Assembly: GCF_004210375.1 (NCBI RefSeq)
Contig: NC_134831.1
Coordinates: 4,898,001-4,962,000, forward strand
Source of the DNA: Tachypleus tridentatus
Lineage: Eukaryota > Arthropoda > Merostomata > Xiphosura > Limulidae
Reading direction: 5' to 3'
DNA length: 64,000 nt
The notes beneath the pieces were generated by a model. It was not told where the DNA came from, did not search any database, and saw only the letters and a list, made by a program, of their open reading frames with translations. The position numbers and the translations under genes are program-made. This document shows positions 1 to 64,000 of this stretch, piece by piece (the first letter of the stretch is position 1; every line of letters starts with the position of its first letter).

Positions 1-528
1 AGAAAAGTGCTCAAACTTCTGAGTCGTTCCAATAGAAATGAATAACAATAAGAAACAACGTGGTGAGATAAAATGTGTCATAGAACGTAGAAAAGTGCTC
101 AAACTTCTGAGTCGTTCCAATAGAAATGAATAACAATAAGGAACAACGTGGTGAGATAAAATGTGTCATAGAACGTAGAAAAGTGCTCAAACTTCTGAGT
201 CGTTCCTATAGAAACGAATAACAATAAGGAACAACGTGGTGAGATAAAATGTGCCATAGAACGTAGAAAAGTGCTCAAACTTCTGAGTCGTTCCAATAGA
301 AATGAATAACAATAAGAAACAACGTGGTGAGATAAAATGTGTCATAGAACGTAGAAAAGTGCTCAAACTTCTGAGTCGTTCCTATAGAAACGAATAACAA
401 TAAGGAACAACGTGGTGAGATAAAATGTGCCATAGAACGTAGAAAAGTGCTCAAACTTCTTAGTCGTTCCTATAGAAACGAATAACAATAAGGAACAACG
501 TGGTGGGATAAGGTGTCATAAAATGTAC
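1..528. repeat. 88-bp satellite array, six copies, running off the left edge
   Basis: The phrase AGAAAAGTGCTCAAACTTCT recurs at 1, 89, 177, 265, 353 and 441, giving an exact 88-bp period. Two monomer variants alternate irregularly. One carries TTCCAATAGAAATG (copies 1, 2, 4). The other carries TTCCTATAGAAACG (copies 3, 5, 6) and, in copies 3 and 5, a linked GTGCCAT instead of GTGTCAT. The last copy decays after about 515. The array is open on the left, so its true length is unknown. A minus-strand open frame of 65 codons across it is a by-product of the repeat. Confidence 0.95.
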
Positions 529-1477
529 AAAACCACACCATCACTTTGCAGCATTTTCTATATATGTGTTTGCAGTTTTCGCCCCACACAACATGCCATC
601 ATTGAAGCTCTATATGTCGCCTCATTCCTTTCCCTCAATATTTGAATCGATATTCGATTTATATTCATGTATTGGCAAGCATGTAGGACGTCACAACAGC
701 TGCCACATACCTTTACACAATTTCCTTAGGTCAGTGACCAGTGCCCTCTATTCGACGTCAAAATAATCATGCCTGAAGATTGTTCCGTTCAGCGGATGAG
801 ACCACACCGGCTTTTCTTTTTCTCACTCGTGAGACTGTCCGTGCCACATTTTCATAGAAAATCTCTTCTGTACACATTAAAATGCTATCTTTACTCTAAA
901 ATAGCCAATTTAATCTCTGCTAACAACAGGTCGCCATGTTTGTTAATGATGTATTTGATGATCACGCATGCGTTAAGCGTGATTACACTTATTTTGACAA
1001 AAACAGTGTGGATACCGTTATTCTTGTACTTGTCCTGACCAGAAAGTACATGAAACATTTTCTTATGGTCTCAGCGACAATTGGTAATAAAACACCGATC
1101 CTCGTCCTACTTTCTTTAAACAAAATCACAAGTTAAATTTAGAGACGAGGGGAATGTTGCGGGTTGTAACTCACCAATATATGTTATATTCTTTAGTCGT
1201 TCTGTATTTGTGTATCAAGATTCGAACCACTTTCAACTTTGCTTCCTCCTCCAGTGGCACAGCAATATGTTTACAGACTTACAACAATAGAGTTTATCTC
1301 TTTCTCTCTCTCTCTCGTTTTTTGGGTATACATGTGTGTACCCAGGGGTCAAGTGCACTTGACCTCTTACTCCTTCCTTTTCTTTGTTTGTCTGAACTGT
1401 TTAGCATATTAATAATTACTACATGAGGGCCAGAGTAACCCGCATTTACTCAGGCCCCGATCAGAGCAATCGATAGA
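529..1477. other. No recognisable gene or repeat family
   Basis: Several short plus-strand open frames (66-90 codons) overlap here. None has a recognisable domain or convincing splice context, and they overlap one another in different frames. A short TC-rich run lies near 1,297-1,318. I see no supported function. Confidence 0.5.
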
Positions 1478-1902
1478 ATTTGTTTTATTTGTTTTTTAAT
1501 TTCGGCAAAGCTTGTTTGTTTGTTTGTTTTTGAATTAAGAACAAAGCTACACAATGGGCTATCTGTGCTCTGCTCACCACGGGTATCGAAACCTGGTTTT
1601 TAGCGTTGTAAGTCCGCAGACATACCGCCGAGCCACTGGGGGGATTCGGCAAAGCTACTCGAGGGCTATCTGCGTTAGCCATCCCTAATTTAGCAGCGTA
1701 AGACTAAAGGGAAGAGGCAGCTAGTCATCACCACCAACCGTCAACTTTTGGGCTACTCTTTTACTAACGAATCGTGGAGTTTACCGTCACATTATAATGC
1801 TCCCATGGCTGAAAGGGTGAGCATGTTTTGTGCGATGGGGGTTTAAACCCGGACTTTCATATTACGAGTCAAGCGCCTTAACCACCAAGCCATGCCGGGC
1901 CC
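1478..1902 (-). mobile_element. SINE-T, split by a younger SINE-Va
   Basis: This is a reverse-oriented SINE-T. Its tail lies at 1,478-1,512. Its body (TAGCAGCGTAAGACTAAAGG, then GGCTGAAAGGGTGAGCATG) and tRNA head (ending CCATGCCGGGCC) lie at 1,645-1,902. The sequence TTCGGCAAAGCT occurs at 1,501-1,512 and again at 1,645-1,656. That is the target duplication made when another SINE landed in its tail. Confidence 0.88.
1513..1644 (-). mobile_element. SINE-Va nested in SINE-T
   Basis: Reverse-oriented and near full length. The tail (TTGTTTGTTTTTGAATTAAG) is at left. The shared module CACAATGGGCTATCTGTGCT follows, and the tRNA-like head ends at CCGAGCCACTGG. It is flanked by a perfect 12-bp duplication, TTCGGCAAAGCT, so it is younger than its SINE-T host. 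Confidence 0.9.
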
Positions 1903-1912
1903 AACGATAGAG

Positions 1913-2011
1913 TGTGTGTATGTTTTCTTATAGCAAAGCCACATCGCGCTGTATGCCGAGTGTACCGAGAGAAATTGAGCCCCTGATTTTAGCACTGTAA
2001 ATTTGTACCAA
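1913..2011 (-). mobile_element. SINE-Vb fragment
   Basis: Reverse-oriented: GTTTTCTTATAGCAAAGCCA (tail and shared module), then GAGAGAAATTGAGCCCCTGA (box B region). The head is cut off near 2,011, where a plus-oriented SINE-Va begins. Confidence 0.7.
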
Positions 2012-2095
2012 CGATAGAAACCGAGTTTCGATACCTGTCGTGGGCAGAGCACAAATAACCCGTTGTATAACATTGGGCTTAACTTCACTACAAAT
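2006..2095 (+). mobile_element. SINE-Va, 5'-truncated
   Basis: Plus-oriented: GAGTTTCGATACCTG (box B), GGGCAGAGCACAAATAACCC (shared module), then a decayed tail. The first third of the tRNA head is missing. Confidence 0.65.
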
Positions 2096-2444
2096 TTTAT
2101 AAGTTCCTTTCTAAAGAAACTGTAAAATTTACGCTTAGCCTAAAACTCTACAATTCGCGATATTTTGTCATCCATGTACCCCCACCACTACCTTTAAAGG
2201 AAAAAGGAAAGAAAGAGAGAAGAAGAAAACCCATCGTGCCCCATAATAAAGAATATTATTAGATGGAATTTCAAATTTATTTTAGATTCAAAGGATTATA
2301 TTGTATTTAAAATGGCTCATTTTTTTTGACAACGAATGTTCTCGATTTTATAAGGTTCTTGATAAAACCTCCTTTCACCATTCAGTTGAAAAAATATTAC
2401 TAAAATCAAATAGACTACACGGAAAACATACACGTTGTTCCTTT

Positions 2445-2520
2445 CAGAGTCTACTGCAGCGAATCGAACCTCCGATTTGAGCGTTTGAAGTCCGTAAACT
2501 TACCTCTGCCCTACCAATGG
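2445..2520 (-). mobile_element. Old SINE-V head fragment
   Basis: Reverse-oriented: GCGAATCGAACCTCCGATTT (box B complement), followed by GAAGTCCGTAAACTTACC. The tail is not recognisable. Confidence 0.5.
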
Positions 2521-3039
2521 AGATTAATGTTCGTCAGTTCGTTTTTGTAATTATTATTTCTAATTTCTTCATTAATTTTCAGATCGCGTTTCAGTTAAAA
2601 AAAGACAACAAAACAGAATTTTCTGAAAATACGCTTAATACAATATAATGAACAATTGTCATGCAACGTGCATAGTTATCTAAGCAAAATCAATGTTGTT
2701 TTCTTTCCTAGCTTTCTATTATGCAGTACTTTTCTATAACACTTATTTTAGTAATTTTAATGTAGAAACCATTAGAATATTAAGCACTTGTTTTAGGTCC
2801 TGTGTATTCCTTCATGTAAGGAACAGACCCACGAATACGGAGTCAATGACGTATGTTATTTGGCTCGTATATACAACTAATGACGCTGTATTTAGTATAC
2901 GCTGCGAGAAATAAGTTCTCAAAACTTATTTCTTCTATTACAAAAATATAAAACGCAGTTTCTGTTTTCGTATTTCTTGTCATCAAGCGAAAAGTAACCA
3001 ATGCAGTCCAACGTTTCCTCTCTGCTCTTCTGTTGTGTG

Positions 3040-3120
3040 TGCTTCTGTCTCAAAGTAAAGCCACATTGGGGCGTATGTTGAGTCCACTGAGGGGAATCGA
3101 ACCCATAATTTTAACATTGT
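3040..3120 (-). mobile_element. SINE-Vb fragment
   Basis: Reverse-oriented: AAAGTAAAGCCACATTGG (shared module), then GAGGGGAATCGAACCC (box B complement). The 5' head is lost. Confidence 0.65.
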
Positions 3121-3185
3121 TAAAACATCAGATTTAAATCTGATGGTTGTTTATTTTACTTACATTTCTGATATAAGTAGATATT

Positions 3186-3299
3186 GTTCTTGTTTCTACG
3201 CAAAGCTACACTGTTGGTTATTTGAAATCTGTTCACCGCAAGGACTGGAACCCAGAATTTTAGCTTTGTAAATCCGTTGACTTATAGCTGACGCACCAA
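3186..3299 (-). mobile_element. SINE-Va, diverged
   Basis: Reverse-oriented: CGCAAAGCTACACTGTTGGT (tail and module), then TTTTAGCTTTGTAAATCCG and CTTATAGCTGACGCACC (head). Confidence 0.65.
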
Positions 3300-3316
3300 A
3301 GAACTCTATTTTAAAA

Positions 3317-3704
3317 AAAGATACACCATTGGTTATCTGCATTCCATTCATCGCAGAGAATCAAACCTATAATTTTAGCAATGTAAATCTGGAGACTTAC
3401 AAGGCCCGGCATGGCCAAGCGTGTTAAGGCGTGTGACTCATAATCCGAGGATCACGGGTTCGCATCCCCGTTGCGCCAAACATGCTCGCCCTTTCAGCCG
3501 TGGGGCGTTATAATGTGACGGTCATTCCCACTATTCGATGGTAAAAGAGTAGCCCAAGGGTTGGCGGTGGGTAGTGATGACTAGCTGCCTTCCCTCTCTT
3601 CTTACACTGCTAAATTAGGGACGGCTAACGCAGATAGTCCTCGAGTAGCTTTGCGCGAAATTCAAAAACAAAAACAGACTTACAGCTGACCCACTATAAG
3701 ACTC
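3317..3704 (-). mobile_element. SINE-V split by a younger SINE-T
   Basis: The reverse-oriented body lies at 3,317-3,401 (CACCATTGGTTATCTGCATT, then GCAGAGAATCAAACC). Its head resumes after 3,676 (AGACTTACAGCTGACCCAC). The duplicated target AGACTTACA flanks the insert at 3,393-3,401 and 3,676-3,684. Confidence 0.75.
3402..3675 (+). mobile_element. SINE-T, full length, nested in SINE-V
   Basis: It starts AGGCCCGGCATGGCCAAGCG (box A), and box B is GGGTTCGCATCCCCG. It has the complete central domain and the tail GCGCGAAATTCAAAAAC. A perfect 9-bp target duplication, AGACTTACA, brackets it. This is one of the better-preserved copies and defines the family's length here. Confidence 0.93.
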
Positions 3705-3719
3705 TGATCAGTCACATTT

Positions 3720-3990
3720 GTTGTTTCTTTGTTTTTGAATTTCGCGCAAAGCCACACGAGGGCTATCTGGGCTAGCCGTCCCTAATTTATCAGTGTAAGA
3801 CTAGAGGGAAGGCAGCTAGTCGTCACCACCCACCGCCAACTCTCCGGCTACTCTCTTACCAGCGAGTAGTGGGATTTACCGTCACATTATAACGCCCCAC
3901 GGCTGAAAGGGCAAGCATTTTGGTGCGACCGGGTATCGATTCCGCGACCCTCGGATTACAAGGTGCCTTAACCACGTGGCCATGCCAGAT
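3720..3990 (-). mobile_element. SINE-T, near full length
   Basis: Reverse-oriented: TTTGAATTTCGCGCAAAGCC (tail), CACCACCCACCGCCAACTC (central domain), GGCTGAAAGGGCAAGCAT, and a head ending GGCCATGCCAG. Confidence 0.9.
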
Positions 3991-4318
3991 CTCGCATTGG
4001 TTCATAACACTCCTGAATAAGGAAAGAATTATTTACGAATGAACTGCCATGTGCTCAGAAACACTCAGACTTACTGGAATGAAGTTTATGCTTTTTATCA
4101 TGAATAGTTTAAAGAAATTGCTTGTTGCTAGGGTCAATTTCAATACCTGCTACCAAGTGAAATCGCTGTAAACACATTTTCTCGTATCCATAAATGCGCT
4201 CGATATGACTACAATGAATTAACCACCAAAAGTTATATACAATTTTAATTTAGCTGTTAGGTTTGTTTGTTTACTTACTGTTGAGTGCAAAACTACATCA
4301 ATAAGTAAAATGTGTTGT

Positions 4319-4601
4319 TGGCCCAGTATGAACAAGTGGTAAGGGCGCTCGGCTCGTAATCTGAGGGTCACGGGTTCAAATCCACATCCACATTACAACA
4401 AATATGCCTGCCTTTTCAACCATGGGGTCGTTTAATGTGACGGTGTATCCCACTATTTGTTGGTATAAGAGTAGTCCAAGATATGGCGGTGAGAGGTGAT
4501 GACTAGCTCTTGTACCTCTAGTCTTACATTGATAAATTAGGAACGGCTGGTGCAGATAGCCCTCATGTAGCTTTGTGCTAAAATCAAAACAAACAAACAG
4601 C
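4319..4601 (+). mobile_element. SINE-T, full length
   Basis: It starts TGGCCCAGTATGAACAAGTGG. Box B is GGGTTCAAATCCACATCC. The central domain is slightly diverged and the tail is CTAAAATCAAAACAAACAAA. Confidence 0.88.
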
Positions 4602-4675
4602 ATATGTGTTGAACCCACCACAGGTATCGATACACGGTTTTTAGTGGTGTCAGTCCTCAGGCCGCTGAGATATTA
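4602..4675 (-). mobile_element. SINE-Va head fragment
   Basis: Reverse-oriented: ACCCACCACAGGTATCGATA (box B complement), then TTTTTAGTGGTGTCAGTCC. It abuts the tail of the preceding SINE-T, so one of the two probably inserted into or beside the other. Confidence 0.6.
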
Positions 4676-4987
4676 CAGATCACAATTCTAAGAATAATTT
4701 ATTTTAGTTTTAAATATACGAATAGTAAAGGTAGAAAGGAATATCGCTAATCTTATATTTTAAAGGGAAAAAAATTAACCATTTTTTCGGTTTCTAAACC
4801 CGTATATAAGTACTTTTAATCATTTCACGTGCATAATGTGCGATGTTCATTATTTTATAGGAAGTCGAGTTCGTTATATGAAAGATATTTTGAACATTTA
4901 ACTGATCAATTCACTTAACAAACACATCCGAGCAAAATAGAATGTATCAGAACTATATTGTTTATTGTTTGGTACATTGCGTGATGT

Positions 4988-5098
4988 TTGTTTTTTGTTA
5001 GTTTCGCGCAAAGCTACACGATTTGGTGTGATGTGGATGTGAACTCGCGATCCTCAGATTACCATTCGAGCACCTTAACCACCAAGCTATGCTGAGCC
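4988..5098 (-). mobile_element. SINE-T with central domain deleted
   Basis: The tail (TTTCGCGCAAAGCTACACGA) joins directly to the head (GGTGTGATGTGGATGTGAAC to CAAGCTATGCTGAGCC). About 160 bases of the central domain are missing. This is either an internal deletion or a short subfamily. Confidence 0.7.
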
Positions 5099-5373
5099 TG
5101 GTTTGGTTTGAATTTCGCGCAAAATTACACAAGGGCTATCTGCGTTAGCCGTCGCTAATTTAGCAATGAACGACTAGAGTTAAGGCAGCTAGTCATCACC
5201 ACCCACCGCCAACTCTTGGGCTACTTTTTTTACCAACGAATAGTGGGATTGACCGTCACATTATAATGCTCCCACGGCTGAGAGGGCCAGCATATTTGGT
5301 GTGAGGAGGATTCGAACCCCCGCGAGCCCTCGGATTACGCGTCGAGCGCCCTAGCCATCAGGCCATGCTGGGC
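5099..5373 (-). mobile_element. SINE-T, full length
   Basis: Reverse-oriented from TTTGGTTTGAATTTCGCGC to GGCCATGCTGGGCC. It lies directly beside another reverse SINE-T, forming a head-to-tail pair. Confidence 0.92.
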
Positions 5374-6360
5374 CAATAATGTGGTGCCATTGGAAAGTGA
5401 TCGCTTGGAAGAATATATGACAGTTTTTTCTACTGCAAAATATTCAAAAGCTTATGTTGTGAGGATATTTTCAGATGAAGGTTTTATAATTTCCAAGACT
5501 TAATATATATATAAAGGCATAGGGGATAAAAGGGAATATGGATGATCTTGAGACACCAGAACCATCTCGAAATGGTCATGTAAAACATTGTACTCCATAA
5601 TGTAGGTAACTTGTGAACTTTTGTAACAGGTAAGATTCTATAAATACAAAGAATAGAGGGAAAAGCTGCATAGCTGTTACAAGTAATATAATCACAAAGG
5701 ATCTCTGTCTGAAAATCCGATATAAGTCACGTGTACATGCGTATATCCTTTCAACCGTCACATACCTCAATCAGCTGTAGAATGAAATGGATATCTCTAT
5801 TATTCCTTATAAACACATACTGGCCCAGAATTTCTTTGCGTTCAGACCATTAAAACAGATGCTGTGAAGCACTAATATTCGTATACTAAACTGCTAATGG
5901 AAAGAATGCAGGGTGAAATGTTGTGATTTGATACGGCAGCTTTTCGAAAGAGCTTTTTTATGATGGAAACTATGCTCCAGGAATATTATCAAACAGCACG
6001 GCTGTCATGACTAGAAGTTGACAAATAGCATATAAAGACGTGTAATGACGCCATACTTTTATTAATATACCGCACTCAACTTCTGTATTTGTTTGTTTTC
6101 ACTTTCAACTTCGGTAGTTTATAAGAGCAACAATTAATTTCATTACTTGACTTAATTACCAAAAGACCCCTATGACCGTGAGTTATGCTAATTAGTTGCC
6201 TTCCCTCTCAATAGTAGCTATACCCACGTGAACCCTAGAAAGTCTTTGACCTGGTCACTTAGCACATGTACTGATCAAGGCAGTTCATCTTTTAAAAACA
6301 GTAAATATACATTTTAAAGAATAATTTTAAATACTTGGTGTGTGTCTTAGGCTTACCTGA
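5374..6360. other. Spacer; no supported gene
   Basis: A minus-strand open frame of 64 codons at 5,770-5,576 is rich in hydrophobic residues, as AT-rich sequence often is. It does not resemble any tetraspan exon and has no supporting splice sites. No repeat family was recognised. Confidence 0.5.
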
Positions 6361-6641
6361 CAGCCCAATATGGCCAGGTGGCTAAGGCGTTTGACTCGTA
6401 ATCTGAGGGTTGCGGGTTCGAATCCCCGTCACACAAAACATGCTTGCCCTTTCAGCCGTGAGGGCGTTATACTGTGAAGCTCAAGCCCATTATTCGTTGG
6501 TAAAAGTATAGTCTAAGAGTTGGCGGAGGATGGTGATGAGTAGCTTACCTTCCCTCTGGTCTTACATCACTAAATTAGGGACAGCTAGCGCAGATAGCTC
6601 TCATGTACTTATACTCTAAATTCAAAACAAGACAAACCATA
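6361..6641 (+). mobile_element. SINE-T, full length
   Basis: It starts CAGCCCAATATGGCCAGGTG. Box B is GGGTTCGAATCCCCG and the tail is AAATTCAAAACAAGACAAACC. Confidence 0.92.
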
Positions 6642-6811
6642 AGCAGTATTGGTTGAAATGTTTAAGATTTGCATTTTTTCTTATTTTTACTTTATCATTG
6701 CCTTATATATTTATTAAAATGATTATTTTGTATTGTTAGCTTAATGTTTAGAGTTAGGGTTAACCTACATACATGCATAGACAGTGACATACACGACACG
6801 TCCATTTTAGT

Positions 6812-7086
6812 TTGGTTTGGTTTTTACTTTCACGCAAAGCTGCACGAGGGCTATCTGCGCTAGCCGTCCATAATTTAGCAGTTTAAGACTAGAGGGAAGG
6901 CAGCTAGTCATCACCATCCATTGCCAACTCTCGGGCCACTCTTTTACCAAGGAATAGTTGGATTGACCATCACATTATAATGCCCACACGACTGAAATGG
7001 CGAGTGTTAGGTGCGACGGGAATTCGCATCAGCGACCCTCAGATTACGAGTCGAACACCTTAACCCATCTACCCAGTTGTCGGGCA
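6812..7086 (-). mobile_element. SINE-T, full length
   Basis: Reverse-oriented from TTTTTACTTTCACGCAAAGC through GACTAGAGGGAAGGCAGC to a head ending CAGTTGTCGGGC. Confidence 0.88.
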
Positions 7087-7377
7087 TACCCGACAGTAAA
7101 CGAGTGCTTGTTATAATGGTAACTCATAGAAGCTTTGTGGTATTTATGGACAGTCATATGACATTTATTTAATTTCAAAATATAATAATATGTTGAAGTT
7201 TAATATAGAAGTTAAGTGACCTTGCGTAAAACAAAAAATATTAGTATGGGCAGATTAAGGAAGTATCATAATATATCTCGCTGCTTCAGTTAGTGTGCAC
7301 ACGAATCATGTAGAAATATAAACATAACAGATGAACTCACTTTCTAACAATGATAGCAATAATGAGAACAACACGTT

Positions 7378-7775
7378 TAGGACTAGTCTGTGTCTGAGAA
7401 ACATTATCGTTTAGGGTAACTATCTTAGTGCTATTCTATTTGTCTGAGAAACATTATCGTTTAGAGTAAACATCTAAGGACTGATCTATTTGTCTGAGAA
7501 ACATTCACGTTTTGGATAAACATTTTAGGGCTGGTCCATTTGTCTGAGAAACATTATCATTTAGGGTAATTATCCTAGGGCTAGTCTGTTTTCTGAGAAA
7601 CATTATTGTTTAGGGTAATTATCCTAGGGCTAGTCTGTTTTTCTGAGAAACATTATTGTTTAGGGTAATTATCCTAGGGCTAATCTGTTTGTCTGAGAAA
7701 CATTATCGTTTAGAGTAAACATCTTAGGACTGATCTATTATCTGAGAAACATTATAGTTTAGGATAACCATCATG
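7378..7775. repeat. 50-bp minisatellite, about 8 copies
   Basis: TGTCTGAGAAACATTATCG recurs at about 7,391, 7,441, 7,491, 7,541, 7,590, 7,640, 7,690 and 7,738. Each unit ends with a variant of GGTAAACATCTTAGGGCTAG. Later copies are one or two bases shorter. The TTAGGG-like core inside the unit is coincidental. Confidence 0.93.
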
Positions 7776-8299
7776 GCAAAATAGGTTTAATTTTATCCAC
7801 GTACACAATTAACATAAACTTAACGTAGGCTTGTTAATCACACGGTTTTATCTCGTCATCCAAGTTGGTGATTTTATTCAATAATAAGAAGACAACAATT
7901 CACATGGACAGAGATGGAAGATATGGGTAACGTTGAATGTGTGTAGACAAATCACCACATTACCAAAGTGTATTTTTGTACTTTCTACTCAGTTGCTTGT
8001 AAATTATAAGAATGCAAGAGAATAAAACGACGAAGAAAAAATGCTGTTTTTTATATTAAACGTTTCATCTTTTACAATTTTTCTACAAGCTTTTCAGTTA
8101 TCTAATATTTTATTTAAAACCGTTATAAGTTTCATTGTAGAAGAAACTAATATTCGTTTGTATCCTACTATACCGTGAGCCGAATTTTTAATTATTTTAG
8201 CTGTTCTTTGCACGAGTTATAATCTACCCATAAACGTTCATATGTTCAATATACTAGATTATTTAAAGATAAGGTGTCAATGAAAGTTTTCTATAGCTT
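7776..8299. other. Spacer; nothing recognised
   Basis: AT-rich sequence without a long open frame or a repeat that I could identify. Confidence 0.5.
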
Positions 8300-8565
8300 T
8301 ACATTGCGTGATGGTCAGAGCGTTATATTTGCAATCTGTGCGTCAAGCGAGATAAAAACCCGTCGTCGAACATCTCAACCTTTTAGCCTTAAGAGCATTA
8401 TAACGTGTCGATAAATCTCACTATTAATTTGTGAAAGAGTATTACAAGAGTTGACGGAGGGAGACATAGACTAGCTACCTTCTCTCTTATCAATCGCTTC
8501 AAAATTAGGGGCAACTAGTGCCGATATCTCTCAAGCAGCTTTGTTCATAATTAAACAGACAGTTT
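8300..8565 (+). mobile_element. Old, diverged SINE-T
   Basis: The order of the family is kept: a box B-like CCCGTCGTCGAACATC, then TTAAGAGCATTATAACGTG, AGAGTTGACGGAGGGAGACA and CTCAAGCAGCTTTGTTC. Many substitutions mark it as one of the oldest copies. Confidence 0.7.
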
Positions 8566-8607
8566 ATGTTTTATGTTTAGCTAACTATAAACAAATAAAA
8601 TCAATAG

Positions 8608-8975
8608 CTCACTGTTCCCCGCAACGGTAAGTCACCGGATTTACAAAGCTAATCAGGGGCTCGATTCTCCTCGGTGGACACAACAGGTAGCCCAATGTGT
8701 CTGTCTGTCTGTTTTGAATTTCGCCCAAAGCTATACGAGGGCTATCTGCGCTAGCCATCCCTAATTTAACAGTGTAAGACTAGAGGGAGGGCAACTAGTC
8801 ATTAACACTCACCGCCAATTCTTGGGGTACTCTCTTACCAACGAATAGTGGTAAAACGAGCATGTTTGGTGTAACCGGGATTCGAACCCATAATCCTCGG
8901 ATTACGAGTCGAGTGCCTTAACCACCTGGCCATGCTGAACTGCTCGAGGTGGCTTTGTTATAAGAAAATAAACAC
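8608..8975 (+). mobile_element. SINE-Vb split by a SINE-T
   Basis: The head and module are at 8,608-8,699 (CAGGGGCTCGATTCTCCTC, then AGGTAGCCCAATGTG). The element resumes at about 8,948 with GTGGCTTTGTTATAAGAAAA, the missing Vb tail. The interrupting sequence is a reverse SINE-T. Confidence 0.8.
8700..8939 (-). mobile_element. SINE-T nested in SINE-Vb
   Basis: Reverse-oriented from TTTTGAATTTCGCCCAAAGC to GGCCATGCTGAAC, with about 30 bases missing around the ACCGTCACATTATAACG region. It separates the two halves of a SINE-Vb. Confidence 0.85.
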
Positions 8976-9417
8976 CATTGCTCATAGCACTAATAAGATG
9001 AGTTGTGACTTCAAAAATATCTCAACTTTGTTGTCCAATTCTATGTTAATTTGCCATCAATGGAAACTTGACACTATTGTATTGACACCAGAGAGGTACA
9101 GAATGTAAACAGGTTCTCGATATAGTACATTTTAAATAAAAACTTATACTATCGTATTGATATCACTATTGTACTTCTACAATGGAGAGCATATAGATAA
9201 TAGCAGTAACTTTAATATGAATTATATTGGATAGCATGTTTGTCAAATAATAATTAAAATCACAATCAAACATCCAGTTATGAACGTTATTGCTAAGCCT
9301 GATTTACCTGCTGTTAATTGATCCACACGATGTAAGTAGGTGTGTATTATTTGTGCTTGTCTGAGTACTATTTAAATTAGCATGTCGAAAGTTAAAAGCT
9401 GATATGTTTCACTCTAC

Positions 9418-9775
9418 CTGATAAGTCAGTGCAGATTGAATAAACCCCCCCTTGCAAGGGAACGAGGTAGATGTGACCGTCGGAACTGAAGTTCCACCCG
9501 TGTTGATTGTAGTAGGAGGCGATCTTTTCCACGTCTCGAGGGGCGCTGGGATGTGCAGCTTTAACACGGGCCACGTGGCTACTCACCCACATCACCGTGT
9601 GCTGGCTGTTGTTAGCGGCATGGCGTACCTGACTCCGTCTGAAAGTGACGGTCTCCCAGTGATTTGTGAGGAGGGCGACAGAAAGACACACTGTTGCGGC
9701 GGCGGTAATAACCACCGTGGTCCAGCTGAAGATGGAAGTAAACGAGAGACACGACTCCTTGTTGCTGTTTTCCAT
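9418..9775 (-). CDS. First coding exon of a claudin-like tetraspan, probably a second stargazin/TARP gene (gene B, partial)
   Basis: This exon encodes 119 residues plus one base. It reads from the ATG at 9,775 to a GT donor (CAG|GTAGAG) at 9,417. Residues 16-37 form TM1 (FSWTTVVITAAATV onward) and are followed by TNHWE, the place of the tryptophan after TM1 in claudin-like proteins. The exon ends in GGVYSIC, at the position of the GLWxxC signature, but with Tyr for Trp. N-X-S sequons lie at N55 and N95. The exon ends in phase 1, as every intron of gene A does. An upstream in-frame ATG at 9,877 would add 34 residues. I prefer 9,775 because it has G at -3 and +4. The rest of the gene must lie to the left, and I found no second exon in 1-9,400. 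The protein would be an integral membrane subunit. Membership of the tetraspan superfamily is firm, and the TARP assignment is an inference. Confidence 0.75.
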
Positions 9776-10420
9776 CCCTATGCGTTCCGATTTCTTGCTG
9801 CCGACCTGCTGACGCCCAGGGATCTTTGGAGATAGAATAGGCACTTCTCTCTTGATTACAAGTCGGACCCAGTCCATACGGAACCTTAAAATACAGAAGC
9901 TCTTTGGACAAGTTGTGCTGGATTTCCTGTCGAGACGAAGAAACTGTTGACTAAGCCTAGATCTTGTAACACATTAAACTGTGAATTCCTCACTGAAACC
10001 TATCCTCTGACATTCCCTGAGACAAAGACGTTCAGTATCTATTGCATGGCGTGTTTCTGCGGTTGGATCTAACAACACAGTTTCAACTCGACTTCGCGTG
10101 ATCGAACTCGTGCCTCTCGATATGCTGACAGGAAGTTCTGAGTGATAACGCCGCGCGCAGCTTGCGTAAACGCGACGTGTAAATGGCTACTAGTGATACT
10201 GATGTTCAGACCTTGAAAGCGCCTGGTAACGAGACTACGATGCCTTCATTTTTGAGGTGCTATAAGTTGTCCTGCACGAAGTGAATAGAACAAGTTTTAT
10301 GTGAACTCAGAATCAGTGTGAATAGTATTAACGTTAATTTGAAAAATAAAGTGGGTGAAATTGAGGATTTTATACCGCGAGTAGAGGTTTACGTCAAACT
10401 AATAGGAAATTAAACCAATC
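9776..10420 (-). promoter_or_regulatory. Probable 5' UTR and promoter region of gene B
   Basis: The block upstream of the gene B start is free of SINEs. It is visibly richer in CG dinucleotides than the rest of the window, for example CGCCGCGCGCAGCTTGCG near 10,150 and AAACGCGACGTG just after. I see no convincing TATA box at a fixed distance. The transcription start cannot be placed from sequence alone. Confidence 0.35.
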
Positions 10421-10711
10421 ACAGATAAGCATGTTTTTAATCGTGGATCTGACGTATGTTTATAGTTCTTTTTGAAGGTTGATGGTATTAGTGTTTGCTA
10501 CAGAAACAGTACGAGCTTCAGTGATACTGTCAAATCGACTGATAGAGACGCCTCTCTGAGGACCAGCAACAAAATATCGAGATTATAATTCAACAACTTA
10601 GAGGGGGTAGTGGTGTTGGAAATACTCACTTTAGCACAGTCGTGAGTGAGTTGTGTCACGTGGGTTTTCCACCAAGAAAAATGTTCATGAAAAGAGAAGA
10701 TTTACTAAGTA

Positions 10712-10965
10712 TAGTGACTGTTGTGTGTGACTTAATACAAGGATAGATATATTGTATATTGTTGTGTGTGACTTAATACAAGGATAGGTACATTGAATAT
10801 TGTTGTGTGTGACTTAACACAAGGATAGGTACATTCAATATTGTTGTGTGTGACTTAAAAGGATAGGTATATTAAATATTGTTGTGTGTGACTTAATACA
10901 AGGATAGGTATATTGAATATTGTTGTGTGTGACTTAATACAAGGATAGGTATATTGAATATTTGT
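10712..10965. repeat. 41-bp minisatellite, about 6 copies
   Basis: GTTGTGTGTGACTTAATACA recurs every 41 bases (first units at 10,720 and 10,761). One unit near 10,850 lacks the AATACA segment. Units continue with AGGATAGGTATATTGAATAT. The array is about 0.9 kb upstream of the gene B start codon. Confidence 0.92.
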
Positions 10966-11791
10966 AGTTGTTCGTAATCTGAATAGACTGTCAACGTACG
11001 ATGATAAACTAGTACTTAGAGGGCATTTGAGTGAGCGACTGAGAAAAACTTACTAGATTACTGGCCCATATACGCCAGCTGGTGTCGTTATAGGCCTTTG
11101 AAGTCACCGCAAACTTCAAAATACATTGTTGTTGTGGTCACTATTTGAATAAAGAGTAAGAAAACTATTAGGTACATTGTTGTTCTAGTCGCCAATTGAC
11201 CAAAGCGTTACAACTAGTTATATTATTGTTGTCGTTTTAGCCATTTGAACTAAAAATTGCATGACCACTCCTTCAGCCGAAACCCACACTTCAAACAAAA
11301 GTACCAAATGGAAATCTGTCTACAAATCTGAATTAATAAAACAAACTCACTCAAGTAAATCAGGCAAAGACGGTTACCCTGGCAACATTACGTCATTAAC
11401 ACGTCACGCACGTAAAAGGCATATTTGTGATATGGAGGTTAGAATGCATTTCTTTAATGAGGTAACGTACAATATGCATTACCATGTTTAGAGTGAAGTT
11501 TTCTATAAACATACAGATAGTGTTAAAGGTAAATACAAATCAAAATGTGAGTTTTCTTTTCTCAATTGCAATATATGTATATATATCCAGCCCATATTTT
11601 GCTTGTTCATTTTCAAATAAAACTTAGACTAAATATGTAGATATAATAACACAACGTTACGAGACATTTTTCGAGTAATAATAATAAAAAACCTGCTTCT
11701 GTTCGTAATCTAAAAGTGGAATTTAAAAAAAATGTTTCTAATGCCAGAAAGAACGCTATGATTTCCTTTCATTCTGAATACAATCCAAAAG
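10966..11791. other. Spacer; no supported gene
   Basis: A plus-strand open frame of 76 codons at 11,261-11,491 has no recognisable domain or splice context. Several loose repeats of the kind TACATTGTTGTTNTNGTC occur between 11,120 and 11,240. Confidence 0.45.
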
Positions 11792-12062
11792 AGGCCCGGC
11801 ATGGCCAAGCGTGTTAAGGCGTGTGACTCGTATTCTGAGGGTCGCGGGTTCGCATCCCCCTCGAGCCAAACATACTCGCTCTTTCAGCCGTGGGGGCGTT
11901 ATAATGTTATGGTTAATTCCACTATTCGTTGGTAAAAGAGTAGCCCAAGAGTTGGCGGTGGGTGATGATGACTAGCTGCCTTTCCTCAGTCTTGCACTGC
12001 TAAAGTAGGGACGGCTAGCACAGATAGCTTTCGAGTAGCTTTGTGCGAAAAACAAAAACAAT
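11792..12062 (+). mobile_element. SINE-T, full length
   Basis: GAGGCCCGGCATGGCCAAGC head, GGGTTCGCATCCCCC box B, complete central domain, and tail GCGAAAAACAAAAACAATC. Confidence 0.93.
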
Positions 12063-12166
12063 CAAAAGTTTCATTAAGTCAGCATACATATACATTTAAT
12101 GCATTATAGCGAAAAGTCAGTGAAATACAAAACTGTCTGAGGCTACCTTGAATGAAATAATACAAC

Positions 12167-12336
12167 CATTACAGTGGAAAATGTTACATCTTGTTCGAAT
12201 ATATTTCATTAACAACACAACCATTACAGTAGAAAATGTTACTTCTCGTCCGTATATATTTCATTAATAATATAACCATTACAGTAGAAAATGTTACATT
12301 TTATTCAAATATATTTCATTAACAATATAACCATTA
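12167..12336. repeat. 55-bp minisatellite, left part of a split array
   Basis: Units of ATTACAGTGGAAAATGTTAC followed by a TTCGAATATATTTCATTAA-type segment recur every 55 bases. The array stops within a unit at AACCATTA (12,329-12,336). It resumes at 15,211, after a Penelope-like element. Confidence 0.9.
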
Positions 12337-15210
12337 ATTAGTGATGTCGAGAAAAATATATATGTAAAAACGGACCGTTTGGATTGAGAAAATATTTTAC
12401 GTAGAGGAGCGAACAACGTTTCGATCTTCTTCGGTCATCGTCAGGTTCACGAGAAGTGTAAGTCTTTGTGTTTTCTTTGTTTATTTGTACTTATCTGTTA
12501 CCATTATGTCTGAACTAGCATACCGTACACCACTATTAACAGTACACGCTCATACGATGGTTAAGAAACTAAGAAATTTAAACCAAAATATTATCAATAA
12601 AAGAAATGACATCTATTTCATTCAACATGTAGAAAGGAACAACTAACCTTAACTTTGTAAAGGTAAAACTATCAAAAAATGTTAATAACTACACAAACAT
12701 TATCCAAAATTTTAGGGAAAAACTACTTAAAGCCATGTTGAACACGAAATACAAAGAACTACATGACTTACAAAAACAAAAAATGAGCCTAGACCATCAA
12801 CTGGCATGCTGCATCAAATCAGAGATTTATGGACTTATACAACGAAACATAAACCAAATGAACACTAGGAATGACAGAGACAAAAAGATCTGCCACAACA
12901 TAAAACTAGAAAAACTAAGATGCAAATAGCAGAAAAGACACCACGACAAACCGTTGACTAACCTCATAATTAACAGATCCGACCGACAATTAAACACAGA
13001 CGAGATACATCTGTTTAACAAAGGACTCAACTTCGCAATAGCACCTAGGTACCTAGGTACATTCCAACCTTAGAAATCTAAACATGTTTAAAAGATCTAG
13101 CCAGGAGACTTGTGATACTTTCTACAGAAAACAAAAACAAGAAAAAAACCAAAACCAACCAACAGATAGAAGACAACTTAGACAATTTTAGTGACATCCA
13201 ACAGCCAAACTTCCCAGGAAAAATAAAAAAAATATATTTTCCAGAAACACCTAAAAACAACATCTTAAACGATTTTTAAAAGAATTTTCTCACAAAACCA
13301 TCAACATAATTTCACAAAACAGAAAGCTAAAAAACAATCTTACAAAAAGAGACATTACTTCCATTAAAAACCTAAAACAAGACAAAAACATAAAAATTCT
13401 AAAAGCAGATAAAGATAATACTATAGTCATAATGAACACGAATGAATACATCCGAAAAGTGAAGAACATCCTATCAGACACTAACAAATTTAAACCAATA
13501 CACACAAATCCAACAAAGACACATGAGACGCAACTAAACAAATTACTACTACAAATGAAAAACGCCAACACAATTTCACAAACACTTTATTCTTACCTAC
13601 GGAAAACCGACTTACGCACACCACAAATATAAGGCATCCCCAAACCTCATAAACCAGATTGTCCATTACGACCAATAATGTCCACATATGAATCGTTTAA
13701 TTACAATCTTGGTAAATACATAGCATGGGCATTCTCCAAATATGTAACATCAGCTAACTCATTCATCAAAGACTCTTTTAATTTCAAGTCTAATCTAAAT
13801 CAACTTAATCATAAAGCCTTAATGGCCAGTTTCGATGTTATATCCCTCTTTACAGAAGTTCCAACCGCTGAAGCCTGTAAGATCGTCCTAGAACTCTATA
13901 TCCGAGACCCTGACCCATCTATAGACATTCCCAGCAACCGATTAACAACCCTCATAGAATTCACCACAATGAAGACAAACTTCATGTTCAACAACCACAA
14001 ATGGCCTGAGCATGAGCAATCCAGTATCACCAGTTCTAGCCAATATTTTTATGACACAAGTTGAAACACAAGCAATTAACACAGCATTACATCCACCACC
14101 ATACTGGTACAGATCTGTAGATGACACGGTTGCGGGATTCAGATCTTCAGAACACACACTTAATTTTTTCAATCACATTAACTCTATACAACCCAACATT
14201 AACTTCACATGTGAACAAGAAGAAAGCAATCAAATATCAATTTTTAACCTCAAAATTACAAAAACCAATACAAAATTTAAAACAGAAATCCACCACAAAA
14301 TCACCCATACTGGACTATACATTCCTTGGGACTCAGCACATGAAACAAAACAAAAACTCAACATACTAAGAAACCAAATAAACACTGCCGTAGAACTATG
14401 CTCGTCAAATAAAACTAACGACTAATTAAACATTATAAAACAATACTTCATCAACATCAATAAGTTTCTTCCACACATAGACAAAAAGCAAAATCAACTA
14501 ACAAAAGTAAATATATCCCACGAATCAAAAAATCTCGAAACCATATACTGCTGCATAACATATATTCCTGACATCAGCAGAAAATAACCAACATTTGGCA
14601 AAACTAGTAACAAAATATGACATTCCAGTTAATACCAAATTTATTCAAAAACCAGGAACAAAACTGAGGTCTATACTACGTAAAAACTACACTGACAAAC
14701 ATCACACTAACATTACTTATAAAATACAATGTGATAACTGCTACGACTTCTATATTGGTGAAACAAGTAGAAAAATGAAAACCAGATTCAAAGAACACGA
14801 AAAGTGACCTTCAGGCGTTTTCGAACACTGCAAATTAAGTAAATACAACATAACCATGGAAAACACTCAAATACTAAATAAAGAAACAAACATAAACAAA
14901 CGCAAAATTAAATTAGCCTTACTTATACAACAACTCAAGCCCAAAATAAACCAATACGAAGGAACACTTTTATAGATATATTAAAAATAATATAATAAAT
15001 AATAATAACAAAATAAATAATATAAAATTATCTTTCAGACATCTAAGCACGCCCTCTACATTTCGACAGTCAGTTACACAACCCCTTTCAAACATGTGGT
15101 CAGCTTCCGAGTGAACCTGACGATAACCGAAGAAAGTCGAAACGTTATTCGCTCCTCTACGTAAAATATTTTCTCATATCAAACGAGCCGTTTTTACATA
15201 TATATTTTTC
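12337..15210 (+). mobile_element. Penelope-like retroelement with 99-bp terminal inverted repeats
   Basis: The left terminus 12,352-12,450 and the right terminus 15,111-15,209 are imperfect reverse complements of each other. The left reads ATGTAAAAACGGACCGTTTG and the right reads CGAGCCGTTTTTACATATAT. Inside them, on the plus strand, is a decayed gene with reverse transcriptase and GIY-YIG nuclease segments, the domain set of Penelope-like elements. AACCATTA occurs at 12,329-12,336 and 15,216-15,223 and fits a target duplication. Because the host array itself carries that word, the duplication is not independent proof. A short extra segment, TAGTGATGTCGAG, precedes the left repeat and also starts the palindrome at 42.67 kb. 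Confidence 0.88.
12505..14975 (+). pseudogene. Broken Penelope-type reverse transcriptase with C-terminal GIY-YIG nuclease
   Basis: The coding sequence is legible in pieces that change frame. GLNFAIAP lies near 13,030 and ILKADKDNTIVIM near 13,400. GIPKPHKP follows an in-frame TAA near 13,630. SFDVISLF (motif A, with the catalytic Asp) is near 13,835, NPVSPVLANIFM (motif B region) near 14,020, and a damaged SVDDT (motif C, with the Asp pair) near 14,120. The C-terminus has YKIQCDNCYDFYIGETSRK near 14,720-14,780, a GIY-YIG type start, and an in-frame TGA after EHEK at 14,805. At least three frameshifts and three stops make it inactive. In live relatives the protein copies its RNA template and nicks the target DNA. 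Confidence 0.87.
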
Positions 15211-15437
15211 AATACAACCATTACAGTGGAAAATGTTACATCTTGTTCGAATATATTTCATTAATAATATAACCATTACAGTAGAAAACGTTACATCTTG
15301 TTCGAATATATTTCATTAATAATATAACAATTACAGTGGAAAATGTTACTTGTCGTCCGAATATATTTCATTAACAATACAACCATTACAGTAAAAAGTG
15401 TTACATCTTGTCCGATTATATTTCATTAAAATAATAC
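15211..15437. repeat. 55-bp minisatellite, right part of the split array
   Basis: Four further units of the array that begins at 12,167. ATTACAG recurs near 15,220, 15,275, 15,331 and 15,386. Orientation and sequence match the left part, so the Penelope-like element inserted into a pre-existing array. Confidence 0.9.
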
Positions 15438-16063
15438 AACCAATACAAAAGTTATTTATAAGTATATGATTTTACAACACATTAATTTTAAAGTAATTTT
15501 CATAAACAATATATCATCATGAGGTTCTCATCATATTTTCAACGAGTCTTTTTTTTCTTCATAAAATGGCCTCTGAAAGATAAACAGTAAAAGTTTTGTG
15601 ATTAATATTTCTGTGTTTCATTTTTACATCATGTTGCATTAATTTGTACTTATAAAATAAAGCAAGGACACTTAAACCTTATGAACATTCATACTGAATG
15701 TCATTATGAGAATCAGTTTACTCATAAATATTACTGTTTTAATATTACTTATTCTCATATTTATGTTAGTGTCTTGTTATAAATATCACATTAATTTCAA
15801 AGTTATATTATTGTCAAACAGAGAATTCTAAACAACTCAGTTTCCTGGGCTAATTTAAAAATGAATATTAAAAAAACGATAATATTATGTTACACTCAAT
15901 GCAACATTTTTAGTGGTTAGAGATGATAACAGAAAAAGTCGTTTCTTTTATCACAAATGTTACATTACTTTAAGGTAAGCACACCCTGTATTTCGTTAAT
16001 TAAGTTATCAGATTGTTAATTAATGTTTGGGATAACTTGTGTAGATCAAAAAAAAAAAAAAAG
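15438..16063. other. AT-rich spacer; nothing recognised
   Basis: No open frame above background and no recognised repeat. It ends in a run of 14 A at 16,049-16,062, immediately before a SINE-T head. Confidence 0.5.
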
Positions 16064-16337
16064 TCCGGCATGGCCAAGCCTGTTGAGGCGTTTGACTCGT
16101 AATCCGAGGGTCGCGGGTTCGAATCCCTGTCGCACCAAACATGCTTGCTCTTTAAGCCATGGGGGCGTTATAAAGTGACGGTCAATCCCACTATTCGTTG
16201 GTAAAATAGTAGCCCAAGAGTCGGCGGTGGGTGGTGATGACTACCTGCCTTCCCTCTAATCTTACACTGCTAAATTAGGGACGGTTAGCACAGATAGCCC
16301 TCAAGTAGCTTAACGCGAAATTCAAAACAAACAAACT
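16064..16337 (+). mobile_element. SINE-T, full length
   Basis: GTCCGGCATGGCCAAGCCTG head after a run of A. Box B is GGGTTCGAATCCCTG and the tail is GCGAAATTCAAAACAAACAA. Confidence 0.93.
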
Positions 16338-16580
16338 TTGTTCGCTTGTTATATGTGAATGAAAATAATTTCAATAGATGAGATATATGTGACGTAACAC
16401 ATTTCTTATATTTTTATCCTTTATTATTTCTTCATACAGTTGGCTTACTGATAGTACCAGTCGTAACTACGCAGGTTTGACATGTTTTATTTTACAACGT
16501 TTCTGGTGTTTGAAGTAACTACGTGTAGCTCTTCAAGTTGGCTACTTAAAGAAAACGCCATAACTTTAAATGTCTTGAAC

Positions 16581-16677
16581 TTGAAGGTTTCTCGTCAAAC
16601 AGTTGAGGTTCGTTACTCTGTATCTTGAAGGAATGGTTTCTCGTCAAACAGTTGAGGTTCGTTACTCTGTATCTTAG
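16581..16677. repeat. Tandem duplication, two copies of about 48 bp
   Basis: GGTTTCTCGTCAAACAGTTG through GTTCGTTACTCTGTATCTT is present twice in a row, separated by TGAAGGAAT, with near identity. Confidence 0.85.
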
Positions 16678-16682
16678 GTAAT

Positions 16683-16942
16683 CTTTGTTTCTGAACTTCT
16701 CGCAAACCTGCACGAGGGCTATCTGCGCAATCTGTCCCAAATGATGGAAGGCAGCTAGTCATCATTACCCACCGCCAACTCTTGGGCTACTTACTATTTT
16801 ACGAACGATTATATTTTATTTGACCATAACATTAAAACGTCCCCACGGCTGAAAAGCTGAGCATGTTTGGTGTAATGAGGATTCGAGACGGAGAACCTCA
16901 TACTACGAGTCGAGTGCCCTACCCACATGGCCATGCTGGGCC
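16683..16942 (-). mobile_element. SINE-T with a short internal loss
   Basis: Reverse-oriented: GAACTTCTCGCAAACCTGCA, then a deletion of the TTTAGCAGTGTAAGACTAG segment, then GGAAGGCAGCTAGTCATC, and a head ending CCATGCTGGGCC. Confidence 0.85.
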
Positions 16943-17441
16943 TACTTCAGGTACTCTTCCTGCTACAACTATAACACTTCTTTCGTCCGAAAACTGCTTC
17001 AATGTACGAAAAAGACAAACATAAAAAAAACAAAACACATCAAGCAAAACAAAGGATAACATATGATTTAAAAAAAATAAAGAACACTTGAAGGATTATT
17101 TATTTCATAAGGCGAAGAATATTAAAAGAGAAAAACGTATATAAATTCTTATGGATGAAGAATTGTGTAGTTTTTATCAGACAGGAGGAACCAGTGAATG
17201 TTTGTACACATTAGAAACAAAACATATATCTGATTTCGTTTTGACGAGATTTACGACATTTTTGGTCAAAGTAATTGAGCTTTCGGTTGTTAGAAGAAAT
17301 AAATTCTGCTTCCTGGTAGCAGACGAAATAAGTAATGTAACTTTAAACACAAAGCAGAAAGTGAGCTACATTTGTCAAACGCATCAAGTAATTCAACAAA
17401 TGTGCTTAAAATGATTTGTAGTTTTCAATTATTTCTCTCAG

Positions 17442-17723
17442 TAGGCCCTGGCATGGTCAGGTAGTTATGGTACCCGACTCGTAATCCGAGGGTCGCGGAC
17501 TCGAATCCCCATCACACCAAACATGCCAGCCCTTTCAGCGTTGGGGGCGTTATAATGTGACGGTCTTTCCCAGTATTCGTAGGTAAAAGAGTAGCCCAAG
17601 AGTTGGCGGTAGGTGGTGATGACTAGTTGCCTTCCCTCTAGTCTTACACTGCTAAATTAGGGCCGACTAGCGCAGATGGCTCTCGAGTAGCTTTGCGCGA
17701 CATTAAAGAACAAACAATCAAAC
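17442..17723 (+). mobile_element. SINE-T, full length
   Basis: TAGGCCCTGGCATGGTCAGG head. Box B is GGACTCGAATCCCCATC, and the full central domain and tail are present. Confidence 0.92.
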
Positions 17724-18055
17724 CATTTCTCTCAGCTTTGTAACGAACTAAATTTAAATAGCTTATAAATTTTTGTTAGTACCCAAAATGGAAACTCTTA
17801 TGTGTTGTGCCCAACGGAAAAGAAAACGCATTTCTGCTCACTGAATACAGTTCATAACTGGCAATTTTATTTTCTGGGTAGATTTTCAGTATTTTTTTTA
17901 CTATGAAACAGAAATAGACATCACACGAGAAGTGTGTATTTCGTGTTTGTTAATATAGTTTTCCTTTCAAAGATTCACATTTCGAGGATAGCTATAGTTA
18001 AAGCTCTCAGATTGATGGAAGAGATTCTACAAGTCAGCGTACTTTGAGTCAAATG

Positions 18056-18210
18056 AGGCCCAGGATTAGTATGTCGGGCCGCAAACCTAAAAGTTGAAGG
18101 TTCGATCCCACCATGTGCCACTAAACACTCTTCAAACTTACAGATGCGGATGAGTTATAAAAGAAACAGTCAATGCAGCAATTCGGTTAGGGTTAGCCGT
18201 GTAAGTGACT
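18056..18210 (+). mobile_element. Possible third tRNA-derived SINE
   Basis: AGGCCCAGGATTAGTATG (a weak box A) and AGGTTCGATCCCACCATG (a good box B) are spaced as in a tRNA. What follows is unlike the SINE-T or SINE-V bodies. A similar layout occurs at 33,388-33,600. Confidence 0.4.
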
Positions 18211-18395
18211 TGACGTTTTCCCCTTATATGAAGATTTGAATTACAGACGGATGTACATGAATCTGACCTCTGACAAGGTCATTTATCCCGCATTCAAGCT
18301 GAAGGTACCGAATATTTTATTTATTAATTCGAAAAGAATTATTCTCTAATATATTCTGTTATTTTAATTCGTAAATGAAAATATGAATACAAAAC

Positions 18396-18426
18396 AAAAT
18401 GTTATATATATATATATATTTATATT
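18396..18426. repeat. TA microsatellite
   Basis: An uninterrupted TA run of about 16 bases, with TATATTTATAT flank. Confidence 0.85.
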
Positions 18427-19299
18427 GTTAGCCATGTTTGACATGATAGCTATACATTTTAATAAACGAGAACATATGAATACCCGACTTTTCATTAGCC
18501 TTACCTAGTGTAGAGACAGGAAGAAACTCTTAAATAGCAAGAAAACATTGAAATCGTTGGATAGAATAGTTACATATGTATATACCACCACATTAGTGCT
18601 TTTGTTACCTGCTGTTTTTGTTCTTTTAACGTTTATTAAGGTCAAAAGTGAAAAGAATCAAACCTTTCAGGTTTAGTTTTCCACTTTCATGGTCTTCTTT
18701 GGAGACCATCTAATAAACTTGCTTATTCATTTGAACGTAACTAATGTAAAGTAAGACATTAAATCAGGAACTGATAAGAAAAGAACAAGCAAGTTCATCA
18801 GAGAGAATCTAATTACTTAATGGATTTCTAGAAATGAAACAGGACCATTAAACCATTTCAATTTTCGACTTAATGTCCTTGGCTTTCTTAGTCCAATAAT
18901 CCATGCGTTCGTGATGCTGAAAGAAGAACATCCACAAAAAACAGACTTTATGAGTCTGATAGATGTACAAACAATTATAGATAAACGTTGTTTGTTTGTT
19001 TTTAATTCGTGTGAACCCTTTCTTTCGATTAGTATGAGATAGAAGGCATGAACAACGTTGTAAAAGCAAGAAACGACGTCAGGGTTTTTAAAGCTAGAGT
19101 AGGTACAAGTTTAACAGTCTCTTCCGTATTTTATGTGTGTTTTCTATTTTGTTAACTTAGAGTAACAATATGTGGTTTGTCGTATAGTTAATATATTTCT
19201 TAGCCATTCACAGCTATTGTCTATTTGTCATCCAATACATTGTTTTCGTACTTAAAACTATGTATTTAAAAACATAAGATATAATCATTTATTTGATTG
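18427..19299. other. Spacer; no supported gene
   Basis: Only a 73-codon minus-strand frame at 19,069-18,848, with no recognisable feature. GGTCTTCTTTGGAGACC near 18,690 can form a short hairpin. Confidence 0.45.
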
Positions 19300-19620
19300 T
19301 TTCTTTGTAGTTTAACACAAAGCTGCATAATGGACAATCGGCGTTGTGTCCATCATGGATATCGAAATTCGGTTTATAGCGGGAGTTGTTGTTGTTGTTT
19401 TAAATCAAGCACAAATCTACACAATGGGCTATCTGTGCTCTGCCCACCACGGGCATCGAAACTCGGTTTTTAGCGTTGTAAGTCCGCAGACATACCACTG
19501 AGTCATTGGGGGCCCTAGTGGGAGATGAATATTGTTTATCTTCATGTACAAAAACATTGAGACCTATTTTGTACCGTTGTAAGTACACAGACCTGCCGCT
19601 AAGCCAATGAAGAGGCTTAT
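19300..19620 (-). mobile_element. SINE-Va split by another SINE-Va
   Basis: The tail and module are at 19,300-19,385 (GTTTAACACAAAGCTGCATA, then CATGGATATCGAAATTCGG). The head resumes at about 19,570 (GTACCGTTGTAAGTACACAG, GCCGCTAAGCCAATG). The words AGCGGGAG (19,378) and AGTGGGAG (19,517) bracket the insert as a slightly decayed duplication. Confidence 0.75.
19386..19516 (-). mobile_element. SINE-Va nested in SINE-Va
   Basis: Reverse-oriented and well preserved: AATCAAGCACAAATCTACAC, GCCCACCACGGGCATCGAAA, and a head ending CTGAGTCATTGGGGGCCC. It lies between AGCGGGAG and AGTGGGAG. Confidence 0.88.
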
Positions 19621-19751
19621 GTATTTATAAAAGTAACTATTATATCCTTACAAACCTTGTTGTAGTTCTGTTTTGGAATGGAGAATCTACAAAATTTAAT
19701 ATATATCAGATCACACCAACACACTTGGTAAATTAATAAATCACTATAGTT

Positions 19752-20001
19752 GCTGTTTTTGAATTTCGCGCAAAGCTACATGAGGGCTATCTGCGCTACT
19801 CGTCTCTAATTTAGCAGTGTAAGGCTAAAGGGAAGGCAGCTAGTCGTCACCACCCACCGCCGACTCTTGGGCTACTCTTTTACCAACGAATAACAAAATT
19901 GACCGTCACATTATAACGCTTCCACGCCTTAAAGGGTGAGTATGTTTGGTGTTACGGGGATTCGAACCGCGACTAATTATCCACCTGGCCATGCCGGGCC
20001 A
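19752..20001 (-). mobile_element. SINE-T, near full length
   Basis: Reverse-oriented from TTTTTGAATTTCGCGCAAAG to GGCCATGCCGGGCC. About 20 bases of the anticodon region are missing between GGGATTCGAACCGCGAC and TAATTATCCACC. Confidence 0.9.
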
Positions 20002-20017
20002 AATCACTACAGAGAGG

Positions 20018-20142
20018 CATGTGTGTGTGTGAGTTTTATAATAAAGCAACATCAAGCTATCTTCTGTGTTCGCAGAGAGGAAACGATGACCGTGATTTTA
20101 GCGGTGTAAATACAAATATTTATTGCTGTCCCACCGGAAGGG
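20018..20142 (-). mobile_element. SINE-Vb, diverged
   Basis: Reverse-oriented: GTGTGTGTGTGAGTTTTATA (tail), AAAGCAACATCAAGCTATC, GTGATTTTAGCGGTGTAAAT, and head near CTGTCCCACC. Confidence 0.7.
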
Positions 20143-20267
20143 AAGGGAGAGGGGTCAAAATACTATATAAAAACTTGTGAATCCTTTTAAGCTTTTTTGT
20201 TTCCGTGAAATACGCCGGATCTTACGTTTTTTCTCTGACGGTTGTTTTAAAGTTTTCTAGAGGTTTA

Positions 20268-20355
20268 GTGTTAAGACTGATTTTGCGGCCTTGTAATACT
20301 AAAAACTGGGTTTCGACATTATCGGTGGGCAAAGAGGGGAAAGCTCATTATGCTT
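20268..20355 (+). mobile_element. SINE-Va fragment
   Basis: Plus-oriented: CTTGTAATACTAAAAACTGG, GTTTCGACATTATCGGTGGG, then a decayed module. It falls within an 88-codon open frame that I do not accept as a gene. Confidence 0.6.
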
Positions 20356-20449
20356 CACAAAAAGCAAACATAAAAATGATAGATATGCCTGTTTCCGTAT
20401 CATTTCTAATCTACTTTTGTTCTAATTCATTCATCCTCACGTGTCACAG

Positions 20450-20540
20450 TGGCAAATCTGCAGCCTTATAAAGTCCGAGTTTCGATACCTGCGATTGGCA
20501 CAACACAAATAATGTAGTTTTGTGCTAAACTAGAAACGAA
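20450..20540 (+). mobile_element. SINE-Va, diverged
   Basis: Plus-oriented: CTGCAGCCTTATAAAGTCCG, GAGTTTCGATACCTGCG, and tail TAGTTTTGTGCTAAACTAG. Confidence 0.6.
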
Positions 20541-20956
20541 CTATTTAATTATTTTGTACTATTTCTGATATCATTGCTATTATTTTTCCTTCTAATAGTT
20601 GTTTCATTTTACTATTTCTAATGCTTATGAATGTACTCTTTAGTCCACGTCATTCTATATTACTTATTATATTTCTATTATTTTACTGTTTTAATTATTT
20701 TACCATCATAATTATTACGTTTTTTTCAACTCTATTTTCGTCTCCTATTCGCCTTTTTTTTTTACTGAAAATATTTCGCTTCTGGAACGTTTCGAATGAA
20801 AGTCAAGTTGAGCACCTTCGTGCTGCCATTGTGAACTGTTGTAAATATGCATGACGTCACTCGTGTGACACGTCACAAATTTGGGTATTTATTAAAGCGA
20901 CATCTAGAACTTGTTACTCAAAATAAGTTGCACGATATATATATATATATATACAC

Positions 20957-22520
20957 TGCTGACCGCAAACAGTCCAATGAATATGAAGAAAAAATATGCA
21001 TTTGCGTTGTTAGATTCAACCACTTATTTGAGTAGAGCTTCCAAAGATGAAAATAATTAAAGAGAAAATAAAATAAAAACCTTTTTTAGCATTTACTAGG
21101 TAAAATGTGAACACTATGAAATTAGCCTAAATACTAGCTGGTCAAAAGTTTAAGACCATACCAAGAAGAAGTCCTAAACATGGTAGGAAATACCCAACAA
21201 GAGGTCTCAGAAGTGAGTTCCACGGCCGTCATCGCGAATAACTTCAAAACATTCGCTTTGGCATGGTCGATATAAGCGTTTACAGAAGGCTGGCTGGAAT
21301 GTTATTCCAAGTGGTGAAGATGGTTTGACGAAGATCATGCACTGTTTGGAATTGACGTCCATTTCTATAGACTTCCCTTGCCATTCAACCTCAACCATTT
21401 CCAATGGGGCTCAGTTAGGGCGAACACGCTGTATGGTCCAAAAGAATCACGTTATTCGCCATGTAAAAGTCTTTTGTCCTACGAGCATTGTGGATTGCAG
21501 CGTTGTCCTGCTAAAAGATCCAGTGATTTCCACACATAAGGATGCTCTCTCCAACATGCCAATGTAGCCAGCTGCTGTTTGACGCCCCTGTATAACCTGA
21601 AGCTCCATTGTTTTATGGAAGAAGGAAGCACCCCAGATCATGATGGAGCCTCCTCCACTGTGTCATGGTGAAAATGTTTTCGGTGGGATATCCTTATCGT
21701 GCCAGTAACGTTGGAAGCCACTTGGACCATTCAGGTTAAGTTGTTTCTCATCAGAAAACAAATCCTTCTTCCACTTTTCTATGTCCCATATTTGGTGCTT
21801 CTCAGCAAAGTTTAACCGAGCTGTTTCGTGGTGTGGAAGGAGGCGTGGCCTTTGAAGACGTTTACGGTTTTTAAAGCCTTTCTCTCGTAGATGCCGTCTT
21901 ATTGTTTTTGAGCTGCATTCTGCGTCCGTAAGGATCTTAATCAGGTTCGACGATCGGCTGGTGTCTTGCCGAACAACCCGTCGAATCCTCCGGCTCAACG
22001 CCGGCGAAATGTTCCTGGGCCGACCACTTGATATTCTCGTTTCGTATCCCTCAGGGTCGTTTTAGAAATTTGCAACAGCAGTTTTACAACGCCCAATCTC
22101 ACCAGCGATGGCATGTTGAGACAGACCTTGCTTTTGCAGCTCGACAATTCTGCCACGTTCAAACTCTGTCAACTTTTAAGCCTTTGCCATGTCTTTACCC
22201 AATGTAACACAGGAGATGTCAGTGGGCGATGTTGACAACTCTAATGCTTGAACACAAATGACTAAATTTCGTTACGTGTCTACCGATTAACGCTTTGTTT
22301 CAGTGTGGTCTTAAACTTTTGACCAGCTAGTATTTAGGCTAATTTTATAGTGTTTACATTTTCCCTATTAAATGCTAAAAATGTTTTTTATTTTTATTTT
22401 CCCTTTTGTTATTGTCATGTTTCGAAGTTCTACTCAAATAAGTGGTTGAGTCTAACAACGCAAAATGCATATTTTTTCTTTATGTTCATTGATTGGCCTT
22501 AAAATTTTGGCCAATAGTGT
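20957..22520 (-). mobile_element. Tc1-like DNA transposon with long IR/DR termini, inactive
   Basis: The outer 210-220 bases at each end are imperfect inverted repeats (for example TGCGTTGTTAGATTCAACCA at left and GTTGAGTCTAACAACGCA at right). Each terminus carries a related motif twice. The inner copy is GGTCAAAAGTTTAAGACCA (about 21,139, and its complement near 22,310). The outer copy is GGCCTTAAAATTTTGGCC near 22,494, with a decayed partner at about 20,965. Two spaced direct repeats within each inverted repeat is the IR/DR arrangement of Tc1 elements such as Sleeping Beauty. Both ends abut TA runs, as expected for a TA target. Confidence 0.88.
21207..22190 (-). pseudogene. Broken Tc1-like transposase
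   Basis: From the ATG at 22,190 the product opens MAKA, then a stop, then KLTEFERGRIVELQKQGLS. This is the helix-turn-helix start of Tc1-type transposases. The continuous stretch 21,998-21,663 carries the linker ([19 protein letters not shown]) and the first catalytic Asp block ([12 protein letters not shown]). The second block, QDNAAIHNARR near 21,480, is in a shifted frame after an in-frame stop. The third acidic residue region near 21,400 is damaged. At least four stops or shifts make it non-functional. In life it would cut and paste the element. Confidence 0.88.
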
Positions 22521-22540
22521 ATGTATATATATATATATCA

Positions 22541-23147
22541 TACGAAGTGATCAAAGTTTTTCAATATGACTAGTTTTTCTTCTTGCTTTATTCTTTTCTT
22601 GTAAGAAACAAGATATTTTTAAAACTTAGTTTCACATTTCTTCTCAGAAGTTTTTAAAAAACTTGCGTCTTTAAATTTTTATAACTGATTGAGAGTACAC
22701 GTCATTCTTATTTAGTTTTGTTTTTTACTTCGTTGAGGATTGTAGTCATATCAGGAAACCGTAATTATAACGTTATAGCTACTCAATTTGAAGTGGTAAG
22801 AAATGTCTATGTTTTACGGAGAAATTAAGAAATGCTGTAACCTCGGAAAAATGAAACACTGAAAACACGAACATTTTTTAATAGCAACACTTCCTTGCGG
22901 TAATTATTACGTTGGCGTTTTGCTTAATTTAATAAAATCATTTTCGATACTACAATGACTAAAACTAATTAATTTAACTTTTAAAATTGAAACATTTCTT
23001 GTTTTATTATTGATTAAAATAAAACATGTAGTGTCAAAATTATTCACTAGATGGCAGGAGCATATCATTGATTGCAAATTCAGTATTTTGTTTTATTAGC
23101 GTGTACTTCTTAACTAAGAAATTGTAACTAAAACTTCATATTATATG
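22541..23147. other. AT-rich spacer; nothing recognised
   Basis: No long open frame and no recognised repeat. Confidence 0.5.
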
Positions 23148-23255
23148 CTGTTTCACGCAGAACTATATAATCCATTCTGTCCTACACTATGATCCAAACC
23201 CCGAATGTTAGCGTTACAAGATTGTAAACTTATCGCTAACCCACTGGGAGACCGA
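23148..23255 (-). mobile_element. SINE-Va, diverged
   Basis: Reverse-oriented: ACGCAGAACTATATAATCCA, ATGATCCAAACCCCGAATGT, GCTAACCCACTGGGAGACC. Confidence 0.65.
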
Positions 23256-23911
23256 ATAAATTGTAAGTAGTTCTGGCCAAATTAGATTCAGTGCAATGCC
23301 ACTGTTCAAATTAAGTTTCTGTGAAATGTTTTAGTTACATAGCTCGAGTCAGGAAAGAGGGACATCTCTGTTTTGGTATGATCCTCTTAATTACGTTAAA
23401 AAAATTAAATGTTTGGAGAATCTCCAAATATACTTCAAAGTGATGACGTGAAAGGTGTGAATTACGAAACTGACAAGATAGCTAGTGCAGCGAGGTTAGT
23501 GGTAATAGGACGCTTCGGGTGTTAGAAGAAAGTTTAAAAATAATTTTGTCAGATTAAATGATAAACATAGTAGAATTAAGATCAGGCTTAAATGCTACTA
23601 TTCTAGTGTTATAAATACGGGGAATAAAATAGTTAAAATAAATGACCGTAATATAATTGGAATTGCTAAAAATTAACAAGCTTAGGAGTACATAAAGATT
23701 ATCTTGAAGTTCTAGGTTATATGTTATTTAATGGCAATAGTTTTTTTAATGGTTGTGTGGCTCTACATATGAGGTGAATTGCACCCTGTCGGGAGTGAAG
23801 ACATAAAGCATGATAGTCAAGAAGATATATTTGTTATAATCATAGGTTTCAAGGGTAGAACAATGTTTAATTGGTTATAATTTTAGGCCTTTTAATCAGA
23901 CAGATATTGTT
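23256..23911. other. Spacer; nothing recognised
   Basis: No open frame above background and no repeat that I can name. Confidence 0.45.
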
Positions 23912-24172
23912 TGTTTGTTTGTTTGATTTTTAATTTCGCTATCTGCGCTTGCCGTCCCTAATTTTGCAGTGGAAGGCTAGAGGGAAGGCAGTTAGTCATC
24001 ACGACCCACCGCCACCTCTTGGTACTCTTTTACGAAAGAATAGTGGGATTAACCGTCACATTATAACGCCCCCACTGCTGAAAGGGAGAGCATGTTTGGC
24101 GAGATGGGGATTTGAACCTGCGACCCTTCAATTACGAGTCGAACGCCCTAACCCACCTGGCCATGCCGGGCC
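23912..24172 (-). mobile_element. SINE-T, near full length
   Basis: Reverse-oriented. The tail GTTTGTTTGATTTTTAATTTCGC joins CTATCTGCGCTTGCCGTCC with about 17 bases missing. The rest runs complete to GGCCATGCCGGGCCC. A 77-codon plus-strand frame over it is just SINE sequence. Confidence 0.92.
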
Positions 24173-24387
24173 CTACAGATAGATAAAGTGTGCAAAAAAC
24201 AGTATAATGATTACAAAATGGAATACCATTGCATCTGCTATGAGAGACTTCAGTTCGAAACTCGTTGATAGAAAGGTATTGGGTTATATAGGGAGAAAGT
24301 TATTAATGTAACTGAGAATGAAACTGTACTGCTAAAACAAGTAACTCAGAGTCCACCATGGAGAAATTCTAGATTTATTGTTAAGTA

Positions 24388-24635
24388 TTAATGTTTGTTT
24401 ATTTTATTTCTTTGAGCAAAGCTACAGGAGGGCTAACTGCATTAGCTGTTCCTAATTTAGCAATGTTTAACAACTAGTTATCACCACCCACCGCCAACTC
24501 TTGGGCTAATCTTTTACCAACGAATAGTGAAATTGACCGTACCTACGGCTGAAAGGGAGATTATATCTTTAGTGTGACTGGGATTAAAACCCGCGACCCT
24601 CAGATTACGAGTCGAGCGTTATAACCGCATGCTCA
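24388..24635 (-). mobile_element. SINE-T, diverged
   Basis: Reverse-oriented: TTTGAGCAAAGCTACAGGAG, CACCGCCAACTCTTGGGC, then a gap where ATTATAACGCCCC should be, and a head near GATTACGAGTCGAGCG. Confidence 0.85.
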
Positions 24636-25302
24636 TTAAAATAATTACATTAATGATATTCCGGGAACAAAATTTGAGTCAACTTTCATCAATCAAGTCG
24701 TCAATCGGTAGTCAAACACTTTAGGACATTTTTTTTTCTCATCTTGCGAAATTTTTGTTAGAAATTCCTTGTTCTAATTTTATTTGTATTGAGAATATCC
24801 ATAAAAACCTGAATTGGAATGCTAAGACTCCATTTTCATCTTAGAACATAAAAGAAAAATAAACACTGTAATTACAGAGGTTCCGGTGTTCGAAACTACA
24901 GCCATAGAGAGTCAGTAGGGGAGGGACAGTGAAATGTCCGATGCTCCAAAATCAACACTGACGTAGCAGTCTCGTCAAGGAAGTTACTTGTCTGTGAAAG
25001 GAATAGGGAAATCCGGGTAAGCAATGGCTGTATGATAGATATACGTTGTCCTGAAATCTAATCTCATTTACACTTATTAATAAACATTCTGTTGTTATGA
25101 CAATTTATGTTATTCGTGAGACTGTGGAGGAATGAATGATATTTTGTTCGTAATTCATCTTACAAACAAAAACAACACATGAATGAACACAAGTAACAGT
25201 TATTGTACTACTGTTACTTGACACCGTGTTTTCTACAAATTCATTTTGTTACAACAGCGAACAGAATAAGAAATGTAGATGTTTTCGTTATGTCCATTCG
25301 CG
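24636..25302. other. Spacer; nothing recognised
   Basis: No supported gene or repeat family. Confidence 0.45.
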
Positions 25303-25581
25303 GGCCCGGCATGGCCAAATGTGTTAAGGCGTACGACTCGTAATCCAAGGTTCGCGGGTTTGAATCCCGGTCGCACCACACATACTTGCCCTTTCAGCCG
25401 TGGGGGTCGTTATAATGTGATGGTCAGTCCCACTATTCGTTGGTAAAATAGTAGCCCAAGAGTTGGCGGTGGGTGGTGATGACTAGCTGCCTTCCATCTA
25501 GTCTTACACTGCTAAATTAGGGACGGCTAGCGCAGATAGCCCTCGAGTAGCTTTGCGCGAAATTCAAAACAAGCAAACAAG
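25303..25581 (+). mobile_element. SINE-T, full length and well preserved
   Basis: GGGCCCGGCATGGCCAAATG head. Box B is GGGTTTGAATCCCGG, with a complete central domain and tail GCGCGAAATTCAAAACAAGC. Confidence 0.95.
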
Positions 25582-25739
25582 CATTTCCATTCATAACCTA
25601 GCAATCATGAACAGTTTAAACACCAAAGAAAAGCGTAATAAGTCAGAAGTACTTTCTCATCCATTAAGTATGATCTCTCTTTTACAGTAAACCTTTATCT
25701 ATGTTTCTATCTCAAACCGGTAAAGTAATATTTCTTATA

Positions 25740-25853
25740 TTATGTGTGTGTTTTCTTATAACAAAACCACGTCGGGCTATTTGGTGAGCCCACCGAGGGG
25801 AATCGAACCCTTGATTTTAGAGTTTTAAATCCGTAGACGTACCGTTGAGTAAA
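25740..25853 (-). mobile_element. SINE-Vb
   Basis: Reverse-oriented: TGTGTGTGTTTTCTTATAAC (tail), AAACCACGTCGGGCTATTTG, CGAGGGGAATCGAACCC (box B complement), and head near GACGTACCGTTGAG. Confidence 0.82.
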
Positions 25854-25860
25854 ACAGAGT

Positions 25861-27794
25861 ACGTTAAAATAGTCAATTTCTCTCCATTACAAATTAATCG
25901 TGTTTATGTACCCACAGTTTTAGAGGGGATAAGCCATGACTATAACATTATCTGTTTTTAAAATATTGATTACAAGAAAAATAATTTTAAAAACCCTAAG
26001 TTTGTATGTTACATGTTGTAATAATAAGAAAGAAGATGAACCCAACCCACTGATGAGACCAGGAAACTTTGTTTACCCGAATTGTATCTCAAGTTCTCGA
26101 ATTACAAAGTGACGAGAAAGAAAAATGTTGATAACCTACAACTTTAACTTTTTCCTTTCTTGTGTCTTTCGTCTCGTAATATATTTTTGTGATCATGTAA
26201 TTAATATTTTTCAAAATTCACATTTAAACGTTTAGCGACGTAATTCGCAAAATACATTGAAATAAACTCAACAGAACCAATCTGTTTAACAATCTCCATT
26301 AGTCCATTAATAATAGTGTTAAATGGAACTGTGAAATGACAGATTTTTGTCACGCTACCCGGTAATTTGCGGGCTTATTATATGTAGAAAATTCCTTTTT
26401 GATACTGGCAGTGTACAGAGTCAATTATGTAGTATATAAATAAATAAGACATTCTTTTGATGAACTATTAAAGGTAAACCAACTTGAATAAAATTTATTT
26501 ATGAAATATTTACGAGTGTGACACGAAACTGACTGTGAGCAAACTATAATTTCATTTTCTGCCAGCACTAATCAGTATCATAATTCAAACATACAACGAT
26601 ATGAAATATACAAAGATGACAACTAGTTTATATAATATTAAGTTTAAGAGTTTTACGTCTGTAATGAACACTATAATAGTGTATGTAAATCTATATATGG
26701 CTTATGATTGTTATTTATGTTTCTAATAAGTGTTTATAAAATATATACAATTTGAAAAGGTTTGTTTTTCTTAACAGCCTGATGAATTATTATTAGTTTA
26801 AAAATCTAAACGCACTGGACGAAATTGTGAGATTTGACCACAAAATCTAAAACAGGAATATTTTAATATCACACCAACGAGTGAAAGACCTAACAAAAAT
26901 GGTTGAAGTAAAATTTGTTTATGTAATTACATAAGACAAAAAATTATTTGAAGAACTGTGCAGTTGTTGTTGTTGTTTGTATTAATACGACTTCTAAATA
27001 CAATGTTCACGTATTTCAAGTAATCTTGTTGATATTAGGTCGTCTTTCTCCATCAACAAATGTTTATGATGTGAATAAAACACAGAAAGATAAGAGCAGG
27101 ACATATTTTAGGGGAATTTATTGACGTCCTTTACATAAAGTTTTAATATAAAATCAGATATACATCAGTTTCTTAACAACCATACAACTACTTTGTTACT
27201 GCTATTTTCGTGAACTAAAAAACCGTGACTCATGAAGAAATTATCGCTACGAGACGTAAAAGCGTGTCGACTAATACAAACCAAAGACAGGGTTATTTAT
27301 TACATGAGAGGCGCTGTAAACCGACTTTCATGTGCTTACGTATCTGAGCAAAAAAGAGTGATTATGACAAAAATCGAGTTTACATTATTATAGAACGCAA
27401 AACTGTCTATTTAGTTACTGGCTGATTTCTTCGATATAACCTGCATGTATTTAATTATGTACTTCAACTGTTGAAATCAAATACGACGTTTTGGTAGCCA
27501 CACTGATTTCGCTCCATTAGTCACTGTTCAACGAGCCAAAGTACTGTAAACAAACTCGCTTTCTTTTGTATTTCTAATAATTTAGTGTATTAAAGCTTTA
27601 AACTAAAAACCAGTGAATTGTTTTTGAAACCATTTATTATTTAGTCTTAAATTGTCGTAACCATACGTTCGAAGAAATATATAAAACCTTTTTTCTTTGT
27701 CATACCAAATGATTTGCTTCAGATATTTGTCAGTAAATCGGAAGTCTTTCGTAGTAATTTTGTGAAGGTATACCTGACAGTATGTGTTTACTTA
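25861..27794. other. Two-kilobase AT-rich spacer
   Basis: No open frame above background, no SINE and no tandem array. This is the longest stretch of the window with nothing that I can name. Confidence 0.5.
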
Positions 27795-27898
27795 TATCAA
27801 ACCAACATCATGTTATCTGATGAGTCTACTGAGGGGAATCGAACCGCTGATTTTTGTCTTGTAAATACGTAGGCTTACCGTTTTACCAGTTGGGGAAA
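27795..27898 (-). mobile_element. SINE-Vb fragment
   Basis: Reverse-oriented: AACCAACATCATGTTATCTG, CTGAGGGGAATCGAACCG, GTCTTGTAAATACGTAGGC and head near TTACCAGTTGGGG. Confidence 0.7.
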
Positions 27899-28229
27899 CC
27901 TGACAGTATTTTAACATGTTTATTATTTGAGTTAACTGCGTTTTTACAATGGTACCGTGGAGTGAATCTGTCTTACTTTTTATCGTGTGAATGTACACAA
28001 AACTACACTAATGTGTTTGGAATACATTTATTGGCATTAAGGGAAGAAAAAAACATCGCAGTAATGTCTGTCTTGGTAATGTTACTTTTTAGTTTATTTC
28101 AGGTGTACCAACACAATGTTGAACAGTTTTATGTCACTGTATATTCCTCTGTGATTTAATGTAAGTGCTATCAGTGGTTAGTTATTGGACGAATAAGCGA
28201 TAACATTCGATGCAAATCTTACGACGTAA

Positions 28230-28710
28230 AATTGATGGGTTAATCAGTGCACTAAACTTATAAAATCACTGGGTTAAGTAGTGTACTAAACGTGTAGAAT
28301 CACTGGGTTAAGTAGTGTACTAAATGTATAGAATTACTGGGTTAAGTAGTGTACTAAATGTATAGAATTACTGTGTTAAGTACTATACTAAACGTGAAGA
28401 ATGAGCGGGCTAATTAGTGTACTAAATGTATAGAATTACTGGGTTAACTGGTTAACTGAACGTATAGAATTAGTGGGTTAAGTAGAGTACTAAACGTGTA
28501 GAATCACTGGGTTAAGTAGTGTACTAAACATGTAGAATCAGTGGGTTAAGTAGTGTACTAAACATGTAGAATCAGTAGGTTAATTGATGCATTAGACGTG
28601 TAGAATCAGTGGGTTAATTGATGCATTAGACGTGTAGAACCAGTGGGTTAAGTAGAGTACTAAACGTATAGAATCAGTGGTGCACTAAACGTGTACAATC
28701 ATTGGTTAAC
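28230..28710. repeat. 34-bp minisatellite, about 14 copies
   Basis: CACTGGGTTAAGTAGTGTAC followed by TAAACGTGTAGAAT repeats at a 34-base step (28,271, 28,305 and so on). Copies vary by substitutions, and some by short losses near the right end. Confidence 0.94.
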
Positions 28711-30811
28711 AGGCACAGTAACTTAAACTAAAGCATAATGAACGAAATATGAAAACCATAACATACAGGAAATTTAAATCCCCAAACTTCTTAAAGCTGC
28801 ATATTAATCCTAGTTTTGAAGACCAATTGTACTCAACAAGTATCTGATGGTAAATAGTTTTTACTGTTCAGAATTTACTTCCCAATATATTTTTCAACAG
28901 AAACAAACGGGTACTGTGTTGACCTTTCTGACATGACCTTGTTATGACCTTCAATAAGTAGCCTTTATTTTTCAACAACTTTATTGATCCTCATCAGAGG
29001 TGATAGATATTTTCATTATTAATTGTTTATTAAATATATACCATAATAGCTCTTTATTTGTCTGCACTTTGCTTTTCAAATCTTAAAACAACGTAGTTTC
29101 TGGAGTTATTTCAGAAAGTTTCAGACTATTAACATAATGTATTTTGTAACTTATTAATGCTCTGTGTTCTAACCTGTTTGGTCAATAACTGAATCATTAA
29201 ATACGTAACTTTAAACACAGATTTACTCAATAATTGAATGCGACATTTCTAACCCTAATCCAGTGCCGAACAGCTTTACAAAAGCGTTAGAATTTATAGT
29301 ATAAAAGATAGATTGATCTCTAAATTGGTTTACCTGTTCTTATAGTAACTAAAGCATTAGGAACGTTTAGGGTTTTATTTAAGATAATAATACGTCATAC
29401 TTATAAATCTCGTGAAAAAAGCTAGAAGTATGTTTTATTTTGAGTTAAAAAGTTAGAAGTGTGTGCTTTATTTTGGGGCTACAAATATTAGATGTGTGTT
29501 TTACTTGTATTCCATATTTCCTGAATCTCTTACAGAAAATATTATTATGTTAATTTGTGACTCTTATTATATATTTACAATTTTTTTTAAAAAAACAATC
29601 CAAAAACTGGCATGGTTGTGTAACTTATAACTTGTTTACACAGTTAAATTAATTGTATAGATACACAACTAGTAAACAAAACATTGTTGAAATCCTTGTA
29701 TTGTTTAGATAGTGTGATATGTTTCTCTTTTAATTATATTTTACTAGAGATTCTGAACAGTTCAGTTTTATAGTTTGATAATTTGCTCACGAGTGTTTTA
29801 AATCGATCCACGAAAATCGCTATGACAATCGAATCTTAACTAAATATTAAGATACAATATTATTGATTCTTCGCTCTGTTCTGATTTGTTATCAAAATTT
29901 CATAGTTTCTCAAATAAACATTTCCTTTTGCCTTAGTCAAATGAACTGCCCCAGGTTTTACTGTACGTAGCGCCAGTGCGTTGTTTTTGTTGCGTTCACG
30001 AATGGCAGACGATTCAATTGAAATATCAAGTCTTCTTAACCAGTTCATTTCCGATTCGTTTTTTAAAATTTGTAATATATTATGTTAATCTTTTAGAACA
30101 AGATCATTGTATTGTCTAAATATTCTAATTTATCCATAATTTTAAATTTATTCCATGAGGATAACAGGAATAACAATTTGAGATCCCAGAAATCTGTGTT
30201 ATTTCAGTTATATCAGTGTTAAAGTAACAAATTCTGGAAAACATGGATCTCTTGAGTACCACCTCCAACAGAAGTTAAAAATATCTCAAATATAGTCAAA
30301 ATAAATCATATTAATAAACTAGTGTCGAATCCCAGTGGTATAAATTTGAAATTATGCAATTGTTGTTGAAAATTGAAAGTTATGTCATATTTTAATATCA
30401 CTTCTGTGTATTATAATACCACCATTTTGTTCCATTCTTTCGGATGTATACTGTTTTCTGCAAGACGTTCTGCCATGTTCCCGGTTGATGTTTCGATGCA
30501 TACGATGTCCTGGCTTCAAATACATCTCATTTTAAGTACGAGAAGATTTTAATGAGTTTCGGACATAGCGTCAAAGGGGAAAGGTCACGATGGAAGAACT
30601 AAGAAAGTTATATTCACATTTCTTCACTTAATCCTGAACGTGTTTTAAATGCTAGAACTAAGACTAGTTTCAAATTATGGAGAGTAAAGTAACAGAAACG
30701 ATGATATAGGTGTCGCGATCGTAGCTCTGTACTTATTGAAATATTTTGACAACAGATAGATAGATAGAATATTGTGTGGTAAAACACGGTTTGAGTACAG
30801 AAGAATTATTT
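28711..30811. other. AT-rich spacer between genes
   Basis: No SINE, tandem array or convincing open frame. It lies between the 3' end of gene A and the start of gene B, with transcription of both running leftward. Confidence 0.45.
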
Positions 30812-30882
30812 GTTTAGGGTTAAGCACAAAGCTACACAACTGGCTATTTCTGTTCTGCCCACCCCGGTTTCAAGTGACATAC
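30812..30882 (-). mobile_element. SINE-Va fragment
   Basis: Reverse-oriented: GGTTAAGCACAAAGCTACAC, GGCTATTTCTGTTCTGCCCA. It is cut off before box B. Confidence 0.7.
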
Positions 30883-32066
30883 CCACGTGCCACTTGCCGG
30901 AGAGAATAACCAGATTACTGGTTAAATCTCCATCTGGCTAAACGTAGCTAATTGTTTCACAGAAATTAAACCAAATCCGTTAAGACAATTTAAAATGAAA
31001 TTACTGTATAAAAGGTCCTAATAAATCAAGTTTGCAAATAAAACAATTAAAAGTTTCTAAAACCACCTGTCGGCGTGACTAATGGTGCTTTGTAAACGTG
31101 GTTTTCTTTGTGTCATTTTATCTAACTGATACATTATCAAATGTGAATAAATAACTGGATTTTCGTAGCTAGTTAAAGTGCTACGACTAACAAGCAAAAC
31201 AGAAAAGGAAACTTTCTGTTAATTAAAAAACACTGTATGATCAACTACGATGTCTCTTTCGTAATCCTACTTTCACAAATACTCTTCTATTTATACTGAT
31301 AAGTGCTGTAAGTGTATTCAGTAAAGACACGTGAATTATAACCGTTACTGCTTGCATTTCGCGTCGTCAAATAACGACAACGAAAACTCAACTAATTTCG
31401 TCGAAAGAGGTGCACTTGTTCTGAGTCAATAGAGTAACAAGTAACACAATAAACAAGTGAAACTGGCAGTGCGCACAACAAAGCGGTGTTCGATTCCAAC
31501 CAGACTAACGTAATAAGTTTTGTTAACAATCCTTGGTTTTTGACGATACTTCTCCATTGAAAGTTGAAACAGTTTTTAAAGTGTGTTAGTCACACGGACT
31601 GATGTTCATATGGCGGAATTATCCAGCACGCCATAACTACAGCTACTATTGTTATATAGCACTAAAATAATCTACGGTTGTTTTTTTTTCTAATTTTTTA
31701 AAGTCTCTCACAAATCATGTATAATCAAACTACGGTTACAGTTGAGCTTTCCTATACATCCAAGAACATGTCTACTGTTTCGAGGAAAGTATCTGGAAAG
31801 GATATAACATTTGGTAGACATGACATGAGTGAAGCGTGTCGCGAAAAAAAAAAAAGAACTATCTGAACAATGGAGAAAGAAGCCCTAAGACCTAGAGTGT
31901 AGTGGAAGTTGTTGGTAAAGATGATACGACCAAAGGCACACAGGGTAAGGGTGTGAGCATTTCACCTACAGACATTGTCTAAAATTTCCTATGGCATGTT
32001 CGTAAAGATGACTGATATTTCGTAGAGAAAGCTAGTTTTCCATATATTCATTGAACAACAATAGTT
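30883..32066. other. Spacer downstream of gene A
   Basis: No open frame or repeat that I can support. A GAACATGTC-type segment near 31,760 recurs loosely as GACATGAC near 31,820 without forming an array. Confidence 0.4.
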
Positions 32067-32072
32067 TTTATT
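32067..32072 (-). terminator. Candidate polyadenylation signal of gene A
   Basis: TTTATT on the plus strand reads AATAAA on the minus strand, about 345 bases after the gene A stop codon. It is a plausible distance, but such words are frequent in AT-rich DNA. Confidence 0.35.
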
Positions 32073-32413
32073 AAAGGGAACGTTCACCCTTCGAATGAAC
32101 AAATTGTATTGCGTTTACTCCTCGTGCACCAGTGAATATTTCATCGTGTTATGACGCAAGATGCTTAAAAAAAAAAAGCCAACACTTTTCCGAGGATGAC
32201 TGCCATGTTTGGTGTAAACAGTCCGCGAATCTTTAACAATTTCTCGATAAAAAAAAAACTAAGCACAAAAACCTGTAGAATATTCTACGTCATCATTAAG
32301 TATCTATCTATGTATGTGCTAGATTCCATATTTGGTGATATGCAGATTAGAAGAATCGTAAACTCTGGATCGAGAGTAACCTGCAGCACCGAGTTACGTT
32401 TAAAAGTTGACCT

Positions 32414-32955
32414 TCACACAGGTGTCGTGCGACGAATCGTTTCGAACGAGAAATCACGAGAGTATTCTCTGTTGATGTCAGCTGTCGTTGAAACAGTATA
32501 GCACGTGGTGTCCCTAGAAAAAGGAGGGAAGTTGTAATAAGCCAAGTCTCTCATTGATTCCGATAGCGGTATGCCAGGATTCGTGTTGCGGCGCCCTCTA
32601 CTGGTAGAAGGGCAGGGAGACGCATCTCGTGATACATCACGCGCTCGACTGTTGCGTCGGCCACGTGGGTGGCGCCTGCATGGAATGTGGTCTTCTCCAT
32701 CTTGTAAAAAATCTTCATATTTCAACCTTTCTGCACACTTTTTGGAATCCAGCTTATACCACTGAATGTATAGGTATACAGCAAACGTTCCAGATAGTTC
32801 ACACAGTAAGATACTAGCAATGGCTAGGGCAAAAGTGTAACCATAGCGATACTTGAATATCGGTCCTTGGAAAGAAGACTTCGGCTGTAGTTTGTTTCCA
32901 ACTTCGGCTTTGAAACTTGAAATATAGATGACCACACCCATAAGATCGAGTAAGC
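32414..32955 (-). CDS. stg1-like: Stargazin/TARP-like calcium channel gamma subunit, last exon (gene A exon 4)
   Basis: The exon follows a TTTTAG acceptor at 32,956 and completes a Gly codon begun at 41,459. It encodes LLDLMGVVIYI (end of TM3), a short second loop, TM4 (YGYTFALAIASILLCELSGT and onward), and a cytoplasmic tail of about 115 residues rich in Arg and Ser. Two tail features match vertebrate stargazin-type TARPs. One is SRDASP in the Arg/Ser-rich region that in vertebrates is phosphorylated. The other is the C-terminal RRTTPV, whose TTPV is the class I PDZ ligand that binds PSD-95 in mammals. TARPs traffic and gate AMPA-type glutamate receptors at synapses, and related gamma subunits modulate calcium channels. 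Family membership is firm and the exact partner is inferred. The segment has 179 residues plus the shared Gly. Confidence 0.95.
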
Positions 32956-33387
32956 CTAAAATACATATAAAAACAGAGAAATATATATTTTCGGATTTTT
33001 AAGGCTTAAGACATTTGTATAACATTAAAGTCAAATTGGAAATAAAACAAAACGTTACTAGAAAGTATTTTTAAATGATGCTATATTTAGATAGTTCATA
33101 TATACGATATACCGTATTTGAAAACTACTTTTAGCCAAAAAATAAATAACGCAAGTTCACACTAGACGTTTTTCTATATCGAAAATTGTTAGGCTTAAAG
33201 TTTATCGCTATGTTTAGTGGAAAACATTTTTTTTTTCTATCTTTGTAATCGATTGTACTGTGATGTCAAGTTACATTTGTTGACCACGACTACATTTGTT
33301 ATCGCAACGTGTATAACATGTATCACATCATCTAATACATCAATACACTATACTGATAAAAAGGAAAGAAATAATAAGGATTGTAGT

Positions 33388-33605
33388 TGTTAAGGGGATT
33401 CGCCTAATGTTTACCATTAAACTACGGATCGTTAGATCCTAGGTTCGAGCCCAAGGTATGGCCCCTCAAATTGTTCTGCACTTTCAGCTCACTGGCTGCT
33501 CTCCTTTAGAATTAATAACAGCTATGCATGAGTCACTGACAAGGCGTTTTCGCTCGTGAGTCGCATGAATCACGGATTCCCAATGCAAAAGTCGTGGAAA
33601 GAGGG
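33388..33605 (+). mobile_element. Possible third tRNA-derived SINE
   Basis: TTGTTAAGGGGATTCGCC, then TCCTAGGTTCGAGCCCAAGG (box B), then a body unlike SINE-T or SINE-V (GTCACTGACAAGGCGTTTTC). The layout resembles 18,056-18,210. Confidence 0.4.
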
Positions 33606-33724
33606 GGGATAGTGCTAGCAAATATTCAAAATCCACCATTAGGTACATTGTTAGGGTGGGTCATAATTCGTAAGGGGTAATTTCAGGAAGGGTAGGAGAT
33701 GTTGTACCTGGAAAGTTGGGAAAC

Positions 33725-34075
33725 CTCAGGAATATACTTGGCATCACTTTACACATTATTGAAATACATTTAGTATCAATGTGCATATTGTTGTAGTATA
33801 TTTTGTATCTCTTTGTATATTACTCCAACATATTTGGCATCACTTTACACATTGATGCAATATATTTGGTATATTTCATATTGTCGCACTATATATGATA
33901 TCTATTTGCATATCGTTACAATGTATTTGTCAGCACATTACACAATGTTTCTATATACTTGGCATCACTTTACACACACTTTTGAAATATGTTTGGCATC
34001 ACATTACACATTGATGCAATATTTTTGGTATCACATTACACATTGGTGAAATATATTTGGTATATCTTTTCACGC
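33725..34075. repeat. Degenerate minisatellite, unit about 37 bp
   Basis: TTGGCATCACTTTACACATT followed by GATGCAATATAT-type segments recurs about nine times with much drift, for example at about 33,740, 33,834, 33,960 and 33,995. Confidence 0.8.
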
Positions 34076-34082
34076 TGTCGCT

Positions 34083-34360
34083 GGCCCAGCATGGCCAAGC
34101 GTGTTAAGGCGTGCGACTCGTGATCTTAGGGTCGCGGGTTCGCATCCACGTCGCGCCAAACATGCTCGCCATTTCAGCCGTGGGGGCGTTACAATGTAAG
34201 GTCAATCTTACTATTCGTTGGTAAAAGAGTTGCCCAAGAATTGGCGGTGGGTGGTGATGACTAGCTGCCTTCCCTCTAGTCTTACACTGCTAAATTAGGG
34301 ACAGCTAGCACAGATAGCCCTCGAATAGCTTTGTGCGAAATTCCAAAACAAACAAACACT
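34083..34360 (+). mobile_element. SINE-T, full length, beside the minisatellite
   Basis: TGGCCCAGCATGGCCAAGCG head. Box B is GGGTTCGCATCCACG and the tail is GCGAAATTCCAAAACAAACA. CTTTTCACG occurs shortly before the head and directly after the tail, a possible target duplication at the end of the array. Confidence 0.93.
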
Positions 34361-34944
34361 TTTCACGTTATTGGAAGACGAGCTCAACACTACGAATTAG
34401 TAATCATGAAATAACATGTTTCATGTTAACATGAAATCTTGTAAGACTTCCAAAGTTTGTATTGGTAGGTGAATTGCGTATTAGTTTATTTTCGAGTAGA
34501 AGGAGGATATTATTATTACAACATATTATTGTTCATGTATGCTAAATTTGACTGTTTTTTCGTTGGGTTTTCGAAGGCAGCCAGCCATTTAACATCACTC
34601 ATCCCCAACTATACCTTTAACAACAAATAGCTGTTGAAAACGCTAGCGTGCTTGACGAAGGGTTTTGATCACGTGACCTAAAGTAACAAATTTAATTAAA
34701 TAACTATATTGCATTATTTTTATAATGATTAAAATCCATTGTTTTGCCAGATGAGGACTAACTGTGGTGTTAACGATAAGTTAGACCCTAATTCCAATTA
34801 AATGTCATGACACTGAGACAACGTAGGAATGTTTGGTTAACCCTAACAATACAAAATAATCATTGTAATAAAATATAAGGCAATGATAGAGTAAAAATAA
34901 AAAAAAAATTCACATATTAAACATTTCAACCAACACTGTTTATG

Positions 34945-35186
34945 GTTTGTTTTGTTTTGGATTTCGCGCATAAGTAAACGAGAGCTATCTGCGCTAGCTG
35001 TCACTAATTTTGCAGTACAAGATTTGAGGGAAGGCAGCTAGTTATCACCATCCTCCGCCAATTTTTGGGCTATTTTTGTACCAATGAATAGTGGGATTGA
35101 CCGTAACATTATAACGTCCCCACGGCTGAAAGGGCGAGCATGTTTGGTATGACGGGGGATACGAACCCGCGACCCTCAGGCTACTA
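34945..35186 (-). mobile_element. SINE-T, truncated at the head
   Basis: Reverse-oriented from TTTTGGATTTCGCGCATAAG to ACGAACCCGCGACCCTCAGG. The first 45 or so bases of the tRNA head are missing. Confidence 0.88.
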
Positions 35187-35289
35187 CTGTTAATCGAAAT
35201 ATATTAAAGAAAGATTGGAATATATACTTAAGAAGAATGGTGGCTTGCTTGATGCAACATCATACTCCTTGCTGTGTTTGAAACGCCAT

Positions 35290-35397
35290 TTGTACGTGTA
35301 AAAACTTGAATACATTTGTACATCTAAGAACTTGAATACATTTGTACATCTAAAAAATTGAATACATTTGTACGTGTAAGAACTTGAATACATTTGA
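35290..35397. repeat. 26-bp minisatellite, 4 copies
   Basis: AACTTGAATACATTTGTAC recurs at a 26-base step (TTGAA at 35,306, 35,332, 35,358 and 35,384). Confidence 0.9.
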
Positions 35398-35555
35398 GAA
35401 ACGTAATGATGGGATAACACCAAAACATCTTAAAATTAATTTATATACGGATATTAAAAAAACACAACAAAACTGTATACCTTTCATAAACATATATATC
35501 AGGAAAAACTCGTGAAAATTTTGAAAGTATGAGAAACAAAATAGGGTGTTGCACT

Positions 35556-36639
35556 TAACCCTGGTATTTTGCGGTATTTCGGTCTTTCATTACGGTTGTG
35601 AATAAACTGTTAGAGACGTTTAGCAATCCACTACAACTATTTATCTGCCTTTCTTTCGGCTGAAAGCCTAGTAGTAGTTGTTAGTATCAGCCAGAATCAA
35701 TTTGCAGCTGCCACGTGCCATAAGTAGATAGTGAGAGTTCTAAATGGGTTGGGAAACACAGCGATGAAGAAAGATTTAAAGCAGGAACATTTCAGTTAAT
35801 GTTCAAACATATTCTGATTCACTTCCAAGTCCTTAAGTTAAAGCAAAGCATCAAATTATTTTTCTGAATCAAAATCACCATTAATCTTGCGGTTGAAAGA
35901 AAATTCTATTCCCACTCCTGGCTAAAAGAGCGTGTTACGGTAAGTTTCATCTTACAGCGCCATCTCATAATCAAAAGAAAAAAAGTATGTTGAAAATAAT
36001 AAAGTAAAGTAAATATTTCTAGTTGCTGTTTTCTCCTTTTTCAAATACAGAATATTTTCTATACACTTTGATAATATTTGTTGTTGTTGTTGTTTCAAAT
36101 AAGAATCGTGACCTTATTTTTTGCTTATGTTTTGTAAGATCTAAAAATATAATTTTTTAAAGCTGTTTACAACTTGAAAGTATGTGAAAGGGGAACTTCC
36201 TGGTTTTCATTTTTCATTTCTGTTTTATACTAAGAAAAGTTTGTTAGGCATTATTTAAGATAAATAAATAAACTATACATTCTGAGTAAAATGAAAGACG
36301 AAACGTTGATAAGAATAATATCTATTATCTGAAGTTAGACGTTTTTTTACTTATTTAGATTCGGCAAGACCAGGTAGGTTCAGGCGTTCGATTCGTAATC
36401 TGAGGGTTGCGGGTTCGATTCCCCGTCGCACCAAACATGCTCGCCTTTTCAGGCGTGGGGGCGTTATAATGTTACGATCAATCCCACTCTTCGGTGATAA
36501 AAGAGTAGCCCAAGAGCTGGCGGTGGATGATGATGACTAGCTGCCTCCCCTCTAGTTTTACACTGCTAAATTATGGACGGCTAGCGCAGATAGCCCTCGT
36601 GTAGCTTTGCGCGAAATTCAAAACAAAACCAAAACCTTT
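35556..36639 (+). repeat. Left arm of a 1-kb inverted duplication in gene A intron 3
   Basis: From TAACCCTGG at 35,556 to AAAACCTTT at 36,639 the sequence is the near-exact reverse complement of 45,688-46,692. Shared landmarks include CAGCTGCCACGTGCCATAAG, CCCACTCCTGG and a (GTT)n run. The arm includes a whole SINE-T at its right end. By eye, non-SINE identity is well above 90 percent. Exon 3 of gene A lies between the two arms. Confidence 0.95.
36360..36630 (+). mobile_element. SINE-T inside the left arm
   Basis: A diverged head (TTCGGCAAGACCAGGTAGG), box B GGGTTCGATTCCCCG, a complete central domain and tail GCGCGAAATTCAAAACAAAA. The matching copy in the right arm is at 45,700-45,907 and has lost about 60 central bases. 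Confidence 0.92.
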
Positions 36640-37087
36640 ACTTATGTATTCGAATCCCACAGACTCGTTTCAATTTTACTGCTTCATAAGTAGCTCTGGA
36701 TTTGTTATAAGTACTTTAAAATTAAATAAGATAATATACAGGTTCTTGTAAGAACGTTTTCTCCTAAGTATTCAAAGTTATAAATACAATAATTGCATTT
36801 TAGGATTAGGCCTAAAGTTGAATTTTTAAAACCAAGTAGGGAGCAAAATAAGTAACGATATACTTATAATAGACAGTTTATAAAATAAAGTATAAATTTT
36901 ATTTGATTGTAAAGTATGAGTCAACAAGCGGTGTTAAAATAACAACAAACGTTAACAGTTTTCCATTTACTTCAGACCCTACATAAACAAATCTAGCAGT
37001 TTTGCGTTCGAGCATTTACTTATACTTATTTTAGTCAAAAAAAAAAAAAAAAAGTAAAAACAGCAAAATAATGCTATGCCGATATTT
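36640..37087. other. Intronic spacer
   Basis: AT-rich, with an A run at 37,038-37,053. No repeat or coding sequence recognised. Confidence 0.45.
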
Positions 37088-37155
37088 TTAAGGCTGAAAG
37101 GGTGTTATAGTGTCACTATCAATTCCATTTTTCGTTGAGCATAAGAGGCTTAAAA
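37088..37155 (+). mobile_element. SINE-T central fragment
   Basis: GGCTGAAAGGGTGTTATAGTG, then CAATTCCATTTTTCGTTGAG. Only the start of the central domain remains. Confidence 0.6.
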
Positions 37156-37327
37156 AAAGTATTACTTTCTGTTACTTCTAAAACAATCACTTTATTTAGA
37201 GACATGTTAAATATGTGAACATTGATCAGAAAGTAATTTAACATTATTAATATTATACGAGTTTTATTAATAGAAAAATACAATATTTTTATTTCACCAG
37301 GAAAACTAACGTTGAAAATTTGTTTCT

Positions 37328-37412
37328 TTCAGAGCAAACCCACATTGCGCAATCTTCCATGTCATCCAAGGTTTTAGAATTGTAAATATATAAAGTTACC
37401 GTTGTTCCATTT
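37328..37412 (-). mobile_element. SINE-Vb fragment
   Basis: Reverse-oriented: AGAGCAAACCCACATTGCGC, then GGTTTTAGAATTGTAAATAT and GTTACCGTTGTTCC. Confidence 0.55.
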
Positions 37413-37459
37413 GATACAATAACAATTGTTACGATGTTTACGCCTTATAGTTCTTTAGG

Positions 37460-37707
37460 GTTTGGTTTGTCATAAATTTCGCGCAAAACTACTCGAGAGC
37501 TATTTGCGTTACCCGTCCCTAACTTAGCAGTGTAAGACTAGATGAAAAGCAGCTAGTCATCACCATCCACCGCCAGCTTTTGGGCTACTCTTTTTCCACC
37601 GAATAGTGGGATTGACCGTAATGTTATAACTTCCCTACGGTTGAAAGGGCGAGTATGTTTGGTGTTATGGGGATTCGAACCTTAACAACCTGGTCATGCC
37701 GGGCCTA
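37460..37707 (-). mobile_element. SINE-T, near full length
   Basis: Reverse-oriented from TTTGGTTTGTCATAAATTTC to GGTCATGCCGGGCC. About 28 bases of the anticodon region are missing. Confidence 0.9.
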
Positions 37708-38459
37708 ATTCTTAAGGGAACTTGAGAACTAAATTTGTGATACAACAAACTGTAAAGTGTTATTCCTTTTATGACTTTGTAGAGAATGCTTTCACGCTCC
37801 ATTTTAGGTAATGCTCAACAATATACATTGTCACTTAGGAACAAAACTATGATTTGATTGTTCTTAGGTCAACTACGGTGTTTAAATATGCATGTTGAAT
37901 TGTTGGAAAGCTTTGTTTTTTTACAGTCTATTGTTGTTTTTCATACCTTCGATGAATAAGAACAAAATAGTTTAAATAGGAAGTTCTATGATACGAAGTT
38001 GTAGCCAAAAGATAAATAACACTTACCAAGTATTGTTTCAGCTAAGCCTCACGTTAAGGTTATGTGTTAAATTATAATATAAATATATAGAGTTATTGTA
38101 TATAACGGTTGAAATGGTGAATAAATATAAATTAATAAATATTCTTTTGGAATTTTAACACATATATTAACTATTTGGCCTTAAAACATAAAGCAAGATG
38201 AATCTTTATTATTACTAGAATAATTTTTGTTCTTTGTATGGTTGAAAGAATTGATAGTATGTGTTTGTGTTTAAAAGATTTTAAGTGTTCAAAAAACTAT
38301 TTTAATACATATATTATCTAATACTTTACCTTAAAACATAAAATAATCGTTTATCACTACGAAATGCATTTTATCATTTTTATAGTCGAAGGCGTTTAAA
38401 GTTCGTGTCGGAATGTCCATACTATGTTTTCTATTTCCTTACCTTGACTAAGAACACTA
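37708..38459. other. Intronic spacer
   Basis: ACTATTTGGCCTTAAAACAT and a similar TACTTTACCTTAAAACATAA lie about 160 bases apart, a possible old duplication. Nothing else recognised. Confidence 0.4.
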
Positions 38460-38545
38460 GAAACTAGGTTTCGATACTTGTGGTGGGCAGAGCACAGATA
38501 CCTCATAGTGTACCTTTGTGCCTACCTTCAAATAAAACCTAACCT
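38460..38545 (+). mobile_element. SINE-Va, 5'-truncated
   Basis: AACTAGGTTTCGATACTTGT (box B), GGGCAGAGCACAGATACC (module), then a decayed tail. Confidence 0.72.
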
Positions 38546-39357
38546 AAAATAAAGTGAGAAGGCTAAAACGTGTTGTTATTTAAGAATTTTTTCAGAATGC
38601 ACCTATACATTTGTTCTTAACAACATTTCATGTTTCTGTGTAGTTCTTACTAATAATGTGGTGATTAAATAATTTCTTCGATATTAATGAAATAAGTGAA
38701 AAGTAGGTGGATTCTGAAAGTACAGACAACTTTGTTTTCATTAAATTATTTAATTTTCGTTAATAACTCAGTAATTATTATCTGCCATCTTTGACGGGCA
38801 TTTGTACAGGTATTCATATCACACGATATTTGTGTTCTAATTCTTGAAAACCCTTAAGGGACTAGATTTAAAATATAATATTTAGAACTGTAACAAAGGT
38901 AATACTGAGGTATTATGGTAAAAGTAACTATTATTGCTGTCCCAGTGGAACATAAATATATCAAACTATTTTTTTTTTAGAAACTAAAACAATATAAAAG
39001 TAGTGTAAACGTAAACAATGTTGAATTTTACGATAATTTCTTTGTACAGTAAACTCGACTTTTTTGGCGGTTTGGAAATTACCGACTGTTTTTATGGAAG
39101 TTTGCAGTGAGTAACTTTATTTCATTTTTTATTTGTCACAAAAACAACTCAAAGTAAAGAACCGACCAATAACATTAAGAGAAATTACCTGTTTTTAAAT
39201 TAGATAATCCAATGAGTACAATTGTCGGATTAATTGTAATGTTAAACGTATTTTTGATTCATTTATTTTGTGTGACTCGAATGTTTCTGGACAGTACAAC
39301 CGTCAAAAACCATGTCTTTACAAGAAATTTAAAAATCCAATGGTTGTATAACCTGTC

Positions 39358-39485
39358 AGCAGGTCCCAAGCTGGTACAGCCGTAAGTCCACGGAGTTACA
39401 ACGCTAAAATCAGGGGTTCGATTCCCCTAGGTGGACTCAGCGGATAGCCCGATGTGGCTTTACTACAAGAAGACACACATACACA
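39358..39485 (+). mobile_element. SINE-Vb, full length
   Basis: CAGCCGTAAGTCCACGGAGT (head), CAGGGGTTCGATTCCCCTAG (box B), GCGGATAGCCCGATGTGGC (module) and tail AAGAAGACACACATACAC. This is a good reference copy of the family. Confidence 0.9.
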
Positions 39486-39550
39486 GCTACCCCCAGTTCT
39501 ACAATTAAAACTACTTTATGATGACGAGAAATCCAATTAAATAGAAATAT

Positions 39551-39725
39551 ATTCCAAAGACAGCTAGTACGGGTATTAAAACTTTAATTAAAATAACGTA
39601 TAGAACAATGTATCGACCTTCTTAGGTCATCTTCAGGTTAATAATGAATATAAGAAGGTGGAAACATTGTTCTGTACTTTATTTTAATTAAAGTTTTAAT
39701 ACCCATACCAGCCGTCTTGAGAATA
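39551..39725. mobile_element. Palindromic element related to Penelope termini
   Basis: Arms of about 65-70 bases are inverted copies. The left reads CAGCTAGTACGGGTATTAAA and the right ends TAATACCCATACCAGCCGTC. The middle holds CTTCTTAGGTCATCTTCAGG, which parallels CTTCTTCGGTCATCGTCAGG in the left terminus of the element at 12.35 kb. No coding sequence. It is likely a short non-autonomous derivative or a terminal hairpin. Confidence 0.75.
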
Positions 39726-39744
39726 CATTAAAACCATTTTAGTG

Positions 39745-39868
39745 TGGACCCCTAACTGGCACAGCGATATATCTACGGACTTAAAACGCTAGAAATCGAG
39801 TTTTGATGCTCGTGGTAGGAGGAGCATAAGTTGAACATTGTGCAGCTTTTTGATTAATTACAAAAAAA
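39745..39868 (+). mobile_element. SINE-Va, full length
   Basis: CTAACTGGCACAGCGATATA (head), GAGTTTTGATGCTCGTGG (box B), CATTGTGCAGCTTTTTGA (module and tail). Confidence 0.8.
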
Positions 39869-40004
39869 CGACCAAATTTTGCTGTTGTTTCGAACCGAGT
39901 TTTGTAAAATCATTTTGAAAAACCCAACTATTCAACAAATTTAGGATATATTGTCCCTTTTGATTTTCAAACTATGTTTCATAGAACGTTATGCCAGAAG
40001 AATG

Positions 40005-40256
40005 TTTGTTTATTTCAATTTCGCGCAGAGCTACACCAGGGCTATCTGCGCTAACTGTCCCTAATTTAGCAGTGTAAATCATCACCACCCACCGCCAACT
40101 CTTGGGCTACTCTTTTACCAACGAATAGTAGGATTGATTATGACATTATAATGCCCCCACGGCTGAAAGGGCGAGCATCTTTGGTGCGATTAGGATTCGA
40201 ACCCACGGCCCTAAGATTACGAGTCCAATGCCTTAACCCACCTGGCCATGTTGGGC
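40005..40256 (-). mobile_element. SINE-T, short central loss
   Basis: Reverse-oriented from TTTCAATTTCGCGCAGAGC to GGCCATGTTGGGCC. The GACTAGAGGGAAGGCAGCTA segment is missing. Confidence 0.9.
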
Positions 40257-40736
40257 CATGCTAGAAGAACATAAAACTTCATTGCAATAAACGTTTATTT
40301 TTTGCCATTTTACCAGCCAACTTTAATACGCCACATTTGTTTTGCGATGTATACCTAAGTTTTAATAATTTCAGAGCATAAATACATTGAAATTGGGTAT
40401 ACAAATATAATCTATGGGAAAACGTATCGGTTGATATACATAAACGCCTTATCAACCATCTTAACATCCAATCCGTTTCTTTGTGTTTGTACTTTATATC
40501 TAGGGGTTCAAGGTTCCATCCCGTTGTTGTACTTTGGAGCCGCGGATACATTATGAGAATGACGACAGAGTCACACAACTCGTTCTGACAAAAGGTGTCA
40601 GAGAATCTATGTGTAGGTGTTGTTAATTAAATGTTGTTCTTCTAATCTATCAGTTGACAATTTAGTACATGTACCCCTTTTGTGACTTTGTGTATATATT
40701 ATACTTAATACAACTACCGCAGTTATGGTTCTCAAT

Positions 40737-41275
40737 TAGTAATGTGGTAATAGCGTGTTCGAATCCCTGTCACACCGAACATGCTCGCTTTTTCAGCCAC
40801 AGGGTCTTTATAATGTAACATTCAATCCCGCGTTTTGTTAGTAAAGAGTAGCCCAAAAGTTAGAGTTAGGTGGTGTCGATTGACTGTTTGTTGTTTTTTT
40901 AATTTTGCGCAAAACCACACAAGAGCTGTCTGCCCTAGCCGTCCCTAATTTAGCAGTGTTAGACTAGAGGGAAGGCAGCTAGACATTATCATCCATCACC
41001 AACTCTTGTGCTACTCGTTTACCGAGGAATTGTGGAACTGATCGTCATTTTATAACGTCCACACTACTGAAAGGACGAATATGTTTGGTGAGACGGAGAT
41101 TCGAACACGCGACCCTTAGATTACGGGACGAGCGCCCTAATTACCTGGTCATGCCGGAGCTCAGTGTGATGTTGAATAGCATGCCTTCCTTTTAGCTTAT
41201 CACTTCTAAATTAGGAACTGTTAGCGCAGACAGCCTTCTGGTGTCTTAATGCAACATTCAATAAATAAACAAGCT
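40737..41275 (+). mobile_element. Old SINE-T split by a younger reverse SINE-T
   Basis: The first part, 40,737-40,884, holds box B (TGTTCGAATCCCTGTC) and most of the central domain, and lacks the first 40 head bases. The remainder, 41,161-41,275, runs from TAGCATGCCTTCC to TTAGCGCAGACAGCC and a weak tail. Confidence 0.82.
40886..41159 (-). mobile_element. SINE-T nested in SINE-T
   Basis: Reverse-oriented and full length, from TTTTTTTAATTTTGCGCAAA to GGTCATGCCGGAGC. The flanks GTGTCGATTGA and GTGATGTTGA look like a decayed duplication. Confidence 0.85.
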
Positions 41276-41458
41276 ACTAATACTTTGATGAGTTTGTACC
41301 GTATTATTCCATCAGTAAAGGTTTGCAGTTTTCTTTTGATGAAGTTAAAGTTAAATATGCTTTTCTAGTCTTTTTAGAATAAATCACTGACACAAAAATC
41401 GTGTTAATTTTACGTTCCCTTGTACATAAGACCTGTAACAGAAATTATGTTAGCATAC

Positions 41459-41599
41459 CTGATAAGATAAAGGCAACACCTCCAGCGAAAGTTAAAATAC
41501 GTCGTCTTCTGATCACGTGACCACAGAAACAAAACATTTCGCCGGTAAGAAGGGTTATGGAACTCATAAAAATGAAAGTAGCCGCTCTTTTCATGGAAT
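41459..41599 (-). CDS. stg1-like: Stargazin/TARP-like subunit, exon 3 (TM2-TM3)
   Basis: This is a 141-base exon between a TCTTTTCAG acceptor (41,600) and a CAG|GTATGC donor (41,458). Phase 1 at both ends makes it a symmetric exon. It completes a Tyr codon from exon 2 and then encodes SMKRAATFIFMSSITLLTGE (TM2 from about residue 5), MFCFCGHVIRRRRILTF (a short cytoplasmic turn with four Arg) and AGGVAFILS (start of TM3). This is the TM2-loop-TM3 layout of TARPs. Skipping it would keep the frame but delete two membrane passes. It lies in the 9-kb loop between the arms of the inverted duplication. Confidence 0.94.
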
Positions 41600-42429
41600 C
41601 TGAAAAGACAACATTTATTAAGAATTTAATATCTGAGTGCGAAAACTTATTCGAATGTTTTCTGATGATACGAATGACATATGACCATTATTTATCTATC
41701 AAATAAGAAAGTATTGCGACAGCACTTTGTACTTCCAACACATAGCGTTATCGTGAGTCTGTTTTACCACCACAGTCTTTTGTTCTTAAATAATGTGAAA
41801 ACGTTATCGTAAATTTGATTTTTAGAGCCTACCTAAACTTATCAAAATGTTACATTTTATATTTGGGTTTGACAAAACGTTAAGAGATACAAAATTAGCT
41901 CAGGTGGAGACTGTGTTTGAGAATATTATTAAAACTTACAAGATAAAAAACCCAAACGAAACTAATTTTATGAATCATAGTAGCCACAATAACTTAGAAA
42001 AGCATATACCGTACTGAACATTTACTGGTATAACGAATTTCTTAATGTTGTAAATTAAAAACTGAAAATATATATATATTTATTAGATTGTCCCGAATTA
42101 TCATTAAGGGCTCTTACATTATATATTCAGCCATAAGCCTAATATCTCTCAAAATTTGTTCAGCTTAAGATATAGGTTAGTCCTAAGTCCACAAACTAAA
42201 TTGATTATAAACGATGTCTTATCGCTTTTTTCATTTGTTCCCAAAATCTAGACTTAAATATTACAGTTGGGTGACTGTTGATTGCTTCAATTGCGTTTTG
42301 AAATTTGGTGTCATTTTGCAGATATTAAGGTTTACACCTTCTATAGATTTCATGAGTTGTGATTTAGCTGAATATAATAAAAGTAGACTAAAATTTTATG
42401 AGATTTTAAGCAGCTCTTATTAGTAATTT

Positions 42430-42500
42430 TTTTAGCTAAGCCACATTTAGTTATCTGATGTGTCCACCGGGGGAATCGAACCCTGGATATTAACCTTACA
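42430..42500 (-). mobile_element. SINE-Vb fragment
   Basis: Reverse-oriented: TAGCTAAGCCACATTTAGTT, CGGGGGAATCGAACCCTGG. Head lost. Confidence 0.65.
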
Positions 42501-42504
42501 TTGT

Positions 42505-42894
42505 GTGTTTGCTTGTTTTTGAATTTTGAGCAAAGCTACGCGAGGGCTATCTTCGTTAGCCGTCCCTAATTTAGCAGTGTAAGACTAGAGGGAAGGCAGC
42601 TAGTTATCACTACCCATTGCCAACTCTTGGGATACTCTCTTATCAACGAATTGTGGGATTGACCGTCACGATAGTGATGTCGAGAAAACCCACTTGTAGA
42701 AATATATATGCAAATACGGCTCGTTTGGGTTGAATATTTTCTCAACCCAAACGAGCCGTTTTTGCATATATATGACCATCACATTATATCGCCCCAACGG
42801 CTAAAAGGGCGAGCATGTTTGGTGTGAGAGGGATTCGAACCCGTGACCCTCGGATTACGAGTCGAGTGCCTCAACCACCTGGCCATGCCGGGCC
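42505..42894 (-). mobile_element. SINE-T split by a palindromic element
   Basis: Reverse-oriented: tail at 42,511 (TTGCTTGTTTTTGAATTTTG), central domain up to GGGATTGACCGTCAC at 42,669. It continues after the insert at ACATTATATCGCCCC (42,781) to CCATGCCGGGCC. Confidence 0.92.
42661..42782. mobile_element. Foldback element with Penelope-type terminus and 9-bp target duplication
   Basis: The inserted segment (42,670-42,773) is flanked by GACCGTCAC (42,661-42,669) and GACCATCAC (42,774-42,782). It begins GATAGTGATGTCGAGAAAAC, matching the left edge of the Penelope-like element at 12.34 kb. It then forms a 32-base inverted repeat, 42,702-42,733 against 42,742-42,773 (arm core CGGCTCGTTTGGGTTGA), with one mismatch and an 8-base loop. 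The arm matches the CGAGCCGTTTTT end of that element. Confidence 0.85.
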
Positions 42895-42902
42895 TTAACA
42901 CA

Positions 42903-42992
42903 GAATAGTGGGATTCACCGTCACGTTATAACGGCTTCGGAGGTGAAAGGGCGAGCATGTTTGGTATAAGGTGGATTCGAACCAGCGACTCT
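42903..42992 (-). mobile_element. SINE-T head fragment
   Basis: Reverse-oriented: GAATAGTGGGATTCACCGTC, GGCGAGCATGTTTGG-like segment, GGATTCGAACCAGCGACTC. It starts within the central domain and directly follows another SINE-T. Confidence 0.8.
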
Positions 42993-43264
42993 CACAGTGA
43001 ATATTGCAACACCATATTTTTTTCATTCCACAGAAGTTTGTGTATTGGTTGATGACACGCTGGTTGGACGTTTTGTTGTTTTCATTTGTCCTAACATAGC
43101 TCCTTTACGAAAGCAAAATAAACTGCGCCCAGAAAGATAACCAGGGTATGACTAGATAGATCTAAAAGTAGATTTTTAAGCCGAATTTTTCACCGAAATA
43201 TGTGATTCTGAACAGTTATAAAACCATGGATTACCACGTTTGAAACGTTGTTCATACTCCTAGT

Positions 43265-43515
43265 CAGGATTAGAATAGACCTAATACACAAGAAATCCAA
43301 CTTAGTAACAATTATTAACTTTTCTTCAGGACTAGACTAGACTTGACACACGGGAAATCCAACTTACCAACAATTATTAACTTGTTTTCAGGACTAGACT
43401 AAACCTAATACACAGGAAATCCAACTTACTGACAATTGTTAACCTGTTTTCAGGACTATACTAAACTTAATACACAGGAAATCCAACTTACTAACAATTA
43501 TTAACTTGTTTTCAA
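43265..43515. repeat. 62-bp minisatellite, 4 copies
   Basis: CAGGACTAGACT recurs at 43,327, 43,389 and 43,451, after an earlier diverged unit. Each unit has CACAGGAAATCCAACTTAC and CAATTATTAACTTG. Confidence 0.93.
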
Positions 43516-44384
43516 TGGTATACACTGTATGGTAATTAAATTATATGAGTTAAGAGCCACACATTTACAGAGACTCAGCGCTAAGCTAGATAGCTTTTAG
43601 TGCTTGAATTTTGGGTTCGATTCCAGTACAAATTGGCACCTAAGAACAAGTAAACAAGAACGAGTGAAGTTTGATTAAATATTGAAAGACAACGTGCACA
43701 GTTAGTTGCTCATCAAATATTCATCTGATGCTAATATGTCTTATTCAATTCCTTAAGAGAGAACATAATGTTATCTATAACTCTCATATCAAATGTGACT
43801 CTGATTACTTTCATACAGCGTTATTCTATCTACATAAATATAACAGTGTTGTTTGTCCATGTAGTTACTTCACGCGCCGCGGACGGATCTTCACCAGAAT
43901 TATTATGGAGGTTCATTAAGTCCAGTATAGCGTTTTGCAGGTTTTATGAGTATTTTTGCGTATTTTAACAATATTTCACACCCTGTAAATATATCTTCCC
44001 CAAGTTTGGTTTAAGGGTTTATTGGGTCAATGGGAAGAAACATACAAATTTAAGTTTTGCGTTTGACATTTTGGGGTTTTTATGGTCGATTTTTGTTATT
44101 CTTTTGTCTCCTTTTGATGGATTCCAATCATATCTGGCGTGAAGGTTTGTTGAGTCCATGTGGAGACATAAAAGATTTACAGATTTACATTTTGTTATAT
44201 GTATTTTTTACCATATTTCAGCGTTTCTTTATTTTATTTTTTACAATTACAAAAAAGGAGGAAGTTTTCATGTTCTAAGATAATCTTTCATTAATCATGG
44301 ATTTGCATAACTTCCGTCCAAGGAACTCGTGCGCCACCTGGTATTTAATATTTTAATTATTTGCTGCACTGTTTGATTTTCCGC
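43516..44384. other. Intronic spacer
   Basis: A box B-like GGGTTCGATTCCAGTAC near 43,614 may be the remnant of another SINE. Short open frames at 43,728-44,278 have no recognisable feature. Confidence 0.4.
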
Positions 44385-44462
44385 TCAGCAGGAAGCCTGA
44401 AGGATTATAACTCTAAAAATAAGATTTTCATATAAACAGAGCACAGGTATCTTAGTGCGAGG
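44385..44462 (+). mobile_element. Weak SINE-Va remnant
   Basis: GATTATAACTCTAAAAATAAG, then AAACAGAGCACAGGTATC. Low similarity. Confidence 0.4.
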
Positions 44463-45687
44463 CTAACGGCAAACAAAGTAAAAAAAAATCCATTTTTCAC
44501 AGTTTGTACAACATTCTAAGTGATGGCAATTGGCTATATTATTCGCCCAGCTTATAAAAAACACATCACACACTTCGTCAAAGTGAAAACTTACACTGCC
44601 TAATGGGGAGGGGGTAACTGCCTTCAAATCGTACTTTGTGTTTAATTTCTCGAAGACAGAAACATAATTTGCGTAGAAATTCGCCTGGAACTGCCGTTTC
44701 ATACGCTAGAAGTTCATTTTGCACTGCTTTGTAAACTTACATTATATAAAAAGGGACACTGTTAGTATCGTGACGAAATGACTAACTGCAATTACAAGTA
44801 AGACCAACAACGTTCATTAATTATTACTTACGGTAGAGTTACTTAAAGATCAAGTTAGGGAAGTCTTTGTTTCTATACGGATTTAGCAGTGACACTTTAA
44901 AGAAATATTCCTTAATTTAGAGTAATGATATTTACGTGTTTTTTTTATTGTTGTTGTAAATTTAGAGAGATTTTCAAATGCACGAAAAAAATAAATTAGG
45001 TACCTAACTCATTACACGATTTACTAATGTTGTATTTTTTAATGGACTTAAATGTACGCCACTAAACTTTTCACTGATTCTTTTTGCGAGTTAACATTAA
45101 TATATGGCAGCTGTGGGACAACAAACTGGTACAGCTACTTTTTGTTACAGACGTTTTGTGCCTCCGGTGATGAATCCTTTATTTAAAACACGTTTTCCTG
45201 GTTACAAAAATGAGTTGTAAAAGCATGCTTAAGGCTTCTGATCAACAAAAAATACGTTTATAACGAAATTCTTTTTATATTTCATATCTCCTCGTTTACT
45301 ACCTGACTGGCATCTAGTCAAGTGTTAACACCAATCACATCAACAGGACTTCAACGGTTATCAAGACTTATATTTAATTATGTTAGAAAATTATTAACCT
45401 CACTAGATTGTTTACTGTAAACGAGCGCAGCAAAGCTTTTAAAACAATTTAGGGTTTTGACCTCAAGGCGGCTTAATATTAAAGTAGCTTTTTGTTTTCT
45501 GAGAATACAGTTATCGCTTGGCAACTACCAACTATTGAAATTAAAAATTTTAATGTATTGTGCAGTAATCTTAAACTAATCAGTCTAAGCTGAATATATA
45601 TATTAGTGACACAAAACTAATATTTGATGATTTTAATTAACGAATATTTAAATTAATTTTGTCTTTCTAAGCCTCTAAATATTTGAG
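44463..45687. other. Intronic spacer
   Basis: AT-rich, with no named repeat or supported exon. Confidence 0.45.
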
Positions 45688-46692
45688 AAAAGGTTTTGTT
45701 TGTTTTGAATTTCGCGCAAAGCTACTCGAGGGCTATCTGCGCTAGCCGTCCCTAATTTATCAGTGTAAGACTAGAGGGAAGGCAGCTAGTCACCACCACC
45801 CACTGTCAACTTTTGGGCTACTCTTTTACCAACGAATAGTGGGATTCGAATCCGTGACCCTCAGATTAAGAGTCGAACGCCTTAACCCACCCGGCCATGC
45901 CGGGCCTAAATAAGTAAAGAAACGCCTAACTTTAGATAATAGATATTATTCTTATCAACGTTTCGTCTTTCATTTTACTCAGAATGTATAGTTTATTTAT
46001 TTATCTTAAATAATGCCTAACAAACTTTTCTTAGTATTATACAGAAATGAAAAATGAAAACCAGGAAGTTCCCCTTTCACATACTTTCAAGTTGTAAACA
46101 GCTTTAAAATATTATATTTTTAGATCTTACAAAACATAAACAAAAAATAAGGTCACGATTCTTATTTGAAACAACAACAACAACAAATATTATCAAAGTG
46201 TATTGAAAATATTCTGTATTTGAAAAAGGAGAAAACAGCAAGTAGAAATATTTACTTTACTTTATTATTTTCAACGTACTTTTTTTCTTCTGATTATGAG
46301 ATGGCGCTGTAAGATGAAACTTTTAGTCAGGAGTGGGAATAGAATTTTCTTTCAACCGCAAGATTAATGGTGATTTTGATTCAGGAAAATAATTTGATGC
46401 TTTGCTTTAACTTAAGGACTTGGAAGTGAATCAGAATATGTTTGAACATTAACTGAAATGTTCCTGCTTTAAATCTTTCTTCATCGCTGTGTTTCCCAAC
46501 CCATTTAGAACTCTCACTATCTACTTATGGCACGTGGCAGCTGCAAATTGATTCTGGCTGATACTAACAACTACTACTAGGCTTTCAGCCGAAAGAAAGG
46601 CAGATAAATAGTTGTAGTGGATTGCTAAACGTCTCTAACAGTTTATTCACAACCGTAATGAAAGACCGAAATATCACAACATGCCAGGGTTA
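45688..46692 (-). repeat. Right arm of the 1-kb inverted duplication in gene A intron 2
   Basis: Reverse complement of 35,556-36,639. Landmarks read in reverse: CTTATGGCACGTGGCAGCTG, CAGGAGTGGGAATAG and an (AAC)n run. It starts with a SINE-T in the mirrored position. It is 79 bases shorter than the left arm, chiefly from a loss inside the SINE. Confidence 0.95.
45700..45907 (-). mobile_element. SINE-T inside the right arm, internally deleted
   Basis: Reverse-oriented: TTTTGAATTTCGCGCAAAGC, ACCAACGAATAGTGGGATTC joined directly to GAATCCGTGACCCTCAG, and head GGCCATGCCGGGCC. The ACCGTCAC-to-GGTGCGACGG segment present in the left-arm copy is missing. Confidence 0.92.
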
Positions 46693-47074
46693 GGTCTATC
46701 ACCTGATTTTGTTTGCGTGATACTGTACTCTACCAGTGCTGGTAGTCGAAAGGTTATATTTGACTCGTGGATGATATTGTAACTTTTCTAGACTGGTGAT
46801 AGTAGTTTAGTTTCAGCTAGAGTACAATTAAACAAACTCCCAGTTACAAGCACAATGTGTTTCGCCCAAGATCAACTTTGAAAGAGATATATAAAAGATA
46901 AATACCATTAAGTGGTTTGGTTTTTGTTAAGATGTACTGTTGATATTTTTAGTTTTATTATTACTCAAATAATTCTGTTGTTGCTTAGAAGCCATTTTGG
47001 CACCTCGCCACACCATCAAACCCTACTTTGGTACTGACCAAATTGTTTTACAACTATCTAATTTCGTTCGAACT

Positions 47075-47190
47075 CAGCTAGTTTCATAGGTAAGTCTGGA
47101 GGCTCACAGCTCTAAAAATTAGGTTTTAATACCCATGGTTTACAGGGCACATTGTGTAGTTTTTGAACTTAATAACAACCAAACAATCCC
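47075..47190 (+). mobile_element. SINE-Va, diverged
   Basis: AGTTTCATAGGTAAGTCTGG (head), GGTTTTAATACCCATGG (box B), CACATTGTGTAGTTTTTGAA (tail). Confidence 0.65.
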
Positions 47191-47629
47191 TTTTAGAAAC
47201 AACTTGCTTTTTCAGTTTAACGTAAAAGCCAATTAAGGATAAATTGTACTTTACTACCATTTAAAAATCCCACTTAAAACATAAGTTTTCAAACATATGG
47301 TAACGATTTAAATTTTTACAGATCTCCTATAGTGCAAGCTGTCAACCGTCAGACTAAACAAGAAGGAACAACCTTAAACGTCTTAAGCTTGTTCGCCATC
47401 TTAACACATAGAATAAACATAAGTAAACGGAAAAATGTCTTCCTTTCGTATTAAAATCACATAAGTTTCTTATCGAGGTTTAGCGAACTGCACAATTTAT
47501 TTCTCAGGTAGCGAGTGTCCTCTAAGTTAATGGTTTCTAATGTGTTGGATTTACATAGGCTCCATGAACAGTAGCAGTTACTGTCCTTCTGAAAAATTAA
47601 TCTTGTCAGGTTAACTTGTTTCCTTAAAA

Positions 47630-47755
47630 GGCATGGCCAAGGGGTTAGGGCACTTTTCTCGCCCTCCCTCTAGTCTTACACTGCTATATTGAGAGGGGAG
47701 GGGCTAGCGCAGATAGTTCCTGTGTAACTTTGTGAGAAATTTCGAACGAAATAAT
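47630..47755 (+). mobile_element. SINE-T with central domain deleted
   Basis: AAGGCATGGCCAAGGGGTTA (box A) joins directly to CCCTCCCTCTAGTCTTACAC. It then has GGGGCTAGCGCAGATAG and a tail. Box B and most of the central domain are gone. Confidence 0.8.
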
Positions 47756-48144
47756 TTATTAACTAAACACAGCGTACAAAAATCCGATATCAAACGTACA
47801 GCTTACACACAGAATGTGTTAGCATATACTTTTTTGTTAAAAAATACAATGTTTTCTCTGGTCTCATTGTTGCAACAGAAAACAATGTTAATTTCTAACG
47901 ATCGTTTGTTTGTTTGATTGGCGTTAAGAACAAAGTGGCCTTTGGTCAGTACATAATAACTTAGGCTCGACACCTTTGTCAACGTCTTTCTTTTTTTTAT
48001 CTTAGAAATGTCGCAATTTGTTTCGAAAGCTTCAAAACTGACATTAAATATTCCTATACACGATGGATATTTCGTTTTATTCTCCGTATTGAATGAAATA
48101 TAATAAATTCAAGTTTATCACCGTGAAACTTCTAACAATTTGCA

Positions 48145-48250
48145 CTCCAGTAACTAGGCTGAAGACTAATACCTCTAAAAACAGAGTTTCGATATCCGTA
48201 GTGGGTATAGCACAAGTATGCCATTTTTAAGCTTTGTTTTTAGCAATGAA
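48145..48250 (+). mobile_element. SINE-Va
   Basis: CTAGGCTGAAGACTAATACC (head), GAGTTTCGATATCCGTAGTG (box B), TTTAAGCTTTGTTTTTAGC (tail). Confidence 0.75.
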
Positions 48251-48292
48251 ACAATCTAACAGTTAGTGATTTTAAAGACTGAAGCCCCCATC

Positions 48293-48412
48293 CTCCCACT
48301 AGCAGAACGGTATTTCTGATAATTTATAACGCTAAAAACCGGTTTTCGATAACCGTAGTGGGCAGAGCACAGGTAACCCATTGTGTAGCTTTGTGCTTAA
48401 CTACAAACAAAC
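48293..48412 (+). mobile_element. SINE-Va, full length
   Basis: CCTCCCACTAGCAGAACGG (head), GGTTTTCGATAACCGTAGTG (box B), CCATTGTGTAGCTTTGTGC and tail TTAACTACAAACAAACAG. It follows another copy in the same orientation 43 bases away. Confidence 0.88.
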
Positions 48413-49037
48413 AGTCAAAGTTTAATCCAGTTTTACTGATTGTGACGATCGCTTATGCACTAATTTATAAAATGTTAATTGTGCCGAATAAAAATGAACA
48501 GATACTTTATCCAGTCACTTAAATGTTTATCCTTCTATCAAGTAAACTGCATTGACTAGCTCAAAGCTTTGCTGTTTTTTAAACACTTTTATAAAGACTA
48601 GTTTGTTTTAACAAGCGATTTAAAAAATAACAATGGCTTAGATTTATTCACTGTTAAAACTATAGATGATAACTGAATGTGATTTAGAGAAGATCCCTTT
48701 AATAGAATAGTGTGGTTGTCCAATTGATGTAGCCAACGTACACGTGCACACCACGATTAAACCTTAGTATTTGAATTAAAACTTTTTTTGTGTGTGTGTG
48801 CGAAAAAAAAAACATTTAATCGATTGAAACAAACATATTTAAACAGCAATAATAACTTTACGAATATATAGTACACGACAGTAATAGACCATCTGAATAT
48901 TTGATTAAATTTTCGTCACGATAATTAGAAAAATAATTCTGTGTTTATAACTTTGATGTCATTAAATCTCTTAAATTAATGTTTCAAAGAAGACAAACAT
49001 TAAAGCAAATTTATTGGTAATACACTTTATGTCTTAC

Positions 49038-49130
49038 ATGGAATAGCCATTGTCGAGTCGTTGGGATCCGGGCTATAATCTTCTGTAGGAAAATAGTCGA
49101 TGTAGAAACAGCGAAAGTTGCTTTTACCAG
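49038..49130 (-). CDS. stg1-like: Stargazin/TARP-like subunit, exon 2 (end of first extracellular loop)
   Basis: This is a 93-base exon between a TCCTTTTTAG acceptor (49,131) and a CAT|GTAAGA donor (49,037), phase 1 at both ends. It encodes GKSNFRCFYIDYFPTEDY and then SPDPNDSTMAIP, with a Tyr codon shared with exon 3. NF-(x)-C-(x)-ID-FP is the distal extracellular-loop pattern of TARPs. The Cys is a likely partner for the Cys after the GLW-type motif encoded by exon 1. The upstream exon, carrying the start and TM1, is not found between here and 64,000. Confidence 0.9.
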
Positions 49131-49454
49131 CTAAAAAGGAAGTAAAAAGGTTAGAACACATTTTTAAAGCAACTAAAATTTATATAAAAACGACATATAT
49201 CAATATTTTGGTAATTAGATTAGTATCTTTCATCTGATTGTATTTTTAATAAATAATGAAGAGATCAAAATCATATTCCAAGTGCTTTCAAAGACTATTT
49301 TTACCTCGTTTATGTCTCATATTCTAGATGTCGTGAATTCTAAGGCAAGTAATCGTTATAGAAACTCTAACCACTGAAGTTTCTATTTACTACTCTCAGA
49401 ACATTGATTTTCATCTGACCATTCAGAACGACCTTTGAGTCAAATACTCAAGGT

Positions 49455-49490
49455 ATATATATATATATATATACACACACACATACACGA
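49455..49490. repeat. TA/CA microsatellite
   Basis: About 22 bases of TA repeats, followed by CACACACACATACAC. Confidence 0.9.
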
Positions 49491-49857
49491 GCAGTTTGTT
49501 GAAAGGTTGAATAAAACGCTTTTGTTTTGTTTTAAGTTTATATTCCGGAAACAAAAGTGAGTTAGTCAAGTCAAATAAACAAAAAACAGCCGTATGTGGG
49601 TCTCTTATTAAGTCATCCAACGACTGTCTTTGCCACTATTGTAAGAAACAAATGTTTAAAAAAGAGTGCATTTATTACTATTTTGAATTTCGACATAAGC
49701 ATGTTTTTAGTAATTTCACTTTCTTTCTCTGATAAATCAAGTTTTACTTGGGTATTATGATGTCTTTCAATATGGAAAAAAAAAATTCTTTCTAGAAAAG
49801 TATTAATGTTCGTGTTACTATCGTAGCTGAAGTTATTCTAGTGACGTTCTGGGTTGT
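49491..49857. other. Spacer upstream of exon 2; no exon 1 seen
   Basis: A 65-codon minus-strand frame at 49,620-49,423 runs through the TA/CA microsatellite. It shows neither a TM1 segment nor a GLW-type motif. Confidence 0.45.
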
Positions 49858-50330
49858 ACACAGATTCTGGTGGGTAGGGCACTCAACTCGGAATGAGGGG
49901 GTTCCAGGAATATTCGCCCTTTCAGCTGTGATGGCTGATTCCACTAATTGTTTGTAAATAGTGCCCCAACAGTTTACACATGAAAGCGTTCAACAACTAC
50001 CTTCTCATTAGTCTAACACTTCATAATTAGAAATTGGTTTGGTTTATTTTGAATTTCGCGCATAGCTACATGAGGGCTATCTGCGATACCCGTTCCTAAT
50101 TTAGCAGTGTAAGACTAAAGGGAACGCAGCTAGTCATCACCGCCAACTCTTGTGTTAATCTTTTACGAACGAATAGTGGGATTGACCGAACTTTATAACG
50201 TCCCCTTGTCACGTTTGGTGTGACAGGGATTCGGATCCGCGACCCTCAGATCACGAGTTGAGTGCCTTAACCACCTGGCCTTGCCGGGCCTCATAATTAG
50301 AGACGCCTAGCGAAAATAGTAACCGAGTTT
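49858..50330 (+). mobile_element. Old SINE-T split by a younger reverse SINE-T
   Basis: First part 49,858-50,031: GGTGGGTAGGGCACTCAAC (box A), CCCTTTCAGCTGTGATGGC, and a decayed central domain. It resumes at 50,291 with GAGACGCCTAGCGAAAATAG. Confidence 0.8.
50032..50290 (-). mobile_element. SINE-T nested in SINE-T
   Basis: Reverse-oriented from TTTTGAATTTCGCGCATAGC to GGCCTTGCCGGGCC. It is bracketed by a perfect 11-bp duplication, TCATAATTAGA, at 50,021-50,031 and 50,291-50,301. Confidence 0.94.
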
Positions 50331-50544
50331 TCTGGGGCGTTCTAATAGTGTCATCAAATATGCCTTGCGACATCTGGTGATAAAAAGTGTATTATTTAAA
50401 GCATTGTCTAAAGAAGTCACCTAAAATCAAATTTGAGGTAATTTGAAGAACGGAGATACAGTGCTCTATATATTGTAAACTACTATTTCACATGCTTAGC
50501 AATAAATACTTTCTTTTTTTCACACTTATTTGTTATTATAGTAT

Positions 50545-50702
50545 TGACATTCACAATAATACAAGGAATGTCATCTTCAGTGCTGTGTAATTATATAGTG
50601 TTTGTGTTCAAACTAATATAAGAAATGCCATCTTCAGTGTTGTGTAATTACATAGTGTTTATGTTTACAGTAATACAAGAAATATCATCTTCAGTATTGT
50701 GA
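50545..50702. repeat. 58-bp minisatellite, 3 copies
   Basis: CATCTTCAGTGCTGTGTAAT recurs at a 58-base step (about 50,571, 50,629 and 50,687). The third copy ends abruptly at a SINE-T fragment. Confidence 0.9.
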
Positions 50703-50885
50703 CATGCTTGCCCTTTCAGCCGTGGGGACGTTATAATGTGACGGTCAATCCCACTTTTCGTTGGTAAAAGAGTAGCCTAAGAGTTGGCAGTAGGTGGTGA
50801 TGACCAGTTGCCTTCCCTCTAGCCTAGGAACAACTAGCGCATATAGCCCTCGTGTAGCTTTGCGCGAAATTAAAAAACAAACAAA
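50703..50885 (+). mobile_element. SINE-T lacking its tRNA head
   Basis: It begins at ACATGCTTGCCCTTTCAGCC, after the box B position, and is otherwise complete to GCGCGAAATTAAAAAACAAA. This fits 5' truncation during insertion. Confidence 0.9.
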
Positions 50886-50982
50886 CAAGCGTTTTGCTTT
50901 CGACTAATTTGTAACCCTGCTACTAAGTTTCCTGTAAGAACATTATAAGATAGTAACAACGTCAAATATTTAAAAAATGATA

Positions 50983-51002
50983 TTCACACACACACACACA
51001 CG
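50983..51002. repeat. CA microsatellite
   Basis: A run of CACACACACACACACAC. Confidence 0.85.
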
Positions 51003-52591
51003 AGTACACCTGTTATTTTATGCTTCAGTCGTTGGACTTATGAGTCTCTCATAGACAGCTGAATCCAGTATTTGATTCATTCTGTTACACAGTTACGTTT
51101 CGTATTCTTATGAAACTGTTACACACTATATTTTACATCTTATTGAAAGAAACGACTTATTTATTTTCCAAGTGTATCATTTCATCTAACTATTCCTTAA
51201 TGTACTAAAGATTTTAACTTGGAAAAACTAAGTGAATGTTTTTTTCTTTGTTTTGTTTTGCTTATAAATGATGAAAAAAACCCAGTGTTTACTCACGCTC
51301 AGTTACACTGAGAAAAAAACATTTCTGAAATACAAGCTACATTTCTCAGAAAAAAAAATGTTTAACCTTCTTATGCAAGACGTGATGTAAAATATTTTTC
51401 TTTACAATCTAAGGTTTTCAGCTCTCACTAAATCTCTTCTCATGTAAAAAGAACAAAGCGTACGAGCTCCTCTTACACACACCTTAAATCAATTTCAGAG
51501 CAACAACCACGTGGCTGCAAACGCAAGCAAGTTTTCAATTTCAAACCGCAGCTAATGTGTATAATTCGTGGCCTACAAGACTCAGACGTCGAACCCATTG
51601 TGTGGTATGTTTTTTTCTGAGCGGCAGTCATTTAGTATTACAGTTCTTTTTGTTTTGTTTTCTTTTTACATTAAATTGATCGATAAATTCGGTTGCATCA
51701 AACCTTTATACTAAAATGAAATAATAGTGAGACGAGTGACAATGGTCGAGACATTATCAAAATATAAAATTCTTATTTAGGCTTACGCATGGACATTTCG
51801 TAAATTAACTAGTGATGTTACGATGGTCCGAAGTTAGTAAAGAATGCAGTACTCAATTTTCGTGGGACTCTTCGTGAATAAGATAATGCCACAGTAGACT
51901 TCCATACGTTATAAGCTTCCATTAATTCAGTCGAGGGCGTAAGCTGGGCTTATGGTAGAACTCCTGCATCGTTGTGATATCACAGAATATTTCCTACACG
52001 TTAAACCGCGGGTGCATTATACTAGTGACAGTCAGTCATTCTGCGTGGATGGTGGGTAATAGGGTGCTGCTGATTGGTAGGTTTAACATCTGGTTAGTAG
52101 TTTAAGACTCGACACATCTGCTGTTAGCCGTAGCAGCTTTGCCATAAATACAAATACCAGTTTAATCAAAGGAATCACGAGCTATGAATATATTTTAACT
52201 TCTGTGTAGCCACATACATTGATTGCAGGAGATCATAGATGTTAAGATAATAGTTGACCATAACATTATTTTAAAGGCCTTTAATCGTGCTGTACAAGAA
52301 CACCTTGTTAGACTGGTGGTGGTATTTCGTATTACTCCAGCGAACTAGTTCTACGAGAACCAGAATTATTTTGTTGTCGGTTTATTCACGATTTGAATGG
52401 TTACAATTATATAATAAAGCCAGTTTATTTATATATAATTTTCATTTATTAATTTACTTTAAGGATGCTATTTCACTGCAAATAGTTCACTTTTCTATAG
52501 ATACGAATCATTCTATTCTATTGTGTAATTCAGATAAAATTATTAATGGTTTCTTTTTTTATGGATTGCTTATTTATTTGCAGCTAAGCAA

Positions 52592-52622
<31 letters not shown>

Positions 52623-52811
52623 CAAAAACACATAAACTTTACACAAGTATCGCAAACCGTAATTCAATATTAAAAGTTCACAGATTTTCTGTTGTGGAAC
52701 TGAGGAGCATTCTTTCGTTGAGTTAGTTTCCTAGCCAAATTTTGAGCTGGCCAAAATACAAATTATTTTTTGAAAATTTGGTAAATTTTCATTTGCAAAA
52801 ATATTAATTCA
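51003..52811. other. Spacer; no supported gene
   Basis: A 128-codon plus-strand frame at 52,287-52,673 reads through an AAAAC run (52,590-52,628) and has no recognisable domain. I do not call it a gene. The rest is AT-rich with no named repeat. Confidence 0.45.
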
Positions 52812-52947
52812 TGTTACTACTGTAACTCATATGTACCAGTTACTACTGTAACTTATATGTACCAGTTACTACTGCAACTCATATGTACCAGTTACTACTG
52901 TAACTCATATGTACCAGTTACTACTGCAACTCATATGTACCAGTTAC
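52812..52947. repeat. 26-bp minisatellite, 5 copies
   Basis: TACTACTGTAACTCATATGT followed by ACCAGT repeats at a 26-base step. Two copies have CTGCAAC in place of CTGTAAC. Confidence 0.94.
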
Positions 52948-53135
52948 GTGAAAAAATTAGCAAATCTTTCAAACGAAAGCTCCAATAATTTTTATCTTTA
53001 TTTGTATAGATAAATTATTTTTAATAAAGAATCTTACTAGATTTTAAACATTATAAGAATCACTGGGAACACGCTGTACCGCAATGTGTTCCATTTTGAA
53101 ACAAAACATCAAATTAATCGCAATACTTCCCGTTC

Positions 53136-53252
53136 CCCGGTGGTAGAGCTGTAAGTCTACATATTAACAATGCTAAAATCAGAGGTTCGATTCCCTCCGG
53201 TGGACATAGTAGAGAGCCAATGTAGCTTTGCTATAAGAAAACAGCCGCATGA
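53136..53252 (+). mobile_element. SINE-Vb, full length
   Basis: GGTGGTAGAGCTGTAAGTCT (head), CAGAGGTTCGATTCCCTCCG (box B), GAGAGCCAATGTAGCTTTGC and tail TATAAGAAAACAGC. Confidence 0.9.
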
Positions 53253-54567
53253 CTTTAAAAACTAAAACTATTTATGATTCTCACTTTCCAGCAAACAAAT
53301 TTTATTTAGCATAAGAATGAACTAATTAATTATTTAATATAATTAAAGTTTGGTTCCAATTTATAAACAGTTAAAATGTATTTTTAAATCCAAATCGTAT
53401 TGATTACAAGAATGAAACTAATTAATTATTTGATATAATGAAAAGTTCTGTTTCAGTTTACAAACAAACAAATTTTAATTTCAAATCCAAGTCGTATTTA
53501 TAAAAGAGTGAGCTAATTTGTTCTTCGATATATTCGACGTTTAGCGTACGTTTCAGTTTATAGGAATACAAACAAATTCATTTTAAGACTCTGAAGATCT
53601 CAGCTTAAGAAAGATTCCATGTAGAAGTTAGCACTATAATACTTGTCGTTGTTTTTGCTTCATGATTTATATTCATGTGTATATTTTAGAGTCTCAACAT
53701 ATCAATTAAAAGATAAAAATATTTATTTACATATAACCAAATCAATAACTAAACAGCTTTCATTTGAAAGCAAATACTTTGTTGTAGTAGTGTTTAATCT
53801 GTTGACTGCCAAGTATTTCATCAGTTACGGCAACTCCGAACCAAGTTCAAGACACAACTCTAATGCTTCTTCATTTTGTAACTTTTTTCGTGACGCCATT
53901 TTGGATTGAAAGTGAAACAGTTTGTAAGTAGGTCAAATGCATATCTTTAAAAACACATTGAGAACATAGTATTGAGAACGAATTAACTCGTCCGTAGCAC
54001 TGTGCCACCGATCGGCTTGGATGAGTCATCTCGTCTACGGGACTGAACAGGTTAATTAATTAAATTGTGACATTTCCTTTCTCATAAAGATATACCAAAT
54101 AATTATATTTCACTTACTCATGATTCACCGTAATTTAAAAAAAATAGTCAGTAACATTTGAAACGCGTATTTAAGTAATCATTAAGTGTCAAAATAAGAA
54201 TGTTTTTAATTCTATAACAGAAAAATATATTCGTGCTCAGATTTATTCTGATCTCTATTAACAAACTGATTCTTTCAAACGTATACGACTGCCACAGCTC
54301 CAAGAGGAAAGAATCTAGAAACCCGATATGTTGCATACATACGAAGTGGACCCAGATGGTGTGCACTTTGGTATTACTTAATCATCTGCTTATGTTCATG
54401 CCCGTGCTAATCTTCTTAATGAGGCAAGCTAGCGAAAAAACACAAAGAAGAGAATTGGTTCTTTGTATTACAAATAGAAATAACAGACAGAAAGACACGC
54501 ACTGCGTTAGATACTATCTTTAAGAAAAACGTATAATATTGATATCTTATTGCTTCCTGAAACGTCC
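53253..54567. other. Spacer; no supported gene
   Basis: An AGAATGAACTAATTAATTAT segment and a diverged copy about 110 bases on hint at an old duplication (53,310-53,560). Open frames of 72-96 codons at 53,643-54,523 have no recognisable features. Confidence 0.45.
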
Positions 54568-54694
54568 CTCATTGGCACAGCGGTATGTCTATAGACATAC
54601 ACAGCTATAAACCGGATTTCGATACTCGTGGCTGGCAGAGCACAGACAGCCCATTTTGTTGCTTTATGCTTAATTCTAAACACATACACACACG
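54568..54694 (+). mobile_element. SINE-Va, full length
   Basis: CATTGGCACAGCGGTATGTC (head), GGATTTCGATACTCGTGG (box B), GAGCACAGACAGCCCATTTT and tail. Confidence 0.85.
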
Positions 54695-54697
54695 CTT

Positions 54698-54830
54698 CTT
54701 GAAACGCACCCGAATGTAGCAGCGATAAATATGAAGACTTATAATGTTAAAGACCAGATTTCAGCACCCATGGTGGGCACATTAAAGATAGCCACGTGCG
54801 TAGTTTTGTGTTTAACTACAAACAAACGAA
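54698..54830 (+). mobile_element. SINE-Va, diverged
   Basis: AATGTAGCAGCGATAAATAT (head), GATTTCAGCACCCATGGTGG, and tail TGTGTTTAACTACAAACAAA. It follows the previous copy in the same orientation. Confidence 0.8.
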
Positions 54831-55102
54831 AGACAGTTCCTGAAACTGCTAGAGTTTGAAGCACGGTACGAACTTTATGTGTGATATAAGGAAAATTAAT
54901 TCGATGTCGATCCCCTGTAAACCTGTCTTATGTGTCTGCGTTTTGTCCATCGTAGGAACTCGAATTCAGGAATTTATCATCGTAAGTCGATTAACGTACC
55001 GCGGAACCGAATGGAGATCTTTTAGTTACAGCTCACAATTCTTTAAAACAGAAAGGTTTTTGCCCCTGTCTAATCATTTTCCAAAAGTAAAACTACTCGA
55101 AA

Positions 55103-55198
55103 CAGTAGTCCCCACCACACCCCTAACAGTGGCCTCCACCACACCCCTAACAATAGCCCCCATCATACCCCTAACAGTAGCCCCCACCACACCCCTAG
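55103..55198. repeat. 24-bp minisatellite, 4 copies
   Basis: AGTAGCCCCCACCACACCCC followed by TAAC occurs four times at an exact 24-base step. Because 24 is a multiple of three and the unit lacks stops, long frames stay open on both strands (146 and 144 codons). Neither is accepted as a gene. Confidence 0.94.
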
Positions 55199-55289
55199 TC
55201 AAACTCAAGCCATCAAAGCTACTGACAAGTAATTTGTCCTTACTAACTGGCTTCACGTGGCCTGGTGATGGTTGGGACATTCCAATCAC

Positions 55290-55560
55290 AATATGAGAGT
55301 CAGAAGCTCTAATTCCGTCATCGAACATTATCACCTTAGAGGTGTATAATGTGTTGGTCAATCGGACTAACCCAAGAGTTGGTGATAGAGAGTGTTGTCT
55401 AGCTGTCTTTCTTCTGGTGTGGCGCTTGTTGTTCAAAGGTAAGTGAAAGCTAGAAAATGAGGTATATATCCTCTGCACATCAAGGTCTCTAGCGATGCAG
55501 TCTCTCACTTCTATATTAAAGACGGCTAGAGTAGCTTTGCGCTAAATTCAATAAATGTGT
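55290..55560 (+). mobile_element. Broken SINE-T remnant
   Basis: GTATAATGTGTTGGTCAATC and CCCAAGAGTTGGTGATAG, then unrelated sequence, then AAGACGGCTAGAGTAGCTTT and GCGCTAAATTCAATAAA. The head is gone and the middle is interrupted. Confidence 0.65.
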
Positions 55561-56452
55561 CCTTGCTACTTTAAAAAAATCACTACTATATCGACTACTG
55601 GTCATAATAAAAATCGTTGTTTGTGGTTTGCTTAGATGACTCAAAATATTAATTCTTGTTAGATAACATAAGGAGAAACAATAACACAACAACTAAAAAC
55701 ATTCCTGGGATCCCTGACAAGGAAAAGAAAAACGATCAGTAATAAACGTATCACTGTCGATCTTTACAGATCTGACGTAATAACAATTTTTATTGTTATT
55801 AACTGTATAACTTTCTGTAGAGTAATGGAATTTTCAAAGAGAACGTATTTCTGAAAACACATTTGCCGTCGACCACAATGGATATCGAATAAATCGTGGT
55901 TTTCATTGATTTTATTAGACTTTTCCAAAGTGATGCTTCTAGATCATTAATTTATATCCACCTGTTTTCTACAACAAGAAGAAATAAGAAAACACAATGT
56001 CCAAGGTCATAAAAGTACGGTTGTACTTAAGCAAAACAATCCTTGTAACAAAGGAATTCATATTATTGACTTCTTGAACTGAGAATATGCTTTTGATCAC
56101 AGACACAGAATTACAAGAAGTAGTGTGTCATGTGGTAAATTAAACACGCCATCTGGAATAAAATAAATAGATCATTTTCTTCACTGTCTTGAGATTAGCG
56201 CACCCTGTCGGAAAAACTAAAGAAATAGAGAAAAATTAGAAAATTTTGTGGTAGTGATGGTTGTTAAACAAATATTTCTTAGCACGTGTGCACGTGCACT
56301 TTTTACATAGCGTATTATTTAAGTTTCGACCTTACTTGTTACAAACTAGCTCTTGCAAGTGTTCTTATGTTTACCTTTTTGTAGAACCTCTTATATGAGG
56401 CTCGAAACATAGTAGCGAACGTGTTTATTGTGGTTAAATCAAATCTATACAG
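55561..56452. other. Spacer; nothing recognised
   Basis: AT-rich, with no supported gene or repeat. Confidence 0.45.
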
Positions 56453-56592
56453 CTCAAAGGTGATTGGTTGAGGTATGTGATGCTCACAGCTGATTGGTCC
56501 GGGTCTGTAATGCTCAAAGGTGATTGGTCTAGGTCCGTAATGCTTAAATATGATTGGTGAGAGTCTGCAATACTCAAAAGAGATTGGATTAT
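56453..56592. repeat. 30-bp minisatellite with a CCAAT-type core, about 4.7 copies
   Basis: CTCAAAGGTGATTGGTCTAG followed by GTCTGTAATG recurs at an exact 30-base step. Every unit keeps GATTGG (CCAAT on the other strand) while the flanks drift. The step keeps an 85-codon minus-strand frame open, which I read as a by-product. Confidence 0.92.
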
Positions 56593-56935
56593 TCATTTGT
56601 ATTTGGTCTGGCTTTTACGACAAACGACGATTCAAACCTTAGTAAACGAACAGTTAATGGAGCTCAGCAGGTGTGATTTAGTTTAAATACTTTCTAAATC
56701 CATAACTTACGATGTCAAACTACACAAAAGCTACAGGAGATGTAACGTCTGTACATTCAAGGCGATTAGATTATCAGAAGAAATTGATTAAAGGTGACCT
56801 ATATATTTTATCACAGGAATACAGTAGATTATATCTTATAGTCCGTATTAATGTTCTAACCTGATACGACCAGCAAGCAAGTTTTATGAAAATCATTTAT
56901 CTTAAAATTCTAGAAGTTCTATTGTTCCAAATCGA

Positions 56936-57112
56936 GCCCGGCATGGCCAGATGGCGCTCGAGCCGTAGTCCAAGGGTCATTTGTTCGAATCTCCGTCACA
57001 CCAAACATGCTCGCTATTTCAGCCGTGGGGAGTTATGATATTAAGGACGGCTAGCGCAAATAGTCCTCGTGTAGCTTTGCGCGAAATTAAATACTAAACA
57101 AAACAAACAAAT
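56936..57112 (+). mobile_element. SINE-T with central domain deleted
   Basis: GAGCCCGGCATGGCCAGATG, box B TTGTTCGAATCTCCGTC, TTTCAGCCGTGGGGAGTTAT joined to TAAGGACGGCTAGCGCAAAT, and tail. Confidence 0.88.
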
Positions 57113-57173
57113 GACTTTTATTTTCAAACAATGGATCGTTTGTTATAAGAAATCGTGACTTCAGTAGGAAATT

Positions 57174-57215
57174 GGTTTGTTTTGAATTTCGCGCAAAGCT
57201 ACACAAGGACTATTT
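57174..57215 (-). mobile_element. SINE-T tail fragment
   Basis: Reverse-oriented: TTTTGAATTTCGCGCAAAGC, then TACACAAGGACTAT. It ends there. Confidence 0.75.
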
Positions 57216-57244
57216 ATGTAGAGGAATAAGTATAAGCAAATAGT

Positions 57245-57377
57245 TCCCCCCTAGTACAGCGATAAGTCTACAGATTTACAACGCTAAAATCAGGGGTTCT
57301 GTTCCCCTCGGAAATTTCAGCAGATAGCCCAATGTAGCTTTGCTATAAGAAAACACACACACACACACACACACACG
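57245..57377 (+). mobile_element. SINE-Vb with expanded CA tail
   Basis: AGTACAGCGATAAGTCTACA (head), CAGGGGTTCTGTTCCCCTCG, CAGCAGATAGCCCAATGTAG, and TATAAGAAAACACAC running into about 24 bases of CA repeat. Confidence 0.9.
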
Positions 57378-57474
57378 AACATAAACAAATGTGTCCTTTT
57401 TTTCAAATCCACGACTGACTGAAATATGAATATCTTAGTGAACACTGTATCCAAAACGAAATCTCCGTTTCTTT

Positions 57475-57560
57475 TGTTGTAGCGTAGAGTAACATACTGA
57501 ACTAGCTGTGTTTGCCAACGGCGGATATCGAACCTCAAGTTTAGTGTTATAGCCCATTAA
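57475..57560 (-). mobile_element. SINE-V fragment
   Basis: Reverse-oriented: GCCAACGGCGGATATCGAAC, then TCAAGTTTAGTGTTATAGCC. The tail is unrecognisable. Confidence 0.55.
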
Positions 57561-57622
57561 ATCGTTAAGAGAATTTGAGTGTTTTGCAAGGCATATGTAA
57601 AAGTTTAATTACTATATATTTT

Positions 57623-57715
57623 CAGGTGGATCAGCGGACTTATAACTGTGGAATCCTGGTTCGAATCCTCACAATAGATATAGTAGATAGCTCAACGCGG
57701 CTTTCTTTTAAGATA
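57623..57715 (+). mobile_element. SINE-V, diverged
   Basis: TCAGCGGACTTATAACTGTG, CTGGTTCGAATCCTCACAAT (box B), GTAGATAGCTCAACGCGGC. Confidence 0.6.
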
Positions 57716-57967
57716 CAACAAAATACTGTATTTTTATATCAAAATATAAACTTTTCTTAAGATAATGTAAGCTAGATATATATTAGTTACAGTACATGCT
57801 TGGTTTAACGACTTCAAAACAAAAAAAAACACCAAAACTGATATTCTCGACGTTAGTAACGCCTAAGATTTTATCTTCGAAATTAATAGAATATTTATAT
57901 TATTGGTAGGCCTATGAACAGTTCTCCTCTTGCTATGATAATTTTTATTTACTTTATATTATTATGT

Positions 57968-58090
57968 GCTCCACAGTGGTATAGTGGTATGCCTGCAGAT
58001 TTATAAAGTAGTAAACCGGATTTTGATACCCGTCGTTGGCGGAGCACAGATAGGCCGTTGTGAAGTTTTGTAATTAATTACAAACAACAA
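57968..58090 (+). mobile_element. SINE-Va, full length
   Basis: CTCCACAGTGGTATAGTGGT (head), GATTTTGATACCCGTCGTTG (box B), GCACAGATAGGCCGTTGTG and tail TTAATTACAAACAAC. Confidence 0.85.
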
Positions 58091-58703
58091 CATGTTTTTA
58101 TACAGGCGTTGTACCTTATTATATATTTTTTCCTAGTGAATTAACCAAATTTACACGGTCGAGCACATAACAAAGCAGACTTCTATGTGCTATAAGCACT
58201 AATCATCTGTAAAGCTATAAATTAGGACTAGATTTTTAGCTGCGGCATAACGGCTCACAAAACGGCTCTGTTTTTCTCAAATACAAACATTTATTTCATA
58301 ACTCCGTCACCATTTTACCAATTTGGACTTAGGATGTCAGACACCTTTGACTGAAGTATTTAAACACCCTCAAGGTGTCATGAATTGATTTGTTCAGATT
58401 CTGCTTAAAATACTTGCAATTTCAAGGTAAGCTGGTAGAGGTCGTTACAGGTAATAAATTCAAATCGAATATACGTCCATCCCATACAAGGTATTACAGT
58501 CGCACCAAAATATAACTAATTGAAAAAGGAAAGCAAAAGTCTCAGAGCTAGATTTAATTTAATACACCCGAAAATAATTTCAAGTGACGAAGCTATTGAT
58601 CATTCCCTCTTGTTCGTGTTTAACAGAAGAATTCGATATCGTAATTTTCATGACTTCCTGTTAAACAGTTTTGGGTTAACTAACAACAAAAAGTAGAACA
58701 AGT
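58091..58703. other. Spacer; nothing recognised
   Basis: No supported gene. No repeat family identified. Confidence 0.45.
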
Positions 58704-59168
58704 ATGATGTACATCGTTGACATTAAATGGTTTACTCATGACGTATATCGTCGACATTAAATGGTTTACTCATGACGTACATCACTGACATTAAATTATT
58801 TACTAATGATGTGTATCGTTGATATTAAATAGTTCTTTTATGATGTTCATTGTTGACATTAAATGGGTTACTAATGGTGTGGGTCCGACATGGCCAAGTA
58901 TGTTAATCCGAGGGTCGCGGGTTTGAATTCCAGTCGCAGCAAACATGCTCGCCCTTTCAGCCGTGGGGGCGTTATAATGTGATGGTCAATCCTACTATTA
59001 GTTGGTAAAAAGTAGCCCAAGAGTTGGCGGTGGGTGGTGATGACTAGCTGCCTTACCTCCAGTCTTACACTGCTAAATTAGGGACGGCTAGCGCAGATGG
59101 CCTTCGAGTAGCTTTGCGCAAAATCAAAAACAAACAAACTAATGGTGTATATCGTTAACATTAAATGG
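58704..59168. repeat. 34-bp minisatellite split by a SINE-T
   Basis: GACATTAAATGG with TTTACTCATGATGTACATCG recurs every 34 bases from 58,704. A SINE-T sits inside the last copies, and a final unit follows it at 59,139-59,168. Confidence 0.93.
58881..59137 (+). mobile_element. SINE-T inserted in the 34-bp minisatellite
   Basis: It starts GGGTCCGACATGGCCAAGTA and lacks the anticodon segment. Box B is GGGTTTGAATTCCAGTC, with a complete central domain and tail AAATCAAAAACAAAC. ACTAATGGTGT is repeated at 58,870-58,880 and 59,138-59,148, a perfect 11-bp target duplication. Confidence 0.95.
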
Positions 59169-59899
59169 TGATATTTTTTTTGAAATTCAATATCTGAAGA
59201 AGATGAAAACAGTTGAATTTGTGTAGCGTGAATAATCTCCACTATTTGTGGGGGCTGCGATGAGGGGGCATTTGCTCTCCTTACCTTTCAGAAAATTATT
59301 GCACGCTTCATGATGCAAATTTAACATCTTCGGAAAGTTAAATATTTGTAGTCATTTTTATTAAAACTGTAAATTAGTGTTTATATCATATATTACATAT
59401 TATTTAATGTATAATATATCATATATATTATATATCATCTCATATATCATATTCGTTATGTCTTTCACTAAGACTGTAAAATCTAGTCGATTCGTTACAT
59501 ATATGATTTGCCCCTTGATCCCTCCGGAAAGTATATTGTTCGCTCATGAAACAATTGGATTACGACAGTAAAAATAGATCAACAACAGCCGTAAATGTGA
59601 ACAAATAAAAAAACTGTTGATAAGGTGAAAAGTCACGTGTTTTTGATAACTTGTCCTTCTTTCAGAATTTTTTTTATTTTCAACAGGTTTTTAACTGTTG
59701 TCAAGAGCTTAAGTGAACTATTTAAATAAACTTTACATTTTTACACGCGTACTTGTTTTTCGTAGCATTTCTCAACCCTGTACAGGTATATTAAACGAAT
59801 GTTTCTAACAGGTGATCGCATCAGACAATGAGAAATACTCATATCACCTAAATACAACATGCGGAGATATATATATATATATTTACATACATAATATAC
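59169..59899. other. AT-rich spacer
   Basis: Low-complexity TATATCATATA stretches lie near 59,380-59,460 and a TA run near 59,865-59,882. No supported gene. Confidence 0.5.
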
Positions 59900-59985
59900 A
59901 ACGCTGTGATGAAGAGTTCGATTTACCTTCAGTGGACTCAGCAAAAAGCCCGACGTGACTTCGCTATAAGAAAAAACACAGTCAT
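59900..59985 (+). mobile_element. SINE-Vb, 5'-truncated
   Basis: AAGAGTTCGATTTACCTTCA (box B), CAGCAAAAAGCCCGACGTG and tail TATAAGAAAAAACAC. Confidence 0.75.
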
Positions 59986-60393
59986 ACGAATATATATGTA
60001 TATATATATAGAGAGACCGACTTAGTCAACTAATGAATCTAAAATTAACTTACTAAGCTAGTGTATTTATCTTTGTAAAGAACCCTTGTGAATTTTATCT
60101 TCCACATATGCAGTTTTTCTCAAAACCAAGTCTAACAGGAATAAAACTACAGAGCTGCTTTATGTGGTACAATTCATTATCAACAAAATTAGCTTGGTTA
60201 ATATTTATACGTTATCATATTACAGATAATCCTCAGGTCATTGTTATAAAACAATCCAAGTGGAAGTGTTTGCGGTTGGTTGTATTTAGAAAATGCTATC
60301 CTTTTAGTCTCTAAATAAGAGGAAGATAGTTTATATCGAGTAGCTTCACGCAAAATCAACGGATCAAACAAACAATAGTGCTTCAACCTTAGC
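59986..60393. other. Spacer; nothing recognised
   Basis: Overlapping 68-codon frames on both strands have no recognisable feature. Confidence 0.45.
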
Positions 60394-60672
60394 TGGCCCA
60401 GCATGGCCAGATGATTGAGGAACTCGACTCGTAATCCGGAGATTGCAGGCTCGAATCCTCGTCACACCGAACATGCCAGCCCTTTCAGCCGTGGGGGCGT
60501 TATAATATGACTGTCATTTCCCCAGTATTCGTTGATAAAAGAGTAGCCCAAGAGTTGGCGGTGGGTGGTGATGACTAGCTGCACTCTCTCTAGTCTTACA
60601 CTGCTAAATTAGGGACGGCTAGCGCAGATAGCCCTCGAGTAGCTTTGCGCGAAATACAAAAAAAACAACAAC
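60394..60672 (+). mobile_element. SINE-T, full length and well preserved
   Basis: TGGCCCAGCATGGCCAGATG head. Box B is GGCTCGAATCCTCGTC, with a complete central domain and tail GCGCGAAATACAAAAAAAAC. Confidence 0.95.
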
Positions 60673-61095
60673 AACTTCAGCTTGAAAATTTTTAAAAGAA
60701 ATCTTATTGAAAATCGAGCCTTAGATTCCTTTAGAAAATAGTTTGGAGCCTGGCTTGAATACTTACGATAGAAGTTATGCTAGGTTATTCTGAAAATCAA
60801 CGAATAATCTAATTCTTATTGAAATGATAAAAGTCGTTTGAATATATTTCTTATGTTCAGTGATTAGTTGTTTCAAATTATCCTCAATGTACAAATAAAA
60901 TGAAAAATAACAGAAAGTAGGCGTCAGCTCTCCCATCCATCAGGCTTGTAATCTTACAAGAATTCGACAAGCGTCAATCATTTTATAATTGTTTTGTGTC
61001 CTTGTATATTTTGTAATAACTACGATATTATGTTTGATTAAATTATATCTACGAAAATGTTTTCTGAGGTATTTAAAATTTTTCTTTCTTTGTTT

Positions 61096-61314
61096 TTAGC
61101 GAGGGCTATCTACGCTAGCGACTAGAGGGAAGGCAGCTAGTCATCACCACCCACCGCTAACTCTTGTACTGCTCTTTTACCAACGAATAGTGGGATTGAC
61201 CGTCACATTATAACGCTCCCATGACTGCGAGCATGTTTGGTGTGACGGGGATTCGAACCCACAACCCTGAGATTACGAGTCGAGTGCTTTAACCACCTGG
61301 CCATATTCGGGCCT
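61096..61314 (-). mobile_element. SINE-T, short losses
   Basis: Reverse-oriented: TTTAGCGAGGGCTATCTACG, with the CGTCCCTAATTTAGCAGTG segment missing, then CACCACCCACCGCTAACTC, and a head ending CCATATTCGGGCC. Confidence 0.9.
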
Positions 61315-61407
61315 TGTTCTCTAGTTATTCCTAGTTATTGTTATTTAAACATGTTTTTACAAGGGTTATTGTAATGTTGATACGTGTATAATATTTTGTT
61401 TTTCCTC

Positions 61408-61530
61408 AGCTCTCTGGGACAGCGGTAAATCTTCGGACTTACAAGTTAAAATCAGGGGATTGATTCACCTCAGTGGACACAGCATATATCTATATGTGGC
61501 TCTGTTATAAGAAAACACACACACAAACTC
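61408..61530 (+). mobile_element. SINE-Vb, full length
   Basis: CTCTGGGACAGCGGTAAATC (head), CAGGGGATTGATTCACCTCA (box B), and tail TATAAGAAAACACACACACA. Confidence 0.88.
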
Positions 61531-61791
61531 TCTCTGTTTTAGTGAAAGAGGACATGACTATGCCCAAATACGGAAGCTAAAATCCATACTGCAGTTTCCA
61601 ACAAAATCTAGTAATTAAAGTGTGTGTTGTAAAGCGTGCTAGCCTACAGTAGACAGGTAAATGTTTCCGGAGAATAAGGTCAACGACCTGAGGTGAAACG
61701 TACCCATGATCTTAGTAAAGAGAAATATGAAGTAAAACGTACAGATAGGTATAAGTAATAGGCATTTTCGGACGAAACTAAAGAAGCTCGG

Positions 61792-61905
61792 GTTTGTTTG
61801 TAACACAAAACTACTCAGTGGGTTATCTGAGCTTCACCCACGACGAGAACTGAAACTCGGTTTCTAGTATTGTAAGTCCAGAGACATATCGTTGTGCAAC
61901 TAGGA
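61792..61905 (-). mobile_element. SINE-Va
   Basis: Reverse-oriented: TTTGTAACACAAAACTACTC, CCCACGACGAGAACTGAAAC, TTTCTAGTATTGTAAGTCC, and head GTTGTGCAACTAG. Confidence 0.8.
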
Positions 61906-62589
61906 GGAAAGAGGTTTGGGACGAGTGTTGATGTCAACATATAAGTATCATGACATATTGCCTGTATGTCATAACGCTGTCTTTTTCTTTTCTCATAGGT
62001 ATGTATACTGTAAGATATCACAGGTAAAACATGCATGTCAAAATGATTTTTATTCACTGCAGGTTTTACACAAACGAAATACATTCACAACGGGCGGCGT
62101 AAGAGAACATTTAATTTCAATGACCTACGTAAGTTCTGCGTATCGTAAATATTTACTCTGAGCCTCGTAAGCACCTATTGTGTCAACAAACTCATTAGAG
62201 CTTATAAAAGCTTGTTTCAATTTTAGATAAATATATGGACATGTATGAAATATGACAAATGTGTTGAAATACGAGCCACTACCCACCACACCTCATTGTG
62301 TAGTGGTTTCTAGTTGTGAGATAGCAACAGTATCGTTGAAGATTATATTAGAGAATTAATTCTAGTTCCTAGAAAACGGATATTAGTATAATGCTAATTA
62401 TTTAATAGGAGAACAAGAATTGTCATATAAGGTTAAAGGTAGTAATTGCATTAGATTTTAATATGAAAGATATCTTGTTAATTAATAACGATGTAACTTT
62501 ATATCACTTTATACTATATTTCCAAGAGTCCAAATACATCATAATATTTGATGTCGAAACGAAATCGTTTATTTCAATAAAATGGACAA
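61906..62589. other. Spacer; nothing recognised
   Basis: Open frames of 81-89 codons partly overlap the preceding SINE. No supported gene. Confidence 0.45.
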
Positions 62590-62835
62590 GTGCTAAAAAA
62601 GATAATATCAAATAATACAGCTCCTAAAACAGGCAATATAAAATAAAACAGCTCCTAAAATAGGCAATATAAAATAAAACAGCTCCTAAAACAGGCAATA
62701 TAAAATAATACAGCTCCTAAAACAGATAATATCAAATAATACAGCTGCTAAAAAGGGTGATATCAAATAATACAACTACTAAAAGTAGGCAGTATTAAAT
62801 GATACAGCTGCTAAAACAGGCAATATCAAATAACA
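62590..62835. repeat. 31-bp minisatellite, about 8 copies
   Basis: CAGCTCCTAAAACAGGCAAT followed by ATAAAATAATA recurs at a 31-base step (CAG at 62,618, 62,649 and 62,680), with variants carrying CAGCTGCT. Confidence 0.93.
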
Positions 62836-62972
62836 TAATTGTTATTGATTTTAAGACAGTTTTCGCCATACTGAAAAAAACAAAAACATCTTCAGCGCCA
62901 CAGTTGGCTCGTTTATTGAACTAGAAGAGAAATAATATTTCAGTACTTAGACATAAACAACATTTCTATACT

Positions 62973-63242
62973 TGGCGGCTGGTTAGTACATTCAACTCGT
63001 GATCTGAGGGTCATGGATTCAAATCTCCTTTACACCAAGACATGGTCACCCTTTCAGTCGTGGGGCGTTATAATATTTGGTTAGTCCCATTATTCGCTGA
63101 TAAAGGAGCAACTCAAAACTTGGCGGTGAGTTCTGATGACTAGCTGCCTTACCTCTAGTTTTACACTGGTAGGTAAATTAGGGTCAGCTAGCGCAGATAG
63201 TCCTCTTGTAGCTTTACGCGAAGTTCAAAAACAAACCAAACA
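62973..63242 (+). mobile_element. SINE-T, full length, diverged
   Basis: CTTGGCGGCTGGTTAGTACA head. Box B is GGATTCAAATCTCCTTTAC, with a complete central domain and tail GCGAAGTTCAAAAACAAACC. Confidence 0.9.
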
Positions 63243-63961
63243 AACCACACTTAGCGATAAACGACAGTTCTGTAATTGCAATCATACAAGATTCATGTAT
63301 TTATTAACTGTTGGAATTATACAATAATTATTATTATGAGTATTGTATAATGAGTCCATTCATAAATACACGATAAAGATGTGTAATTGTAAGAGGTTTT
63401 ATTATTTTTCTCGCATTCTTTATAATGACTTACTTATTTCTTATAAATATTTTAAAATGTTATGTTAAAATAGTATAGACATAAATTTTCTGCTAATTCG
63501 TACACTTTATATCACAAGAGTTTGATTATGAGTTAGGGCGCAAATTGGTCGTGTAGTAGGGCCAGCAGTAGATTTCGGAACTTGTGAGAAAACCTCTAAC
63601 TCATTCCTTACACATTAAGCTGTAGCTGCGTTATAAATGTGACAGAACGTTTATTGGTGTGTATTGTGAATAGCAGAGACTTTCTGACTGGATACCATCC
63701 AGTAGCTCAAAATCAGAGAGGTAAGCAAATAGCCATATTGGTTAACGATTTCATCTGGTGATTTTAGTTTGTGTTAGTTTAATGAATCCGTGCCGAGACA
63801 CGCCTTACTACAGCGACTTCTAGTGGTCGGTCAAGGGAATAAATTGTATTTTACATAAAGCCTTCTGATGTCACAACCAAATGATAAATATCAATACATT
63901 TCTTATTATTAAATATAGAGATATCTAGACCTACTAAATTCGTTTTTCTCCCATCTATTCT
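63243..63961. other. AT-rich spacer
   Basis: No supported gene or repeat. No candidate first exon of gene A on the minus strand. Confidence 0.45.
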
Positions 63962-64000
63962 GACGCCCCCTAGTGGCTCAGCGGTATGTCTGCGGACTTA
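63962..64000 (+). mobile_element. SINE-V head cut by the window edge
   Basis: ACGCCCCCTAGTGGCTCAGC, then GGTATGTCTGCGGACTTA at the edge. This is the intact start of a SINE-V tRNA-like head. Confidence 0.85.

Follow-up and report, generated by a model that had tools for sequence, protein, structure and literature searches.

A TARP-type gene with inverted arms around exon 3

The 64-kb stretch of the Tachypleus tridentatus genome analysed here (hereafter the window) carries on its minus strand three coding exons of a gene that matches the TARP/stargazin type (Table 1). All three exons are flanked by AG and GT and join in phase 1, across introns of 7,438 nt (intron 2) and 8,503 nt (intron 3). When exons 2–4 were read jointly (257 residues), the best match in the PDB was gamma-7 (E 3.1e-21), with gamma-5 chimeras and gamma-2 chains also matching, and 31 distinct PDB sequences matched this reading at E ≤0.001. 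The frame of the last exon alone also matched gamma-7 (E 7.5e-12), and the Pfam profile PMP22_Claudin reached 21.5 bits on it, under the curated cut-off of 26.7. The homology extends over TM2–TM4, and the cytoplasmic tail ends in TTPV directly before the stop, a sequence that serves type I TARPs as PDZ ligand. Both features are shared with TARP genes, whereas a search of the window for exon 1, which would encode TM1, yielded nothing. Thus, the exon numbers 2, 3, and 4 of an earlier, sequence-only reading of this DNA have been retained.

Table 1. Exons of the TARP-like gene and segments of the two inverted arms, with positions in the window.
Feature	Position	Strand	Details
TARP-like exon 2	49038..49130	-	93 nt, phase 1-1; AG/GT flanks, frame
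TARP-like exon 3	41459..41599	-	141 nt, phase 1-1; AG/GT flanks; TM2 and first half of TM3
TARP-like last coding exon (exon 4)	32414..32955	-	542 nt with stop; TM3 end, TM4, cytoplasmic tail
Arm 1 diverged outer edge	35525..35574	+	Intron 3; partner ~46,675-46,724; 10/41 substitutions from 35,534
Arm 1 core	35575..36330	+	10/740 substitutions; 35,575-35,862 difference-free; 16-nt indel
SINE-like repeat, arm 1 inner end	36359..36636	+	1 of 42 family fragments
SINE-like repeat, arm 2 inner end	45696..45907	-	62-nt internal deletion
Arm 2 core	45908..46674	-	Intron 2; pairs with 35,575-36,360
Arm 2 diverged outer edge	46675..46724	-	Outer-edge homology to arm 1

Self-comparison of the window confirmed that the introns flanking exon 3 contain a pair of inverted copies, as the sequence-only reading had claimed. 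Arm 1 (~35,525–36,640) is located in intron 3 and arm 2 (~45,696–46,724) in intron 2. Along the transcript, exon 2 comes first, then arm 2, which lies 4.1 kb before exon 3; a further 4.8 kb separates exon 3 from arm 1, and exon 4 comes last. The loop geometry proposed in that reading, with a symmetric exon 3 in the loop and one arm in each flanking intron, is correct. The pair forms the top inverted match of the window in a BLAST comparison (35,534–36,423 vs. 46,714–45,841, 94% over 890 columns), and a repeat search recovered it as two stretches without gaps, one of 482 nt (95%) and one of 395 nt (97%). On the outer side, homology reaches ~35,525/46,724 (local score 39 vs. a maximum of 31 in 300 shuffled pairs), and the start previously given for arm 1, 35,556, falls within the diverged outer edge. 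The inner limit at ~36,640/45,696 is reached through a copy of a dispersed repeat, and past the inner ends of the arms homology was not above that of shuffles (score 29; 95th percentile 30). Only the ~760-bp core is matched by just one counterpart in the window; the inner ends belong to the dispersed repeat. When this repeat is excluded, exon 3 is separated from the core arms by 4.3 and 5.1 kb.

Identity mosaic and the repeat at the inner ends

The arm alignment contains 51 substitutions in 1,019 ungapped columns, and these are unevenly spread. Among models of one to five segments, three segments gave the lowest BIC, with 10 substitutions in 41 columns at the outer edge, 10 in 740 in the core, and 31 in 238 at the inner end. 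The previous description of the arms as near-identical is thus accurate for the core but fails for the edges. The difference between the core and the pooled edges (41/279) is pronounced (Fisher p 7e-16), and the longest difference-free run spans 288 columns, whereas no run exceeded 226 when the differences were permuted 10,000 times. The left and right edges, in contrast, show no clear difference (Fisher p 0.09) and are therefore compatible with a single older age. The outer edge is short, comprising 41 columns. As expected of an inverted repeat homogenised by gene conversion, the core is thus much more alike than the edges of the same duplication.

A core of this length is sufficient to confuse short reads, and the pair could be an artefact of assembly or polishing, in which short-read correction equalised the cores or a misjoin occurred. 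We give this explanation very little credence, as arm 2 is missing 16 nt from the core and 62 nt from its SINE-like end, both the outer and the inner flanks differ between the arms, and the 64-kb window contains no N.

The repeat at the inner ends belongs to a dispersed family of ~270 bp with 42 fragments in the window, found on both strands. The arm 1 copy is flanked by the direct repeats TTTACTTATTTA (36,346–36,357) and TTTACTTATGTA (36,637–36,648), which are alike at 11 of 12 positions and likely represent a target-site duplication. These 12-nt repeats with their one mismatch suggest that the arm 1 copy was inserted by target-primed retrotransposition. Dispersal of a ~270-bp family in both orientations and the likely target-site duplication are features expected of a tRNA-derived SINE. 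In the repeat head, GGTTCGAATCC may resemble a box B, but ARAGORN detected no tRNA anywhere in the window, and the repeat is therefore named "SINE-like" here. In a published account of two horseshoe-crab genomes, SINEs make up a small part of the sequence (PMC7815833).

The two SINE-like copies differ from the window consensus by 9.2% (arm 1) and 7.4% (arm 2) and from each other by 14.7% over 190 columns. Among the 325 pairs formed by 26 other long copies, the median difference is 18.9% and the minimum 8.1%, with 14% of the pairs being closer than the pair in the arms. Moreover, the arm 2 copy is closest to the copy at 25,291 (8.4%) and not to that of arm 1. Compared to the consensus over 211 positions, 18 are changed in arm 1 alone, 12 in arm 2 alone, and 2 in both. 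CpG decay was ruled out as the source of the divergence between the SINE-like ends, with CpG transitions accounting for 3 of the 30 private changes. The junction between the core and the SINE-like copy (TTTACTTATTTAG) is identical in both arms, indicating that the SINE-like copies were present before or with the duplication.

Origin of the arms

With modest confidence, we favour an old inverted duplication ending in repeats, the core of which was later gene-converted and the effect of which on RNA is mostly passive. A segment of ~1.1 kb would have been duplicated in inverted orientation, with the tail of a SINE-like repeat closing each copy, and the two copies would then have drifted apart by ~15%, as seen at both edges. 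Subsequently, a core of ~756 bp would have been homogenised between the arms by gene conversion at least once, and perhaps twice, as 288 bp are free of differences and the remaining core differs by ~2%. The divergence of both the repeat and the outer edge implies that the copying event is old, and a core that looks young between two old edges is most simply explained by gene conversion between the arms, which we infer to be the cause of the core identity. In support of gene conversion, the core is close in length to the conversion tracts described for Drosophila in PMC3961182, which have a mean of 518 bp and are mostly <800 bp.

The shortness of the outer edge and the SINE-like ends argue against a duplication followed by conversion, since these ends share only 2 derived changes in 211 positions and are about as unlike as many random pairs of the family. 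Separate insertions of SINE-like copies at one place would also fit this pattern, although a coincidence would be needed. A recent duplication of the core beside or into older repeat copies, with the edges being older and outside the event, would likewise account for SINE-like ends that are roughly as unlike as random family members. It would, however, require that the same SINE-like junction and a homologous outer edge occurred at both sites by chance, and no further copy of the outer edge exists within the window; this makes such an origin very doubtful.

The position of the SINE-like repeat could also point to two independent insertions, in opposite orientation, of one mobile element of ~0.8–1.1 kb consisting of the core and the SINE-like end. 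The homology on the inner side ends at the tail of the repeat, and the arm 1 copy has a likely target-site duplication, both in line with this possibility. Such insertions would be expected to diverge evenly along their length, but the arms differ by 1.4% in the core and by 13–24% at their ends. Furthermore, there is no additional copy of the core in the 64-kb window, the arm 1 core contains no ORF of >53 codons, and no Rfam family matches in the window at gathering scores, which speaks against a mobile element and also gives no sign that the core is coding or a known RNA. We therefore regard independent insertion as unlikely. As expected for animal DNA, neither the core nor the repeat had relatives in phage records or in viral contigs, the latter searched for the core with one exact 31-nt pattern.

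The reading as a duplication followed by gene conversion is drawn from one genome, and conversion may have run in either direction and more than once. Similar structures are known among inverted repeats kept alike by conversion, such as chromosome palindromes and the int1h repeats of the factor VIII gene, which also consist of two inverted copies on one chromosome with a near-identical core. In factor VIII, crossing-over between the int1h repeats inverts the segment between them and breaks the gene. The arms described here share the risk of inverting the intervening segment, which in this case carries an exon, and crossing-over between them would invert ~9 kb including exon 3 and break the gene. 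They differ from these systems in having arms of ~1 kb around a loop of ~9 kb, both within one gene, and in being alike in the core alone.

Possible consequences for RNA and splicing

The proposal that the arms could form a long duplex in the pre-mRNA agrees with predicted folding, in which pairing of the cores was predicted to yield −1241.3 kcal/mol, compared to −138.5 and −141.8 kcal/mol for the cores folded singly. According to this calculation, which takes no account of proteins or of the order of transcription, the core could pair as a near-perfect duplex of ~750 bp, and such a duplex may also form in the cell. A special self-fold of the core was rejected, the energy of each arm being like that of 30 mononucleotide shuffles.

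Inverted repeats are common in this region. The SINE-like parts have 339 inverted matches in the window, including 12 inverted pairs across exon 3 in the flanking introns, 12 within intron 3, and 1 within intron 2. Of 2000 random points in the window, 1594 are bracketed by one or more inverted pairs when 5 kb to either side is considered, so that bracketing by inverted repeats is ordinary, whereas the length and identity of the core pair are not. The arm pair itself is absent from the 5-kb list for exon 3, its match starting 5,036 nt from the exon, but ranks first among the 12 pairs of the 8-kb list (1377 bits, followed by 215 bits).

According to PMC9989829, A-to-I editing in animals mostly affects duplexes of young repeats; editing is thus the effect most expected if the duplex forms, and editing of the introns is plausible. 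The most likely outcome for the RNA would be a passive one, with intronic dsRNA that is open to ADAR and removed with the introns. The effect on splicing would probably be small, amounting at most to low-level skipping of exon 3.

A larger role in splicing has also been considered, in which pairing of the arms joins exons 2 and 4 and produces a skipped mRNA and/or a circle of exon 3 in neurons. Besides the predicted stability of the core duplex, the length of both flanking introns, and the lack of a competing second partner for the core in the window, this is supported by exon 3 being in phase on both sides and by the join of exons 2 and 4 being open to the normal stop. Complementary stretches are present in both flanking introns, as in genes that form circular RNAs: such matches were described to promote both back-splicing and exon skipping in C. 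elegans (PMC8330042) and, together with ELAV, circles in fly neurons (PMC12404201). However, fly studies cited in the latter work saw no general role for such matches. The word TTTNTTT, which is ELAV-like, was not consistently enriched, with 6.35 and 3.91 occurrences per kb in the transcribed cores and 2.42 and 4.47 in the introns, and was dismissed as an indication of ELAV. In addition, the SINE-like ends have rival partners, mainly in intron 3 (12 pairs, as opposed to 1 in intron 2). Single-exon circles tend toward unusually long exons according to PMC6376117, and in fission yeast the length of the exon had a strong effect on circularisation (PMC4479058). The long exon is a tendency rather than a rule, but at 141 nt exon 3 does not follow it, and with the cores at distances of 4.3 and 5.1 kb it appears to be a poor candidate for a single-exon circle. 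A circle of exon 3 would have an open frame, but so would any symmetric exon free of stops, and this is therefore no evidence of translation.

Skipping of exon 3 would leave the frame intact, as suggested in the sequence-only reading, and would remove TM2 but only the first half of TM3, not all of it. The product of joining exons 2 and 4 retains TM4 and, of TM3, LLDLMGVVIYISS; a protein with TM1, half of TM3, and TM4 would hardly function as a TARP. Taken together with the distance of the arms and the shortness of the exon, this leads us to regard induced skipping or circularisation as distinctly unlikely. That the duplex is kept by conversion as a working switch lowering full-length TARP in neurons, or as a source of long duplexes for ADAR or Dicer, appears extremely improbable. 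The arms resemble intron matches that promote splicing changes, such as inverted Alu pairs, C. elegans zip-2, and fly Glut1, in that complementary stretches surround an exon with long introns. Compared to the zip-2 matches of 7 and 13 nt given in PMC8330042, the arms are far longer and more perfect; yet they are far from a short exon and known from the DNA sequence.

The favoured reading, an old inverted duplication with a gene-converted core, would make the identity mosaic a natural trace, on a small scale, of conversion between arms that lie ~9 kb apart in two introns. Near-identical inverted repeats in introns matter at two levels: as DNA, they can invert the exon that they bracket, and as RNA, they can pair into long duplexes, which may undergo editing or interfere with splicing. 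If conversion maintains the complementarity of the arms, the RNA duplex would stay perfect, too.

Probable transposon-derived sequence

A transposase fragment of the Tc1 type on the minus strand (21,663-22,061; PF01498, E 5.2e-13) is enclosed by inverted repeats at 20,934-21,161 and 22,303-22,539, which are 85% identical in a self-comparison of the window. The whole interval, 20,934-22,539, is probably a single decayed Tc1/mariner element. On the plus strand, the overlapping frames at 13,255-14,425 resemble a broken reverse transcriptase of Penelope-like type; their match to Pfam RVT_1 (E 0.014) lies under the cut-off for that family.

A further candidate exon

An open frame of 193 codons at 9,392-9,973 (minus strand) contains the motif LLTNHWE and a TM1-like hydrophobic stretch; it may be exon 1 of a further four-TM gene, TARP/claudin-like. 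A Pfam search with this frame gave no match up to E 5, and a PDB search returned weak matches to designed proteins only (best 0.0068).

Tandem and inverted repeats

Tandem arrays in the window, including two in introns of the minus-strand TARP-like gene
Location	Position	Period (nt)	Remarks	Source
Left end of window	1-532	~88	Continues past the left end	Window self-comparison
Intron 3, TARP-like gene	33,731-34,060	32 or 93		
Intron 2, TARP-like gene	43,264-43,514	62		

Two copies of the dispersed SINE-like repeat lie head to head at 3,403-3,986, separated by a 44-nt spacer. The self-comparison recovers this pair as an inverted match (81% over 591 columns), and the pair would make a ready hairpin.
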